Below, in pieces: positions 1-64,000 of a DNA stretch of 64,000 nt. Under the pieces are notes generated by a model. The model was not told where the DNA came from, did no database searches, and saw only the letters and a program-made list of their open reading frames with translations. The number at the start of each line of letters is the position of its first letter. Positions within the stretch are counted from its first letter, which is position 1. The position numbers and the translations under genes are program-made. This stretch comes from Naumovozyma dairenensis CBS 421 (taxonomy: Eukaryota; Ascomycota; Saccharomycetes; Saccharomycetales; Saccharomycetaceae), in contig NC_016489.1 of NCBI RefSeq assembly GCF_000227115.2, positions 1 through 64,000 on the forward strand, in the 5' to 3' direction.

Positions 1-144
1 TTGACGGACTTACGAACAGGCACTATACTGCACTATGAAAAACGAAAATGCTCAATAACAGACACTCCAAATATATTAAAGGCTCATTAGAGAGAGTAAA
101 TCACGGGCATTCAGGAAATATAGTTGTGGAATCTCCAAGTTGAA
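1..144. repeat. Direct repeat, copy 1 (left end of tandem subtelomeric unit)
   Basis: This block matches positions 5656-5799 in the same orientation, with about 4 mismatches in 144 bases. Similarity drops sharply after base 144 but continues weakly to about 550 (partner about 6200). The true left boundary is unknown because the window begins inside the repeat. It lies downstream of the 3' end of the first helicase gene, as the partner lies downstream of the second, so it marks the boundary of a tandem Y'-like unit of about 5.65 kb. Bases 145-654 otherwise hold only degenerate repeat sequence and no convincing gene. Confidence 0.9.
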
Positions 145-654
145 TACCGCATTTTTAGTAAGTCAAAGTATTTCCCAGCTATTGTAAGCCCAACGTAGCA
201 TCAAGTACTAATCAACAAAAACAAACATTCAAGAACTGATACCCTATGCCATCAGACTAGCCAATATTCCCTACAAAATGAAGTAGTTGCTATAATCAAA
301 GGTCTTTATTTGGAACTTCCACGGTCATGTGTTCATTTAGTTGTAACATCAAATTACAAAATTCAATATGTGAAGAACCATTACCTAGACATGAACTATC
401 GTATAACATAAGACAAAAACCAATTAATAAAGCATAACCAAATCTTAAATTCGAAACTAGCAATGATATTGATACAGTTATAGTCATTTTTGAAATATAC
501 CGAAAATTGACACTTTGGACAATAACGTAATAACATCTAAGTTTCATCAACTTTGTCGCTGTTGATCAGCTTATAAATAATTATTTAATAACTGAAAATA
601 AGAGTTATAATTAAAGATTTTTTTCTATTATATACATCTATTTCTAAAAACATG

Positions 655-3600
655 TTAAAAATTGGACCATTTCCAATACATTGCACCAATAACTTGATAT
701 AACGGCCTACTTTGGTCATGAGGAAATGTCACCTTCAACTTTTGGAGCTGTAACCAATGACTAAAAAAACCAACGGTGGGTAAGTCTGGGAATACTCTGT
801 AAACTAATGCTCTAAACTCTTCATTGTGAAAGATAGCAAATTGCATCATGATATATAGTTTCTGTTCTACTTTCACGGACGGAGCCTTTTTAGGTAAATT
901 CCTACCAATATATTCCTTCCTGGAATTGAAATCTTTGTTTTGGTCATAACCTACCATAAATTCAAGATAATCGAAACCTATAGCATCCAATAAATAGTCA
1001 ATCCTACCGCCATGTTGAATAACAAAAGCGTACCTCCCGTACCTGCTACTCCCAACTCTTCTTAGAGCTACAATCCTCTCATCAAATGACGACTCTGACA
1101 CAATGGACCATAACTCAGGCAATGTTAGCGTACTCCTCTTTGTAGAAAAGAAAGAGATTATATCTAACTTACGATTGAGTAATGATTCCCACATTATGTT
1201 GTATGTGCTGGTCATCTGTCCGTCATGTTTGAACACTCTTTCTGGGTAGCGTAACCTTCGGAAACCAATCATTGCGGTATAGAATTTGGACAATTTAGCT
1301 TCCACTAATTTTTTCATACTTACCTTATTTGTGACAAATTGTATCAAAACCCTGTGTAACCCACCATCTAAAATATTCCTCTTCACTCCATCAAACGATC
1401 CACCTGGTAAAACCGACTTATACAACAGCAACACTTCAAGACCGATTTTGCGGATACTAATTTGACTATCTTTCCAGCAAACACATCCTTCCACTTTTTC
1501 ACCAAGGCACTTGTAGCAAGTTTGAGCTGCACTTTTCAAAGGAAAATCAAAGTAGCTTTCTCCTACCCCATAAAAATGTAAGTATTTGATAGCCTCTTGT
1601 GGCAGTCCCGAAAAATCAAAAACATTAGTACAATTTCCAAACAAACTTTGTAGTATATCTTTTGTTGTATTCATTCTTCTTCTTTTGGGTGCCAGTTGCA
1701 ACTCCCCTCCTCTTGGTACTTGCGGATGCAAAGTGTTAATGGTTAGTTCAATATTCGCTGGTTCGATGGTATTGGCCATGGTTGGTTCCACTTCAATGGT
1801 TTCAATTCCTCCATCATTCTCCTCATTGGTAGTCGTTTCCACATTTAAGGTGTAGTCAGCCATATTTTTCAGTTCTTGGGTAATATTAACATCATTACCA
1901 CAACATAATTGATGGCCGATATTGGCTAGACCATAAAATTTGGAAACTTGGTTGGTGATGCACTTCTGGGGATCAACTTGTTGCTTGTCATCTTCACATA
2001 CACTTCTCCTGGTCCAATACGTATAACACAACCCACCTTGACGTAATCTCCCAGCAGTTTGAATATATTCTCCAACAGAAGGCAAATAATCAACAATAAG
2101 TACCATTTTCACCTCAGGTATGTCAATACTTTCTGAGACCAATTTTGTGCCAATCAGAATTCGTTTTGAAGAATCCTGAATGAAGTCCTGTAGTTTTTTT
2201 AACTTAACTTCGGTAGGCAAATCCCCATGGACCCAAATTGAATCACAAAAAGTAACGGCACCTAATAACTCTACGGTTGATTTCTCCCTGCAAACGATAA
2301 TTACTTTAGTATCGTCAGCATAGGTTAGAAATTTGGTAACAACATATTTAACCTTTTGAACAATAGCATCGTGGTCATCAAAATAATCAAAAGTTTTGAC
2401 GACATTAACCAACGGAACTGAGGTGACATAATTATAATAGAAAACCCCAGACCCAGTAATGTTCGTAGTTAAAGAATCACCAACGCCAATGAAGCGCAAC
2501 CCTTCTTTCATTAGGTTTTTACCTGCTGTTCCCGTCATACAAATTAGTTTCCAAGATAATGAAAAATTTATATCAGGGATAGATTTAAACGTGGAGCCAC
2601 GGTAGGATTGTTCAGTGACAAGATTATGAAACTCGTCAATTACAACCATACCTAAGAGAATATTCTGATATAATGTGTACCAGTCATTCATCATGGTGAT
2701 AAAATTATCTGATGCCAGGTCGCTGAAAGTACCGACATACACATTACACCTGAAATCCCCTTCGGCAACAGCAGGACCATTAGCAAATAAACTCTTAACA
2801 GCACCATAAGTTAAACCACCAGTAGACAATCTCAACCTCATATTGGTCTCAAGAGCAACATATGGAACAAAAACAAAGGATATGACATGGCTATGTTGTT
2901 GAGCAACAGCAACCAAAGGGAGTTGAATTAAGGCAGTTTTACCATACCCTGGAAGAGCTTGGATGGGAAATAGATGGGTTTCAGAAGCGTATATTTCCAT
3001 AGCACAATCAGATTGACCTTCACGGAACTTGAAATCTTTACCGTACACCTTCTCCCCACTACGATACAGATCTCTAAGGGATCTAGTTAAAGGAAAACCT
3101 CTTTTCTGACCGTTGGTTAAACCTTCTGCTTCTACCAACTCATCCTTTCCATAACCAAAACCTAACCATGCATGCCAAGCAGCTATAACCTTAATTGCAA
3201 AGATAATTTCAACAGTAGTCATACCAGCAGCAGCCCGTGAGTGGTCAACACCATAAACAGACGTTCCTGTAGCAGCAGAATGACCTGCCAGATTTTCCTT
3301 TGTGGCCATGGTGGTAACATCTTCACCATCAGCTTCTACATAATTCCTCAACAGAGAAACCATACCATGACGCATCTCACGAAAACCTAACCTCATATGG
3401 GAATCAACTTTGGACGGATATATTTTGAGAAAAGCGGCGAATTGTCTATAATTGATAAGAGTACCTGCAGCAGGGTCCACAAATAGAAAGGATTGGAGTA
3501 TATTGTCTGTGAACTCTAATGATGACATTTCAAGACCATCAGCTGGCCTGGCAACATCTATCTCTCTAATATCTTCACTGTCGTCATCATCTAATTCACC

Positions 3601-5370
3601 AAATAAATCACAATTCATACCATCAAAATCAGCACCAAGTTGGGAACGTAGGATGAGACGAAGAACCACAACATAGTAAAACATATAGTCTGATGTCATC
3701 TTGTCCAATACTTTATAACTTCTTTTACCATCTCCACTTTTAGAATATTGGGTAATTATTTCAATACATCTTGATACTGGATCGACAAAAAGATTACGTT
3801 GATTACCAGCATACTTAAGTACCAGCATTTCAGGAAAACGATATGGCCCACCAGCAGAAAAGTACACCATCCACATGATACACACACCCATTTCGGTAAT
3901 CTTCTTGATGATGGATTCCTTATCAGGTGCACATGTTGGTTTCAATGAAGGACAGATTCTTTGTAAAATAAATGAAGGGAATAACAATAACATCGAAACT
4001 TTGGGAACATTTCTATTTTCGTTCATGATAGCATGGCGAGAGTTCAATACGCAGTCAGCAGCCGCAGATACTGGCAGCAAGTTGTCGTAAAACTCCCTAA
4101 TATCGTTAAGGTTTTTTTCAAAACAGTTCTTTACATCATTATAAAAGACTTGGATGTAAGCTTTCGAAAACTTCTTGGAAGAGATCAGAACAGCATCTGG
4201 AGGAACTACTTTGGTGTTGAATTTCTTGTAATCTTGGTAAGCTTGGACAACTCTATGATAAATATTTGAAGTCCAGTTCCAAGATTCACTTACGTTTCTG
4301 TTGAAGAACATATCGTCGGCATTAGTGTCCAAAGAAGTGGTGACACGAACTAAGATACCGTAAGTGGCAAAGGCTTTAACACCATCAAAAAATTCACGAT
4401 ACGCATTGATTTTATGAACAACAGGAATTTCAGAAGTCAAACTAGTCCAATTGAAACAACAAACTCTCATCATGAGGATCCACAAAGCCGAATAATCACT
4501 GTCGGAGTGAACTGCATATAACCAGCTACTAACGGAATTGGCATCTTCAATAACATATTCGGGAATTGCAACGGTTGTAGCAAATGACAATCTATCTACA
4601 ATTTTGGCTAGGAATAAAAATGGTGCAACTAATCTAGCATACTTCTCTCTTGTTTCTTTCTTATAACTCCTTGGAAACGCTTCTCCTGAGGTGGGGTTAA
4701 CATAGGAATGGTGGATGTTTCTACGATGGTATAATCTTCTTACTTCGGGGTACCACGCAGAAAAGGCTCCTGAAGATAAATTTTCCATTTCAATTTTGTA
4801 AGCATGGAAAGACCGTAATAATTGTAAGTCAGCTTCATTAAACTTAATTTCTCCTACACACATTTCTTGTTCAAAGAAACTGGAGTCTCTTGATTGAATA
4901 ATATCTCTGGATATAGTGACGTTCAGGAAAGATTGGATATTATCAGTATCATTTTTATAATACAGGTATTTATTAGGTAATCCTTTAAGGCGAATAGGAA
5001 TGACTGAGTAGGTTTGAGATTCGGAGATGTCTTTTTTGGAAGTTCTTGAATTCACTGATTTAAAGCCTTCGTTAGTAGGATAGAACTTTTTTTCAATAGT
5101 GGTACAATTTTCAAACAACAAATGGCTGTTATGTGGAATCAATTCTGAGTTTGGATATTCAGTATGATAGCTAGTGATATCAAATAGGCGATCTTTATAG
5201 TTTGATACCATGGTGATTTCTTTGTTAGTTAACTTCCAGGTTGAGGTTTCATAATTCTTAATAACTTTCTTGGTAACATTGTTTTCACTGGTTTCAACCA
5301 TAACAAAGAAGCCATCAACAATACTGATGCGATCAGAAACATTAATACTTTGGCTATTCAAGTCTGACAT
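655..5370 (-). CDS. Subtelomeric SF2 helicase with N-terminal tyrosine-recombinase-like domain (copy 1)
   Basis: 1571 residues, ATG at 5370. The C-terminal half is a superfamily 2 helicase: Walker A GYGKT (K811), DEFH box (D912-E913), GTKLVSESIDIP (motif V, about 1080) and QTAGRLR (motif VI, about 1108). A C-x2-C-x8-C-x-C-W zinc-ribbon-like motif follows (about 1290-1310). The N-terminal half carries a tyrosine-recombinase signature: GPYRFPEML (R511), a lysine-rich hairpin (about 543-555), REMRHG (R664, R667) and GHSAATGTSVY (H697, Y706, spacing 9 as in Xer and lambda Int). The usual HxxR histidine is replaced by R664. Subtelomeric position resembles Y' helicases and fungal telomere-linked helicases. 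The reading frame is intact, so it may be active. The recombinase assignment is inferred from motif layout; the helicase assignment is secure. Confidence 0.85.
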   Translation of the reverse strand: MSDLNSQSINVSDRISIVDGFFVMVETSENNVTKKVIKNYETSTWKLTNKEITMVSNYKDRLFDITSYHTEYPNSELIPHNSHLLFENCTTIEKKFYPTNEGFKSVNSRTSKKDISESQTYSVIPIRLKGLPNKYLYYKNDTDNIQSFLNVTISRDIIQSRDSSFFEQEMCVGEIKFNEADLQLLRSFHAYKIEMENLSSGAFSAWYPEVRRLYHRRNIHHSYVNPTSGEAFPRSYKKETREKYARLVAPFLFLAKIVDRLSFATTVAIPEYVIEDANSVSSWLYAVHSDSDYSALWILMMRVCCFNWTSLTSEIPVVHKINAYREFFDGVKAFATYGILVRVTTSLDTNADDMFFNRNVSESWNWTSNIYHRVVQAYQDYKKFNTKVVPPDAVLISSKKFSKAYIQVFYNDVKNCFEKNLNDIREFYDNLLPVSAAADCVLNSRHAIMNENRNVPKVSMLLLFPSFILQRICPSLKPTCAPDKESIIKKITEMGVCIMWMVYFSAGGPYRFPEMLVLKYAGNQRNLFVDPVSRCIEIITQYSKSGDGKRSYKVLDKMTSDYMFYYVVVLRLILRSQLGADFDGMNCDLFGELDDDDSEDIREIDVARPADGLEMSSLEFTDNILQSFLFVDPAAGTLINYRQFAAFLKIYPSKVDSHMRLGFREMRHGMVSLLRNYVEADGEDVTTMATKENLAGHSAATGTSVYGVDHSRAAAGMTTVEIIFAIKVIAAWHAWLGFGYGKDELVEAEGLTNGQKRGFPLTRSLRDLYRSGEKVYGKDFKFREGQSDCAMEIYASETHLFPIQALPGYGKTALIQLPLVAVAQQHSHVISFVFVPYVALETNMRLRLSTGGLTYGAVKSLFANGPAVAEGDFRCNVYVGTFSDLASDNFITMMNDWYTLYQNILLGMVVIDEFHNLVTEQSYRGSTFKSIPDINFSLSWKLICMTGTAGKNLMKEGLRFIGVGDSLTTNITGSGVFYYNYVTSVPLVNVVKTFDYFDDHDAIVQKVKYVVTKFLTYADDTKVIIVCREKSTVELLGAVTFCDSIWVHGDLPTEVKLKKLQDFIQDSSKRILIGTKLVSESIDIPEVKMVLIVDYLPSVGEYIQTAGRLRQGGLCYTYWTRRSVCEDDKQQVDPQKCITNQVSKFYGLANIGHQLCCGNDVNITQELKNMADYTLNVETTTNEENDGGIETIEVEPTMANTIEPANIELTINTLHPQVPRGGELQLAPKRRRMNTTKDILQSLFGNCTNVFDFSGLPQEAIKYLHFYGVGESYFDFPLKSAAQTCYKCLGEKVEGCVCWKDSQISIRKIGLEVLLLYKSVLPGGSFDGVKRNILDGGLHRVLIQFVTNKVSMKKLVEAKLSKFYTAMIGFRRLRYPERVFKHDGQMTSTYNIMWESLLNRKLDIISFFSTKRSTLTLPELWSIVSESSFDERIVALRRVGSSRYGRYAFVIQHGGRIDYLLDAIGFDYLEFMVGYDQNKDFNSRKEYIGRNLPKKAPSVKVEQKLYIMMQFAIFHNEEFRALVYRVFPDLPTVGFFSHWLQLQKLKVTFPHDQSRPLYQVIGAMYWKWSNF

Positions 5371-5655
5371 GATTCCTTGGTGTCTTTATATTGAAAGGTA
5401 CTTCTGTTTGCGTTGTGTAAATAAGTGTTCTTTACATCTTCTTTGTGTTGCGTCTTATAAAATTTGCTAATTTTCGTTGTTGAAAAACTAAAAATTTTAA
5501 CGTGAACACATACAAACATAAAGAACACGTATGAACAACTACAGACAGAGACAAAACAAACAAAATAAAAGCAAATGAAAGATTAATACAAGGAAATCTG
5601 GTCTACTCGAACCGGGCTATCCGTATATACTGATAACTTTTTGTGATAATGAAAA

Positions 5656-5799
5656 TTGACGGACTTACAAACTGGCACTATACTGCACTATGAAAAACGA
5701 AAATGCTCAATAACAGACACTCCAAATATATTAAAGGCTCGTTAGAGAGAGTAAATCACGGGCATTCAGAAAATATAGTTGTGGAATCTCCAAGTTGAA
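5656..5799. repeat. Direct repeat, copy 2
   Basis: About 97% identical to positions 1-144, same orientation, offset 5655. It begins roughly 285 bases upstream of the first helicase start codon. Similarity outside this core decays quickly: 5800-6200 is recognisably related to 145-550 but with many changes. The short high-identity core, against strongly diverged neighbouring sequence, suggests recent homogenisation or a functional site such as a recombination junction. The leader 5371-5655 holds no gene. Confidence 0.9.
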
Positions 5800-6019
5800 A
5801 ACTGCGTGTGCAGTAATTCGGAGTAATCGGCACTTTTTGTTAGCCCCTATTATTTACGACCAAGAACTACTGGACGAAATCAAACATTCAGAAACTGGTA
5901 CTCTCCATCGTGATACTAGTCTATATTCCCTACAAAATGAAGTAGTTCCTACAATCCCAGCTCTTTGTTTGCAACTTCCACAGCCATCTGTCGTTTTTGG
6001 TGTGACATAAAAATGGAAA

Positions 6020-6520
6020 ATTTAATATATGACCAACCATGGACCAGGAACAAACTATATTTTAATACAAGACAATACCCAATTAATACATCATATACTG
6101 GCTTTAACTTCCCAACTAGCACCAATATTGACATGGTTATGGTCATAATTGGTGTGTGGCAAAAACTGACACTTTGACCGACGATATCTGACAAACCAGG
6201 GATGATGGATAAACTGTATTATACCAAAAGATGAGCATAATTATAGACAACATAATGAGACCTTAACTTCTGAACTACCATCCACATGGACCATGTTATG
6301 ACCAATAATGGTGAAATGTTGATAATTTAATTTTGAACAACTAATATATTAACAATCAAACATTATCGATGGACCATATTATTCTATAATGGAATACCAA
6401 TACAAACAAGCATATTAAATCTATTACTTCGAAACTACGACTAATATTGGTCGAGTTATTGGTGTTGGTAATTCTGAGAAATTTTGAAAAATTAATATTT
6501 TGTGAACCATTCTATTATAT
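6020..6520. repeat. Degenerate tandem repeats of about 150 bp
   Basis: At least three imperfect units can be aligned by eye (about 6030-6180, 6200-6350, 6365-6520). Each contains variants of GATGGACCAT, then an A+T-rich stretch, then ACTTCNNAACTA, then a GACATGGTTATG/CCAATAATGGTG-like end. The first unit is also present, diverged, at about 350-550. No coding capacity. The stretch 6520-7070 is A+T-rich with no feature I can support. Confidence 0.55.
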
Positions 6521-7070
6521 TAAATGATACTATACTATGTGGTAATATGCCATTAAAACTGTATTTTAAAATAATAAAACATTAGTAAACTATTATTATT
6601 TGCAGGGATACAGCCACAACAAGGGGTCATCTACTAATCATCATAACTTCATACCTAGTAAGGGGAAATATGTTTTTATAGGTTTATAATAATGTACAAT
6701 CTACAACTATATACATTTTAAATATCATGATTACATGTTTAAGAATAAACTACAAGATATATATCAGAAATGTCCAAAATTTGTTTATTTTTGATTATTA
6801 ATTATATTATATATCTTAAATATACTTGTTTAACGAAATTGTTATATATTGGTAACCTATATTAAACAAAAACCGGGAATTCCAGAAACTCTCTTTCAAT
6901 TCTTCAATATTAGCTATACAGATCTCCTTTCCAACTATGTTACTCTGCGATAAATTCTGATCATGACAATGTAATAATATTGATAGGTAACCACTATAAC
7001 TTTGGAAAATACTTACGATCGAACTTTCATCAGACTTCCGATAAGATCATTGTGTCCACATAATTGTTAC

Positions 7071-7201
7071 CTGTTCGAATCCCATGGGTGGCAAGTAGGA
7101 TTTACCATTTGATGTCTGTTCGAATCCCATAGGTGGCAAGTAGGAATTACAATTGTCACAAGTAGGAATTACAATTGTAACAAGTAGGAATTACAATCCG
7201 C
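7071..7201 (+). repeat. B-box-like words and 22-bp direct repeats
   Basis: Two copies of a unit starting CTGTTCGAATCCCAT (7071 and 7116) each contain GTTCGAATC, an exact match to the RNA polymerase III B-box core. They run into three 22-bp repeats of the type CAAGTAGGAATTACAATTGT with GTAGG starting at 7140, 7162 and 7184. Isolated GGAATTACA words recur near 7310-7380. No tRNA cloverleaf can be folded: the bases flanking the T-loop-like word do not pair. These may be tRNA-derived debris or TFIIIC-type sites. Confidence 0.6.
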
Positions 7202-7248
7202 GAAGATAGTGCAAGAAAAAGCCGCTTTGGTGAGGCGCTAACAGTGTA

Positions 7249-7258
7249 ACACCCATAC
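7249..7258 (+). promoter_or_regulatory. Candidate Rap1 site
   Basis: ACACCCATAC matches the first ten positions of the Rap1 consensus ACACCCATACATT. It lies just beyond the 3' end of the second helicase gene inside a subtelomeric repeat region, where Rap1 sites are expected. Single short match, so tentative. Confidence 0.35.
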
Positions 7259-7393
7259 CGCGAAAAACTAAACTGTCAAGATTTTTTCGGGATGTCTGGG
7301 TTCTAGAAGGAATTACATGGCGGACAAGGAGGAATTACAATTTTCAAAAAACACACCTTAAGCGCGCCTAGTAGGAATTACATGAAAACAAGC

Positions 7394-10300
7394 TTAACTA
7401 TGTAAAAACAGGAGGAAATGCGTAATGTGCAAAAACGTGTCCTCCCACATCATATTATAACACCTTGTCATGACCATATCATTGCTAAACAACTCACCAG
7501 GCACCGGTAACTTAGGTTTGCTAACAATAATTTCACAAAATTTGGCTAGAACACTAGTCTTGAATTTATCAAGTAAAATAGATTTCGAACGACCATATTT
7601 CAACATGACAGCATGGAGGCCCCTATCGAGGCAATGCTTCCTCACACCATCAAATTCTTTTTCTGACATGATCATTTTCAACAACAAAATAAACTCAAAC
7701 CCAAATCTTCTCACCTTAGCAGGACCAAGTTCCCAGCAGACACATCCACCATCTTTAGCACCAAGACAATCAGGACAAGGATTCTCAACAACAGACAAGG
7801 GGAAATCCAAACAACTTTCATTCAAACCATAAAAAAATAATTGTGAACAGAGTTTGGATGGAATTCCAATAAATTCAAATACATTCTTAGCAGAACCAAA
7901 AAGACCATTAATCTCGTCTTTCATGGATATTATTCTTCTTCTTTTATTAGGACCATGATCAAACGGTAAAAGGACAATTCTTGGGGTAGGCAATATTTCA
8001 TCACTATTATTATTATTATCATCATTTATACTATCCTCATTCACCAATCCACGACTACTATTTTCCAAATTATCAGGCATATCTACCTCATTACTTAAAC
8101 CTGGAAAACTACTATCATTAGAAGTAATAAAATTATCAGATTGATCCATATCTGGACCCAAATCCTCAAACACAGAAGACTCATTAGCAGAAGAAAATGA
8201 ATGAACATTACCAACATGTTCAGAATCACCAATACTAGCACCCACTTCCACAACTCTTGGACGACCATCACCATTCAAATAATGATACATATTAGCAACA
8301 TCTTCTGGGATATTATGATGATGACCACAACATAAATCATGACCGTCGTAATTCAGATCATAAAATTTGGATACCTGTTTAATAATGCAAACATCTGGTC
8401 TCACTGAACTTGTCTGAACACTTCTCTTGGTCCAATAGGAAAGACATACCCCACCTTCACGCAACCTACCTGCCGTCTGGATATACTCCCCAATTGATGG
8501 AAGGTAATCAAGCATTATCACCAACTTGACTGCTTTGATATCAATACCCTCTGACACCAACTTCGTCCCTATCATTATTCTGCATTTCTCATCCTCAATA
8601 AATCTTCTTGATTTCTTAATCTTCTCTTCAGATGGTAAATCCCCATGAACCCATTCAGAATCTTGCCTGAAATACAACTTCTCAACAGTAACCTTCTCCT
8701 TGCAAACAATAATCACCTTGGACTTGGTATCATACTCCATGAATCTATCTACCAACTTTTCCACCTCAGTCTCTGCCACAGTAGATCTTTCAAAAACTTG
8801 GAACTTCTTCACAATATTCTTGAGAGGAATTTGATTAACCAAATCAAAGTACAAGATTCTGTTCTTATTGGACACCATCGACGTACACATCTCCTTGTCA
8901 TAACCAATAAATTTCATAGGTTTGACCATACCCTTTTCACCAGCAGTACCTGTCATCACCACCACCTTCCAAGCAAGATTAAAGTTAATCTCAGGAATCA
9001 ATCTAAAAGATTGTCCACGGTACGATTGTTCAGTCTCTAAGTTGTGAAACTCATCAATGACAATCATACCTAGAATACACTCTTGATATATATTGTACCA
9101 ATTATTGACCAACCGGACAAAATTCTCAGAACCTAAATCGTTAAAGGTGCCAACGTAAACATCACAAAACAAATTCTTCTCTTCAACAGCTGGACCATTA
9201 ACAAACAGATCCTTGAGAATACCACAGTTGATACCACATGAAGATAGTCTGAGCTTCATATTCGATAGCAAACAAACATAAGGGACAAACACAAATGAAA
9301 CAGTCTTTTGTTCACCATAAGATAGTGCAACCAAAGGAATCTGAAACAGAGCAGTTTTCCCAAAACCTGGAAGAGCTTGGATAGGGATGATCTGAGTGCC
9401 TGATAAATAAATTTCCACAGCAACATCAAATTGACCTTCTCTGAATTGAAATTCCTTACCATACAACTTCTTACCGGCAACAAACAAATCTTTGATAGAC
9501 CCATTTGATGAAAAGTATTTCTTGACACATGCATTCTTAGCTACAGCAGACTCACCTTCTTCTTTTTCTTTGCCATAACCAAGCCCCAACCAATTCTGCC
9601 AGGCACTATTGATTAAGGAAGCGTATTTCTCCTCCAACGACGCATCCGACCCAGTACCAGTTTCAACATCATTGGCATACACAGATTGACCTGTAGCCGC
9701 AGAATGACCAGCCAACCTCTCCTTCATGTTCATCACTTCGAAACTCTCACCCTCTACTTTAACGTATTCCCTAATAAGCTTGATCATCCCGTGCCTCATC
9801 TCTCTGAAGGAGAGCCTGGAGGTTCCACTAATTGATGCAGGGTACAGTTTCATAAACGCAGCAAACTTGCTATAATTCATCAACGAATGTGACACGCAAT
9901 CAACAAATACAAAGGAGTTTAACACAATCTTTGAGTATCTAACCGGATCCCAGTCTTCCTCCGATTCACCATTACCAACAGATCTTGACAGATAATTTCT
10001 TAACAAATACTGTTCCGCCACTGTATTAGTATCTTGGAATAAATCCTTGCTCATACCATCATAGTTCTCACCCATGGAGTGTTTCAATACAGCCCTTGCA
10101 ACAAAAATATAATAAAACAAATAGTCAGACGTTTGTTTATCCAACGTCTTGCACAAGTATTCCTCACGTCTTGTCTTGGAATATGAAGTGATGATTTCCA
10201 AACATCTGGTTTCTGGATCGATAAATAAGTTTCTGTTGTTACCAGCGTATTTCAAAATAACCATGTCAGGAAAACGATAAGGACCAGTAGCAGAAACGTA

Positions 10301-11797
10301 TATCATCCACATTACACACACACCCATATCTGATACAATTTGTGTCACAACGTCGGTGTCGAGTGTAACTTCTGGAACAGTTTGTGGCATTTGCAAAGAC
10401 AATTGTTTTTCTGTAAATAAAAGAAACAATGAATCCTTGGGAGCAGCTCTACTTTCACAAAAATTGGAGTTTGCTCCGGAATTTAAAAGGGTGTCGGCAA
10501 TATGTTTCACGGACCAGAGCTTGAGGAAGTAATGTTTTAATTTATCAATGTTGCCATCAAACCTGGCAGTCATGTTGGTATAAAATTCTTGGATGTACGT
10601 TCTGGAGAATCTCTTACCAGAGATCAAAACGGCATCCGGTTGGCACACCTTGACGTTAAACTTATTGTAATCCATGTAGGCAGTGGTCAACCTTTGATAC
10701 ATAGTTTTGGTCCAATTCCAAGATTCACTGACATGATTAAAGAAGATTTCGTCAGCCTTTGAATCACCAGGAATGACTCCGTTATTGAGATATCTATACA
10801 AAACAGAATAAGTGGCCAAAGCCCTAATGGAGTCCACAAGTTGACGATAAGTATTTAAAGTATGTACGTCAGGATAGGCCACAGAACCATCCGTCCAGTT
10901 ATAACAAGATATTCTGAACAATAATACCCACATAGAGGAGTTGGAACCTGGTAATAATCTTGTAGTAAACCAATCAGCCATGGATGCAATGGATTTGGGA
11001 GGCGCAATTTCTACCTCAGCGGTGAAACCTTCAGCAAACGACAATTGAGGGAATACTTCGATCAAGTAAATAAATGCTGCACCTAAGGAAGCATACTTCT
11101 GGATGGTAGGTATTTGTAGATCCTTGGGGAACACTTCACCGAAGCCACCATTAACGAACGAATGGATGTATGGACGGCGGTGATAGTTTTCTCTAACAGA
11201 TGCGTAAATTTTAATAAATATCTCGTAGACAGATTCAACAAATTGTGGTTGAACTTGGTGATAATTCTTTAAGATATTCAAATCTGTATTTGAGAACTTG
11301 ATTTCACCTACGTTCATTTCTTGTTCAAAAAATGAAGAGTCTCTAGAGTGAATAATGCTTCTTTCAACAGAGAAATCGAGGCCACCAGTGAGGGAAGTAC
11401 TTGCATCTCGATAATATAAATATTTGGTAGCTTTCTTCTTGAAATGGACAGGAATGACAGTGAATGATTGTCCACGTTGACGGTACTTTTTGGAGGTCCT
11501 AGCGTTAATGATTGCGAACCCATCATCTGTGGTGTAAAATTCCCTTTCGTAGGTAGTACAGTATTCAAACAATTCCTGCGATGCAACAGGGATAAGACTG
11601 GAATTGGAGTAAGCGGTTTGGAATTCATCGAGGTCCACCAATTTTTGATTGGATTGTTTTGTTCTTTCGACGAAAGAGAAGTACCTTGTCTTTTCGGTGA
11701 GTTGTTTGATAGTCTTGGTTTCGACACCATGTTCATCTTTGGAAGTCAGAATAACATAGCCATCTATAACAGCGACTGTTTCAGATATAGTAATCAT
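7394..11797 (-). CDS. Subtelomeric SF2 helicase with N-terminal tyrosine-recombinase-like domain (copy 2, short C-terminus)
   Basis: 1467 residues, ATG at 11797. Clear paralogue of the product of 655-5370, roughly half identical in conserved stretches. Walker A GFGKT (K814), DEFH (D915), GTKLVSEGIDI and QTAGRLR are present, as are the recombinase-like boxes GPYRFPDM, REMRHG and GHSAATGQSVY (H698, Y707, spacing 9). The same arginine replaces the HxxR histidine, so that feature is family-wide. An Asn/Ser/Asp-rich spacer lies before the C-terminal C-x2-C-x8-C-x-C-W motif. The protein stops about 170 residues before copy 1, ending FLLFLHS. That same ending, with its stop, recurs at 16377-16430, so the short end is probably an older variant form. 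An array of 20-21-bp repeats sits 257-432 bp upstream. Confidence 0.85.
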   Translation of the reverse strand: MITISETVAVIDGYVILTSKDEHGVETKTIKQLTEKTRYFSFVERTKQSNQKLVDLDEFQTAYSNSSLIPVASQELFEYCTTYEREFYTTDDGFAIINARTSKKYRQRGQSFTVIPVHFKKKATKYLYYRDASTSLTGGLDFSVERSIIHSRDSSFFEQEMNVGEIKFSNTDLNILKNYHQVQPQFVESVYEIFIKIYASVRENYHRRPYIHSFVNGGFGEVFPKDLQIPTIQKYASLGAAFIYLIEVFPQLSFAEGFTAEVEIAPPKSIASMADWFTTRLLPGSNSSMWVLLFRISCYNWTDGSVAYPDVHTLNTYRQLVDSIRALATYSVLYRYLNNGVIPGDSKADEIFFNHVSESWNWTKTMYQRLTTAYMDYNKFNVKVCQPDAVLISGKRFSRTYIQEFYTNMTARFDGNIDKLKHYFLKLWSVKHIADTLLNSGANSNFCESRAAPKDSLFLLFTEKQLSLQMPQTVPEVTLDTDVVTQIVSDMGVCVMWMIYVSATGPYRFPDMVILKYAGNNRNLFIDPETRCLEIITSYSKTRREEYLCKTLDKQTSDYLFYYIFVARAVLKHSMGENYDGMSKDLFQDTNTVAEQYLLRNYLSRSVGNGESEEDWDPVRYSKIVLNSFVFVDCVSHSLMNYSKFAAFMKLYPASISGTSRLSFREMRHGMIKLIREYVKVEGESFEVMNMKERLAGHSAATGQSVYANDVETGTGSDASLEEKYASLINSAWQNWLGLGYGKEKEEGESAVAKNACVKKYFSSNGSIKDLFVAGKKLYGKEFQFREGQFDVAVEIYLSGTQIIPIQALPGFGKTALFQIPLVALSYGEQKTVSFVFVPYVCLLSNMKLRLSSCGINCGILKDLFVNGPAVEEKNLFCDVYVGTFNDLGSENFVRLVNNWYNIYQECILGMIVIDEFHNLETEQSYRGQSFRLIPEINFNLAWKVVVMTGTAGEKGMVKPMKFIGYDKEMCTSMVSNKNRILYFDLVNQIPLKNIVKKFQVFERSTVAETEVEKLVDRFMEYDTKSKVIIVCKEKVTVEKLYFRQDSEWVHGDLPSEEKIKKSRRFIEDEKCRIMIGTKLVSEGIDIKAVKLVIMLDYLPSIGEYIQTAGRLREGGVCLSYWTKRSVQTSSVRPDVCIIKQVSKFYDLNYDGHDLCCGHHHNIPEDVANMYHYLNGDGRPRVVEVGASIGDSEHVGNVHSFSSANESSVFEDLGPDMDQSDNFITSNDSSFPGLSNEVDMPDNLENSSRGLVNEDSINDDNNNNSDEILPTPRIVLLPFDHGPNKRRRIISMKDEINGLFGSAKNVFEFIGIPSKLCSQLFFYGLNESCLDFPLSVVENPCPDCLGAKDGGCVCWELGPAKVRRFGFEFILLLKMIMSEKEFDGVRKHCLDRGLHAVMLKYGRSKSILLDKFKTSVLAKFCEIIVSKPKLPVPGELFSNDMVMTRCYNMMWEDTFLHITHFLLFLHS

Positions 11798-12035
11798 TTC
11801 TAAACCATTAGTTGTTTGGGTTCTCTTGTGATGGTAAAGAGGATTATGAGAGGTAATGTAGGCTGATCTTTATTTAAGCAAACAAACAAGTACACACGAA
11901 ATATTACAGAGGGTTGTATGTTTGGGAAACACGGAAACATGCTGGAAAGGAAGTACACGTAAATACTATACAGAAGGGTAAACAAACGATATACGTATAA
12001 CAGCTTTGATTGTGACAAGATATTTCCAATATGTG

Positions 12036-12048
12036 GCACCCATACATT
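12036..12048 (+). promoter_or_regulatory. Candidate Rap1 site upstream of helicase copy 2
   Basis: GCACCCATACATT matches 12 of 13 positions of the Rap1 consensus ACACCCATACATT. It lies about 240 bp upstream of the helicase start codon at 11797 and directly abuts the phased repeat array that follows. Rap1 binds subtelomeric and promoter sites of this form in budding yeasts. Confidence 0.5.
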
Positions 12049-12053
12049 TATGG

Positions 12054-12229
12054 TGTAGTAGACCTTCATTGCCATGCAGTTGACCTTCAAAAATTGTAGT
12101 CGACCGTCAAGGCAATGTAGTCGACCGTCAATCTCTGCAGTTGACCGGCTGGAAATGCAGTCGACCGTCATTTTTCTCAGAAAGGCGCGCAGTGTAGTAG
12201 ACCGTCACCGCCCATGCAGTGCACATTCA
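12054..12229 (+). repeat. Phased array of eight short repeats (TGYAGTHGACCKTCA)
   Basis: Eight copies of a 15-bp word close to TGYAGTHGACCKTCA start at 12054, 12075, 12095, 12116, 12136, 12156, 12193 and 12215. Spacing is 21, 20, 21, 20, 20, 37 and 22 bp, close to two helical turns, while the 5-6-bp spacers vary. A degraded ninth copy may lie at about 12249. Conserved words with variable spacers look like binding sites for one protein on one DNA face. The location upstream of helicase copy 2 suggests an operator, silencer or iteron-like element. No such array precedes copy 1. Confidence 0.8.
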
Positions 12230-12261
12230 CGCGCTAACAAAAACAAGGCACTACACCTTCA

Positions 12262-14829
12262 AGAATTTTGAACCTAAATAATTTAACCAAGAAATCCCCC
12301 GGAGTACATACTGGTGTCTATGGTGTTTATCACTTCATAAATGTACGTAGATTTACCATCTTGCTTCTTTCCTCTTTGTTTTGTTTTTTTGGACTCCTGC
12401 TGGCTAAACTCGCGGTAAAAACAGAAAATTAAAACAAATGGGCTCTGTAGGTCCTCAAATATTATCGCTTTTAACGTGTATTTTGGTAAGTTTTGTTTAC
12501 TTTTGGAATTATCCACCATAAGTTATGTACCGATAATTGGTCTTCACAACTGCTCCTGACTGGCGATATGCATAGCTAAGCACAACATAACAGCAACTAA
12601 AACACCAATATTCTACATCAATCGCTATTTTAATTTACCAATATGTTTAATATCAGCACTAACTTTAAAAATCTAAAACTAAATGTTTCAGTGTCTGTCA
12701 TTCGCCCTGGTTGCAGTTATATTTAAAAAGGATGGATAAGATCCTGTAGGGTCATCAACAGCGAGCAACTAACATCGTTGCTCGCTGGATAGACTACATA
12801 TGAGGTGAAAATAATATTTATTTCTTATCCAAAAACTGACACCTTAACTTTGTTTATTATAATACGTAAATATAATAACTGGCTGTCAAAATATTATAAT
12901 TTATCAATTATTATTTCTGTAAATGTAAATATTAATTTAAGTGAATTAATAATAAATATTGAATAATTTTACAATTCACGAAACGAAACATTGATTAAAG
13001 AAATACTTCTTTACTTTTGATTGTCTATAAGTCATCCTTGAATAAAATCTCCCGATCATTTAACATGTCTTCATATATGGAACTTGCTCCTGATATTTAC
13101 TTACATACTATAGTAAAACCAACAAGTAGCTAAATATGGTATTCAAGAAAGAGTTACTTAGGGCTTTTTATCATGGAATTTTAATAATTTACCAAATGTT
13201 TTCTGTACCAATTGTCACGTCAACTAACGATTTGCTCGGTTTTTGCTCAGACGCTATTACGTTAGGTGCATTGGGGCTTACCTTACCTTGGAAGAAAGTA
13301 TCACAAGAGCTTATTTAATTTTCAACTGATAGTTTCTCACAAAAAGTAGTAGCATTAAGAATTTAATTAAAGTTTGTGTTGCATTCAGGAAAAGAAACAA
13401 GAGCTGTATGCTGGTTAAATGAGTTTCAGAAGTGGCATTTAGGTCACTTTGTTTTTGAAAAATCGGTTTGTAGGGTGCGGAATACATGTACTTAGATTAA
13501 ATTTTTTACCCAACTTATTGATTATGAAGTAAGTCTATTTTACAGGGGTCGTGTAACAGTCTCAGGCCTCTGAGATGGGCTCAAATCAGCATAAGGAATA
13601 GATTCTACGGCATTTTTGTCCGCGGATATATTGTTTTAGGGTTTCTATTATAAGGTACTTCTAATAATTGTCTGTACTTATATATATTTCATACAAAGGA
13701 CAGAATAGTGTAACCGAATAATGTTATAAAGAGTCTTATCTCATATATTCTTCAAGTTGAAATTCCCTTATAAAACCATTTACCACGAATGTAATAACTT
13801 GGTTATTATTGTTATTGTTTTAATAGTTTGTTATGTAGCTCTGCTTCTATATTTCATATTTCTGACACTCAGCAAGAATGATCTCTGATACTCCTGGATG
13901 TCTGCATCTCGTGAAATGGGCTTTTTTGCTAAAACGTCTTCTGGGTGGTCAACTAGGAGTAATCATTTTGAGTAACTTGAGAACTCATTGGAGAGTAAGG
14001 TAATGGGTTACCATTATCGAAGTTCTGGTTGTTCTTTTCTACTGATAGCCCTCCAAATATGAAAAATTTCAGTTCCTTCTTTTCTTTTGTATTGTCTTAT
14101 TACTTCTTCAATAAGAAATCGAGAATAAGAAGTATGAAGAAGAACAATTTTTTCTTTATGTCTGCTACGAATTAATATGTGTGGTATTTATCATTCTGAT
14201 TTTTGATTAATTTCGTTAAGATCAAAAGCTTCGCAATAGGAAGGGGAAGCTATCAGAAATAAGTCGGTATCAAGAATCAAAGTGAATGTATAAATAGAGG
14301 AATAAACGTGAGCAATTATTGACATAGAAGGTACGTTGGTTGTGTGATTTCTGGACACCGTAAAGTGGAATGTGATACACAAGTGGCTATTTGTTGGCGA
14401 TGCAAGCGGAATTGAGGGTGGTAGTTATGATATCAAAATCCAATAGGGCAATCTGATCAAGGTTGATAGATATGGCATATCAGATAATGGTATTTGACCT
14501 ATATTTTCTCAGGAATACTATAGACTGCATTCTATAGTATAGTACTGTATACAGCGATTCCTTGTTCCTTTTGCCGTTGAAGCGCAGCGCCTTACGCGGA
14601 TATTCACAATCTTCCGCGTTTTTCTATTCTCACAGCAGATGAACGATGAGGTTCCAAAATTTAACATAGATAGATAAAACTTTCATCACATGGACGTCGT
14701 CTACCATCAACAATGGAACAGAACCGAGGTTGGCATCCATAACTAGCACCATTAATAAGATTTTTTCAAGCTGATATATGTCCCAATCAGAAGCTGACAC
14801 AGGAACAAAAACAAACGAAGAGTTTTTAC
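12262..14829. other. Long non-coding stretch, degenerate subtelomeric DNA
   Basis: About 2.6 kb without a gene I can support. Small open frames (for example 12283-12519 minus, 13136-13318 plus, 14191-14382 minus) show no recognisable motifs. The stretch 12840-12980 is very A+T-rich. I see no tRNA and no recognisable LTR. Confidence 0.6.
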
Positions 14830-15798
14830 ATGGAATTTGCCTTTATCAACGGCTTAAAGTTAAGGAAACCATTTCCGGAGTCAAGAATAGAGAATAAAAT
14901 TTGGGGGTTCCTATCAAACTGTTTCTCTAATAGCAGCACACCGTCTACAAACACATACTCCGTAAAACAAGAAAGTTGGATTTTAGATGAACCTACTACT
15001 TTTGCTCTGGATAACCGAGTGTCGTCAAGTTGGATTTTCAAAGAGTGTATCATGAAATATTTCTTTACTGATAAAGGACGTAGTTTCCCTAATACTATGT
15101 TAGAGACTCCGTTCCACAAACAGATGTTAAAAGGTGATACTTCCACTCTACTTGTATTAGGTCCAAACCTTTTTAAGGAAGAAGGTTTCTATTCTTGTGA
15201 TATCGAAGAAGCAGGTAAAGAATTAATTAAAACTAAATATCATTTTTCTGCTGTAGACTTCTGGGGCTTACTCCAAAGTATACATCTTCTTACAAATGTT
15301 CAGTATGAGGGCTATTGTTATAAGGAATGCTGTAAGTTATCTAGGACTCTCGGCAAACCAACTAAGATGTTATTTTTACCGCCCTCTCAATATTCCAGCA
15401 TTCCACTTCAAGCTATATTTTATGGGTTTTCTAAGGAGGATGCAATAATATACAGGGATTTGTTGATTGTTTACAGAATTCGAGCAGTCCGGCGTGGTTA
15501 TAAACCAACAATGACTAACGTCTTGAATGTGTTTTTCGATCCACCGTATGAAATATATGTCATCCCTTCCATGCATGGGAGCGATTCCAAGGAAGAATAT
15601 ATCGAAGTGAATCATTCTGAAGACGTCACAGAAGAGGAACGTCAGACTTATCAAGCATACTTTATGCTGAAAATGAAATACATGTTGGGTGATAAATTGA
15701 ACTACTCCACATTTTCTGAACTACTTGAGGATACAAATCATGCCTATTCTGAGAGTGTATATCTAGAGGAGTCTAATCCCTTCGAGTCTCAAGTCTAA
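14830..15798 (+). CDS. Orphan protein of 322 residues, function unknown
   Basis: Intact open frame from ATG 14830 to TAA, in otherwise decaying subtelomeric DNA. I do not recognise the family. The sequence looks like a folded, soluble protein: mixed hydrophobic and charged residues, a cysteine cluster (YCYKECCKL, about 160-168), aromatic-rich central part and an acidic C-terminus. No signal peptide, membrane segment or low-complexity tract. It shows no visible similarity to the two helicases. Frame integrity over 969 bases, with relics on both sides, argues that it is or recently was a functional gene. It may be a lineage-specific subtelomeric gene. Confidence 0.6.
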   Translation: MEFAFINGLKLRKPFPESRIENKIWGFLSNCFSNSSTPSTNTYSVKQESWILDEPTTFALDNRVSSSWIFKECIMKYFFTDKGRSFPNTMLETPFHKQMLKGDTSTLLVLGPNLFKEEGFYSCDIEEAGKELIKTKYHFSAVDFWGLLQSIHLLTNVQYEGYCYKECCKLSRTLGKPTKMLFLPPSQYSSIPLQAIFYGFSKEDAIIYRDLLIVYRIRAVRRGYKPTMTNVLNVFFDPPYEIYVIPSMHGSDSKEEYIEVNHSEDVTEEERQTYQAYFMLKMKYMLGDKLNYSTFSELLEDTNHAYSESVYLEESNPFESQV

Positions 15799-16264
15799 CC
15801 CTTATATGATGAAACTATAAATGCAGCAAAAGTTATTACATGATCAGTGTTAATGAACCTACCACTACCACTTCTCTAGAGCAGTAACAATTTATGAATT
15901 TCTCTAATGACGGAGATTGTGTAAAAGACTGTGATTATTCATCTTTTTTCAAGGTGTACCTTCAAAAAAACTCTCAATATTTTCCAACCTTCCACTAGTT
16001 TCGTAGGTCTGTTTAGAAAGCAACCAGATAACGTGTTTTAGAGCTTAGGTAAAAGTGATATTTATTTTCCAAGATTTTTACTAAGAAGTTCGAATTACAT
16101 TTCTCATTAGGAGATAAGACATACACTGCCTTTCAACTATAGTACAGGATCCTATATAATTCAATTAAATTAGCTGCTATTCCTCAATGATATTAGAATA
16201 TATCGGATTGAGCATTGTCTTGTTCCTGATACAATTTCTATTCTCGTCAAATGCCTACCAAAAA

Positions 16265-16297
16265 AAAGGTTTCTTCAAATTTATTGAAGAAACCTTT
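16265..16297. repeat. Perfect 14-bp hairpin with 5-base loop
   Basis: The arms AAAGGTTTCTTCAA and TTGAAGAAACCTTT are perfectly complementary around a loop ATTTA. No T-run or gene end nearby marks it as a terminator. It lies about 80 bp before a helicase fragment and may be an old element end or chance. Confidence 0.8.
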
Positions 16298-16376
16298 CAC
16301 GAAGTTGTCACTACTGGTCGAGTGGATATTCATTAAGTACTTCTATAATAGTATATAGGGGACATTATAGAGAAGA

Positions 16377-16430
16377 TAACACATTTTTGTACTTTACGTA
16401 TTTCCTCCTGTTTTTACATAGTTAAGCGGG
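16377..16430 (+). pseudogene. Fragment of helicase copy-2-type 3' end, opposite orientation
   Basis: About 50 bases match the reverse complement of 7392-7442, including 31 of 32 identical bases at 16396-16427. Read on the plus strand it gives TFLYFTYFLLFLHS followed by a stop at 16424-16426, against TFLHITHFLLFLHS-stop in helicase copy 2. Both protein ending and stop codon are preserved. Nothing upstream on this strand resembles the rest of the helicase, so it is an isolated remnant of a former copy in inverted orientation or a shared mobile 3' module. Confidence 0.7.
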
Positions 16431-16616
16431 TTTTCGCTGTATTTTTGGTGCTTTATGACCAGTCACTGCTCTTTAAAGCTTCATAGATGGTTTCGATTGT
16501 CTTTTAACTTCTTTGATATTACGTCTTATATAAGAACATGTTTTGAATAAGACCCTGTCTTACAACTATTTCGTTTGCGGATAAAGTGCTAAAGGTACAG
16601 AGCTTTACTTGATGGT

Positions 16617-17600
16617 CTAGCCCTGAGCAATAGATATATCATAGGCTACACCTTCTTGGTTAACTTTACCACTAAACCTGTTTGGATTCGTTTTTAGGAT
16701 GAAGAGTCTAACAAGTGCTGTCATCATGCCCGATTTACTACAATGACAACACTTCTTGTTAACCTTGTTCACCTGTATCTTCTTCTTGGTTCGATGAGTA
16801 TTGTCATATCGAGATCTCTTCTCAATCCTTCTATCCTGTAAAAGAGGAATTGCCCAATTATAAGCTGCGTCAGCTGAAATAGATGTATTCAATTTAGCGT
16901 AAAGCTTTAAATTTTCTGGAAGAGATGATATAAACGAACACTTTGCAGCATCGTCAGTGAAGTAACCATGACCTAAATCTGAAACAAACTGTTCGAACTT
17001 GACACATCTTCGGGAGTTTGATTCTTGATGCGTTCCACCTTCTCATTGGCGTAATATTTCCATTTTTATTTATCTACAATCAAATCTACAAAGAAATGGA
17101 AGTCCTTAGTTTCATGATTTGGGATTCTCTCGATGTTATCGAAGAACCAGTTTGCTGCAGAACCTGTTAAGAGGTCACCTAACAAATCAACAGCATATGC
17201 ACCTAGAATCTCGACCTTCCCGATTTTATATAGAAGCCTCCGAGCCCAGTGTCCATGGTAACTTTGTTTTCACCTTCCCCATCGAAAGAATCAAAATTCT
17301 TAAGAGAGTATCTGATATCCGAAATGGTTTTTTGCTTGGGAACTCCATTTGTCGATTTCATTGGAGAACCTCTGGTTTCCAATCATGCAATAAAAATATC
17401 TTTATCAGCTTGAGAAATCTGACTATTGTTTAAAAACGCAGCAACACCCACAGCAGACTTACCTTTATGAACAGATGGTTTGTCTCCCTCGGCTGATGTG
17501 TTAATGTCTTCAACATCTTCTAACATATCAAATCCTCATTCTGAGTCATGATTACTTGTGAATCAGATAATTCTTCCATTGTCTCGTCGATATTACTCAT
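16617..17600 (-). pseudogene. Decayed retrotransposon gag (Ty3/gypsy-type)
   Basis: Reading the minus strand from ATG 17600 gives a Gag-like protein broken by at least two in-frame stops and about three frameshifts. Recognisable pieces are an acidic N-terminus (MSNIDETMEEL), a capsid-like core with LLTGSAANWFFDNIERIP (about 17190-17130) and DLGHGYFTDDAAKCSF, and a C-terminal zinc-knuckle relic KKCCHCSKSGMM in which the GH and the last cysteine of CCHC are lost. The L-x-G-x-A-x-x-W pattern is typical of the retrotrans_gag family of Ty3/gypsy elements. No protease, reverse transcriptase or integrase follows, and I could not define LTRs. An inactive relic of a gag gene; the family assignment is an inference. 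Confidence 0.7.
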
Positions 17601-17741
17601 TTTTAAATCAATTATCTCAATATTCTTGTGATCGTAACTAAGCGGCACTTTACCAAATGTTAGACTAACTATTTCCAGGATAAAAATAATGTAATTATTA
17701 GGTACATTCTTGAATAATACACTACGCAGTATAATACCCAA

Positions 17742-18608
17742 ACATCATATATCTACTAACTATTCTATTAAGTATGGTTGGGTCCACCGACCTCTACCTA
17801 ATAACAACTGGTTGCCGTAGTAGAAGAATTGCCTATTCCTGCTAGAATATTATGTAAAACTCTCTGTTCCGATATTTTATGTTGATAATGTTAGTTTCTG
17901 TATGCTATATACAGTTTCTATAGAGGGTTCCATAGAGATGAAAGCATCCCATGTCTTTCCCACAATGTATCGACATGAAGATAATACCACTTAGGAGACG
18001 AATTTACCAATATTCTTTGTGTGGGAACAGTTCGTAATTATATCACTCTCAAAAATGATCTTTTCTTAACGTATAAATTACGATATGAAGTAGAAAGAAT
18101 TAACCGGATTGTCAATTTGAACCATAAGGGTGGCACAGTTATCTGTCTAATGAAAGGACGGCAAAGGGAAATACTAAGAAATACCAGCAAATCAGCGGAG
18201 AATCCTAGAAAGTCCTAGTAAGATACCTCGTATGAAGTTTAGTAGTTATTCCGTACTATTTGTACATCTATTGACCCAGTGAGGATGTATACTACATCCA
18301 AAACCGCATTTTTCAAGTAGTTATCACTCTGCGTTGTAGCAAACATATCCTTCTTGGGGGCATACAGTTGTCAATCAAAAATGATGCTTCGGCCGCTCAA
18401 ATATTTAAAGGCGATGTCTAAAATTTTAGAGAGAGAGGGGACGAAAATAAGAAAATATAATAATGGCAGTATCTTTCGCCACACAATTAAACTAGTTCAA
18501 CAATGAACGTTCTTTTACGTGAGCAAGAGAACCAGAAGTCCCATTTTATACCATTGGGAAGCCGTTATAATTTTTTTACCTTGAAGCTTATTAAATCAAG
18601 AGAGAGTA
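17742..18608. other. Gene-free stretch upstream of DCR1
   Basis: No gene supported. The relic's 5' LTR would be expected near 17650-18250 but no clear TG...CA boundary or primer-binding site is visible. The last 200 bases should include the DCR1 promoter. Confidence 0.5.
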
Positions 18609-20616
18609 ATGGACACCAATTTGATACCTTTAGATAGTCCTTATGAAGAAAAGGATGCTAGAAATTTGAGAAATTTTTATAAACTTCAAAATGCATGTGC
18701 TACTCTGAATGAATCCATTAAAGTTATCTATGAATATTCTCCATCATTTGAAGAAAGAGAATATATGACAAGGAATGGTAATCCCTTAGAACAAACCATT
18801 GCCAACAGTCCTGCCGTGCATGTAGCAAATTACTTAACAAACATGCGAAATTCATTTGATTTGGAAGCTATTTTCAAAGCTCATCATTTCGAAAATGGTA
18901 AATCTCCTGTCGATAAATTTATTTCATATCCGGTTTGTACTGATCCTAATTTAGAACATTTAGCATTCATTCATAAAAGTTTACCAAACATGAACGTCAG
19001 ATTAACGGAATTACAGAAGACTATCATGAGTAATGAACGTCTTGAATTTTTAGGTGATAGTTGGTTGGGTGCCTTCATTGCATTTATCATATATAAAAAA
19101 TATCCGTACGCTAATGAAGGTGCTTTATCTAAAATGAAAGATGCAATTGTAAATAATAACAATCTCGAAAAACTAAGTGAAAAATTAGGGTTTAAAGAAC
19201 GTTTAAAGGAAAATATCCCACGTTCCTCTATGAAGATTAAAGATAGATTGACCAAACATTATGCGGATTGCGTGGAAGCATATATTGGAGCTTTAGTCGT
19301 TGATAGGTTTGCCACAGAATTTAAAGATGTTTCAGATTGGCTTGAAGAACTTTCTACTGAACATTTTGAAAACTTAGGACCATTAATGTTCAGAGAACCT
19401 TTAAACAGGAATGCAAAAGGTGAATTGGGTGAGCTATTACAATTTAATAATATTGGAGCCAAAATTAATTACACAAAGCTTACTGAAAACTCGCCATTTA
19501 GCGTTGAAGTTTATTTAGGTGACATTTTCTTGGGTAAAGGTGACGGACCTAACATCAGAGAAGCTGAACAAAGAGCTGCTATGGCAGCCTTGGCTGATCA
19601 TGCATTAATACAGAAATATTCCTCCTATGATATAGAAGTAGACAAGAAATACCTTGGCGGTTCAAATGCTTCTAATCCTGCCTTGTCTACTGATTCCCCT
19701 ATCGATATAACAGAGGTTGATAATGATAATCGACTAGAAACTTCTGTAAAAGATGTAGAATCAATTCAAGAACATGAGTACATGATACCAAACCAACTTA
19801 ATAATTCATATGAACCATATGCTGCTATGACATCACAAAAACATCATTTGACTCCTTTAGAAAAACAATCTCAAGAAGTTAACAAAAAGCCCCAGGAGTT
19901 TACTCTACCTGTAGATAATCAACCTCAGGTGGAAGCAGCTCCTCTTCCTCCTGTTACATCTTCTAATGTAGACCAGATTATGGCTGAGGTAATGCAAAAA
20001 ATGAGCACAATGATGACATCAATGGTAAGTGAAACAGTGTCAGAAGTATTGAAGAAATCAATGCCGGTGGCATCTAAACCAACGTTGCCTTCTTTATCTC
20101 CTTTAGCTATCCCCACTGCCAACGCTGATTCACAACTTCATAAAGCACATCTTCCATCAAAAGCTACCACAGGTATATTGCCACCACCACCCATGGGGAC
20201 AACTCCTCTAGTTCCAAAACCATCTTCGATTGGTAACGGTATCGTCCCCCCACCTCCTGGCATGGCACCTTTACCTCAACAAACTCCAATGCACTTCCAT
20301 GCCAACCGAACCAGTGGAGCATCGTCATTTTCATCATCTGCTCCTGGCAATCGTAATGAAAGCTATGATAAAGAAGCATCAGGTAAATTATATGCTATGT
20401 TAGGTAAAATAGGACTTTATCCTGAATATATTATCGAACAACTATCTATAGATCATTTTGTTGCTACATGTAACCTCAAAGGATTAGGGATCCATCTTGG
20501 TACAGGGGAAGGAAGAAGTAAAAATTTCCCAACATATTGCTGCTGAAGATGCATTGCATAGTGATGCCCTCCAAAAAATCTACGAGGAGAGAATTCGATC
20601 ACTTGCAGTTCTTTAA
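18609..20616 (+). CDS. DCR1: Budding-yeast Dicer, frameshifted in the second dsRNA-binding domain
   Basis: RNase III family enzyme. The domain order (N-terminal domain, one RNase III domain, dsRBD, long linker, second dsRBD) is that of the non-canonical budding-yeast Dicer, which makes siRNAs from long dsRNA; Rnt1 has only one dsRBD. The RNase III signature NERLEFLGDS begins at residue 142, and all four acidic metal ligands are present (E146, D150, D220, E223). dsRBD1 spans about 270-345. The 350-580 linker is Pro/Ser/Met-rich. The second dsRBD starts near 588, but at codon 638 (20520-20524, a run of five A) the annotated frame runs to an early stop at about 20546. The conserved remainder (AAEDAL...) continues in another frame to a stop at 20614-20616. 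This is either a sequencing indel or a real lesion; the catalytic part is untouched either way. Confidence 0.88.
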
Positions 20617-20791
20617 GCCTTCAAGTAAAGTATATCTCCCAAAACCATATAGAGAGAGATATGAAGAATAATAGCTTGATTTGATGATTATAAAAGAGCC
20701 GCTTCATCTGGCTACATAATTGTGTTGTAAAAGAAAAGTTTTTTTTTACTCTTATCTGTGTATGCATGTTGCTATATTCATATAAACTTAC

Positions 20792-23653
20792 TCATGAAAG
20801 CATTAAGTTCATTTCCCAGTCTTTATATATAGAATACCAATTATCATTTTGTTCTTCATTCATTCTTCTCCTCCAAACTTCGAACATTACTTGTCTTGCA
20901 CCCCAATAGGACCCCATTCCTGATTTTGCTAAGTTTGCAGCCCATTTTCTATAACCTTGTTGAACCTCTTGTTCTATGCTTGCACATCCTGCTATAAAAC
21001 CTTGCCAAATCAAAGGTACAATTTCCACTTTTTTACTATCAATCAAATCTGTTAATTTCTCTAGATGATTAAGAACTTTCGCAACGTATGATTGTAAGAA
21101 TTGATTATTCAGATTCTTCGCCATAGAATAATAATAAATTATCAACCCGAAATAAAAACTCATGGTATGATGATACACTGCTTCCACATTATCATTAATA
21201 AAGATTTTCTTGTCGTTATTTTTGAAGAAATTCCATTCAGGTTTCCATTTTAGTAATCTTTTTTCGAAATTTGCAGATATTTCAGTGAATTCTCTTGGGA
21301 CAGCTAAATATTGGATATTATAATATTCATTATGTCTGACAATTTGAACGCAATCTGAAAATAGGAGGATTAGAGAATTAGGCAGACCATAAATAGTATC
21401 TGTACCCAATATGTCCGATTTCAAGTCTATTGACGAATTACTGCTAGTAGTATTGTTGGTATTATTTTTTTCATAATAACTATCACTGATGATATTACCA
21501 AACATTGGTGGGGTAGAATTATTCCCATTAGATGGAGTAGTGGCGTCAGTACTATCATTTTCAATATCACTTTGTTCTTTAACAAATTCGATCTGAATTT
21601 TCCCATTAGCCATATTTAATGACTCTCGGAAGACTCCATCAGAGTCTATAGTTTGATTTTCATCATTTCTAGTGTTATTTGTCATTTGTTGTGGTCTAGC
21701 TCTTTTGGTATCAGTCTTGATTACAATTTCTTTCTCTTTAACTTTATCTAATGCAGTACTATCTTGAATTAATTTTAGGAAAGAGAAAATTCTATGTAAT
21801 ATTCTTGCCTTTTCAGAAATTTTTGGTCTCACTTTCATTCTTTTGGCAACAAATTCTTCGCAAATAGTTAAATGATATTGACAATCTGCCATTGTTCCCC
21901 AAACCACGTCTATAGAGTTCATTGATAATATTGCTGTTAGTACATCTTTGTATTTTTCATTCGATTCGGTGGATTGTAAACATTGTTTCAAGAAATTAGA
22001 AGCTTGTTTTCTAAATTCAATACCTAAAGTTAAGAAAAAAGTTTGTTCTTTTGTATTTTTGTTAAATTTACTTTGCAAGTTGAAACATGAAACAGCTAAT
22101 AATGCATTAATTAAAGAATTTCTTGAATTGGTGGTTCTACCAAGTCCTGTTAAATCTCCTAAAGCTTGTAATGCTCTTGGGAAATATATTGTTTTCCATG
22201 GATTTCTTGCTAAGGGAACCACTGTCATTAAGTCTGCAACATTATCTAGATAGTAATTAAGTAAAAATCTTGTCAATGGATGAACTAATAATCCCTTGGT
22301 AGGTATAGTTGTTTGTAAATTCAAAGAACGAGAAGTTTCAATAAGTGAATTAAAATCTATAGTGGGTGGTTTCGTATCAATTTTCTCCAATATGACAGAG
22401 GGCATCTTTGACTCTAAGGCCGTCACATGTGGTGCGTCTACACAAATATTATCTAGGCCCAGGTGGGTGTCAGGAGAGTTTACGTTGCTATTAGAAATGT
22501 TAAATTCTGTAGAAATATCTCCTGATTCTTCCTGATTCATATTGGGTATCGTTGAGTTTACATTATGAAATAGTAAACTTAGCGTATTCTGTATGTCTGA
22601 TCCATTTATGTCTATTTGCTTTGAAGAGACTGTTGTTGACGGTAATATTGAATTTTGTTGAACTGAAAGAAGTCTGGATGCTGGGGAGGTGGTAGCAGAA
22701 GTTGCATTAGTACCATTATTGATTGGTAAATCCTGTGATTTGAAAGCAGGTACTGAAGTTCCTTGAATTGCGAATGCAGACAAAAGGGCATCATCTCTTA
22801 ATTCATTAGAAATCCATTCATAACCTGGATAATTTGACATTGCTGAATCGAAATCAAGCAGGTTTGGACCACTTGAATTTCTATCGTTGTTCCGATTCTG
22901 TCGTTTATTTTCACTCTTGGAAACCATGATTTTCTCTGGTTTATTTTTGATCTTTATTAGTTCTGTCGGCGTTTTCGTTGATGTACTTCGAGCGGTGCTC
23001 ACGACAGAAGATGATGGAATTGGATTCAGCTTATTGATCTTAGAAACAACAACTGATTTTGATGATGCATTTTCTGAATTTTTACTAGCACTCGTAGCTG
23101 CAGCGATGGGGTTAATTTTCCGCCTTTTCTTTCTCGGAGAGAGTTTTTTATCAATTACTTGATCCATTCCTTTAAAGACACCAAATTTCTTGATGATCCA
23201 AGTCTTATTATTTGCAATCTTGTCAGGTGGAGGTGCATGCAATGTAGACAATTCGTCATCCATATCTTCATGGAAAACGTATTCTTCTTTGTACCGTACG
23301 AAGTCTATATTTCTTCTTTGGTATTGCGGTTCATCGTTATTATTTCCGGCTCCATCAGTATTAGTATTAGTATTAGTATTAGTATTATTATTATTATTAT
23401 TATTACTATCGTTATTAATACCAGCTGCAGTGGTAGTACTGGTAGTAATAGTAGGGTTTGGAGATGGAGGTAACTGTACACCAAAAGGGTCGAATTTGAC
23501 CAATTTAGACCATCTTAATTTAATGTCATACCCACCGCACTGTAACTCTGAGCGTTCACATCTACTGCAATTGGGCCGCCGAAGATCACATTTCACTTTC
23601 CTTGATCTACAAGTCCAACAACCTGTAAAAGTCTTGGCCCTTCTTGGTTTCAT
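20792..23653 (-). CDS. ARG81: Arginine-responsive Zn2Cys6 transcription factor Arg81
   Basis: 953 residues, ATG 23653. The N-terminus holds a fungal binuclear zinc cluster (C12, C15, C22, C29, C32, C39) in the context FTGCWTCRSRKVKCDLRRP, followed by CGGYDIKLRWSK and DEPQYQRRNIDFVRY, phrases I recognise from S. cerevisiae Arg81 (ArgRII). In that species it works with Arg80, Arg82 and Mcm1 to repress arginine-synthesis genes and induce catabolic ones when arginine is present. Asn/Thr and Ser tracts make this protein somewhat longer than the S. cerevisiae one (about 880). The C-terminal third carries the fungal transcription-factor homology region. Convergent with DCR1 and same strand as ERO1. 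Confidence 0.93.
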   Translation of the reverse strand: MKPRRAKTFTGCWTCRSRKVKCDLRRPNCSRCERSELQCGGYDIKLRWSKLVKFDPFGVQLPPSPNPTITTSTTTAAGINNDSNNNNNNNTNTNTNTNTDGAGNNNDEPQYQRRNIDFVRYKEEYVFHEDMDDELSTLHAPPPDKIANNKTWIIKKFGVFKGMDQVIDKKLSPRKKRRKINPIAAATSASKNSENASSKSVVVSKINKLNPIPSSSVVSTARSTSTKTPTELIKIKNKPEKIMVSKSENKRQNRNNDRNSSGPNLLDFDSAMSNYPGYEWISNELRDDALLSAFAIQGTSVPAFKSQDLPINNGTNATSATTSPASRLLSVQQNSILPSTTVSSKQIDINGSDIQNTLSLLFHNVNSTIPNMNQEESGDISTEFNISNSNVNSPDTHLGLDNICVDAPHVTALESKMPSVILEKIDTKPPTIDFNSLIETSRSLNLQTTIPTKGLLVHPLTRFLLNYYLDNVADLMTVVPLARNPWKTIYFPRALQALGDLTGLGRTTNSRNSLINALLAVSCFNLQSKFNKNTKEQTFFLTLGIEFRKQASNFLKQCLQSTESNEKYKDVLTAILSMNSIDVVWGTMADCQYHLTICEEFVAKRMKVRPKISEKARILHRIFSFLKLIQDSTALDKVKEKEIVIKTDTKRARPQQMTNNTRNDENQTIDSDGVFRESLNMANGKIQIEFVKEQSDIENDSTDATTPSNGNNSTPPMFGNIISDSYYEKNNTNNTTSSNSSIDLKSDILGTDTIYGLPNSLILLFSDCVQIVRHNEYYNIQYLAVPREFTEISANFEKRLLKWKPEWNFFKNNDKKIFINDNVEAVYHHTMSFYFGLIIYYYSMAKNLNNQFLQSYVAKVLNHLEKLTDLIDSKKVEIVPLIWQGFIAGCASIEQEVQQGYRKWAANLAKSGMGSYWGARQVMFEVWRRRMNEEQNDNWYSIYKDWEMNLMLS

Positions 23654-24094
23654 GGGATATATATTTTGGCACTAAATAATATTCTAATTGTGTTGCCCAA
23701 TAAATAAAAAGCTGTGCTCTATTCAGCATGGATTTGTGCTTGTAATTACCCTTTAAAGTGGTGTCTCGCTTTCTCCTTCTGATGGAGGTGATCTATTCAA
23801 CCGCTGCCACACATTGCCAGATCGCTTATTATATACCTATAAGTCATACTTTTTCAACTCAAGAAATGGTATATGGATATATTTAGTGTCTGTGGAAAAA
23901 AAAACATGACTGTTAACGGGAACTGCTGGAGACACCCAGACATTTTCTATTTGAATGACACATTCTTTGTCACACAGCGACACACACACCCCGCGGCGAC
24001 ACAATATAAGGAATAATATTGGTATATTTTTTTGGTATATATTTATATAAGATGCTAGTAACAACGATGTTTTATAAAAAAAAGCTCACATTTT
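23654..24094. other. ARG81 upstream region
   Basis: 441 bases between the ERO1 stop and the ARG81 start. It should contain the ARG81 promoter and ERO1 terminator. No distinct binding site, RNA gene or repeat stands out. Confidence 0.5.
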
Positions 24095-25639
24095 TTACCT
24101 ATTATTAATCAGCTCATTTAACCGATTGTGAATGTAATGGGAAATTGAAAAATAGTGTCTCTTTATATATTCAAAGAATTCTTTTAAATACTGGAAATCA
24201 GTATTTCTCCATGAGTTTACCCAGTTAGGGGTAATCGATTTCTTAAAACTTTGAAGTTCTTCATCATCTGTTGCTACTAAATCTTCAAAATCATCTACTG
24301 GTAAAATTCCTTTCAATGGTACTTCTGGTTTTGTCTTCTTGAGCAAATTGTAAAACCTCTTAATATCAAAAAAATTGGCTAATTTCTTAAGTTTCTCATC
24401 AGAAATGATTCTCTTCTGATATTGCCCTTCAAATTGATTAATAGCATCAATAGATTGTGACAATAAGGCAAATGTATTTATAAGACCAATTAACTCATAT
24501 TTAGTTAATTTCTCTACTATCATTCTTCTAGTTTCTTCATCATTTTGATCTAATTCGAACAATATTTTCAATGTCGTTGCATATCCCGTAGTTTGGACTT
24601 TCCCCCATAAACGACACCGTTCACATTGAACACAATCCATTATTTTGGTAACATTTCTGAATCTTCTTTTAAATTCTTCCTTTAAGTGTAAACTAACTTC
24701 ATTTCGATCAAATAATATCTCTTCATTGAAGATAGAACTATCTAATTGAGAACAAATATTCACTATTTGGGATTTAACATCTTCGTGATATTCATTACAA
24801 AAGCCAATTTCCTTCAAATAAGGTTGAATTTTTAATAAAGATTTGCCAACAATGGCATAATTGAAATAAATATTTGCAACTCTCTCTGGGAAACTACCCA
24901 CTTTTTTCATAAATATTTCCAAATTAGGTTCCCATTTACCTGTCTTGATATTAAGAAAATCCATTGATAAATGAGTAGCAATTGAAGCTTGAAAACCGGA
25001 TATTATTCTATAAAATGTTTCTTTCGCTAAGGATTCACCTGTTTCACCCCCGATTGAAAAACAATTATCATTATAAATAGCAGACCAAATTTCAGCTGAT
25101 TGGTTCCCACCGTATCCTGTAAATCGTTCTGGATTGGCAGTCAGATCAACAAGGAGACATTTGGCATCTTCAAAATCATTAAGGTCACAATAATTACAAT
25201 CTGGAATTTCAGGTAACCTTCTTTCATGATCACATAACTCCTCTAAAAACCAACACTCATCATCATGGATATCACTATCCTCTACATTTCTTGTACTAAT
25301 CTTACCTAACACTTCAGGTTGCCAAATCTCAGGTAAACTTTCCCAATCTTCAATGACATCAACGGAACATTCCTTATTGAAACATAATGGATTGTTTTCT
25401 TCTTTCCAAAATCTACATTTATTATTGAAATCAAATTTAAAATATTTGAAAAATTCAGTCTTAGTCAAATCATTAAGGTCATCCTTAATATAATTGTTTA
25501 ATTCATTGAGTTCATTGAAAGTGATATCACAAACAGGGCTAAGAGTTTCTCCTTTGTTAATTTTACAGAAATCTGACCTTACCGTTATGATATTAAATAT
25601 TGTGGTAGAATAGATTAAAAGACGTAACAATCCCAACAT
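24095..25639 (-). CDS. ERO1: ER thiol oxidase Ero1
   Basis: 514 residues, ATG 25639, with a hydrophobic signal peptide in the first 20 or so residues. FAD-dependent oxidase that recharges protein disulfide isomerase with disulfides in the ER lumen. The shuttle pair C-x4-C is visible at C86/C91 (CFNKEC) and the active-site C-x2-C-x2-C at C336/C339/C342 (CVQCERCRLWGK). The motif YTGYGGNQSAEIW-like stretch near 175-190 belongs to the FAD-binding core. It is about 50 residues shorter than the S. cerevisiae enzyme (563), mainly at the C-terminal tail. In S. cerevisiae ERO1 is YML130C, away from ARG81 (YML099W); their adjacency here is part of the interleaved duplicated-block pattern. Confidence 0.95.
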   Translation of the reverse strand: MLGLLRLLIYSTTIFNIITVRSDFCKINKGETLSPVCDITFNELNELNNYIKDDLNDLTKTEFFKYFKFDFNNKCRFWKEENNPLCFNKECSVDVIEDWESLPEIWQPEVLGKISTRNVEDSDIHDDECWFLEELCDHERRLPEIPDCNYCDLNDFEDAKCLLVDLTANPERFTGYGGNQSAEIWSAIYNDNCFSIGGETGESLAKETFYRIISGFQASIATHLSMDFLNIKTGKWEPNLEIFMKKVGSFPERVANIYFNYAIVGKSLLKIQPYLKEIGFCNEYHEDVKSQIVNICSQLDSSIFNEEILFDRNEVSLHLKEEFKRRFRNVTKIMDCVQCERCRLWGKVQTTGYATTLKILFELDQNDEETRRMIVEKLTKYELIGLINTFALLSQSIDAINQFEGQYQKRIISDEKLKKLANFFDIKRFYNLLKKTKPEVPLKGILPVDDFEDLVATDDEELQSFKKSITPNWVNSWRNTDFQYLKEFFEYIKRHYFSISHYIHNRLNELINNR

Positions 25640-26065
25640 CTTAAATAGGTTAGGTGTGGCTTTTTATTTACTTTCCAATTCCTATTTCTTTAATTTTTAT
25701 AAATGATAAAGTTAAAAGCTATAAAGAAATAAAACTCTAAGATGAGAAAAAAATACCGAACTAGCAGAGTAAGAGAACAAATGTATGTTTTATCACTGAA
25801 ATAGTTTCATTTTTATATTATATCCATACCAAACATGAATCCCTTTTCCAGATATACGGCTATTAAACATCCTTAAAAATAGGGAACCCTTCTTGCCAAC
25901 GGCGCTGCCATACTTACTTATTTAAAAACGTCACAATGAGAAGAACGTCAAACCCCATTTATGTAATATAATCTACACTTTCATGAATAAAGTCGTGTCT
26001 ATTTAGTATTCATTACGGATTAATAGGTTCATAGTTTTTTTTAAATGATATGTACGTGTATTTAT
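25640..26065. other. ERO1 upstream region
   Basis: 426 bases, A+T-rich, presumably the ERO1 promoter and VPS9 terminator. I looked for an unfolded-protein-response element (CAGCGTG) and did not find one. Confidence 0.5.
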
Positions 26066-27586
26066 TTAATCAGAAAGCATCAATAAAGCATCGACGGCAG
26101 GTCCAATTCTATATTTCTTTGCCCTACAAACATCTTCAATAAGATCTTTATCCATATCAGGGAACATGTTCTGTAACGTCAACATCGTTTCATTTCTTTC
26201 ATTTTCCTCCATTTGTTCTACAATGACACCTATATCTTCTTCTTGTGCTTCTGTCATATGTACTTGCTGTGTCGCAGTAGTAGTGATAGTGTTATGTGTC
26301 GGTGTAGCCTTCTCGACTTCAGCTTTAGAACTTTCTTCATCTCCACTAGATATAAATAAATCATTAAACACAGAAAACATAGAATTGGTAATTTCATCAA
26401 AGGGATGCCTACTTATATCTGTTGCTTTGGATGATAAAGATGTCGTTGATGATTCCTTTTGTAATCTTTTTTCCTTTATAACTTCTTTCTCTTTTTCCAA
26501 CTTTATTTTATTTTGGTGATATCTTTCATTATAGACGTTGTAATCATTTATTGTCAAAGAACGAACGTCTAAAGTCATAATAAAATCGATTGCCGCTTGA
26601 ATACTACTTAAATAATACGATTCTTCTCCTCTTAAAAATTCCTCCAATCGGAACCTTTCAATGTATTTGACATTGGAAACTAAAAATTGTACTTTACTTT
26701 TCAAAATTGTATAAATCAACAAAGGAATAAAACTATCAGCTCCTTTCGCATCACCATCATCAGATCCTGGTTCATAGTGTTTTAAATATCCAAAGATAAC
26801 TTTGCATGAATTTAATATACAAACCATCTTATCACGAGGTGCTTTAAAATTATTCACTTTATCTAACTCAATACCAGAATAATTAACGAACGTTTTCAAT
26901 TTATTTGGTTTCACTATTATAATATCCAAATTATCTGGTTCAATAAATCTAAATTCTTCAATTTTTTCTCTGAGTTTTTTATCAGCAATTAAATCTTGCT
27001 TATGTCCTTTATCCAAAAGAACTGTATTTCTCAGACGTTTCTTAGTAAATGGAGCAAAACAATGAGTATATAACTTACCCATGACTAATTTCTCAATACC
27101 TTCTTTAGCATTATGTAATTTTACCTCATCCAATGATTTAAATGGTTCATACTCGTCGAATTTCCCGTAGATAAACAATTTAAAATCATTTATTAATTTC
27201 TGTTGTTCTTCTGTAGTCCATAATTGTCGTTGTGTAACAAATTTTTCTAAGAATGATTTGATATATTTCACAAGTGGGACAGATCTGGAATCTTGTAATT
27301 GTTTAATAAATAATTGAAAGTCAAAAAATGGTTCATCATCATGGCCATTTGTTTGTTGTTCTTCTTCTGTCGTTATTGCCCTTTCTACCTCATCAGTTTC
27401 TGTACCCTTCGGCGACGAATCATCAGACTGACTATCACATTTTTTTTCTAGTTCATTAGGGCCTTTATTTCTCTTATCTGATGGATCGTTAATGGACTCA
27501 GTTGTGCTTTTATCAGTGTCGTTATCACTGAAGTCTTTATTTGTTAAAGGATCGAACTGTTCCAATATCTCCTTCTGGTCACTCAT
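26066..27586 (-). CDS. VPS9: Rab5-type guanine-nucleotide exchange factor Vps9
   Basis: 506 residues from ATG 27586; an upstream in-frame TTG at 27652 is not a credible yeast start. The acidic N-terminus is poorly conserved. The VPS9 catalytic domain occupies roughly 150-350 and includes GADSFIPLLIYTILKSK, matching the family's GADxxxPxLxY signature. The last 45 residues form a ubiquitin-binding CUE domain (MFPDMD...ALLML). In yeast it activates Vps21/Ypt51 for transport to the vacuole through endosomes. Somewhat longer than S. cerevisiae Vps9 (451) because of acidic spacers. TAF13, its neighbour in S. cerevisiae, is absent here. Confidence 0.93.
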   Translation of the reverse strand: MSDQKEILEQFDPLTNKDFSDNDTDKSTTESINDPSDKRNKGPNELEKKCDSQSDDSSPKGTETDEVERAITTEEEQQTNGHDDEPFFDFQLFIKQLQDSRSVPLVKYIKSFLEKFVTQRQLWTTEEQQKLINDFKLFIYGKFDEYEPFKSLDEVKLHNAKEGIEKLVMGKLYTHCFAPFTKKRLRNTVLLDKGHKQDLIADKKLREKIEEFRFIEPDNLDIIIVKPNKLKTFVNYSGIELDKVNNFKAPRDKMVCILNSCKVIFGYLKHYEPGSDDGDAKGADSFIPLLIYTILKSKVQFLVSNVKYIERFRLEEFLRGEESYYLSSIQAAIDFIMTLDVRSLTINDYNVYNERYHQNKIKLEKEKEVIKEKRLQKESSTTSLSSKATDISRHPFDEITNSMFSVFNDLFISSGDEESSKAEVEKATPTHNTITTTATQQVHMTEAQEEDIGVIVEQMEENERNETMLTLQNMFPDMDKDLIEDVCRAKKYRIGPAVDALLMLSD

Positions 27587-27898
27587 TACTGAACAACCAA
27601 TTTTTATATCAGACCAATGGATGCTATAACCGACGATGTCTCTTTCAACCAAATTGATAGTTCTTTTATAAATATGTATCGATTCCCTTTCTTTACATAT
27701 CTATATATAACGTTGTATCTTTATTACCTTACATAATCTTTCACCTTACAGGATTTTTCCGAGATCCATCTAAAAAAGAAAACTATTTCGAAGATTCTAA
27801 TTCAGATAGTAGATGACATTGCAATTCAATGGCAATGAATAGTCACATCTATGTTAATAGGATAGTCTACTGAAGGGGTTATATAGTTGAGGAAATAA
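27587..27898. other. Divergent promoter region VPS9 / YML096W-like gene
   Basis: 312 bases between two divergent genes. No specific site recognised. Confidence 0.4.
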
Positions 27899-29467
27899 AT
27901 GTGTGGTATACTATTACATTATTTAGGTGACAGGAAAGATATCACTCTTGCTGATGATGAATTGATCGAGTTTGAAGAAGATTTCGAAGGTATCAAATCA
28001 TGTAGCAACATTGACCCTATATTTAATTCTATGATTTCTGATATCGCTGCAAGAGGCCCGAATTATTCTTCATTTAAAGTGTCGAAACAATATTCTATTA
28101 CTTGGTTTTCATCAGTTCTTTCCTTAAGGGAACCTTTCACGAAGCAATGTGTTGAGATTAAAGATCGTTATGTCGTACAATTTAATGGAGAACTATACAA
28201 TGATGAAATTCAATATAATGATACACAATATACTATACAATTATTAAAGGAAGGTAAGGAAATAATAGATGTAATAAGGAAATTGGATGGAGAATTTGCA
28301 TACACAATATATGATATTCAAAATAGAATGTTTTATTTTGGTAGAGATCCTATTGGAAGGCGATGTTTAAGCTTTTCTATCGATAATGAAACAGGTGAAT
28401 TATATATTTCCAGTGTTACAGGTTGTAAGACAGGATTTCAAGATTGTATCGCAGGGACCATCTACAAATATGATTGTCAACTGAAAGAATTAAATACTGA
28501 CAGTAAGATCTCCAAACCATTTTATGTTTCTGAAGAATTAGACGATGAGAATTTGTCACATCTTGATGACAATGTTGAAAAACTTTATACTCATTTACTC
28601 GATTCAGTGAGTAAAAGAGTTGTTTCTATTCATCCTGCTCATATACAAAATTCACCTATATCGGTATTATTTTCTGGTGGTTTAGATTGTTCGGTTATTG
28701 TAGCATTAATTTGTGAACATTTCAAACAGTCAATAAGACATAAAAATCTGTCAAAAACTATTGAATTATTAAACGTTGGATTTGAAAATCCAAGAACTGG
28801 GACGATGCCGAAAGATGTTCCTGATAGAAAGTTAGCCATATCCAGTTATAAAACTTTGCAACGTTTATACCCTGAAATTGATATTAAATTAATTCAAATT
28901 GATGTTTCCTATGAAGAATACTTAAAGCATAGACCTAAAGTTATTGATTTAATGTATCCAAAGCAAACAGAAATGGACTTATCTATTGCTATTTCCTTCT
29001 TTTTCGCATCGATGGGTAATGGGTACCTCTATAATGAAGAAAAAACCAACGATGAGATAATGCCTTATGAGAGAAAAGGTATTGTCCTTTTCAGTGGATT
29101 AGGTGCAGATGAATTATATGGTGGATACCATAAATTTGCCAATAAATCAACAGAAGAATTGGTCAAAGAATTGACTAAACAAATTAATAATATATATGAT
29201 AGAAATTTGAACCGTGATGATAAAGTGATAGCACATAATGGTGTTGAGGTTAGATATCCCTTTCTTGATATTGATGTAATCAAATTTTCCACAGAAGAGC
29301 TACCAATCAATTATAAGATTAATAAATTAATCTTGAGAAAATTAGCCATGAACAAACTTCATTTGGCTAATATTTGTGATGAACCCAAGAGAGCAATCCA
29401 ATTTGGTTCTAAAAGTGCCAAGATGACAAAAGATGGAAATAAACATGGTACAGATCTGCTAAAGTGA
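27899..29467 (+). CDS. Asparagine-synthetase-like protein (YML096W orthologue)
   Basis: 522 residues. The protein begins MCGIL, so after Met removal Cys2 is the class II glutamine amidotransferase nucleophile. The N-terminal amidotransferase domain is followed by a synthetase-type domain with the ATP-pyrophosphatase loop VLFSGGLDCS (S259 onwards) and LFSGLGADELYGGY further on. This is the arrangement of S. cerevisiae YML096W (525 residues) and human ASNSD1, whose precise reaction is not established; it is distinct from Asn1/Asn2. It lies between VPS9 and RAD10, as in S. cerevisiae. Confidence 0.93.
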   Translation: MCGILLHYLGDRKDITLADDELIEFEEDFEGIKSCSNIDPIFNSMISDIAARGPNYSSFKVSKQYSITWFSSVLSLREPFTKQCVEIKDRYVVQFNGELYNDEIQYNDTQYTIQLLKEGKEIIDVIRKLDGEFAYTIYDIQNRMFYFGRDPIGRRCLSFSIDNETGELYISSVTGCKTGFQDCIAGTIYKYDCQLKELNTDSKISKPFYVSEELDDENLSHLDDNVEKLYTHLLDSVSKRVVSIHPAHIQNSPISVLFSGGLDCSVIVALICEHFKQSIRHKNLSKTIELLNVGFENPRTGTMPKDVPDRKLAISSYKTLQRLYPEIDIKLIQIDVSYEEYLKHRPKVIDLMYPKQTEMDLSIAISFFFASMGNGYLYNEEKTNDEIMPYERKGIVLFSGLGADELYGGYHKFANKSTEELVKELTKQINNIYDRNLNRDDKVIAHNGVEVRYPFLDIDVIKFSTEELPINYKINKLILRKLAMNKLHLANICDEPKRAIQFGSKSAKMTKDGNKHGTDLLK

Positions 29468-29497
29468 TCGTCATCGTCTTCTTCTTTGTACACAGTA

Positions 29498-30115
29498 TCA
29501 CTGGTTAAGATACCTAAGGTAATTAGCAGCTTGCTCAAAATTGAAAGCTACGAGCAATGTGAATCCATTAAACATACAAAGTTTGGTTAAATCTTTTAAT
29601 GGATCTTCAGAATTAATGTCATCCACAACAAATATCAGGATATTATTTTCATTTTTAGATAAAGGTAACATTCTTCTTGCAATATAATCAGCATATAATC
29701 TATGATAACTTAATGTTAGAAAAAGTATAGATCTACTTCTCACAAGATAATCATAATATATTTTATTACCACCAGTTGAAGATATATATCTCCAATTTGT
29801 ATTTTTCAAATGATTTAATAATGGATTTTCCTTCTGAGTAGTGTTTACCAATACAGAATTAGAGTTAGATCCTGTAAATGGTCTCTTCCTAGAAAAGTCC
29901 TTATCAGTATTTGTGCCTTCCCCTGGTATTATTCTTTGTTGATTAAATGCATTTACTACTGGACCACTACTAGCCTGAATTGGTTGAGATGGTGTCCTCG
30001 ACGATTGGCTTTGAGCTTTCTTCTTGGAATCATCTTCTTTACCGCCTTCCTGTTCCCTCAATTTTTTAACCCCAGCTAGAATACTTTGAAAGGACGTTGG
30101 ATCTGTATTATTCAT
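29498..30115 (-). CDS. RAD10: Nucleotide-excision repair endonuclease subunit Rad10
   Basis: 205 residues, ATG 30115. ERCC1 family: forms a structure-specific endonuclease with Rad1 that cuts 5' of bulky lesions and trims non-homologous 3' tails. The central domain is recognisable (NPLLNHLKNTNWRY, then YLVRSRSILFLTLSYHRLYADYI, then VVDDINSEDPLKDLTKLCMFNGFTL). The C-terminus ends with a helix-hairpin-helix-type segment. The N-terminal 90 residues are low-complexity. Tail-to-tail with the YML096W-like gene with 30 bases between stops. S. cerevisiae Rad10 is 210 residues. Confidence 0.92.
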   Translation of the reverse strand: MNNTDPTSFQSILAGVKKLREQEGGKEDDSKKKAQSQSSRTPSQPIQASSGPVVNAFNQQRIIPGEGTNTDKDFSRKRPFTGSNSNSVLVNTTQKENPLLNHLKNTNWRYISSTGGNKIYYDYLVRSRSILFLTLSYHRLYADYIARRMLPLSKNENNILIFVVDDINSEDPLKDLTKLCMFNGFTLLVAFNFEQAANYLRYLNQ

Positions 30116-30339
30116 AATTCAATTAGTACTATTTTCCGGACGGGGTCTATGGTACTTTAAGCATGTTCTTCCATATTCTTTTCCCTTATCATGGTGGTTG
30201 TAACAAATGTTCCCGTTCAATTCTAAGAACAAGTTTATTATTATTATATATGAGAAAACAACGTTTATAGAACAAAAAGCTTCTTGTAAGAAGAAAGATA
30301 ACTTACAAACAAAGAAGAACACAAAGAAACCAACTAAAC

Positions 30340-30898
30340 ATGTCATCACAAAAGAGTATGTTCTTTTCCATTATGAATTGCCATTTGAAGGATCTCTCTT
30401 ACTAACTACATACATATTTATATAGTCGATCTTACACAATTGGGGCCTGAACAATTGACAGCAGTCAAACAACAATTTGATCAAGAATTACAACATTTCA
30501 ATCAATCATTACAAGCTTTAACGATAGCCAAGACCAAATTTACAGATTGTATATCTGATATCAAAGCCATTAGTCAACCTAAGAATGATGAACAAAAAAT
30601 ATTGATTCCAGCTTCCGCATCTTTATATATCCCAGGTACCATTAAAGATAACAAGAAATTTATGGTCGATGTCGGGACAGGCTATTACGTTGAGAAGAGT
30701 GACGTGGATGCCATTTCATTCTATCAGAAGAAAATTGATAAATTGAATTCAGAATCAGGACAAATTCAAACCATCATTAAGGAAAAGACTCAATCTTCGT
30801 TGGCCATTGAACAACAACTTCGTCTTGCCGCGATAAGACGTCATGAAGAAATGGCCAAACAACAGAAACAACAACAACAACAACAAGGATCTCAATGA
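30340..30898 (+). CDS. GIM5: Prefoldin subunit 5 (one intron)
   Basis: Spliced product of 162 residues: exon 1 30340-30355, exon 2 30426-30898. The join gives [16 protein letters not shown], matching the S. cerevisiae Gim5 start. Prefoldin alpha-type subunit: two helical coiled-coil arms around a beta-hairpin core ([30 protein letters not shown]). It hands unfolded actin and tubulin to the CCT chaperonin. It ends in a glutamine-rich tail. The intron position is conserved with S. cerevisiae. Divergent from RAD10. Confidence 0.95.
30356..30425 (+). other. GIM5: GIM5 spliceosomal intron (70 bp)
   Basis: 5' site GTATGT at 30356, branch point TACTAAC at 30400-30406, 3' site TAG ending at 30425. 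It splits an isoleucine codon (A|TC). Confidence 0.95.
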
Positions 30899-31030
30899 TT
30901 TGAAATATATGCATATATTTTATATATTATAACTGCTTCCTCTCCCTCTCCTTAACTTTATGTATTTACCTACTTTATATAGTTCTACGTATAATAATAT
31001 GATGTATTTGTATTAAAATTTTTCAGAGAT

Positions 31031-31050
31031 GCGATGAGCTGAAAATTTTC
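31031..31050 (+). promoter_or_regulatory. PAC and RRPE boxes upstream of UTP14
   Basis: GCGATGAGCT (PAC) is directly followed by GAAAATTTTC (RRPE), about 165-180 bp before the UTP14 ATG. The pair is characteristic of ribosome-biogenesis genes controlled by Dot6/Tod6 and Stb3, which fits UTP14. The rest of the 314-base intergenic region shows nothing else. Confidence 0.85.
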
Positions 31051-31212
31051 ACTTTTTTTAGTCGATTTCTCTTAATAACCAGGAACACAGGCCTCTTCAA
31101 AACACTTTGGAACAACCTATAGATTCATATTTTAGGAAGAAATAGACAAGTATCTATACTCTCCATCTCTATTCAAGAAGGTCTATAGAGTTTACAGTAA
31201 AAAAAGAGCAAG

Positions 31213-33975
31213 ATGGCTAAAAAGAAATCAGGTTCAAGGGCCAAAAGTTCAAAGAGAGCTTTGAATGCCTTAGAGTTAGCAGAAAGGGAATTAGAAGGTT
31301 ATGATTCTGAATCTGAAGCAAGAAGATATAATTCTCGTTCTAACGGGACTGTGGTCAATTTATTAAAGAAAGTCCAAAGAGGTAGATCCAATGATAATGA
31401 TGATGATGATGACGAAGAGAACTATAATGATAGTGACGATTCATTCGAAGATGAAGAATTAGATTCTGACGAAGCTTTAGGTTCTGATGATGATTATGAT
31501 GTATTGAATTCAAAATTCTCTCAAACTATTCGTGATAAATCCAAAAAAAAAATGGTAAAAAAGATAAGAACTACAACGATGATGAAGATGAAGATGAAGG
31601 TGGATATACTTCTATTTGATGAAGAAGATTTGATGCCTCTATCAGCTGTTTGGGATTTAGATTCTAAAGCAACTTCTACAGAACAACAACAAAATAACAG
31701 TGACAATGAAGCAGGTCAGCTTGAATTGCAAAATGATGATCAGGAATCCGGTATGAGTTCCAGCAGCGATAGCAGTGAAGAAGGGTCCTCCTCCAGCGAT
31801 GATAATGACGACGACGAACAAGAAGAAGAAAATCCATTTGATGAAATTTCTAGTGATGAAGGTGATGTGGAACTTAGAAATATTACTTCCGCATTATTAA
31901 AGGATTCATCTAGAATCAATCCAAAACGATTAGATACTTACGGTGCTGGTGAAGAAAATGAATTTGTCTTACCATCTGCAAGCAAGACTCAAAAGACTAA
32001 ATTAAGTTTAACTGATATGATGAATGTTATAGATGATAAAGAGGCCATTGCAGATGCAACTTTAATTAACGGGAAATCCACCATGACTGAAGTACCATTA
32101 CCTCAAAGAATTCAAAAAAGACATGAACGTAAGGCAGCTTATGAAATATCTAAGGATGAAGTGAATAAATGGAAAGATGTTATTCAACAAAATAGAAGAG
32201 CTGATCATTTAGTTTTCCCATTGAATCCGACAACGGAACATAATCACGCTTCAGCTTTTACCAGAACCACTGATGAACCCAAGACTGAATTACAAGATAA
32301 AATTGATCAAGTATTGAAAGAAAGTAATTTAGTGGATCCTCAAAAGGATTCTACATTTGAGGATTTAGCTACAGCTAAAATGTCACCGGAAGAAATGAGA
32401 AAGAAAACTGCTGAAGTTAGATTAATGAGAGAATTAATGTTCCGTGAAGAGAGAAAGGCAAGAAGATTAAAGAAGATAAAATCTAAATCTTATCACAGAA
32501 TTAAGAAGAAGGAACTATTGAGAAATAAAGAAATGGCTGGTATATCAGATGAAAGTGATACAGAACTTGATATTGCTAGAGCTAAAGAAAGAATGACTTT
32601 GAAACATAAGACTAATTCCAAATGGGCAAGAGATATGATCAAACATGGTATGACTAATGATCAAGAAACAAGAGAAGAGATGGAAGAAATGTTGAGACAA
32701 GGAGAACGTTTAAAGAATAAGATATTAGATCGTGATGGTTCTGATGATGATGATGAAAATAGAAAGGAAACTCTAGATGATTTTGAGAGAGCTGAACAAG
32801 AAGAAGAAAATAATAATAATATTAAAGAAAACGTAGGAAAGACAGGTGTCATGAATATGGCCTTTATGAAAAATGCTGAAGTAAGAGAAAGGGAAGCTAA
32901 TCAAGAAACTATAGCAAAACTGCGTACAATGGAAAATGGTCATGGTGGTGATCTCTCATTATTTGATAGTGACAATGATGAAGGGAATGGTGAATCTGTT
33001 CATTTAAATAAAGGTAGAAGAGTCTATACCCCTGGTAATCTTGAATCCCGTAAGGAATTGAATGAAATTGAAGATGCAGCAAGAAAAGAAACTGAAATTG
33101 ATAATTCAAGATCTCTTGAAAATAGAATGAAGAAGAAGAATGTACCAATGACTGCCAGTGGTCTTGAAATTAGAAGTGAGGATGACGAAGTTCAAAAAGA
33201 AGAAGAAAATGAGAAGGGTAGGGAAGAAGAAAAGAAACAAACAAGCGAGAATGCCAATCCTTGGTTAGATGATGGTAGTGATGATGACAATTCTGGAACA
33301 ATCAAACATTCAACAAAAGTACACATAGTTGATAAAGACAGTTCGAAAGTAAGTAAAAGAGCACAAAAGATTGAGAAAGAAATAACGAAACAAATAAGGA
33401 AAAACAAGACTTCTAAAGAGAGAAAAGATGACGAATTATTGTTATCATCAACTAATAATGGTAAAAGTTTGAAATTTGTTGATCAATATGGTGGGTCTGA
33501 CGAAGAAACTCCAAGCTTTATGTTCAAGCAACAAGAGGTGATAGTAGAAGCTTTTGCCGGTGATGATGTTGTTGCTGAATTTGAAGATGAGAAGAAAAGA
33601 GTTATGGAAGATGAAGATGATAAAGAAGAAGATGCAACACTTCCCGGTTGGGGTGATTGGGCAGGAGTAGGAGCAAATCCAAAGAAGAAGAGGAAATTTA
33701 TCAAGAAGATCAAAGGTGTTGTAACGAAGGATAAAAGAAAGGATAAAAATTTGAAAAATGTTATAATAAATGAAAAAGTTAATAAGAAGAATTTGAAATA
33801 TCAATCATCTGCTGTACCTTTCCCCTATGAAAGTAGAGAGCAATATGAAAGATCATTACGTTTACCTATTGGTGAACAATGGACATCAAGAGCATCTCAT
33901 CAAGCATTAATTAAGCCTAGAATTATGACGAAACCAGGTCAAGTTATTGATCCTTTAAAGGCTCCATTTAAATAG
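31213..33975 (+). CDS. UTP14: SSU processome component Utp14
   Basis: 920 residues, ATG 31213 (S. cerevisiae 899). Nucleolar U3 snoRNP-associated protein needed for 18S rRNA maturation; it activates the helicase Dhr1. Highly charged with acidic Asp/Glu/Ser blocks, basic coiled stretches, and the conserved C-terminal part (GWGDWAGVG near 815 and PFPYESREQYERSLRLPIGEQWTS near 870). Residues about 112-135 are read in a different frame from the family. After an A10 run (31543-31552) an acidic stretch ending GGYTSI continues in another frame and returns at about 31614-31617, just before DEEDLMPLSAVWDLD. Two compensating single-base indels explain this. PAC/RRPE upstream. Confidence 0.93.
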   Translation: MAKKKSGSRAKSSKRALNALELAERELEGYDSESEARRYNSRSNGTVVNLLKKVQRGRSNDNDDDDDEENYNDSDDSFEDEELDSDEALGSDDDYDVLNSKFSQTIRDKSKKKMVKKIRTTTMMKMKMKVDILLFDEEDLMPLSAVWDLDSKATSTEQQQNNSDNEAGQLELQNDDQESGMSSSSDSSEEGSSSSDDNDDDEQEEENPFDEISSDEGDVELRNITSALLKDSSRINPKRLDTYGAGEENEFVLPSASKTQKTKLSLTDMMNVIDDKEAIADATLINGKSTMTEVPLPQRIQKRHERKAAYEISKDEVNKWKDVIQQNRRADHLVFPLNPTTEHNHASAFTRTTDEPKTELQDKIDQVLKESNLVDPQKDSTFEDLATAKMSPEEMRKKTAEVRLMRELMFREERKARRLKKIKSKSYHRIKKKELLRNKEMAGISDESDTELDIARAKERMTLKHKTNSKWARDMIKHGMTNDQETREEMEEMLRQGERLKNKILDRDGSDDDDENRKETLDDFERAEQEEENNNNIKENVGKTGVMNMAFMKNAEVREREANQETIAKLRTMENGHGGDLSLFDSDNDEGNGESVHLNKGRRVYTPGNLESRKELNEIEDAARKETEIDNSRSLENRMKKKNVPMTASGLEIRSEDDEVQKEEENEKGREEEKKQTSENANPWLDDGSDDDNSGTIKHSTKVHIVDKDSSKVSKRAQKIEKEITKQIRKNKTSKERKDDELLLSSTNNGKSLKFVDQYGGSDEETPSFMFKQQEVIVEAFAGDDVVAEFEDEKKRVMEDEDDKEEDATLPGWGDWAGVGANPKKKRKFIKKIKGVVTKDKRKDKNLKNVIINEKVNKKNLKYQSSAVPFPYESREQYERSLRLPIGEQWTSRASHQALIKPRIMTKPGQVIDPLKAPFK

Positions 33976-34356
33976 TTATGCAATGTGTGTGTACAATAAA
34001 GAAAAAAAAACTACGAATTTATACCAAGGATAAAACTCCGAAATTCTTAATATTACATAGAATCGTGATTCATCTTAAGCTGATTTATGTATGGTTCTTT
34101 CAGCAGAGATGAAAGATTTAGTATGAAAAAAGATAATGTTATGTTTGTTCTATAATGATACATTAATATATGTTTGTATGAATGTTTTTAAATAAATAAT
34201 ATTGTACTAGTAATGACAAAGGAAGAAATCATTATTAGACGATGTCATTAGTAGTAGTAATAGTAGTAGTAGTAGTAAGAGCGGTTTTAGAGGGTAAGAT
34301 AAATTTATAAATTTGGTGTTTGGGGTATGCAATTATGCACAATGAACATTATTTGA
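33976..34356. other. Convergent UTP14/RPM2 intergenic region with GTA repeat
   Basis: 381 bases, A+T-rich, with a short (GTA)n run at about 34247-34277. Presumed overlapping terminators; no gene. Confidence 0.5.
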
Positions 34357-37300
34357 TCATATTTGCAAAAACTCTTTTAATTTGTGTACTTTCACCAAAT
34401 TATCATTATTATTTTTAGATTCATATGCGTTTTCAATATGCGAGATTAATTCATTAAATTGTAATTTATTAAAATTTAAGACCATATCATTTTCGAAAAA
34501 TAATTGTTGAGCTCTTGGATTTAAATACATTGTTTCTATAATGTTATTGAAAAGGCAATCAATTTCATGAGTATTAATTTCATTCCAAATGGTGATTAAA
34601 GTTTTAACTTCATCTAATTGGAAAGTTGGAAGTTTAATATAATATTTGAATCTCAAATAATTTTTCAATTTCCTTTTATATTGCTTTAAGACAGAAGATG
34701 TTTCAATATCTACCAATGATAATGAATCGTATAAGTTATTTAACATTTGTTCCAAGACAGCGGAGTTAGTTGATGTTGGTTTGGAGGTGGTAGTTTCCAT
34801 GGTTAATTGAGAAGAATATGGGAATAATTGTTCATGTAATTCTATCATATTTGAAAAATTATTTTGCATTGAGAATAAATTTGCAGCTTGTAAAGTATTA
34901 TTAATTTTTGAATTCAATTTGGGATTAATTGTTATATCATCAGAATCAGTCATATATAAACTTTTCAAAAAAGATGCAAATGTATACAAATCGATTAATC
35001 TTTCTGGAATATTATTGTCGGTATCGTTTGGTAATTGATCAATCATATTATTTAAATTTTCCAATGCATTATCAAATTTCCCCGTGTTGATTAAGAATTC
35101 AGCTTGAATTAAAGGAAATGTTTCTTCTTTTAGTAGTGGATCCTTTGAATATTTATATGATAATGTTTCATATTTTTCATATTCACCTGAACGAATTAAT
35201 GATAATAATAATTGTTCCGAATTTAAATTTGGACAAATTTTATTAAATTTCACAATTGTTTGATAATCTTTAAACTGGTTAAAAAGACGATTATAAATGG
35301 CTTCGATTGTTTCTTTGAATGTTATTTGATTTTGAATATTTTTGAAATTATTTGGGAAGTCGATTGATTTAATGAAATTCAAGAAATCAGGTAAAGTTTC
35401 CCAAATGTTTGTTGTTGTTGTTAATCTTTTTAATGAACGGTCATTTACTAAGGGTAAAATTTTGGAATAAAATAAAGGATGATTAATAACTTCATTTTCT
35501 AAATTATCTATGGGACAATTTTTAATTATTAAATTTATTATTTGTTTCGTTTCTAATTCTGATGGAGATAATTCTAATGCAGTGGAAATTATTGTTTTAT
35601 TAATATATCGATGCATAATTAAAGTTTTATAAGTATCGAAATCGAATGAGTAACCTTTTTTCAATAAGGTGTTAAAATCTTTAATAGCTGTTTTAAATGA
35701 ATTTCTTAAACTTGGACCCAAGTTTATAATTGAAGGTGTTTGCGAGTCAATGTTTTCTTCCGAATTAAGATAAAAGGTAATGACTTCTTCAGGAATTTCT
35801 TCGTGGGTTGCAATTAAGGTTATTGATTCTTTAACTATTGATGATAATTGAACATTGGCATATGGATTAGCTCTTTGATAATTGATAAGTAAAGTTTTGT
35901 AGTTTGTAATGGTTTCTTTAATGAAATTAAGTAAGGGTTGTTGTTGTTGTTGTTGTTGAATAACAGGTGATAATGGATATAAATTAAAATCAAAGAATTT
36001 AATTATTATGATTGAATATAATTCTAATAAATTTGGATATGATTCAAATGTTTTGGGACATTGCCAAATATTTTTGAAAATTTTGAAAAGACCATTAAAT
36101 TTTGATTCTAACTGAATATTATTTGATAATAATGATGGAGATAATTGGAATGATAATTGATTTAGCCCATTTTTAAATGCTGTGGATTGAGAAATTTTTA
36201 ATAATAAATCTTTATCATGATAATTATTAATGATTGCATTTAAAAAATTCAAAAAATTATCTGACGACGAGGACGACGAGGACGACGAGGACGACGTTGA
36301 TGATTCTGATTCCGATGAGACAAGTAATAATGAAGTATGAGTGGTTATGAAGTCTAATAAATAATCTTGTGGCCAATTTAAATTATTTTTCAAAAATTCG
36401 AATAATAATGGATATAAATTAATATTGAAATTGAATGATTTAATTAAAGATTCTTGACAAAGTTTTAAAATGATTTCTGTATCATTTAATTGTAATGAAT
36501 AATCTAAAAGTGAATCAATAACTTTATATGAATCCATTGGGAATAAAATACATTCATAAGCGTTTTCTGAAATATTAATTGAATTTAATGATTTATGATT
36601 ATTATGGAATGATCTTTTCATGGGGAAGATATAATTATAAATTTTTTTCGTTAGGGTCCAATTATGGAATGAATTATTCATCAATTGTAAATAAAAATCG
36701 TAAGAGAATTCTGGTATCCAATTTAATTTATTGAATTTGATCCACATTTCATAACTACTTTCTGGATTTATCTTTGACATTGAAATTAAATATTTTGATA
36801 ATAACAATGATATATTTGAATTTAAACCGTTAGTTTGTTTAATTTCATTTAAAGTTTGATCTAATAATGAAGTAGCCAAATCTATATTGCTAGTTTCTAC
36901 GAGTCCCGAGATATAAATTGATATAATTTTGAATTTATCCTCTTTTAAAGTTGTATTGTTGTTGGTGCCTTGTTGTGAATATAATGTATATTCATTAAAT
37001 AATTCTTTTAATTTTGTATTATTATTAATCAATGTGGAATAATTTAATAAAGAGATGAAATAAAGTGAATTTTTAATTAAGAATGGTGAATTATTAATGT
37101 AAGATATTAAATGATTAATATCTATGAACCCTGGATATAAATTAATGGCGATTAAAGTGTAATTTATTGTATCTTTTGATAATTGAATATTAGTATGCGT
37201 GTGATGGTGTTGTTGTTGTTGTTGTTGTTGATTTATTGTTTTAAATAATTCTATTGCAATTTTAAAGAAATCTTGACCATTACTATTTTGTAAATGAATT

Positions 37301-38238
37301 GCCATTATTGAATTTTTGAATAAAGAAGATAATAAAATGTTATAAATTGCATTTGAAGGTTTCAATTTATTATTTATAATATCTTGATAACAAGATAACA
37401 TTTCAAACATTTTATTATCCAAGTCAAATTTATCCATTAATCTTTTTGAAATGGAATCTAATATTTTTTCAAATGTTTCAATTGGTGGAATAATATTATT
37501 ACGTTTTAATGAATGATAAAGGGAATTTATTTTATTAAAATCTTGCATTAGGTAAGCTTTATTAATTTCATTAATATGAGTGGATAAATAAGTTTTTGGA
37601 TTCAAAGATGTTTCAGTATCTATTTCCCAAGGAGATGATGAGGGTATGTGCGTAGTATTAGTGGTAGTATCTGAAGCTACCGATGTTTGTGATTGTGATT
37701 GTGATTGTGATTGTGATTGTAATTGTAATTCATTTGAGTTTGAAATTTTCTGTGTATTAAATAATGTAGTTGTAGTTGTAGTTGTTGTAGTTGAATAAAA
37801 TCTTTTATTGAGGGTATTGGCAGCACCATTAATTATTGCAATAGATTTTCTTCTATTATTGTTATTATTATTATTATTTGTAGTATTGTTGTTGTTATTG
37901 GTATTTTTCAGTATATAGAAATTTCTTGATGAATTATTCTGATTATTATTTGAAGTGTTCGGTACAATTTTGGTCGTTGTTGATGTTGATTTCTTTTTCT
38001 GTATATGGAAATTTGGATCTCTATAGAGTACATCATCTAAATTATTATAATTTGTATTTGCTACGACGACAGGATGTGGTTGTAAAGTAGTTATACCATT
38101 TGAATTTGGTATTGATGGGTCAATATTGAAAACAGCTTGATTTTGTCTTAGATGATTATATGATGAATCGAAAAAAGTAGTAGCATGACGATGATACCCT
38201 TTTGAGCCCAATTTATATTTGATTGATTTGAATGCCAT
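34357..38238 (-). CDS. RPM2: Mitochondrial RNase P protein Rpm2
   Basis: 1293 residues from ATG 38238, whose product begins MAFKSIKY like S. cerevisiae Rpm2 (MAFKS); an upstream in-frame TTG at 38313 is rejected. Protein subunit of mitochondrial RNase P, which processes 5' ends of mitochondrial tRNAs; the S. cerevisiae protein also affects P-bodies and nuclear transcription. Family landmarks are FFDSSYNHLRQNQ, HPVVVANTNYNNLDD and a long helical-repeat body. The N-terminal 200 residues carry Asn, Thr and (QS)n tracts, and further Gln and Ser runs occur at about 340 and 670-690. These homopolymers account for the extra length over the 1202-residue S. cerevisiae protein. PRE8, next to it in S. 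cerevisiae, is missing. Confidence 0.92.
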   Translation of the reverse strand: MAFKSIKYKLGSKGYHRHATTFFDSSYNHLRQNQAVFNIDPSIPNSNGITTLQPHPVVVANTNYNNLDDVLYRDPNFHIQKKKSTSTTTKIVPNTSNNNQNNSSRNFYILKNTNNNNNTTNNNNNNNNRRKSIAIINGAANTLNKRFYSTTTTTTTTTLFNTQKISNSNELQLQSQSQSQSQSQTSVASDTTTNTTHIPSSSPWEIDTETSLNPKTYLSTHINEINKAYLMQDFNKINSLYHSLKRNNIIPPIETFEKILDSISKRLMDKFDLDNKMFEMLSCYQDIINNKLKPSNAIYNILLSSLFKNSIMAIHLQNSNGQDFFKIAIELFKTINQQQQQQQHHHTHTNIQLSKDTINYTLIAINLYPGFIDINHLISYINNSPFLIKNSLYFISLLNYSTLINNNTKLKELFNEYTLYSQQGTNNNTTLKEDKFKIISIYISGLVETSNIDLATSLLDQTLNEIKQTNGLNSNISLLLSKYLISMSKINPESSYEMWIKFNKLNWIPEFSYDFYLQLMNNSFHNWTLTKKIYNYIFPMKRSFHNNHKSLNSINISENAYECILFPMDSYKVIDSLLDYSLQLNDTEIILKLCQESLIKSFNFNINLYPLLFEFLKNNLNWPQDYLLDFITTHTSLLLVSSESESSTSSSSSSSSSSSDNFLNFLNAIINNYHDKDLLLKISQSTAFKNGLNQLSFQLSPSLLSNNIQLESKFNGLFKIFKNIWQCPKTFESYPNLLELYSIIIIKFFDFNLYPLSPVIQQQQQQQPLLNFIKETITNYKTLLINYQRANPYANVQLSSIVKESITLIATHEEIPEEVITFYLNSEENIDSQTPSIINLGPSLRNSFKTAIKDFNTLLKKGYSFDFDTYKTLIMHRYINKTIISTALELSPSELETKQIINLIIKNCPIDNLENEVINHPLFYSKILPLVNDRSLKRLTTTTNIWETLPDFLNFIKSIDFPNNFKNIQNQITFKETIEAIYNRLFNQFKDYQTIVKFNKICPNLNSEQLLLSLIRSGEYEKYETLSYKYSKDPLLKEETFPLIQAEFLINTGKFDNALENLNNMIDQLPNDTDNNIPERLIDLYTFASFLKSLYMTDSDDITINPKLNSKINNTLQAANLFSMQNNFSNMIELHEQLFPYSSQLTMETTTSKPTSTNSAVLEQMLNNLYDSLSLVDIETSSVLKQYKRKLKNYLRFKYYIKLPTFQLDEVKTLITIWNEINTHEIDCLFNNIIETMYLNPRAQQLFFENDMVLNFNKLQFNELISHIENAYESKNNNDNLVKVHKLKEFLQI

Positions 38239-38672
38239 ATTAATTTTGTATGTTCTATTTTCTAGTGAAAGATAATATTTTGGAGCTCTGACCTTAATGA
38301 TACCGAATACCAAACGGATGTGATGATGACTAAGTAACCGATTAATAGGGAATATTACAACCTCCGGACTGTGACTACTCGCGGGTATTAGTTAAAAGAC
38401 AATCGAGTATAAGTATATATATATATTATATATATATATAAATATATGAAGATACGTGGTAAATAAGTGAACCAATTAGAGTAGTGTTGGCATAATATAT
38501 ATATATATACATGTACATACATATATATATATATATATATATTATGATGTACCTAGCATTAATGGGATTATATTTCAGCCCAATTGCAGTTGCAGAGTTA
38601 CAGTTGCAGTTGCAGTACCGCTCAGCGTGTGCGTGGAACCCTCGAGAAGTTGTGTTTGCGAGACACACAAAC

Positions 38673-38703
<31 letters not shown>

Positions 38704-39597
38704 GCCCAGTCTCTCTCTCTCGTCTCTCTCTCTCGTCTCTTTCGTCTGAACTGGACACATGAAAAATTATGTTCAGTTCAGTTCAGTTCAGTTCCAGTAC
38801 GTACGTACGTACGCACGCAGTGCTAACAGGAACAGGAACCGTTACAAAGCGCGCTGTCCCTGGTGGGGCCCGGAACACCGAAGAGGAGTACATCCAAATG
38901 GGTATCCGTGGGGCTACTTCGCACACTGTTACGGTCCCTGGCGGATACTTTCACTGGTTACTCCGCTCTCGGTAAAGGCCATGGACCAATCACAAACAGC
39001 CATTCGGTGACAGCACCTTGCAGAAGTAGCCGTCCACTGGCAAACGGATCAGCACACATTTGCCACGGAAATAAGAAAAATAAGAAAGAGCAGGAATGGG
39101 AAGGAAAGGAAAGGAAAGGAATGGCAGGGCATGGCAAGGGCCCACTCAAATGTGTACGTACCTACGTATTGCCTGCTTCTTGTTTCTTATGTGAATATCA
39201 TTGGTTGATTGACCAACCAATTGATGAATGATGAATTGGTTGGTCAATCGGCAACTAATGGACCACCACACACCATACTGACGCTGTCATTACTACTACG
39301 TACATACGTAACTTATAGAACATAAAATATAGACCACATAAATAAATACACTTACGTACGAACGTACGTAAGTGAAAGAAACAGATGTCACAAACGTCAC
39401 AAACGTCAATAAGTGTCACATGTATATGCTCTTTGATGTAAATTCATTTATTTAAAATATACATATATGTGTGTGTGTGTGTGTGTGTGCGTGTGTGTAT
39501 GTGTGTGTGCTTAGCTAGATAATAAATATGTAGTGGGTACGATGTTAGATACTTTTTACTTTTTATTTTTACATTTACTTTTCACTCTGGCATTCGC
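38239..39597. other. RPM2 upstream region rich in microsatellites
   Basis: 1.36 kb between the RPM2 start and ERG13 stop. It holds (TA)n runs (38415-38545), TTGCAG/CAACAG repeats (38583-38701), CTCT tracts, (GTTCA)n then (CGTA)n (38770-38815), an unusually G+C-rich block (about 38840-39060), and a (GT)n run (39466-39510). Small open frames across it are repeat-driven and not convincing. Confidence 0.75.
39207..39249. repeat. Perfect 16-bp inverted repeat, 11-base loop
   Basis: GATTGACCAACCAATT (39207-39222) and AATTGGTTGGTCAATC (39234-39249) are exact reverse complements. It lies downstream of ERG13 and could form a cruciform or RNA hairpin. Role unknown. Confidence 0.9.
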
Positions 39598-41019
39598 CTA
39601 TTCCTTGACAGCATAACTTCTTCTAAATCTATCATCAATCTTTGTCAAATAATAAACACCATTTTGTAAATGATCAATAGATCCCTTTGGTTCAAAATCT
39701 TTCTTCAAATGTGCATCTTCTCTTAATTTAATTGCATCTTCAAATTCCCCCGGTGAACATTTTAATCTATCCCCATTTAATTTATTATCAAGATCTAAAA
39801 CTTGTATAATATGATCAATATTACCAATAACTTTACATGAAAATAATGATGCAGCTAACCCAGAACCATATGAAAATAACCCAATTCTCTTGTTTTGTAA
39901 TTTATCAGATCCAATATAATATAATAATGATGATAAGGATGCATAAACTGATGCTGTATACATATTACCAGTATTAGTTGGAACAATTAATGATGGTTCC
40001 ACTTTTTCCTTATGATATGGTTTAGCAACATTAACAAATGTTTTCTCTAATAATTTATCAGTTAATGATTCTTCATACGTTTCCTCTGCAAATTTAACAT
40101 CAACATCGGGAAATAATTTATTATTTGCCTTAAAATCATTAAATAATAATCTACCATATGATTTGGTAACTAATTTACATGTTGGAACATGGAAAACATT
40201 ATAATCAAAATATTCCAATACATTCAAAGCTTCATTACTCAATGGATTGGTCACTAATCCACCCTTCGAGATTGCCTTTCTAGAATAATTCTTATAAACT
40301 TGATCTAATGCCTTAACATAACAAGTCAATGAAAAATGTCCATCCACATAAGGATATTCACTTGTAAAATCTGGTTTATAAAAATCATAAGCATGTTCCA
40401 TATATGAACCTCTTACAGAATCAAAGACAATTGGAGCATTTGGACCAATCCACATAGCCACTACACCAGCACCACCTGTAGGTCTTGCAGCACCTTTATC
40501 ATAAATTGCAATATCACCACACACAACAATTGCATCTCTTCCATCCCATGATGAGGATTCAATCCAATTTAAAGAATTGAAAAGTGCATTAGTACCACCA
40601 TAACATGCATTAAGTGTATCAATACCTTCAATATCACCATTATTATCAGGAAATAATTGCATTAACACAGATTTAACAGATTTAGATTTATCAATTAATG
40701 TCTCCGTACCGACTTCTAATCTACCAATGTTTGAAGTATCAAGCTTATAATTTTTTAATAATTTAGATAACACAGTTAATGACATAGAATAAATATCTTC
40801 TCTATCATTCACAAACGACATGTTAGTTTGACCTAATCCAATCGTATATTTACCCTTAGAAACATTATCGTATGTTTCTAATTCATCTTGAGAAACGTAT
40901 TGTGTAGGAATATATATTTCAATACCTTTAATACCAATATGACTTGGTCTAGCATCTGAAGTGTTTGCAGTTTCCGTATTATTCATTGTTGTAGTCTTTT
41001 GTCTTTTAGTTTCAGTCAT
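39598..41019 (-). CDS. ERG13: HMG-CoA synthase
   Basis: 473 residues, ATG 41019 (S. cerevisiae 491). Condenses acetyl-CoA with acetoacetyl-CoA to HMG-CoA, an early step of the mevalonate/ergosterol pathway. The catalytic cysteine is C139 in [18 protein letters not shown]; the general-base glutamate is in [17 protein letters not shown] and the histidine in the FHVPTCKLV region. All conserved blocks are present. In S. cerevisiae it is YML126C; here it lies between RPM2 (YML091C) and UFO1 (YML088W), part of the interleaving. It shares the window with ERG9 of the same pathway. Confidence 0.96.
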
Positions 41020-41659
41020 TGAACGGTATTTATTTCTGTTTTACTATATTGGGTATATATCAAAACTGTTAGATGTTTTATGTTAATTCGCAGCAGTGTG
41101 TATCTAGAATATAGTCAGGTATTAGTTCAACGATGTGTTACTCTCACTGTTCTTGCTCCTCTTATATACAAGGTTCCACAAGTGTTCGTTTAAATGTTTA
41201 GCTTAACCGAGATCTCTCTATTCTATATATTCTATTACAATGTTACATAGAAAATACAATACAATACAATTCAGAATAAAAATTGGAAATATTGGAGTAA
41301 TATACATAATACATAACACATAATATTGTTCAGGCACATTTCCAATGATTATCGACATTTCACAAGAAGAATCCAAAAACTGTCACCTATTTTATCGCAG
41401 TTACCGGTGAGAACCTTATACAAGTGACAACTATACATAATACATACTTACATACGTACACACATACATACTTACATACGTACATACATACATACATACA
41501 TACGAAGTTCAGTGACAGATTCTTAAATCCTAATCACCCGGGATCCGGGTTCCGGGTTCCTCCATAACGGGATTTCTATCGAATATCGAATATTGAATAT
41601 TGAATAAAGAAGAATTCTTACAAAAAACTATTTGGTGCTTTCTTGTTCGTTTACGGTTA
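41020..41659. other. ERG13 promoter region
   Basis: About 640 bases upstream of ERG13. It contains TCGTTTA at 41186-41192, related to Upc2/Ecm22 sterol/anaerobic sites, and a (TACA)n-type microsatellite at about 41440-41505. No gene. Confidence 0.45.
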
Positions 41660-41667
41660 CTTGCAGC

Positions 41668-42051
41668 CAGGCATGTTATGGGTTCGGCTAGGAGGGTAGA
41701 GTAGACCCAATTTTTTTATTCAAAATTTAGCCTAAGAGTAGGTGTAGAAATTTTCAATTCTGGCTGAGAGTAAATGTGAAAATTTCCAATTTTTTTTAGG
41801 CTACAAGTAGGGATAGAAAAACAAAAGCGGTTCTGGGTTAAGTGCCAGAAAAGGTCCGCCCAAAAATACCCAACCCCCCCCCCCCCGCACAAAAAATTTA
41901 GGCTAGAGCTAGGGGGTAAGCTACAGCCAGGTTAGGGTAGGCCAGGGGTAGGCTAGGGAATAGGCTAGAAATTTTATGAAGTATGCTACCAACCTGGTTA
42001 GGGTAGGCTAGGGGGGAGGCTAGAAAATTATTTCTACCCGTACCATGCCTG
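41668..42051. mobile_element. hAT-type MITE, 384 bp, with 8-bp target duplication
   Basis: The terminal inverted repeats are CAGGCATGTTATGGGT (41668-41683) and the reverse complement of 42036-42051, CAGGCATGGTACGGGT, 14 of 16 identical. The element is flanked by an exact 8-bp direct repeat CTTGCAGC (41660-41667 and 42052-42059). An 8-bp duplication with ends beginning CAG is the hallmark of hAT elements, which are known in Saccharomycetaceae. Inside are many subterminal copies of GGCTAGG and GTTAGGGTAGGC, typical transposase-binding clusters, plus a C13 run (41874-41886). No open frame, so it is non-autonomous. It lies in the divergent ERG13/UFO1 region. Confidence 0.85.
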
Positions 42052-42620
42052 CTTGCAGCCTTCGGTGGTAACAGCCTCCTTTACCTCCTCCTCTTCTGTT
42101 GTTTCTTTCTTACTTTCTTAGCAACGTTATTTCCATAGTGGTGCATTCGCGTTTTGACAGCAAAAAGCGCAAGGCAGCCAACAACAGCCAGTCAGCCAAC
42201 CAACTTTGGAAACCGAGGGCTTGGGGTTTAAGGGTTTCGACATTTTTTTGAGGGTTTACACGTGTTTTGGAAGTATTTTCCCGGTTGGTCGGGCCTTTTT
42301 TGAAGTGCTATTCTCCTCCATTTGGGTCCCACTATGGCTTTACGGATTTCTTTATAACAATCCCCCCTCTGTTCGAATTCCAACTACAACATTTTTGGTT
42401 TATTCGGACTTCAAAAAAAGAAAATAGAGGAAATACTGAATATACACAGATGAGCTGAAAAATTTTGATAGTTCGTGAAGATCATCATTAATACCTAACT
42501 TCCCTGTGCCTGTGCCAGTAGTCCAGATCAAATCATATTCTTATCATTCAGCTGATCGTTGGCATCATATTAACTGTATATTAAGTGAAGTTAACTACGA
42601 GAACCCCTCCCTCCCTGCAT

Positions 42621-44639
42621 ATGATAACACTACAAAAGTTACCACCAGAAATCTTAATAACAATATTTAGTTATCTAGATGAAAAGGATCTAATATTATT
42701 ACAAGAATTATCTTCATACTTTAATGACTTAATTAACGATGAAGAATTATGGAAAAATCTATTTAAAACGAGAATACATTCCACTCATTTTCCATCGTTT
42801 TCGAACTCAAATAAATATAGTATAGAATACGTGGAAAGAATTAAAGGTTTGAATCAATGGAAACATAATAGAGCCATCAAAACAAAATATATAGTATCCC
42901 CAACTCCATTAATCAATCAACAACACCAACAACAACAAGACCAAATTGAAAAGATCTATTTCGATTATCCAAGATGTGCTTGTTATAACGATGGAGTTAT
43001 CACTCTTATACAATTGCAATCAAGAAAGAATAAACAAAGAAAATTCACATATATACCATGCACTACTCCACAAGGTTGTTCCACAATGAATTTTAATATA
43101 TCAGCAGCTGTATTTGGAAGATTTGATGGAAGAGTCTTTGGTAAATTATTAAGTAATAAATCCTATTTGACCCCAATAACAGAATTTGATTCAAGACATT
43201 CCACTACAGTAACAGCTATTACAAATTCATCATTATCTTCATCATCAACAGCAGGAAATAGTGAATCAAATCTTAATTGGTGCGTAAGTGGATCTGAAAA
43301 TGGTGAAATCATTTGGTGGTGTGAGACGAAAAAAATGAAATTCATCAAGATTTCAAATAATACTATTCTCAGTTTAGCATTATTGAAAGAATGGACCATC
43401 TCATTAGATGAGGAAAAAATTTATATCATAAAAAACATGGAAGAAATCCATTCTTTACCATTGCCTATCACTCCCACCGCCGGTAATAAACCATTGCAAG
43501 TACATTTCTTTAAAATAGATTTTGGTTCTAAACAACTAATAATTGCAGATTTGAAAACATTGTACATAATTTCATTCGATCCAAATCAAAATTTTGGCTT
43601 TACTAAATCTTTCACTTTTGAAGATACTCAAACAACAATATCTGATATTGTCATCGATGAACAAACGTCAATAAGAGAACAAAATTTACAATTAGCAGGT
43701 AACGATGGTTGTTTCATATCAGTTTTAACATCATTGAATGAAATTTATATAATAAATATAAGAATTCCAGGCCCTACCATTAAGATCCAAACAATTTTAC
43801 CTTTCCATGATGATATCGTTTACAAGTGTCAAATTACAAATTTAGTACTAGTTGTAGCATTCAATGGATTCCTACAAATTTATGACGCAATTAATGGTGC
43901 CATGATTAAAAGTATACAAAAGACTGATCAATTCCCTGAATTTTTAAACATTTCTCAAGGTAGGATGATAATCGGTAATGGTAATACTATCCATTATTTA
44001 CAATTCATTTCAGATGATTTAATGAACAAGAAATCAAAACATCATCATGGCTCATCATCATCACGAAGTCAACGTGGTAATAAATGGAATGAAACTTTAC
44101 ATTCAGGTTTGGAAATGTATGACGAAGAGAAGAATTTAGCTGCAAAAAAGGAAAGACAAAATGCAAAATTGTTAGCATTGTATGGTGGTGATCTTAATGA
44201 TATGGATGATGAAGAAATACAATTGAAAATTGCGTTAATGGAATCAGAAGAGGCAAATAGCATACGAGATAATAATATTCTAACGACGCAAGCGAGTGTT
44301 CATGATGGAAATGAAGAAGAAGAAGAAGAAGAAGAAGATTTGCAGAGAGCTATTGAAGAATCTCGACGTCTTCATGAATCAGAAAACAGTTTTGCCAATG
44401 AAGATGATGAGGATTTCTTAAGGGCCATCGAACAATCTAGGTTAATAGAACAAGAAGATATTGAAAGCACAAACAGAATACGAACAAGAAGAAGTCCCTT
44501 ATCAACTCATAATCACCCGAATGTGTCATCTCAAAATAATATCAACGATCAAACTGATACTTCACCAACTGATAATATTACTGAAGATGAACAATTACAA
44601 TTGGCAATTGCCTTATCATTAAGTGAAATCAATGAATGA
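42621..44639 (+). CDS. UFO1: F-box protein Ufo1 with C-terminal UIMs
   Basis: 672 residues from ATG 42621; the longer frame from 42585 starts with GTG and is rejected. Substrate adaptor of SCF ubiquitin ligase; in S. cerevisiae it targets Ho endonuclease, Rad30 and others. The F-box is at about 5-45 (LQKLPPEILITIFSYLDEKDL). A WD-repeat-like body follows, with conserved FDYPRCACYNDG, TTPQGCSTMNFNISAAVFGRFDGR and CVSGSENGEIIWW. Three ubiquitin-interacting motifs lie at the C-terminus (EEDLQRAIEESRRL, DEDFLRAIEQSRL, EDEQLQLAIALSLSEIN), a feature special to Ufo1 that promotes its own turnover. A PAC/RRPE-like pair lies at about 42450-42467. Confidence 0.95.
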   Translation: MITLQKLPPEILITIFSYLDEKDLILLQELSSYFNDLINDEELWKNLFKTRIHSTHFPSFSNSNKYSIEYVERIKGLNQWKHNRAIKTKYIVSPTPLINQQHQQQQDQIEKIYFDYPRCACYNDGVITLIQLQSRKNKQRKFTYIPCTTPQGCSTMNFNISAAVFGRFDGRVFGKLLSNKSYLTPITEFDSRHSTTVTAITNSSLSSSSTAGNSESNLNWCVSGSENGEIIWWCETKKMKFIKISNNTILSLALLKEWTISLDEEKIYIIKNMEEIHSLPLPITPTAGNKPLQVHFFKIDFGSKQLIIADLKTLYIISFDPNQNFGFTKSFTFEDTQTTISDIVIDEQTSIREQNLQLAGNDGCFISVLTSLNEIYIINIRIPGPTIKIQTILPFHDDIVYKCQITNLVLVVAFNGFLQIYDAINGAMIKSIQKTDQFPEFLNISQGRMIIGNGNTIHYLQFISDDLMNKKSKHHHGSSSSRSQRGNKWNETLHSGLEMYDEEKNLAAKKERQNAKLLALYGGDLNDMDDEEIQLKIALMESEEANSIRDNNILTTQASVHDGNEEEEEEEEDLQRAIEESRRLHESENSFANEDDEDFLRAIEQSRLIEQEDIESTNRIRTRRSPLSTHNHPNVSSQNNINDQTDTSPTDNITEDEQLQLAIALSLSEINE

Positions 44640-45089
44640 ATATCGAGGTTTTTAGTTTATTTCTAAGGAATGTATCGATGCTCTAATGGCATCATGATCC
44701 TTATTAATTTGTCAGCATATATAGATCAAATATAGTACGTAATAATCATACCCTTTGTTGTTTTATTCTGTAAACAATGGATGTTTCTTTTTCTTAAGTC
44801 ACTCCCTTTATTTGCTTTCTTCTTGTTTCTTGCAAGAATACTACCTATGGTACGTATGAAATATACACGAGGCCTCGAATTATGGAGTTGCTGTCATCAA
44901 CACAGAAAAAAGAAGAAACAATCAATCTAAAAAAATATAAACAATGGTGACGATATGAAATTTAACTTATTACAAAATATATGAAATTAAGAAATGTGGT
45001 AAATAAATTAAGGAAAAGGATTCTTATATTTCACACCTTAAGATCAGCCTTTCTCGAATAAAAATACACCGATAGGAAAACATGCCTGA
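44640..45089. other. Convergent UFO1/ALO1 intergenic region
   Basis: 450 bases, A+T-rich, presumed terminators of both genes. Nothing else seen. Confidence 0.45.
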
Positions 45090-46670
45090 TTATGAAACCT
45101 CATTTATATCAACGATACCATTTATTACAGCCCACTCTTTATTCATGACGAAGATATTATTAGGATCTTGTTCTTTTCTGATTTTTTGGAATTCAATTAA
45201 GTCATCACCATACATTTCTTTAATTCTTGTAGACATCCCTCTCATTTCAAAATCTTTATAATTTGATTTCTTTACATCTTGGCTAACTAACGAAGTGGAT
45301 CCCAGGAAATTCTTAGCCCAATGTGGTTTCCCGCCAGCACCTGTCATAGTATCTTCAAACACCGAGAACCATTTGTAGATTGATGTATTGCAATGGAACG
45401 GTCTGTATGCCACAGTTCCAATGTAAACGGTCAATAAATTATTAGTGACGTCCTTAGGAGAGGCATAATCATCATGACGAGCAGTATTATCTAGATAAGG
45501 ACGTAGCGTATTACCATAAACAGGACCTTCACTAGTAGAGGTTCTTTGGGATGTATCTAATGGTTCCTTTGGTACAGTTGTATTAGCACAACGGATCTCC
45601 ATTGGGACATGAACAAAAAATTCTTTATTTTTGGCTGCTCTTGCAATTGAATCATCAAGAGAACGTAAAACTTCAGGCCCATTTTCTAGTGGACAAGCCC
45701 ATTCATCAGTAAATTGTGAAAATAAACAATCTAAAGCGAACCCCTCAGGAGATCTAGAAACAGATGATTTTGGATTACTTTCTAATTGACCAAATTGTTT
45801 ATTAAAGATGAATTTTTCAAGATAAGGAGTTAATGGTTTATAGATTTTACATGATATCCATAATGAAGCTTCATAAAGGAATCTAATAAACCTATTCTGT
45901 AAAAATGACTTAGGTTTAGCAGTCTCTGGATCTTGTGTCTTAGAACCTCTCCATAGAACACATTTCCTAGAGTATGGATACCACCATACTCTGATAAACT
46001 CGGATGATAACCATAAAGAATCCCATTTTTCCACTAACCCTTCGAACGTGATAATTTCTTCAGTGGCCCTGATGTTAAAAGCAGGAACAGCACGAACAGT
46101 AGCTGCCACGATGATACCAATTTTCCCTAATGATAATAATGCAGCCCTGAAGATTTCAGGGTTATTTTCAGAATCTAAATAAACAATTTCTCCCTTCCCA
46201 TTAACAATGGTTAAACTAACACATGTACTTGATACCAAACCATGGTATGGTGAAGAACCATGAGTACCAGTGGAAATGATCCCTGCGATACTTTGTTGAG
46301 CGACGGAACCTAAACTTTGCATAGTGAACCCCTTCTCATTTAAATATTCATTTAAGTGGCAAATTCTAATACCAGCATCGACGGTAATATCAGCATATGA
46401 ACCATTAGGAGCTTCACTTAGAGTATGGATCTTGTTCATAAGATCTAAATTAACTAGCCACTCATTAGTAACACACATACTACTTGGTGAATAACCAGCA
46501 CCAATAGTTACTATTGTTTTCCCACATTTATTTGCTGCTTTCACAATATCTACGACTTCTTGAATGGATCTTGGTTGGAAAAAAAGTTTCGGTTTGGCAG
46601 AATATATCCCTGCCCAATTTTTAAAGACGTAATTCTTTTTACTGGGGATAGAAAGTTCCACAACACTCAT
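45090..46670 (-). CDS. ALO1: D-arabinono-1,4-lactone oxidase
   Basis: 526 residues, ATG 46670, the same length as S. cerevisiae Alo1. Mitochondrial flavoenzyme that makes dehydro-D-arabinono-lactone, the last step of erythroascorbate synthesis. The N-terminal FAD-binding (PCMH-type) domain is clear: KNWAGIYSAKPKLFFQP, VTIGAGYSPSSMCVT, GTHGSSPYHGLVSS. The HWAKNF substrate-domain motif lies near the C-terminus. An oddity is tyrosine at position 60 where S. cerevisiae Alo1 and animal gulonolactone oxidases have the histidine (GAGHSP) that binds FAD covalently; the codon is TAT, one transition from CAT. Non-covalent FAD, as in plant galactonolactone dehydrogenase, would be expected. Neighbour order UFO1-ALO1-alpha-tubulin matches S. 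cerevisiae. Confidence 0.95.
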   Translation of the reverse strand: MSVVELSIPSKKNYVFKNWAGIYSAKPKLFFQPRSIQEVVDIVKAANKCGKTIVTIGAGYSPSSMCVTNEWLVNLDLMNKIHTLSEAPNGSYADITVDAGIRICHLNEYLNEKGFTMQSLGSVAQQSIAGIISTGTHGSSPYHGLVSSTCVSLTIVNGKGEIVYLDSENNPEIFRAALLSLGKIGIIVAATVRAVPAFNIRATEEIITFEGLVEKWDSLWLSSEFIRVWWYPYSRKCVLWRGSKTQDPETAKPKSFLQNRFIRFLYEASLWISCKIYKPLTPYLEKFIFNKQFGQLESNPKSSVSRSPEGFALDCLFSQFTDEWACPLENGPEVLRSLDDSIARAAKNKEFFVHVPMEIRCANTTVPKEPLDTSQRTSTSEGPVYGNTLRPYLDNTARHDDYASPKDVTNNLLTVYIGTVAYRPFHCNTSIYKWFSVFEDTMTGAGGKPHWAKNFLGSTSLVSQDVKKSNYKDFEMRGMSTRIKEMYGDDLIEFQKIRKEQDPNNIFVMNKEWAVINGIVDINEVS

Positions 46671-47818
46671 TTGATGATACTGTTATTTCCTTTTCGTTAT
46701 TTGTAGTTCCTAATAGTAATCGTACTTTTCACAATGTGTCAACCTTCAGGAATCTTTCTGTTCTAATTGTAAGGGGAAACCTCTTGTAGTCTTAGTCTTA
46801 GATCTAAAGAACCTCTACGTAGTAATTAAAAAAAGCGTCCCTGATTTTTCTCCAGGGAAATGTAGTAAAATGAGGGATACCGCGCAGAAATAACGACACA
46901 TTTCTGGGGGGGGGACCACGATAATGAACAAGTCAATTAACTTATTAGCAAAGATAAGACAATACTTATACATATTGGAAGATGAGAATAGATGAATACA
47001 TTATAGTTGTAATATCGCCTCGATTTTCTTCCTGAATTTATATTTAACAAGGCGAATCTTCAGTTGATTAGTGTAATTGTCCTTAAAGTTGGATGGCGTT
47101 TACAAAAGAAATATTAATTTATAGTTAATATATAGTCATAGTAGATAAGCTAATTTAATAAATATTAAATATTAAATACATATGAAATATGAAGTAATCT
47201 TGATAATAAGATAATAATAATTATAATATTTATTAAATTGATAATTTTATACTAAAATATAATTATATATATATTTAATATATATATATAATAAAATACA
47301 AATTTATCAATTATCTATAATATAAGTAATAAATTCATATATTAAAAATAAACAATATTAACCAAGTATTATTCATCTGGAAGAGCATGCACTCGTTCTA
47401 GTCTTTTTTTAGAGGGGCTCTTCGATAAACTACAATAATATTTATAAACTTCCACGTATAACTCGAGCATTTAGCTATTGTGGAACCATCATTGCTATTG
47501 CTTATTGACAACATTGTTTGTTAACTGCGCTCTCATAAAGTCATCTATGTCATATCGTAAACAAAACGATTCTCAATCATCAGTTCAGCCGTCACTTACT
47601 GAGCGTTAAATATGTTTTCTTTTCTCTACACGAATAGTCCTTTTTTCTTTGTTGTAAGCTACTACTACAATATTGTTCAAAGTCCAACATGAAATTTATG
47701 TAAAGCGGCTTGTATGATAAGTATTCGATCGAAGCTCTCATTGAAAGCAATAATGTTTGATAACTCAGTTTGGTAAAGACAAGATTGGAGTTTTTTTCTA
47801 GTCTATGTGATAGTGAGC
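46671..47818. other. Divergent ALO1 / unknown gene region, extremely A+T-rich
   Basis: 1.15 kb without a gene. The stretch 47100-47350 is almost pure A+T with (TA)n runs; a G9 run lies at 46906-46914. It could contain a replication origin, but no ARS consensus is asserted. Confidence 0.5.
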
Positions 47819-48886
47819 ATGAATATTGCCACCACAACTGATGATATATCGTCTGTCACCCCATCGTGTAAATCCTGCAGTTCAAACCGTATTCTAAGCA
47901 AAGCTGAGGGAAACCTCACTGCAAAAACTACACTTTTCCATAAATGTTGCCTCTTTGTGGCAGATCAATTGATGGACCATTTGTTCCCTTGGTCTTTAAA
48001 GGCAGAAATTATCAAATGCTTACCCAATGAGTTAGCAGCAGAAATAATTTGGATTCATATGAGAGGTCATCAAAGAAATTCTCTTTCGATGTATCTCTCC
48101 TTTCGGAAACACTTCTTTATGGAGAATTGTAGCTACGAACAGTTTGGAATGGAATACATCACTCTAACTCATGAGGGTGGACCAATAAATTTAGGTGATA
48201 CAATTCTTGTTCTGAAAACCGTCAATCAGACTAGAGAGTATTTTAAGTTTCTAACCGTCCTTTCCATATCTACAATTGGGTGTGATTTAACCCAATTGAC
48301 AAATTTTCCATTTTTAATTGCTCTTGAAATACACTCGATAAGTTCAAAAGAGATTTCTAGATTGATTGAGTTATGGAAAAATGCATTGAAAATGGATAGC
48401 TCTCGATGGAACCGATTACAGTTGATTTCCGTGAGGGAATTGGATTCCCCAAAAGGGTTGTATGATTTATTCCAATTTATCCCAAGTATACTGTGTATTT
48501 ACGCAAGCATATCTTCAACGGTTATAGCTAACGTTCCTGTAATAAAAGAGAATATTGGCTATGATCATGATTTTACCAAGGCATTCAATAATACTTGCCT
48601 ACTTGAGAAATTACACCTGACTAGAGATAAGTTTAAAAGTAAAGACCACCAAGATAATGACACTTTAATTTTAAATATCAACCTATCAACAACTGCAAAA
48701 CCAGTTATACGAACAAGTATATATCATCCTCAGAAGAACTGTAATGTCTATTACCGTAACAAGAGGCCTGATGGCACGACTAATATGATGCATCCTACAA
48801 AGGGACGGACCCATAACAAGAAAGTTCAAAAAAGGAAAAGAAATATTCCCAAGAATATCAATAGAATCAGTTTCTTCGGTTTATAA
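47819..48886 (+). CDS. Unrecognised protein of 355 residues, possible F-box/LRR-like
   Basis: ATG 47819; an upstream in-frame GTG at 47807 is rejected. Visible features: a cysteine-rich N-terminus (about 15-45), a segment KCLPNELAAEIIW around 65-77 weakly like the start of an F-box, alternating leucine-rich segments with an LRR-like feel (about 125-230), and a very basic C-terminus (GRTHNKKVQKRKR) that could be a nuclear signal, ending ISFFGL. No signal peptide or membrane segment. In S. cerevisiae no gene occupies this slot between ALO1 and TUB1, so it is either a gene lost there or a lineage-specific one. The open frame is intact and well beyond chance length. Confidence 0.65.
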   Translation: MNIATTTDDISSVTPSCKSCSSNRILSKAEGNLTAKTTLFHKCCLFVADQLMDHLFPWSLKAEIIKCLPNELAAEIIWIHMRGHQRNSLSMYLSFRKHFFMENCSYEQFGMEYITLTHEGGPINLGDTILVLKTVNQTREYFKFLTVLSISTIGCDLTQLTNFPFLIALEIHSISSKEISRLIELWKNALKMDSSRWNRLQLISVRELDSPKGLYDLFQFIPSILCIYASISSTVIANVPVIKENIGYDHDFTKAFNNTCLLEKLHLTRDKFKSKDHQDNDTLILNINLSTTAKPVIRTSIYHPQKNCNVYYRNKRPDGTTNMMHPTKGRTHNKKVQKRKRNIPKNINRISFFGL

Positions 48887-49255
48887 TGAATGTTGATAAA
48901 TGATCTTCGATGGTCAACTTCAAACGGAATATGTTAAAAAAGAGAAGACTAGTAAATTAGTTATCAAATAGAAGACTTGATGGGTATACATTTATATACT
49001 ATAGAGATTATATATTTTTTAAACTTTTTTTCGTTATGTGATTATGATTCTTTTTCTTTCTTTTTTGTTCTCTTTTTCTTTCTGCCTTAAGACGAAAAAT
49101 AATCATCTCAAAATTGGAAATGAGAGAAAGATACAAAGCATTCAGTATGAAAATAAAATAAAACTGGAAACAAAAAAGTAATATGGGGTATGTTTTTCTT
49201 TAAGATATAATTAGTTTTAGTTTTGTAACAAAATTTTCTTTTTTATTTTTTTGCC
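48887..49255. other. Convergent intergenic region upstream of tubulin stop
   Basis: 369 bases, T-rich on the plus strand, presumed 3' ends of the flanking genes. No other feature. Confidence 0.45.
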
Positions 49256-50779
49256 TTAAAATTCTTCATCAGCATAAGAGTCAGCACCGACTTCAATGTA
49301 ATCTCTTTCCAAAGCAGCCAAATCTTCTCTTGCCTCGGTGAACTCACCTTCTTCCATACCTTCACCAACATACCAATGAACGAATGCACGCTTAGCGTAC
49401 ATTAAATCGAACTTCTTGTCAATTCTATTCCATGCTTCAGCGATGGCAGTTGTATTAGATAGCATACAAACAGCTCTATCAACAGCAGCAGCTTGTGAAT
49501 CTGGAGTGGCGGTTGGAGGTTCGTAACAAATACCAATCTTGAACCCAGTTGGACACCAATCGACCATTTGTACAGTCTTTTTGTTTTTAACTTGAGCAAC
49601 AGCAGCTTGAACATCTCTTGTAACAACATCACCTCTATATAATAAACATGTGGCCATATATTTCCCCGTAGTTGGATCACATTTCACCATTTGGTTACCT
49701 GGTTCGAAACAAGCGTTTGTAATTTCTGCCACAGAATTAGATTCATGATAAGCTTTATCTTTGGATAGAATTGGTGCATATGAAATCAATGGGAAATGAA
49801 TTCTTGGGTATGGAACTAAATTAGTCTGGAATTCATTCAAATCCACGTTTAAAGAACCATCAAATCTTAATGATGCAGTAACTGATGAAACAGCTTGAGC
49901 AATCAAATTATTTAAATTAGAGAAACTTGGTCTAGCAATACCCAAATTCTTCTTACACATATCGTAGATGGCTTCGTTATCAACCATAAATGTACAATCA
50001 GCATGTTCCAAAGTAGTATGTGTGGTTAAGACAGTATTATATGGTTCTACGACAGAAGTAGAAACTTGTGGAGCTGGATACACGGCAAATTCCAATTTAG
50101 ATTTCTTACCATAATCGGCAGATAACTGTTCTAATAGAAGAGAACCTAAACCAGACCCGGTACCACCACCAAGTGAATGAGTGAATAAGAACCCTTGTAA
50201 TCCATCACTTTGATCAGCCATTTTTCTAATTCTATCCAAGACATCGTCTAATATTTCTCTTCCTACAGTGTAATGACCACGAGCATAATTATTTGCTGCA
50301 TCTTCTTTACCGCTAATCAGTTGTTCTGGATGGAATAAATCTTTATATTTACCTGTACGAACCTCATCAATGACATTTGGTTCTAAATCGACGTAAATAG
50401 CACGAGGAACGTATTTCCCAGCACCAGTTTCATAAAAGAAAGTGGAAAACCCTTCTTCACCACCCTTTGGTCTTGTTAACCCCTCTTGTAAATAACCGTC
50501 TGGTCTAATACCATGTTCTAAGGAATATAATTCCCAACAGGCATTACCGATTTGGCACCCAGCTTGCCCGACTATTCAAAATTGGAGAAATCTCGAAGAT
50601 AATACTCAAATATTTACTTGTTAGTAAAAAAGGAACGTAGATTTTTTAATAAAGATAATATGTATATATGCAATAACATTTGATTGGCGCCCTCTCAGCA
50701 CTAGATCAATTGCAATGTGTTATTTTCTCAGAATAGATTGCATTCGACACATACCATTGATACTGATAACTTCTCTCAT
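49256..50779 (-). CDS. TUB1: Alpha-tubulin (one intron)
   Basis: 446 residues: exon 1 50779-50755 (MREVISIN plus one base), exon 2 50571-49256. The join gives [23 protein letters not shown], the canonical start. The GTP-binding loop GGGTGSG, the catalytic-loop glutamate and the C-terminal [32 protein letters not shown] with terminal Phe are all present. It forms the microtubule heterodimer with Tub2. It sits between neighbours of S. cerevisiae TUB1 (ALO1) and of TUB3 (PHO84), so it is the single copy from which one cannot choose TUB1 or TUB3 by context. The intron position is conserved. Confidence 0.95.
50572..50754 (-). other. TUB1: Alpha-tubulin spliceosomal intron (183 bp)
   Basis: On the minus strand: 5' site GTATGT starting at 50754, branch point TACTAAC at 50626-50620, 3' site TAG ending at 50572. 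It splits a valine codon (G|TC), as in S. cerevisiae TUB1 and TUB3. Confidence 0.95.
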
Positions 50780-51302
50780 TTTTCTTCCTTGGTTGTTTTC
50801 TTTAAGATAATCTTCTTATTGATATAAGATAATTCTATGGCCCAGTTTCTAATATATAAGAACTCAAGATGGTATAATGTAGAGTACTGATCCTGCACAG
50901 AAGAAGAGTGGTTTCTGTTTCAAGTAATTTACTTCCTTTGTTTGTTACTGTTTAATTTTCAAATTTTGTGATTTCCCACTTTGGGTCTCTCGATTTTGTT
51001 TTGTTTACATTTTTCCGCAACGAGATTTTGAAAAATTCCTAGTAAGAATTCTCGTGTATCACGAACGCGTAAGCTTGATTACTAGGCATGAAGGATATTA
51101 ATGATCAGATCAGCAATTCGCAATGCTTTGAAGTTGTCTATAAGTTGGCTATTTAGTTTTTTACGGTTTATTTTGTGGTTTTTTTCTAAATGAAAATTAT
51201 ATATGTAATTGTATTTTGTACAATGTTCTTTTTTTCCATAACGTCGTCACAGAAATAGAGAAAGCATTTGCCAAACCAGTTGGCAAATAAACAACCGTTA
51301 GA
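50780..51302. other. Tubulin promoter region
   Basis: 523 bases between the tubulin start and the PHO84 stop. No specific site or RNA gene recognised. Confidence 0.45.
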
Positions 51303-53018
51303 TTATGTTGTGTATGTTGAATCAGTACTACCCTCCTTATGTACTTCTATTACATCCCTATTACTGCTATTCCTACCAGATGGGTCCACCTCGTCATGAT
51401 ATTTCTCACTAATTTCTTCCAAAGTCATACGTTTGGTTTCTGGGATCAATAATGTTAAGAATATACCTAGCAACATGAATAATGCAAAGATTTCCATAAC
51501 ATGAGGTAACCAACAGTTCTTATCCTTCCCATCTTTAGCACAATTATGATCGATTAATGTACCTAATGCAGTTTGTGCAATAATGGCGCCAATCTTACCT
51601 GATGCAGCAGAAATACCATGAGCTGTAGATCTATATCTAGTTGGGAAACATTCTCCTGGTACAATAAAAGTAGTAACATTTGGACCAAAATTTTGGAAAA
51701 ATTGACAAACAATATATAATCCTAATAGACCCTTGTCACCAATTTTATGATATGCGAAACCAATGACACAGAATAATACTGTCAACAATGTGAATCCCAT
51801 CAATTGGATTGGTTTTCTACCAATAGTATCAATTGTAAACACAGAAATCCAATAGCCAGGTAATGAACCAGCACAAATTAGAATTAAGTTTCCAACAGCT
51901 GAGTCATAAAGCTTTTTATAAACGTTTTGTGATCCTGCGTAACCAATTGTTTGTAAAATTACTGCTGTATTCAAACTTAACCCATAGAATGCCACATCTA
52001 GCATGAACCATGAACCTGCTGTACCTAATAATATTTTACCATACTTCCATTGACCGAAATGATGACAAAAATCTTTAAATGAAGCTTTAGGAGGTAATAC
52101 GGGTTCCATGGCAGTTGTGCTTGGTATTCTTGTTGCAGCTGTGACAATGTCATCATTTTTATGATCCATCTCCCCTGTCATAAACTTTTCAACATCTTCT
52201 ACCCCATTATCAACGTGTGCTTCTACATCTAAAGTATATCTTGGAGATTCTGGGATTGTTAATCTGAAATATAATCCTAAGCAACCTGGAACAGCTCCCA
52301 ATCCTACCAATATCCTCCACATTTGATCACAAGCTTTCATACATTCATATCCACATTCAGCCCCAGAATTAGCATCGATCAGCTCATGTTTATAGGAGGC
52401 TACAAGGATTAAAGCAATGATCCCACCAGCAATTTGACCCCAAGCTTGATTTGCAAAGACAGCACCCATAATAGCACCCCTCCATTTCGTAGTTGCAAAT
52501 TCAGAAGTAATAATTGAAGATAATGGATAATCACCACCGATTCCTATCCCCATAACAATACGATAAAATGTCAAGATTGCTACAAAATTAATAGCCTTCG
52601 ATTCACCTGTAGTACATTGTAAAATGGCAGTAATGATCATAATAATTAATTCCAAACCGTAAATCTTCTTCCTCCCTACGACATCTGCAAGTGTACCGAA
52701 CCCTAATTGACCTATTACTGTCCCCACTGACGTGGAAACTTTCAAAAGAGTAGCAGTGGCATTAGGCATATCACCTTTCCAATACACATAGGACATCATT
52801 GAAAGCCCCAAATTTATTGCAAAAATATCGTATGAATCTGTAAGGAACCCAACTCCAGCAACAAGGATGGTCCTTATGTGGGACCAACCGAATGCTGCAT
52901 TGTCTATTTTCTCGAGTGCTAATCTTCTTCTCTCTAGTGGGTCGTCTATGTGAGCGAAATCATTTATGTAATTGTGGAATGCGATGTTACCACCTTCAGT
53001 TGTCCGGCTGTTTTCCAT
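51303..53018 (-). CDS. PHO84: High-affinity phosphate:H+ symporter Pho84
   Basis: 571 residues from ATG 53018; the longer frame starts with TTG at 53042 and is rejected. Major-facilitator transporter of the PHS family with 12 predicted membrane helices in two halves split by a hydrophilic loop (about 290-345). Hallmarks: GVGFLTDSYDIFAINLG, GIGIGGDYPLSSIITSEFATTKWRGAI, the QMWRILVGLG helix start, and QFFQNFGPNVTTFIVPGECFPTRYRSTAHGISAASGK. Plasma-membrane phosphate uptake and transceptor, induced by phosphate starvation through Pho4; three CACGTG sites lie upstream. Adjacent to alpha-tubulin as PHO84 is to TUB3 in S. cerevisiae. Confidence 0.96.
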   Translation of the reverse strand: MENSRTTEGGNIAFHNYINDFAHIDDPLERRRLALEKIDNAAFGWSHIRTILVAGVGFLTDSYDIFAINLGLSMMSYVYWKGDMPNATATLLKVSTSVGTVIGQLGFGTLADVVGRKKIYGLELIIMIITAILQCTTGESKAINFVAILTFYRIVMGIGIGGDYPLSSIITSEFATTKWRGAIMGAVFANQAWGQIAGGIIALILVASYKHELIDANSGAECGYECMKACDQMWRILVGLGAVPGCLGLYFRLTIPESPRYTLDVEAHVDNGVEDVEKFMTGEMDHKNDDIVTAATRIPSTTAMEPVLPPKASFKDFCHHFGQWKYGKILLGTAGSWFMLDVAFYGLSLNTAVILQTIGYAGSQNVYKKLYDSAVGNLILICAGSLPGYWISVFTIDTIGRKPIQLMGFTLLTVLFCVIGFAYHKIGDKGLLGLYIVCQFFQNFGPNVTTFIVPGECFPTRYRSTAHGISAASGKIGAIIAQTALGTLIDHNCAKDGKDKNCWLPHVMEIFALFMLLGIFLTLLIPETKRMTLEEISEKYHDEVDPSGRNSSNRDVIEVHKEGSTDSTYTT

Positions 53019-53553
53019 ATCGGTTTTGCTTCTTTGTTTCAATGTTACAAGGTAAGTATGTATGTATATTTATTCCTTAGTCAAACTATTGGCAAGAGGA
53101 TATATATTTTAAGAGGTCTAGTGCAAATGAATATAATAGAAGGATGATTTTATGGATTTTCTTTTCTTCATGGCATAAGATTTTGTTTAAATAGCCAATG
53201 CAAAAGAAAGGAGAGATCAGTGTAGTTCAGAGTATCACCTTACATAATTCCATGGAACTATGTCAAGGATAAGACGAACAAGATGAAAGGTAAGGAAGGG
53301 ATCCGGGCTCTAATGGGGAATAACCACTAACGTACGTAGATGATATGCAGGAAATAAGGACCAATGGTAAATGGTCGATAATACGGTTCGTAAAATCATT
53401 GGTAATTGGTACAGTCTATATGTATAAAGTCAGGGAAATTGTAGTGCTACAATTAAACGGTTATGGTTGAAGAAACGTGCCACTAATAATGATTATCTTG
53501 CATCTATTGAATGTATAATATAATATAAAATAATAATTAATTAATTGGTGTCT

Positions 53554-53559
53554 CACGTG
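53554..53559. promoter_or_regulatory. CACGTG, candidate Pho4 site for PHO84
   Basis: Palindromic Pho4/Cbf1 core about 540 bp upstream of the PHO84 ATG, in the range of functional sites in the S. cerevisiae promoter. Confidence 0.6.
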
Positions 53560-53658
53560 GCAGAAGAGTTAAGACCTTTCGTAAGGAATGCCCCGGCAAA
53601 GCAAAGCAGGGTAGCGGAGGGGACTCCGAAGCGTGCGTTTTGCACTGGTCGCTTGGCG

Positions 53659-53664
53659 CACGTG
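53659..53664. promoter_or_regulatory. CACGTG, candidate Pho4 site for PHO84
   Basis: Second copy, about 640 bp upstream, with a following G (CACGTGGG), a favourable Pho4 context. Confidence 0.6.
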
Positions 53665-53957
53665 GGACTACGCACGTACGTACACCACTATTACAGGTGT
53701 AATATGTAATGAGTTGTCACATTATTATATTCATCTTTAGTCTTGCCTATTTCTGTCATATTACCATGAATAATCATTTGCTTCCTGGCATTTTTCCAAG
53801 CTTACTTTGTACGTATATTCGCATAGTTCAAAAACTTGGCAAGTCTTGATGTTAATAATAGCCTTAACTTTAAGAAGTCCTAGTAAGTTACCATCGGAAA
53901 TTCATTTGTTTCCTCTTCCTGTCCTTCACTCTGCTGTCAACTTTGCCTCGACTTTTA

Positions 53958-53963
53958 CACGTG
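53958..53963. promoter_or_regulatory. CACGTG, distal candidate Pho4 site
   Basis: Third copy, about 940 bp upstream of PHO84. Preceded by TACA, so Cbf1 is also possible. Confidence 0.4.
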
Positions 53964-54166
53964 AACCATTATGCAAGAATTATTTATTTAAAGAGAAAGA
54001 TAATATTTCAATTACAGAGTGGGTAAAAATATTTGTATCATAAAAGTTCGAGGAATAAAAAGTCATTAATACTAAATAAAAAGGGAAAATACGTTAACTA
54101 GATGGCAACAGCTTCTTGTCACAATCGGTATGTTATTCACGGTTGCGTCAATTTTCTCTGACGATA

Positions 54167-55504
54167 CTAAAGGAATTGAATTAAAATTGAGAAGGTTATC
54201 GCAAAAATAAAAGTCAGGTATACGTTGATTCGTAAATCCTCATCTTGCTGAATTGGAATAACTTCTTTATCAAATTTAGTCCTTTCTTTCACTTTCAAAT
54301 ATAGTTCAGTTTCTCTTGGTTTGACATTTGGTGGTAAATTATTATCAGGATACATTTCTTCAATTAATTGGTCAATCCTAGCCACTTCAATATTAATCTT
54401 CAAATAATTTGGATCTTCGACTGGTAATCTCTTTCTAATATCACGTAGATAATATTCAAATATTTCTACACATCCTTTTAAAGTTCTTGATTTTAAAATC
54501 AAATAGCATGTAGTACCCTTTCTAATCTTAACATTCTTATGTAAAACAGTAGGATTATTGAAGACTTTTGCTAAAGTAGCAATTGCCATAACTTGAGGAA
54601 TTGCACAGAATTGGAATGTGGATTGTTCATGAATAGAACTTAAATAATTTAAAACAGCATCCACATGACTTAATGCATTATAAACAAGATGGTTAATACA
54701 CTCCAATCCTTTTTGTTCATTTCCTGTTTGTTGGAAATCAGTTAACTTATCAGCATACAATGACCAAATTTCCTGCGGCCAAAACGACCTACCATCATGT
54801 AAATCCTCAGCATAATCTCTAATGATATTAGTTTTTTGTAGAAATAATCCCATACTTTCATATGATGGTAATTCTTTATCCTTCTCCAAATCATACAATG
54901 ACATTGGGGCAAATTGAGCTAAAATAATTAATCTCGTTAACCCATCACCAACTAAACCTGCAACATAATGACAATATTTATCATAATCAGCTATAGTTTC
55001 GACACCATTCAAATTGAAATTTTCATCCAAAATATAATCAGCCATTCCATTCCCCATTTGCTTCGTAATATCTTGAATAACGTCTCTATATTTCTTAGAT
55101 AATTTATGGAATTCATGTAAGATACAATCAAATTTCACTAATACAGCTCTATCCTTTTCATCTGGGCTATTTCCATTGAAACTCCATTCTTTTAAATCCA
55201 ATTTCTCGTGGAAATCCCTTAATAATTCCACTTTCAATTTAGTATCAATGGACATATCATCTTCCATAGTATCCAATGCTCTCAAGATCAAATAAAAGAC
55301 CATGATAACGTTGCGTAATTCAGGATGTAATTCCATAATAACAGCGGCAAATGAACGAGATGTCAAGTTTAACAATTTATAACATTCCTTCTCGTTAGGT
55401 GATGCTGTGGAATCGATATAGAATAGGGGGTTCCTAATATATTTCAATTGGAATGCTGCTTTTAATTCTAGTGGATGAATTAAGAAATCAATTGCTTTAC
55501 CCAT
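54167..55504 (-). CDS. ERG9: Squalene synthase
   Basis: 445 residues, ATG 55504 (S. cerevisiae 444). Joins two farnesyl diphosphates to squalene, the first committed step of sterol synthesis, on the ER membrane. The two aspartate-rich metal-binding motifs are [11 protein letters not shown] (D78 onwards) and [17 protein letters not shown] (about 230). The conserved [14 protein letters not shown] segment lies between them, and a C-terminal membrane anchor ends the protein ([18 protein letters not shown]). Orthologue of YHR190W. In S. cerevisiae it is next to PTH1; here a cell-wall protein gene and 4 kb lie between. Confidence 0.97.
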
Positions 55505-56226
55505 TACGTTTTTCGTTTGTTGGTTTACTTGTTTTTTCTTCGAGGTTGTAATTGCTTTTGCGTACTTCTAATGTTGGAGGGGTGTTTTCGTGTCTGTGAA
55601 CGTTGGAAAGGGAGGGCGAGTATACAGTCAATTAATTGTTAAGATTCAAATTTATCGAAATATAAAAAGTATCTTTAGGTGTATTGAATACGGTAGCTAT
55701 ATAAAAAAAGATTGAAGGGTAGATCATACGAAAGGGAGCAAGACTATATATGATTTTTGACGTTAATTTCTAAAGGTTCTTATAGTGCATAACGTTGTTC
55801 GTTTATCAAACAACAAGATTCCGTTCCTCGTTAAAATCCTTCAATTAATGTTCATTTTTAAATTTTGAAAGTTTCAGAAAATGAATTCGGAAATATTTCC
55901 CGAAATGACCGCCGGAGTTTGTTATCTCCGACAAACGTCACAGTCGCTTTCATATTCATATTCATAGTCAGGGATATTGACTTAGCCTGAGCTGATATTT
56001 CCAGTTGGTTGCACGTTTCTTAGATATATTCGCTCCAAGCAATTAATTTTTAAAAAAGAAATAGAAGATAGTATAGAAAAAAAGTTTCATGGTAGTTATG
56101 ATTTTGATAGTTTGCCGAAAAGGGGCTGGTTTGATAAGAAAATCATATAAATATGGATATATATAACGTTAGACTATGTATGTGGGTGAGAATTTCAATC
56201 GTTGATATGACATTGGCTAAAAAAAG
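55505..56226. other. ERG9 promoter region
   Basis: 722 bases. TCGTTTA occurs at 55799-55805, about 295 bp upstream of ERG9, resembling Upc2/Ecm22 sites; the same word lies upstream of ERG13. Nothing else recognised. Confidence 0.45.
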
Positions 56227-57585
56227 CTAAATAGAAGTATTGCTTAGAGAATTTCCATTGACTGTATATGTGTTCACTACGCTGGATAATGTCACTGGGG
56301 CAGTGACAGTACCTGTAATATAAGAGTACCTAGTGGTATTGATTGTAACACCAGCCTTTATGCTCGTACTAGTTATCAGACATAAACTACTACTCTTCTC
56401 AGCTTCTAATGTGGAACTTAAAATTGGGGAAGCTTTCGAAGAAGAGTGTGCTGGGGATGGAGATGCAGATGCAGATGGAGATGGCGAAGGAGATGGAGAT
56501 GGAGATGGCAAAGGAGAGGGAGATGCAAATGAGTAGGAGGATGCAGAAGACGACATTATTGAACTTGAAGATAGAATTACCAGTTCGTTTATACATGTTT
56601 CAAAATCAAGTGGTTCCGTCGTAACACATGTAGATGGAATAGTACTATCAGGTGAAGTCCCTGAGTAAGCAAATTGGGTAGTCCAAATGCCCTGGCTGTT
56701 TTTGACCGTTTGGACAGTAAATTGAGTAGAATCATATCCAAGACCGATGTCCACTTTTCTTACCACAACATTATTGTCCGATTTCAGAGTAGAACTCAAG
56801 GTAGCAATACCAGTCGAGGCGTCATATGATACAGCAGGAGTAGCTTCTTGATTGTCTATAAAAGAAATCGCATTTGTTGTTGAGAGGCCTCTTACTTTTG
56901 GAATAATGGTATTAGTACCACTATCCTTTAGATTAAGGACCAACCTCGTAGAACTTGGATCAAAATATACAATTTGATCAAAACCTGCATCTGCATCTGC
57001 CCAGATATCAACAAGAGTTTTCAAAACCATACATCCGCCTCCTGTTACCGCACCAGTGAAAGTATAATTACCACTAGGGAATATCATGGTACCACTATTT
57101 TCAATAGTGCCTGCAGATATGGTTGTATTAGGATAGTATAGATTGAAGTTTATGACACCAGTATTGATAAATGAATTTGAAAAACTAAATGTTTGTGCAG
57201 TAGCATATAACATGTTTTGAACTAGTAAATAACCATTATTTGTTAAACTTTGACCTTGGAAATTTGTACCACTCCCACTCATTGAATCACCATTGTAAAT
57301 AACCAAATTACCATCATTAGTTATAGTTGGTGAAGTGATGTCAACATTTTGAGAACCAATACATAAGTTCCCATCAATATTCAAATCATTAGTTAAGCTT
57401 GCGGTAGTTCCACTTGCAACACTGGTCCCATCTGCAATGGCTAAGGTAGCATCTTCGCTGATATCATAGGAATCTGTGTAACTTCCTGAACTCGCATATT
57501 CTGTATCTCTCGAAATTGTTTTTGACTGGATAAATGGAACCAGTAAAATTGCCAATATTAATAGCGGTGAATTTTTCAAAATCAT
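56227..57585 (-). CDS. Secreted Hyr/Iff-like cell-wall protein without GPI signal
   Basis: 452 residues, ATG 57585. A signal peptide (first 21 residues, ending IQSKT) is followed by a beta-solenoid-like domain of about 310 residues with repeated hydrophobic/Asn-Gly strands (NDLNIDGNLCIG, NDGNLVIYNG, NNGYLLVQN, NTGVINFN, NSGTMIFPSGNYTF). This resembles the N-terminal domain of the hyphally regulated cell-wall protein family. A Ser/Pro stalk with SPSPSP repeats follows, encoded by GGAGAT-type hexamers at 56456-56525. The short C-terminal part has Ser/Thr but no hydrophobic GPI-attachment tail, unlike most adhesins of this family. It may be secreted or linked by other means, or be shortened. Inserted between ERG9 and PTH1, which adjoin in S. 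cerevisiae. Confidence 0.75.
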   Translation of the reverse strand: MILKNSPLLILAILLVPFIQSKTISRDTEYASSGSYTDSYDISEDATLAIADGTSVASGTTASLTNDLNIDGNLCIGSQNVDITSPTITNDGNLVIYNGDSMSGSGTNFQGQSLTNNGYLLVQNMLYATAQTFSFSNSFINTGVINFNLYYPNTTISAGTIENSGTMIFPSGNYTFTGAVTGGGCMVLKTLVDIWADADAGFDQIVYFDPSSTRLVLNLKDSGTNTIIPKVRGLSTTNAISFIDNQEATPAVSYDASTGIATLSSTLKSDNNVVVRKVDIGLGYDSTQFTVQTVKNSQGIWTTQFAYSGTSPDSTIPSTCVTTEPLDFETCINELVILSSSSIMSSSASSYSFASPSPLPSPSPSPSPSPSASASPSPAHSSSKASPILSSTLEAEKSSSLCLITSTSIKAGVTINTTRYSYITGTVTAPVTLSSVVNTYTVNGNSLSNTSI

Positions 57586-59457
57586 TCTTGAGCTTATTAA
57601 TTCTTTTAGTTTTGTATTCTCGTTTCTTGAATACTTCTCGGAATTAGTAACTGATTGAAGAAATTAAGTAAATGGAATAAAAACATAACTTTATGTAAGA
57701 ACTTAGAAAGTGTTTATATAATCTATGATATATTTGAAAAATATTTAAGAAAAGTGAAGGGGATCGTGTCCTTTTGCGTTCATATGCACTAAGTACAGAG
57801 TACTTATTTATTTCGAGATACTTCACCTATCCCCTTAGGTGACATTGCCTATTAAAGGGCCCTTCCCCAAACAAGTAGTTGAAAAGGCTTCGGACTATAA
57901 AGTTCATATTGGGTATCTGTACCGACTTGCTTTGGCCTAGGAGTACCTAAACTTAGCGTAACATTACGCAAGTTTTTTCAAGGATGAGCGAAGAGGATAC
58001 TGGGTAGCACCCAAGCAGGCCTGCGACGGATACGAATTGTGGTCATTCCTAAGGAATTTTGGATTAACCCTATCTTTTTTTAATTCCTGCAAAATATTAT
58101 CTATTCAATCCCAATGCAATCCTAATCGTAACCACGCCATTTTTTGTTGTATAATTTTTGCAAAATTAATACTTTGAAATCATATTATACGACTAGTGTT
58201 ATTTCATATTTTTCCAATCCTTGCCCCAAGCCAGGACCAGAATTGACCAACCCTACTCTCGTTCAATAAATTTTGATATCTACCCTATGTCCTTCTCAAA
58301 AGTTTCCCCCCCCAGATCCTAGCTTTTCAATTCATTAATCCTAATGGGTCTCAGGCCTGTACGCAATATGCAGTACAATGAAGATCTGCATGCTGTTTAC
58401 GTTCTTTCTGTACGTTTGCATATTTTTTTCGCGAATGCGATGTTGAAACTTTCGAAACGATATTACGTACATCTACATGCTTGTGTAAGTTGCAACACTT
58501 TTAACTTTAAGGTTTTTAATTGTGTGCGTAAGTAATCGCTCGGATGATAATTTCCAAAAACAGAGAAAACCCTATTGGACCCCAATGCGCAACTAGTCGA
58601 AACTATTGCAAATGTTGCATATATGCTTATTTTGCACCGTAGGGACACGCTTTTGTAAATCACACGGCAAAAAATTGGTTAGTCCATTAGAATCACCACA
58701 TCATTAATGTGGGTTGTTGGATTTTAAAGTTCTATAGTTGTACAGAACTTCCAAAATTGGAATTTTCAATGAAGATTTAAAATGAGGGGGGAAAAACAAA
58801 CTCCGGTTAAACTTAAACCTGTATGGGTATTGATCGGCTTGCAATTTAAAACAAGGAAATATATTTGAATTTGTTGGTTAAGGTCAATTGAGAGGAGAAA
58901 CCTTGAAGAAAAATAGGAATAAACTTTTAAGGAATGCTGAGTCTTTCTATACTTAATGATACAGTTCCTTCTCTTTTCATAAGACATAGTAGTCGAATAT
59001 GGCTGGATTACAAGCAGTAATTTGTTTTTTAAATCCATAACCTATCTTTATTTTGAGAAAAACTTAACCTGTTAATGATCAAAAATTCAATAGTTTATTG
59101 TAGAAAGACGAAAACTTTGAACTTGGTATATATTTCACGTTATTTAATTGGCTTTTTATTATTTGAAATAGTTTTTTTGGAAAAAAATCATTTAAAAATA
59201 AATATTAATTGTCACAAACCAAAGGTAAATAAAAAAATAAGATGTACCTCCTTAGACATGAAAGTCAGGAGAGTGATCTAGAGCGTTGTTTTTGTTGTTC
59301 ATAATGTTTATGTTGTGTTGATTATCTAATAGTTATTTAATGGTGTATATGGTTGATTCGGGCTACAAATATACACTCACACAAGTAATAAAGGATATGA
59401 AATATTTACAGACGCTGGTTTTGAATATTTAAATAAATAGTGAAGGGTTTTTGGAGA
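57586..59457. other. 1.9-kb gene-free stretch upstream of the cell-wall protein gene
   Basis: Long promoter-like region, common for adhesin genes. Short open frames (58344-58535, 58766-59038, 59075-59281) carry no recognisable motif. No tRNA or clear repeat; a palindromic CAGGCCTG occurs at 58016 and 58352. Confidence 0.55.
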
Positions 59458-60045
59458 TTAGATAAGTTTTTCTTTTCGTAATACTTCTAACACATTTGAC
59501 ATTGCTTGCTTATTAATATTTTTCAATTGGGATGGATCTATTTTGTCCAAAACATATTTAGCTACTACGTTAGGCTCATGACTTTCTGGCCTATCAATTC
59601 CAATACTCAATTTATAAAAATCGTTCTTGCAGCCTAATTTTTTATCTATACTTTTCAACCCATTATGCCCCCTTAATGAAGTGCCGGGCCCTCTTAACTG
59701 TATTTTACCCATAGGTAAATTCAGATCATCATGAATGACAACATGTCGTGTATCCTTTGGTAGCGTTCTCCATAAAGGGACGATGGTGTTCCCACTAAGA
59801 TTAATGAAGTCACCATCACTACGGATCAAAAACAATTCAGGATTAATTGATAAATAATGTACGCTACCAGTTAAACTTTCTTTATATGGAACATTACCTA
59901 CCAACGTTGATTTTATTTGATCTAGAATATACAAGCCAATATTATGTCTTGATCCTTTGTATTGAGGTTCGGGATTACCAAGACCGGTGATAGAAGTTTT
60001 TAGGTTCCTTCTAAATACTCGTGGAGTTGGAACTAACCGCAGCAT
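59458..60045 (-). CDS. PTH1: Mitochondrial peptidyl-tRNA hydrolase
   Basis: 195 residues, ATG 60045 (S. cerevisiae 190). Bacterial-type Pth that frees tRNA from peptidyl-tRNA released by stalled ribosomes; in yeast it is mitochondrial and dispensable. Landmarks: GLGNPEPQYKGSRHNIG with catalytic H34, IHDDLNLPMG with D106, and RGHNGLKSI. The basic, hydroxylated first 18 residues (MLRLVPTPRVFRRNLKTS) suit a mitochondrial presequence. Orthologue of YHR189W and collinear with ERG9 apart from the inserted cell-wall protein gene. Divergent from DSS1. Confidence 0.95.
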   Translation of the reverse strand: MLRLVPTPRVFRRNLKTSITGLGNPEPQYKGSRHNIGLYILDQIKSTLVGNVPYKESLTGSVHYLSINPELFLIRSDGDFINLSGNTIVPLWRTLPKDTRHVVIHDDLNLPMGKIQLRGPGTSLRGHNGLKSIDKKLGCKNDFYKLSIGIDRPESHEPNVVAKYVLDKIDPSQLKNINKQAMSNVLEVLRKEKLI

Positions 60046-60515
60046 TGAATTTTGTACTGTAGGCTTTAGCTACAGAATTGGCATTTGATACGTATGCCAT
60101 TACATCTAAATAATTTGGTGGAACCAAGAGAATTGCCCTCAAAGTGTCGACATTTATTCTTTTCATTGTGTTCAAAGCCTGCAAGAACGATACAATGAAT
60201 AAGGAAACTTTGCATTTCGAAGCATTCAACATTAACTACACCCGGTGCCTTAAGTATCTGCAAAAGACATCACGGATGAGCGAAAAGAAGTATCCTTCAA
60301 AAGTCAAAGGATCAAACATATATTATATCCGCAGCCTTCAGTACGGGTAAGGTTTGTCTTTGAAACATTGTATAAGAAATAAGAACATGCAATTATAGAA
60401 TAGGATCTTTAAACTAGGTTGATTCAAAAACTATTTCTTTATTGGCAAAAACGTAAGGTCAATTGAATAAATCCGAGTATTTTTTTCCCCACCTTTTTTT
60501 TTAACATATAGGCTG
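60046..60515. other. Divergent PTH1/DSS1 region
   Basis: 470 bases, presumed shared promoters. Overlapping small frames on both strands (60011-60350) do not look coding. Confidence 0.5.
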
Positions 60516-63404
60516 ATGCTTCAAGATCATATGTTTAAAAGAGGATTCAGAGGTTTCTCTTCCTCGCGATCAATGTTCCGAAGTAAACTAAACAAATCAA
60601 AGTCAAATAAGTATGTTAGCCTGACAGCTAAGCTACCGACAAAAGATACAAATAAGCCATTGTCTAGGGAAGATATTCAACTTATTCAAGCCAATTTTTT
60701 AAAGAGAACGAATGATCTGGAACCTGATATACGATTGAAAACTACTGCACAAATTCATTACGAATTGGATAAACGGTTTAATGCAAGGTATTTACAGCCA
60801 TCCAAAAGCTGGTATGAAAGCAATTGGGAAAAGTTAAACGAGAAACGGCTTACACTATCCATTAGAGAGTTAATCAATAAAGACCCTGCGGAATTTAAAT
60901 TTAATTATTATAAGAATTTAAAATTTAATATTGAAGATGTAACAGAACCTTTAAAAATCGGTGATATAGTTCTTCTGAAAACAAATACATCAGAATTTTC
61001 AATGTGTATCGATTTGCCTCAAAGTCTCAAGGATCCAAGATATACGTTTATATCATCCACTGGAGATCTCATATTTGGAATGAGGAGTATGATCTTATTA
61101 AAGATTCCATTCAAACTTCCCGGAAATATCGAAAGATTGATAATTAAGGAACCCGCTCATAAGTATAATCCAATAGGTACTATAAAATCATCTCTCGATG
61201 AAACAGTTCTGGTACCTGTAATCGCACGTCAATTACTCATAAATTTTATGCCGGCCCAGATCTCAAAATGTGCTACAAAACAATTACCTGTAATTATTAA
61301 AAAATTGGAACTACTTCATCGTTATTTACAAGATTTTTCTGGTCCACAACAAATACATTTCCATAAATTAATCAACATCATAGAAGCGTTGAATTTAGAT
61401 AGAGCAACTGATTACGAGAAGGGGAACGAATATGTAAACGAACTACTTAAACAGAAGTATTACAATGATTACACTGACTTATCTTTGAGTTCATTGGATG
61501 CTACTGTTGCATTATCTACTTATTGGGCGATTATAGAGCAACAAGATTTATTCCTTTGGGGAGAAATCAAAAGGAACAGCTCATCACTATTCCCAACAAC
61601 TGTAACAATTTTACCATTTTCACATCATGTTTACTATACAAAATTGATTAAATCATTAAGGAAGAACAATTTTCGAAGAACTAATGAATTTTCCGCCTTC
61701 ATCAACGAACATAATTTAAATACTTCATCTCCTGAAATTCAATTTAAATTTCCAGAGTTCCTTCACCTATTAAAAGAATACTGTGCTGGGAATCTCTTAG
61801 ATAATCCTAAAATTATTACCATTTTATCAAAAATATTCAGAAACTTAAATGACTTTAAAGAAAGAGACATAACAAAAGATTTGGCTTACGAATTATTAAC
61901 AAAATTGATACCTACTTCAAATCTACTTGCAAACCCTCTCTTAGCCAACCATGATCTTTCATTACCAACTAATTCAGGACGTGGGGAAAACCAGTCCAAA
62001 TTATACGAGTTGGCAACTCCTACCAAAATTGAATCCGGCGAAACAACAACGAAAAGACATAATTTTAACGATCTAAATGTTTATTGTATTGATTCGGAAA
62101 CAGCTCATGAAATCGATGATGGTATTTCCATAAAAAAATATCTAAAGATAGATTTACTTTATTCATTCATATTGCTGACCCTACAATTTATTTCAATGAA
62201 AGACTCAAATAAAGAAAAGAAGACAGGTATAGATGATGATATCTTAAAGATCGCATACTATAGAAGCTTTACCACATACCTCCCTGACAACGTGGTTCCA
62301 ATGCTTCCTTCAAAATATTGTGAAATGTCAGATTTAGGCAAATCAAATCAAAATATTGAAACATTAACTTTTTCGGTGGATATCACAATCTTTGATGGCT
62401 CTAACAATGAAGAAACCCTTAAAATATTATATGACACGTTTAAAATACAATTTGGACTAGTTTCAAATTTCCCCAAAGTTACTTATGACACAGTAGATAA
62501 AATCTTAGATAATTCTACGAAAATACCTGATACTTCCATTACGGAGGATTTGAGACAATTATCAAGAATCGCCAAATTATTGAGGAAGTATAGAATAAAT
62601 GAAAATAATGCAATCGTCTTTGGCGAGGGGTTCAATAGAGGTATCCCAGATTTACAATCTACCGAAGATGAGATCATTTTCACAGATCAAAAAAATTCAG
62701 ATTCAAATGAACTTGTATCAGAAATGATGATATTGGCCAATACTTTAACTGGAAAATATTGTAAAGATCATAAAATCCCAGTAATATATAGATGTTACTC
62801 TCCATTGGATATTGGCCCTGAAGCTCAACAAGAGTGTATAATATTGCGATCGAAGAATATAGACCGCCTACCATCCAATATAGACATGGCAAAAATGTCA
62901 TCATTCTTGAATTCTAGTTATTATTCAGGCACCCCAAGCAGACATTCAATGCTTGGTTCAGATGAGTATGCTACAGTAACTTCTCCCTTGCGTAGGTTTC
63001 CTGATTTACTCAACCACATCCAACTTCATAACCATTTAAAAGGCTATCAACTGCCATTTACCCCAAACCATGTTGCTCATTATCTAACAACTATTCAATC
63101 AAGATCAGATACTTTGAAAAATATTGGTAACGCAGTATATACTGAAATGACATTAAATTATATCAAGCTGCTAATTAATAAAGAACCTACTAAAGCGTTT
63201 GATGTACTAGTTACCTCAGTTCCAATAGAAGGATCAGCGAGGTGTGCTATTGTAGGATATGAGTATGCAAGAGGAACAATTAAATTAAAAGCGGAAATAA
63301 ATCCTGTGCCAATAATTGGTGACATCATAACAAAGTGTAAAGTAACGAAGATTTTCCCCATTGAAGGAGCATTGGAGCTATCAATGGAGGTTCAACCGAC
63401 GTAA
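60516..63404 (+). CDS. DSS1: Mitochondrial 3'-5' exoribonuclease Dss1 (RNB family)
   Basis: 962 residues, ATG 60516; a second Met at codon 6 is also possible. Catalytic subunit of the mitochondrial degradosome with the helicase Suv3. The basic N-terminus is a likely presequence. The RNB domain starts at DLNVYCIDSETAHEIDDGIS (about 525-540), which keeps the catalytic aspartates, and continues with RSFTTYLPDNVVPMLP, PVIYRCYSP, and YATVTSPLRRFPDLLNHIQLH. Between them, residues about 540-565 are out of frame: another frame from the A7 run (62132-62138) to about 62210 reads FTLFIHIADPTIYFNERLK, the conserved RNB HIADP block. Two compensating indels are therefore present. As written, the enzyme would lack that core strand. 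Confidence 0.92.
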   Translation: MLQDHMFKRGFRGFSSSRSMFRSKLNKSKSNKYVSLTAKLPTKDTNKPLSREDIQLIQANFLKRTNDLEPDIRLKTTAQIHYELDKRFNARYLQPSKSWYESNWEKLNEKRLTLSIRELINKDPAEFKFNYYKNLKFNIEDVTEPLKIGDIVLLKTNTSEFSMCIDLPQSLKDPRYTFISSTGDLIFGMRSMILLKIPFKLPGNIERLIIKEPAHKYNPIGTIKSSLDETVLVPVIARQLLINFMPAQISKCATKQLPVIIKKLELLHRYLQDFSGPQQIHFHKLINIIEALNLDRATDYEKGNEYVNELLKQKYYNDYTDLSLSSLDATVALSTYWAIIEQQDLFLWGEIKRNSSSLFPTTVTILPFSHHVYYTKLIKSLRKNNFRRTNEFSAFINEHNLNTSSPEIQFKFPEFLHLLKEYCAGNLLDNPKIITILSKIFRNLNDFKERDITKDLAYELLTKLIPTSNLLANPLLANHDLSLPTNSGRGENQSKLYELATPTKIESGETTTKRHNFNDLNVYCIDSETAHEIDDGISIKKYLKIDLLYSFILLTLQFISMKDSNKEKKTGIDDDILKIAYYRSFTTYLPDNVVPMLPSKYCEMSDLGKSNQNIETLTFSVDITIFDGSNNEETLKILYDTFKIQFGLVSNFPKVTYDTVDKILDNSTKIPDTSITEDLRQLSRIAKLLRKYRINENNAIVFGEGFNRGIPDLQSTEDEIIFTDQKNSDSNELVSEMMILANTLTGKYCKDHKIPVIYRCYSPLDIGPEAQQECIILRSKNIDRLPSNIDMAKMSSFLNSSYYSGTPSRHSMLGSDEYATVTSPLRRFPDLLNHIQLHNHLKGYQLPFTPNHVAHYLTTIQSRSDTLKNIGNAVYTEMTLNYIKLLINKEPTKAFDVLVTSVPIEGSARCAIVGYEYARGTIKLKAEINPVPIIGDIITKCKVTKIFPIEGALELSMEVQPT

Positions 63405-63764
63405 TTACTAATATTCAACTCATACATTGGCAGCTTCATTTATAGATAAACGCTCCATATATATGCCACATAAACCTGTAAATAATAACAGACAATAGAT
63501 TGTTTAATAAGAATACATTCATTTTACTGACTAAATCTTTCCTAAATTATAAACTTATGGAATTCCTTTTTTTTTTTTTTGCCAAGAGCTTGATGATTGT
63601 TTACGTTTAAATTTGTGTCTTTACTTGAAGCTTCATAATAAAAGGGCGAAAACAGTATTTTTTGTTTTGATATTGTCTATAGAATTCAATGTTGATCAAT
63701 AAGAAAAGGGCGTACCATAATAACGGTATAGGGGAAGCTGACTACCAATAGGTACCTGGGTAAA
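63405..63764. other. DSS1/GPI12 intergenic region
   Basis: 360 bases, A+T-rich with a T14-like run near 63568-63581. Presumed DSS1 terminator and GPI12 promoter. Confidence 0.45.
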
Positions 63765-64000
63765 ATGTCTTTACGTTTCTCTAAATTCACCTATAAATCT
63801 TTCAAATTATTCTTGTTGTTATGGATGTTTTATATGATATCAACACAGAAAATATCCTCATACAATAAGAAATCATTTGATAACTCAGTTTTAAACCAGA
63901 TCCTACGCCAAGATCATTCACATGCTGACATTAGTGAACCAATTACTCAATTGAGTCTTGTAATTGCTCATCCAGATGACGAATTAATGTTTTTTGCTCC
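63765..64000 (+). CDS. GPI12: GlcNAc-PI de-N-acetylase Gpi12 (5' part, cut by window end)
   Basis: The first 78 codons only, from ATG 63765. A hydrophobic N-terminal anchor (FKLFLLLWMFYMI, about 13-25) is followed by LVIAHPDDELMFFAP, the LmbE/PIG-L zinc-binding signature (H69, D71, D72). ER enzyme that removes acetate from GlcNAc-phosphatidylinositol, the second step of GPI-anchor synthesis. S. cerevisiae GPI12 is YMR281W, in the same neighbourhood as DSS1 (YMR287C), which supports the call. Confidence 0.92.
   Translation, partial: MSLRFSKFTYKSFKLFLLLWMFYMISTQKISSYNKKSFDNSVLNQILRQDHSHADISEPITQLSLVIAHPDDELMFFA

Follow-up and report, generated by a model that had tools for sequence, protein, structure and literature searches.

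Y' elements are among the best-known repeats of chromosome ends, and in some telomere-linked RecQ helicases (TLH) of other fungi, boxes resembling GGPxRxxE and GHSxxTxxxY appear to precede the helicase. One paper describes Y' elements as repeats that encode a helicase and whose origin and function are unknown (PMC2994660); their structure has been taken to suggest a mobile-element origin in another, which also describes strains with Y' elements deleted (PMC11042809). YRF1 is transcribed toward the telomere (PMC10867151), and the parts of the published descriptions of Yrf1 available to us contain no recombinase domain. The telomere-linked helicase genes of Ustilago are subtelomeric, and copies have been described with RecQ and OrsD (PMC10532341). 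As for fungal recombinase-derived proteins, the accessible text of Kojima and Jurka describes Saccharomycotina as devoid of Crypton insertions and as holding derived genes only (PMC3212892). Among the open-licence PubMed Central matches listed, none connects a tyrosine recombinase with Y' or telomere-linked helicases in the text available.

The window, that is, the whole stretch of 64,000 nt that was analysed (Naumovozyma dairenensis CBS 421, NC_016489.1 positions 1-64,000, forward strand; GCF_000227115.2), contains the two giant reading frames of the initial annotation (Table 1). Their products are paralogues with 42% identity, and purifying selection acts on them. Pfam matches are restricted to Sir1, DEAD, Helicase_C and ResIII, together with weak others; PF00270 and PF00271 identify the SF2 helicase expected of a Y' element. 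The proteins look like members of the Y' helicase family. Like the S. cerevisiae Y' helicases (Yrf1/Y'-Help1), they are subtelomeric and multicopy, with tandem copies possible, and in each of the seven terminal loci that have long frames (right end of C2, both ends of C3, right ends of C4 and C5, left ends of C9 and C11) the gene reads toward the chromosome end. They share a subtelomeric location and a helicase with the TLH genes, and no Pfam match to OrsD or to a RecQ-specific domain was obtained. We propose, with somewhat better than even confidence, that the locus consists of two tandem Y'-type elements, each encoding a single protein that combines a Sir1-type domain, a divergent tyrosine-recombinase domain and an SF2 helicase, and that would act in strand exchange.

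Table 1. Features of the two tandem units and their flanks (positions in the window)
Feature	Position	Strand	Evidence
Copy 1, Y'-type protein, 1571 aa (Sir1, recombinase-like, SF2 helicase)	655..5370	-	ORF, Pfam domains, relatives
Copy 2, paralogue of copy 1, 1467 aa	7394..11797	-	ORF, Pfam domains
Sir1 ORC-binding domain, copy 1 residues 11-137	4960..5340	-	PF11603, E 5.9e-32
Sir1 domain, copy 2 residues 3-128	11414..11791	-	PF11603, E 4.2e-34
Recombinase-like catalytic domain, copy 1 residues 388-740	3151..4209	-	Conservation, profile and structural comparisons
Recombinase-like domain, copy 2 residues about 384-740	9578..10648	-	Alignment; Tyr 707 at 9677-9679
DEAD-type helicase domain, copy 1 residues 785-953	2512..3018	-	PF00270, E 1.9e-8
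Helicase C-terminal domain, copy 1 residues 1012-1109	2044..2337	-	PF00271, E 1.1e-14
Helicase domains, copy 2 residues 793-1112	8462..9421	-	PF00270, PF00271
R511, proposed first catalytic Arg	3838..3840	-	Invariant in 8 rows and in 11/11 spanning genomic copies
K544, proposed hairpin Lys	3739..3741	-	Invariant in rows and spanning copies; between predicted strands
R664-E-M-R667, proposed box II with Arg in place of the Xer His	3370..3381	-	Conserved in rows and copies; profile alignment
H697	3280..3282	-	Conserved in rows and copies; profile alignment
Y706, proposed nucleophile	3253..3255	-	Conserved in rows and copies; profile alignment
Direct repeat flanking copy 1 on the telomere side	1..501	+	Repeat comparison
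Direct repeat flanking copy 2 on the telomere side	5656..6160	+	Repeat comparison
Centromere-side flank, X-like, repeated at other chromosome ends	11798..13600	+	21 matching stretches including itself
11-bp motif GTMGACCGTCA, five copies (one with a mismatch)	12058..12207	+	Motif array

The boxes that the initial annotation had read as those of a tyrosine recombinase lie where it placed them in copy 1 (GPYR511FPEM, R664-E-M-R667-H-G, G-H697-S-A-A-T-G-T-S-V-Y706), and despite their divergence both copies carry all of them, copy 2 as GPYRFPDM, REMRHG and GHSAATGQSVY ending at Tyr 707. The His-to-Tyr spacing of nine is found in 8/8 alignment rows, both copies included, and in 79/79 Xer-type rows counted. 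The order R..K..xxxR..H(9)Y is shared with Xer/Cre-type recombinases. R511 aligns to XerD R148 at a low threshold, and R667 occupies the place of the second catalytic Arg. The hairpin lysine is probably K544, which the profile alignment pairs with XerD K175 rather than K172; K553 is likewise conserved. The His three residues before the second Arg in the R-H-R-Y tetrad is replaced by Arg 664 in 8/8 rows and 12/12 spanning copies, whereas His stands there in 75/79 Xer-type rows; for this reason we term the domain recombinase-like and not a canonical tyrosine recombinase. Topoisomerase IB has Lys at this position. The Arg-to-Arg spacing is 156; in Xer-type rows its median is 98 and its range 87-181. 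In contrast to Xer/Cre, the domain is fused to Sir1 and helicase domains. Neither the Sir1 domain nor the Arg at the second catalytic His had been noticed in the initial annotation.

Such a replacement would also fit a descendant of a tyrosine recombinase or topoisomerase IB that now serves a telomere-maintenance helicase as a DNA-binding or nick-and-reseal module, Y' elements being spread by cellular homologous recombination alone. Gcr1 and Cbf2 (Ndc10) of the same yeasts have Crypton-like recombinase regions in which the catalytic site is described as not preserved (PMC3212892), Y' is reported to serve as a homologous-recombination donor (PMC11042809), and our copies share helicase tails in a pattern that gene conversion explains. 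However, unlike in Gcr1 and Cbf2, the two Arg and the Lys, His and Tyr positions are kept in every examined family member spanning them, which mere binding would not need. The copies also differ from Cryptons and their derivatives in the helicase and Sir1 fusion, and GCR1_C is absent from the Pfam matches of the copies and family members. We therefore regard this descent to a binding or resealing module as rather doubtful, and keep to an active strand-exchange domain as the preferred reading.

How far the domain is related to known recombinases was addressed by profile and structure. Local profile alignments against Xer/Cre place the C-terminal half in register; the N-terminal half is weakly Cre-like, and the box-I half scores no better than shuffles. 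Overall, the relation is weak but in register. Alignment in global mode matched only the ends in a way that carries no meaning, and the local alignments alone were used. Sequence searches of Pfam (with the full proteins and, at a cutoff of E 10, with eight family members), NCBIfam and PHROGs gave no recombinase match, and a sequence-profile search of the PDB gave no match up to E 10. PF00589 had 0 matches across the N. dairenensis genome, the control genomes being positive in 14/14 cases, and searches of viral and prokaryote collections with family alignments yielded 30 and 25 pattern stretches, respectively, none confirmed. The structure models are of low confidence and too weak as proof, but the fold they predict does not clearly speak against a relation to tyrosine recombinases: VIA-align ranks Cre 1-3 for one model, while Foldseek gave nothing under E 0.4, hence nothing significant, for both models. 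The absence of Ndc10, Flp, Xer and topoisomerase IB from the structural matches listed is uninformative. Altogether, family-wide conservation, the profile alignment and the first place of Cre in one structural re-ranking argue moderately for a catalytic domain of tyrosine-recombinase type before the helicase, as initially claimed, the canonical tetrad His excepted.

Conservation was evaluated in an alignment of eight rows, namely the two copies and six others, one of them a provisional, typed-in segment of S. cerevisiae Yrf1. Over residues 484-735, 113 columns are identical between the copies, and 29 of the 113 are invariant across the six other rows. R511, R667, H697 and Y706 were named before any relative was retrieved, and the initial reading depended on their retention in homologues. 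All four lie within these 29 columns (hypergeometric 0.0037; 0.024 among R/K/H/Y columns only); removal of the typed row changes the two values to 0.0072 and 0.049. With K544 and R664 included, the values are 1.9e-4 and 0.002 (5.3e-4 and 0.008 when that row is left out), biased figures because these two residues were picked after the alignment was seen. The conservation of the boxes thus exceeds chance moderately. A chance or convergent likeness within an unrelated helical domain, with R511 to Y706 kept for helicase coupling or DNA binding, would agree with the low model confidence, the lack of significant Foldseek or HMM matches, the box-I result, the conserved boxes expected in any conserved domain and the P of only 0.02-0.05 among R/K/H/Y columns, but we consider it improbable, since residue order, His-Tyr spacing, an in-register profile alignment and three leading structural matches, all to Cre, converge from different methods, and two genomic copies that have lost helicase motifs retain the proposed catalytic residues.

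The recombinase-like domain is not peculiar to this locus, and the notion of a system separate from Y' elements was not supported. The same boxes occur in Huiozyma naganishii protein P0006 and in the provisional Yrf1 segment, which aligns with copy 1 across the recombinase-like part and the helicase at 32% identity and has all six residues; judging from these sequences, the domain therefore probably belongs to Y'-type helicases in general and has been overlooked. Relatives P0001 and P0005 also carry the Sir1 domain. S. cerevisiae Yrf1 was not among the proteins returned with the family, a dedicated protein search gave no stand-alone relatives, and six of the 13 proteins of one search (P0008-P0013) were dropped as ordinary bacterial-type helicases.

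The direct repeats reported between the units are present (1-191/5656-5846, 89%; 202-501/5861-6160, 72%). They were not accepted as evidence of a recombination site: the long repeat continues into ordinary flanking DNA on the telomere side, about 500 bp in all, which is shared with C9 left and C2 right. The GTMGACCGTCA array, 260-410 bp upstream of copy 2, is a candidate for binding or recombination sites. No telomere repeat was found in the 14 contig-end stretches listed or at the window start. Most internal (non-terminal) copies, which might be transposition products, contain stop codons; on C2, two copies lie tail to tail with a 20-N assembly gap between them.

Catalysis, a DNA site and self-mobility of the unit are inferred, in the following proposed scenario. 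The Sir1-type domain, expected to bind ORC because of its Pfam match, would direct the protein to subtelomeric DNA occupied by ORC. The recombinase domain (about 388-740) would nick DNA, stay linked to it via Y706 and reseal it, R511, K544, R664/R667 and H697 lying around the phosphate. Strands would be exchanged between repeats flanking Y' units, leading to circle release, reinsertion at another end or resolution of tandem arrays, while the helicase may open or extend the exchanged DNA.

More tentatively, and as a possibility short of probable, the Y' elements of Saccharomycetaceae, including S. cerevisiae, would be tyrosine-recombinase mobile elements with their own strand-exchange enzyme fused to the helicase, and with an ORC-steering Sir1 domain at least in N. 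dairenensis, P0001 and P0005. In this reading it is the recombinase head, rather than the helicase, that varies from copy to copy, and it would determine site specificity. A recombinase domain in these proteins would be one of recombinase type that looks intact, in yeasts for which the accessible literature describes only Crypton-derived genes that have lost the site and Flp-type plasmid recombinases. If active, the domain would offer a testable enzyme for Y' circles and for the spread of Y' in telomerase-less cells and, if it works as proposed, would help to explain the nature and movement of chromosome-end repeats.

Copies 1 and 2, two open frames at the left end of contig C11, encode Y'-type subtelomeric proteins that are 42% identical. 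Both carry DEAD and Helicase_C domains at about residues 785 to 1110 (Pfam) and an N-terminal Sir1 ORC-binding domain, which is present too in the genomic locus L011 and in the related proteins P0005 and P0001. The region at about 140-780 of both copies gave no significant Pfam match.

Features of the window (C11:1-64000) and of selected family loci
Feature	Position	Strand	Description
Copy 1	655-5370	-	Open, 1571 codons; Sir1 domain, E 5.9e-32 (Pfam)
AGTAGGAATTACA repeats	7064-7382		About 22 bp, just downstream of copy 2
Copy 2	7394-11797	-	Open, 1467 codons; Sir1 domain, E 4.2e-34 (Pfam)
Centromere-side flank	11798-13600		21 stretches in genome, itself included
GTMGACCGTCA cluster	12058-12207		11 bp, 5 copies, upstream of copy 2
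334-aa frame	14794-15798	+	No Pfam match; multicopy family
Dicer gene	18609-20546	+	Budding-yeast type; Dicers_N, RNase III, dsRNA-binding domains (Pfam)
GC-skewed stretch	32001-38000		Strong skew, 0.27-0.34
Low-GC stretch	34001-38000		GC as low as 0.24
1293-aa frame	34357-38238		Overlaps the GC-skewed, low-GC stretch
L011 (C2 right end)	L011:679-4344		Open frame, 1221 aa
L012 (C3 left end)	L012:631-4281		Open frame, 1217 aa
L017	G000:C2:105000-113500		Pair of Y'-type copies, arranged tail to tail across a 20-N gap

The initial annotation had named R511, R667, H697 and Y706 (copy 1 numbering) in tyrosine recombinase-like boxes preceding the helicase. We aligned copies 1 and 2 with L011, P0001, P0005, P0006 (KNAG_0K02690, Huiozyma naganishii), P0007 and a provisional segment of Yrf1. 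The 29 columns invariant in these eight rows include all four residues, together with K544 and R664. Against a background of the 113 columns identical between copies 1 and 2, the retention of the four in the other six rows has a hypergeometric probability of 0.0037, or 0.024 when only R/K/H/Y columns are counted (0.0072 and 0.049 without the provisional Yrf1 row). Adding K544 and R664, which were picked after viewing the rows, gives 1.9e-4 and 0.002 (5.3e-4 and 0.008 without that row). Among 13 aligned genomic copies, a count that takes in the window copies and near-duplicates and excludes short decayed fragments such as L019 and L020, R511 and K544 are kept in 11/11 copies spanning them, and R664, R667, H697 and Y706 in 12/12. 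The observation of the boxes is confirmed and widened. Some other fungal telomere-linked RecQ proteins may carry similar boxes.

Published definitions of tyrosine recombinases, by a pentad (PMC4381057) or an R-H-R-Y set (PMC3212892), require that the second Arg be preceded by a His at a distance of three residues. Arg 664 occupies this position in every family member examined; the His is missing too in 4 of 79 Xer-type rows used as a yardstick. The R667-H697 distance is 30 residues, against 16-24 in the Xer-type rows, and HMM libraries made no recombinase call for the domain. We therefore call it recombinase-like. The earlier interpretation is supported in part. The long direct repeat proposed as a recombination site merges into ordinary flank. 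Descent of the domain from the recombinase/topoisomerase-IB fold is probable; a chance likeness of the boxes is unlikely.

Over residues 491-740, dN/dS is 0.22 between copies 1 and 2, and 0.09 between copy 2 and L016 (dN 0.145; dS 1.62, near saturation). In recent pairs, where changes are few, the ratio is higher: 0.35 for L016 and L017a (7 changes) and 0.37 for copy 1 and L015 (34 codons). In L011 and L012 the three helicase motifs checked (Walker A, DEFH and motif VI) are lost while the frames stay open and all six recombinase-like residues are retained, which points to a job for these residues separate from the helicase. For these two loci dN/dS is 0.24 in 491-740 (10 changes), 0.79 in 371-490 (8 changes) and 0.26 in the helicase part. 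It is possible that this pattern reflects a recent loss of the helicase motifs, or a structural role for the retained residues. Single Walker A changes are also seen in L010, L014 and L015.

Six loci (L014, L016, L018, L009, L010 and L017a) share 67-74% nucleotide identity with copy 2 over residues 480-705 (306 nt only for L010) and 94.5-97.7% over 740-1020; L013 alone resembles copy 2 in both parts (98.7% and 97.7%). In L016, L009 and L010 the switch in identity comes near copy 2 residue 720 (window 9640), 13 residues past the proposed catalytic Tyr 707; in L014 it is less sharp. Such diverged heads on near-identical tails indicate that the helicase tails were recently shared and that the heads are older and different. 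Such a pattern would result from exchange where a recombinase domain ends; the simplest mechanism is ordinary gene conversion affecting the tail.

The GTMGACCGTCA copies stand out more than the long direct repeat and may be promoter or recombinase-arm sites; the window would be expected to hold 0.61 copies with at most one mismatch, and none of 100 shuffles reached the observed five. Exact matches number 16 in the genome, and 12 for the reversed control pattern; 15 of the 16 lie in clusters of 2-4 within this centromere-side flank (C3 left, C3 right, C4 right, C9 right and C11 left), and the clusters, being inherited with the flank, are not independent. The AGTAGGAATTACA repeats number six with at most one mismatch (0.2 expected), and four of six exact genome matches are in this stretch.

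The 13.5-Mb genome (11 contigs) holds at least 41 stretches matching the family. All seven long-frame loci adjoining a contig end point toward it (C11 left, C9 left, C3 left, C2 right, C3 right, C4 right and C5 right), and the C4 left and C6 left ends carry N-terminal pieces. The centromere-side flank recurs at many ends, the telomere-side flank at C9 left, C2 right and C4 left; no telomere repeat was seen in 14 contig-end stretches examined. The layout is that of the Y' helicases in S. cerevisiae, whose reading direction is toward the telomere (PMC10867151). The L017 pair, with the X-like centromere-side flank on both sides, is a relic of end-to-end fusion or else a misjoin in the scaffold. 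Separately, the family of the 334-aa frame counts 38 stretches including itself, and 21 of these are no more than 20 kb from a contig end.

Y' elements are described as repeats whose origin and function are unknown (PMC2994660); a mobile-element origin has been suggested for them, and they form circles in survivors (PMC11042809). A study of Cryptons found no insertions of these elements in Saccharomycotina and no preserved catalytic site in Cbf2 or Gcr1 (PMC3212892). Judged by titles, opening lines of abstracts and text passages, none of the open-licence PubMed Central papers retrieved reports that Y' or telomere-linked helicases contain a recombinase domain. As the best explanation, held at slightly better than even confidence, we propose that Sir1 would target the protein to ORC, the recombinase-like domain would carry out strand exchange and the helicase would open or extend the exchanged DNA. 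Given its Dicer gene, N. dairenensis probably has RNAi beside mobile-looking subtelomeric elements.
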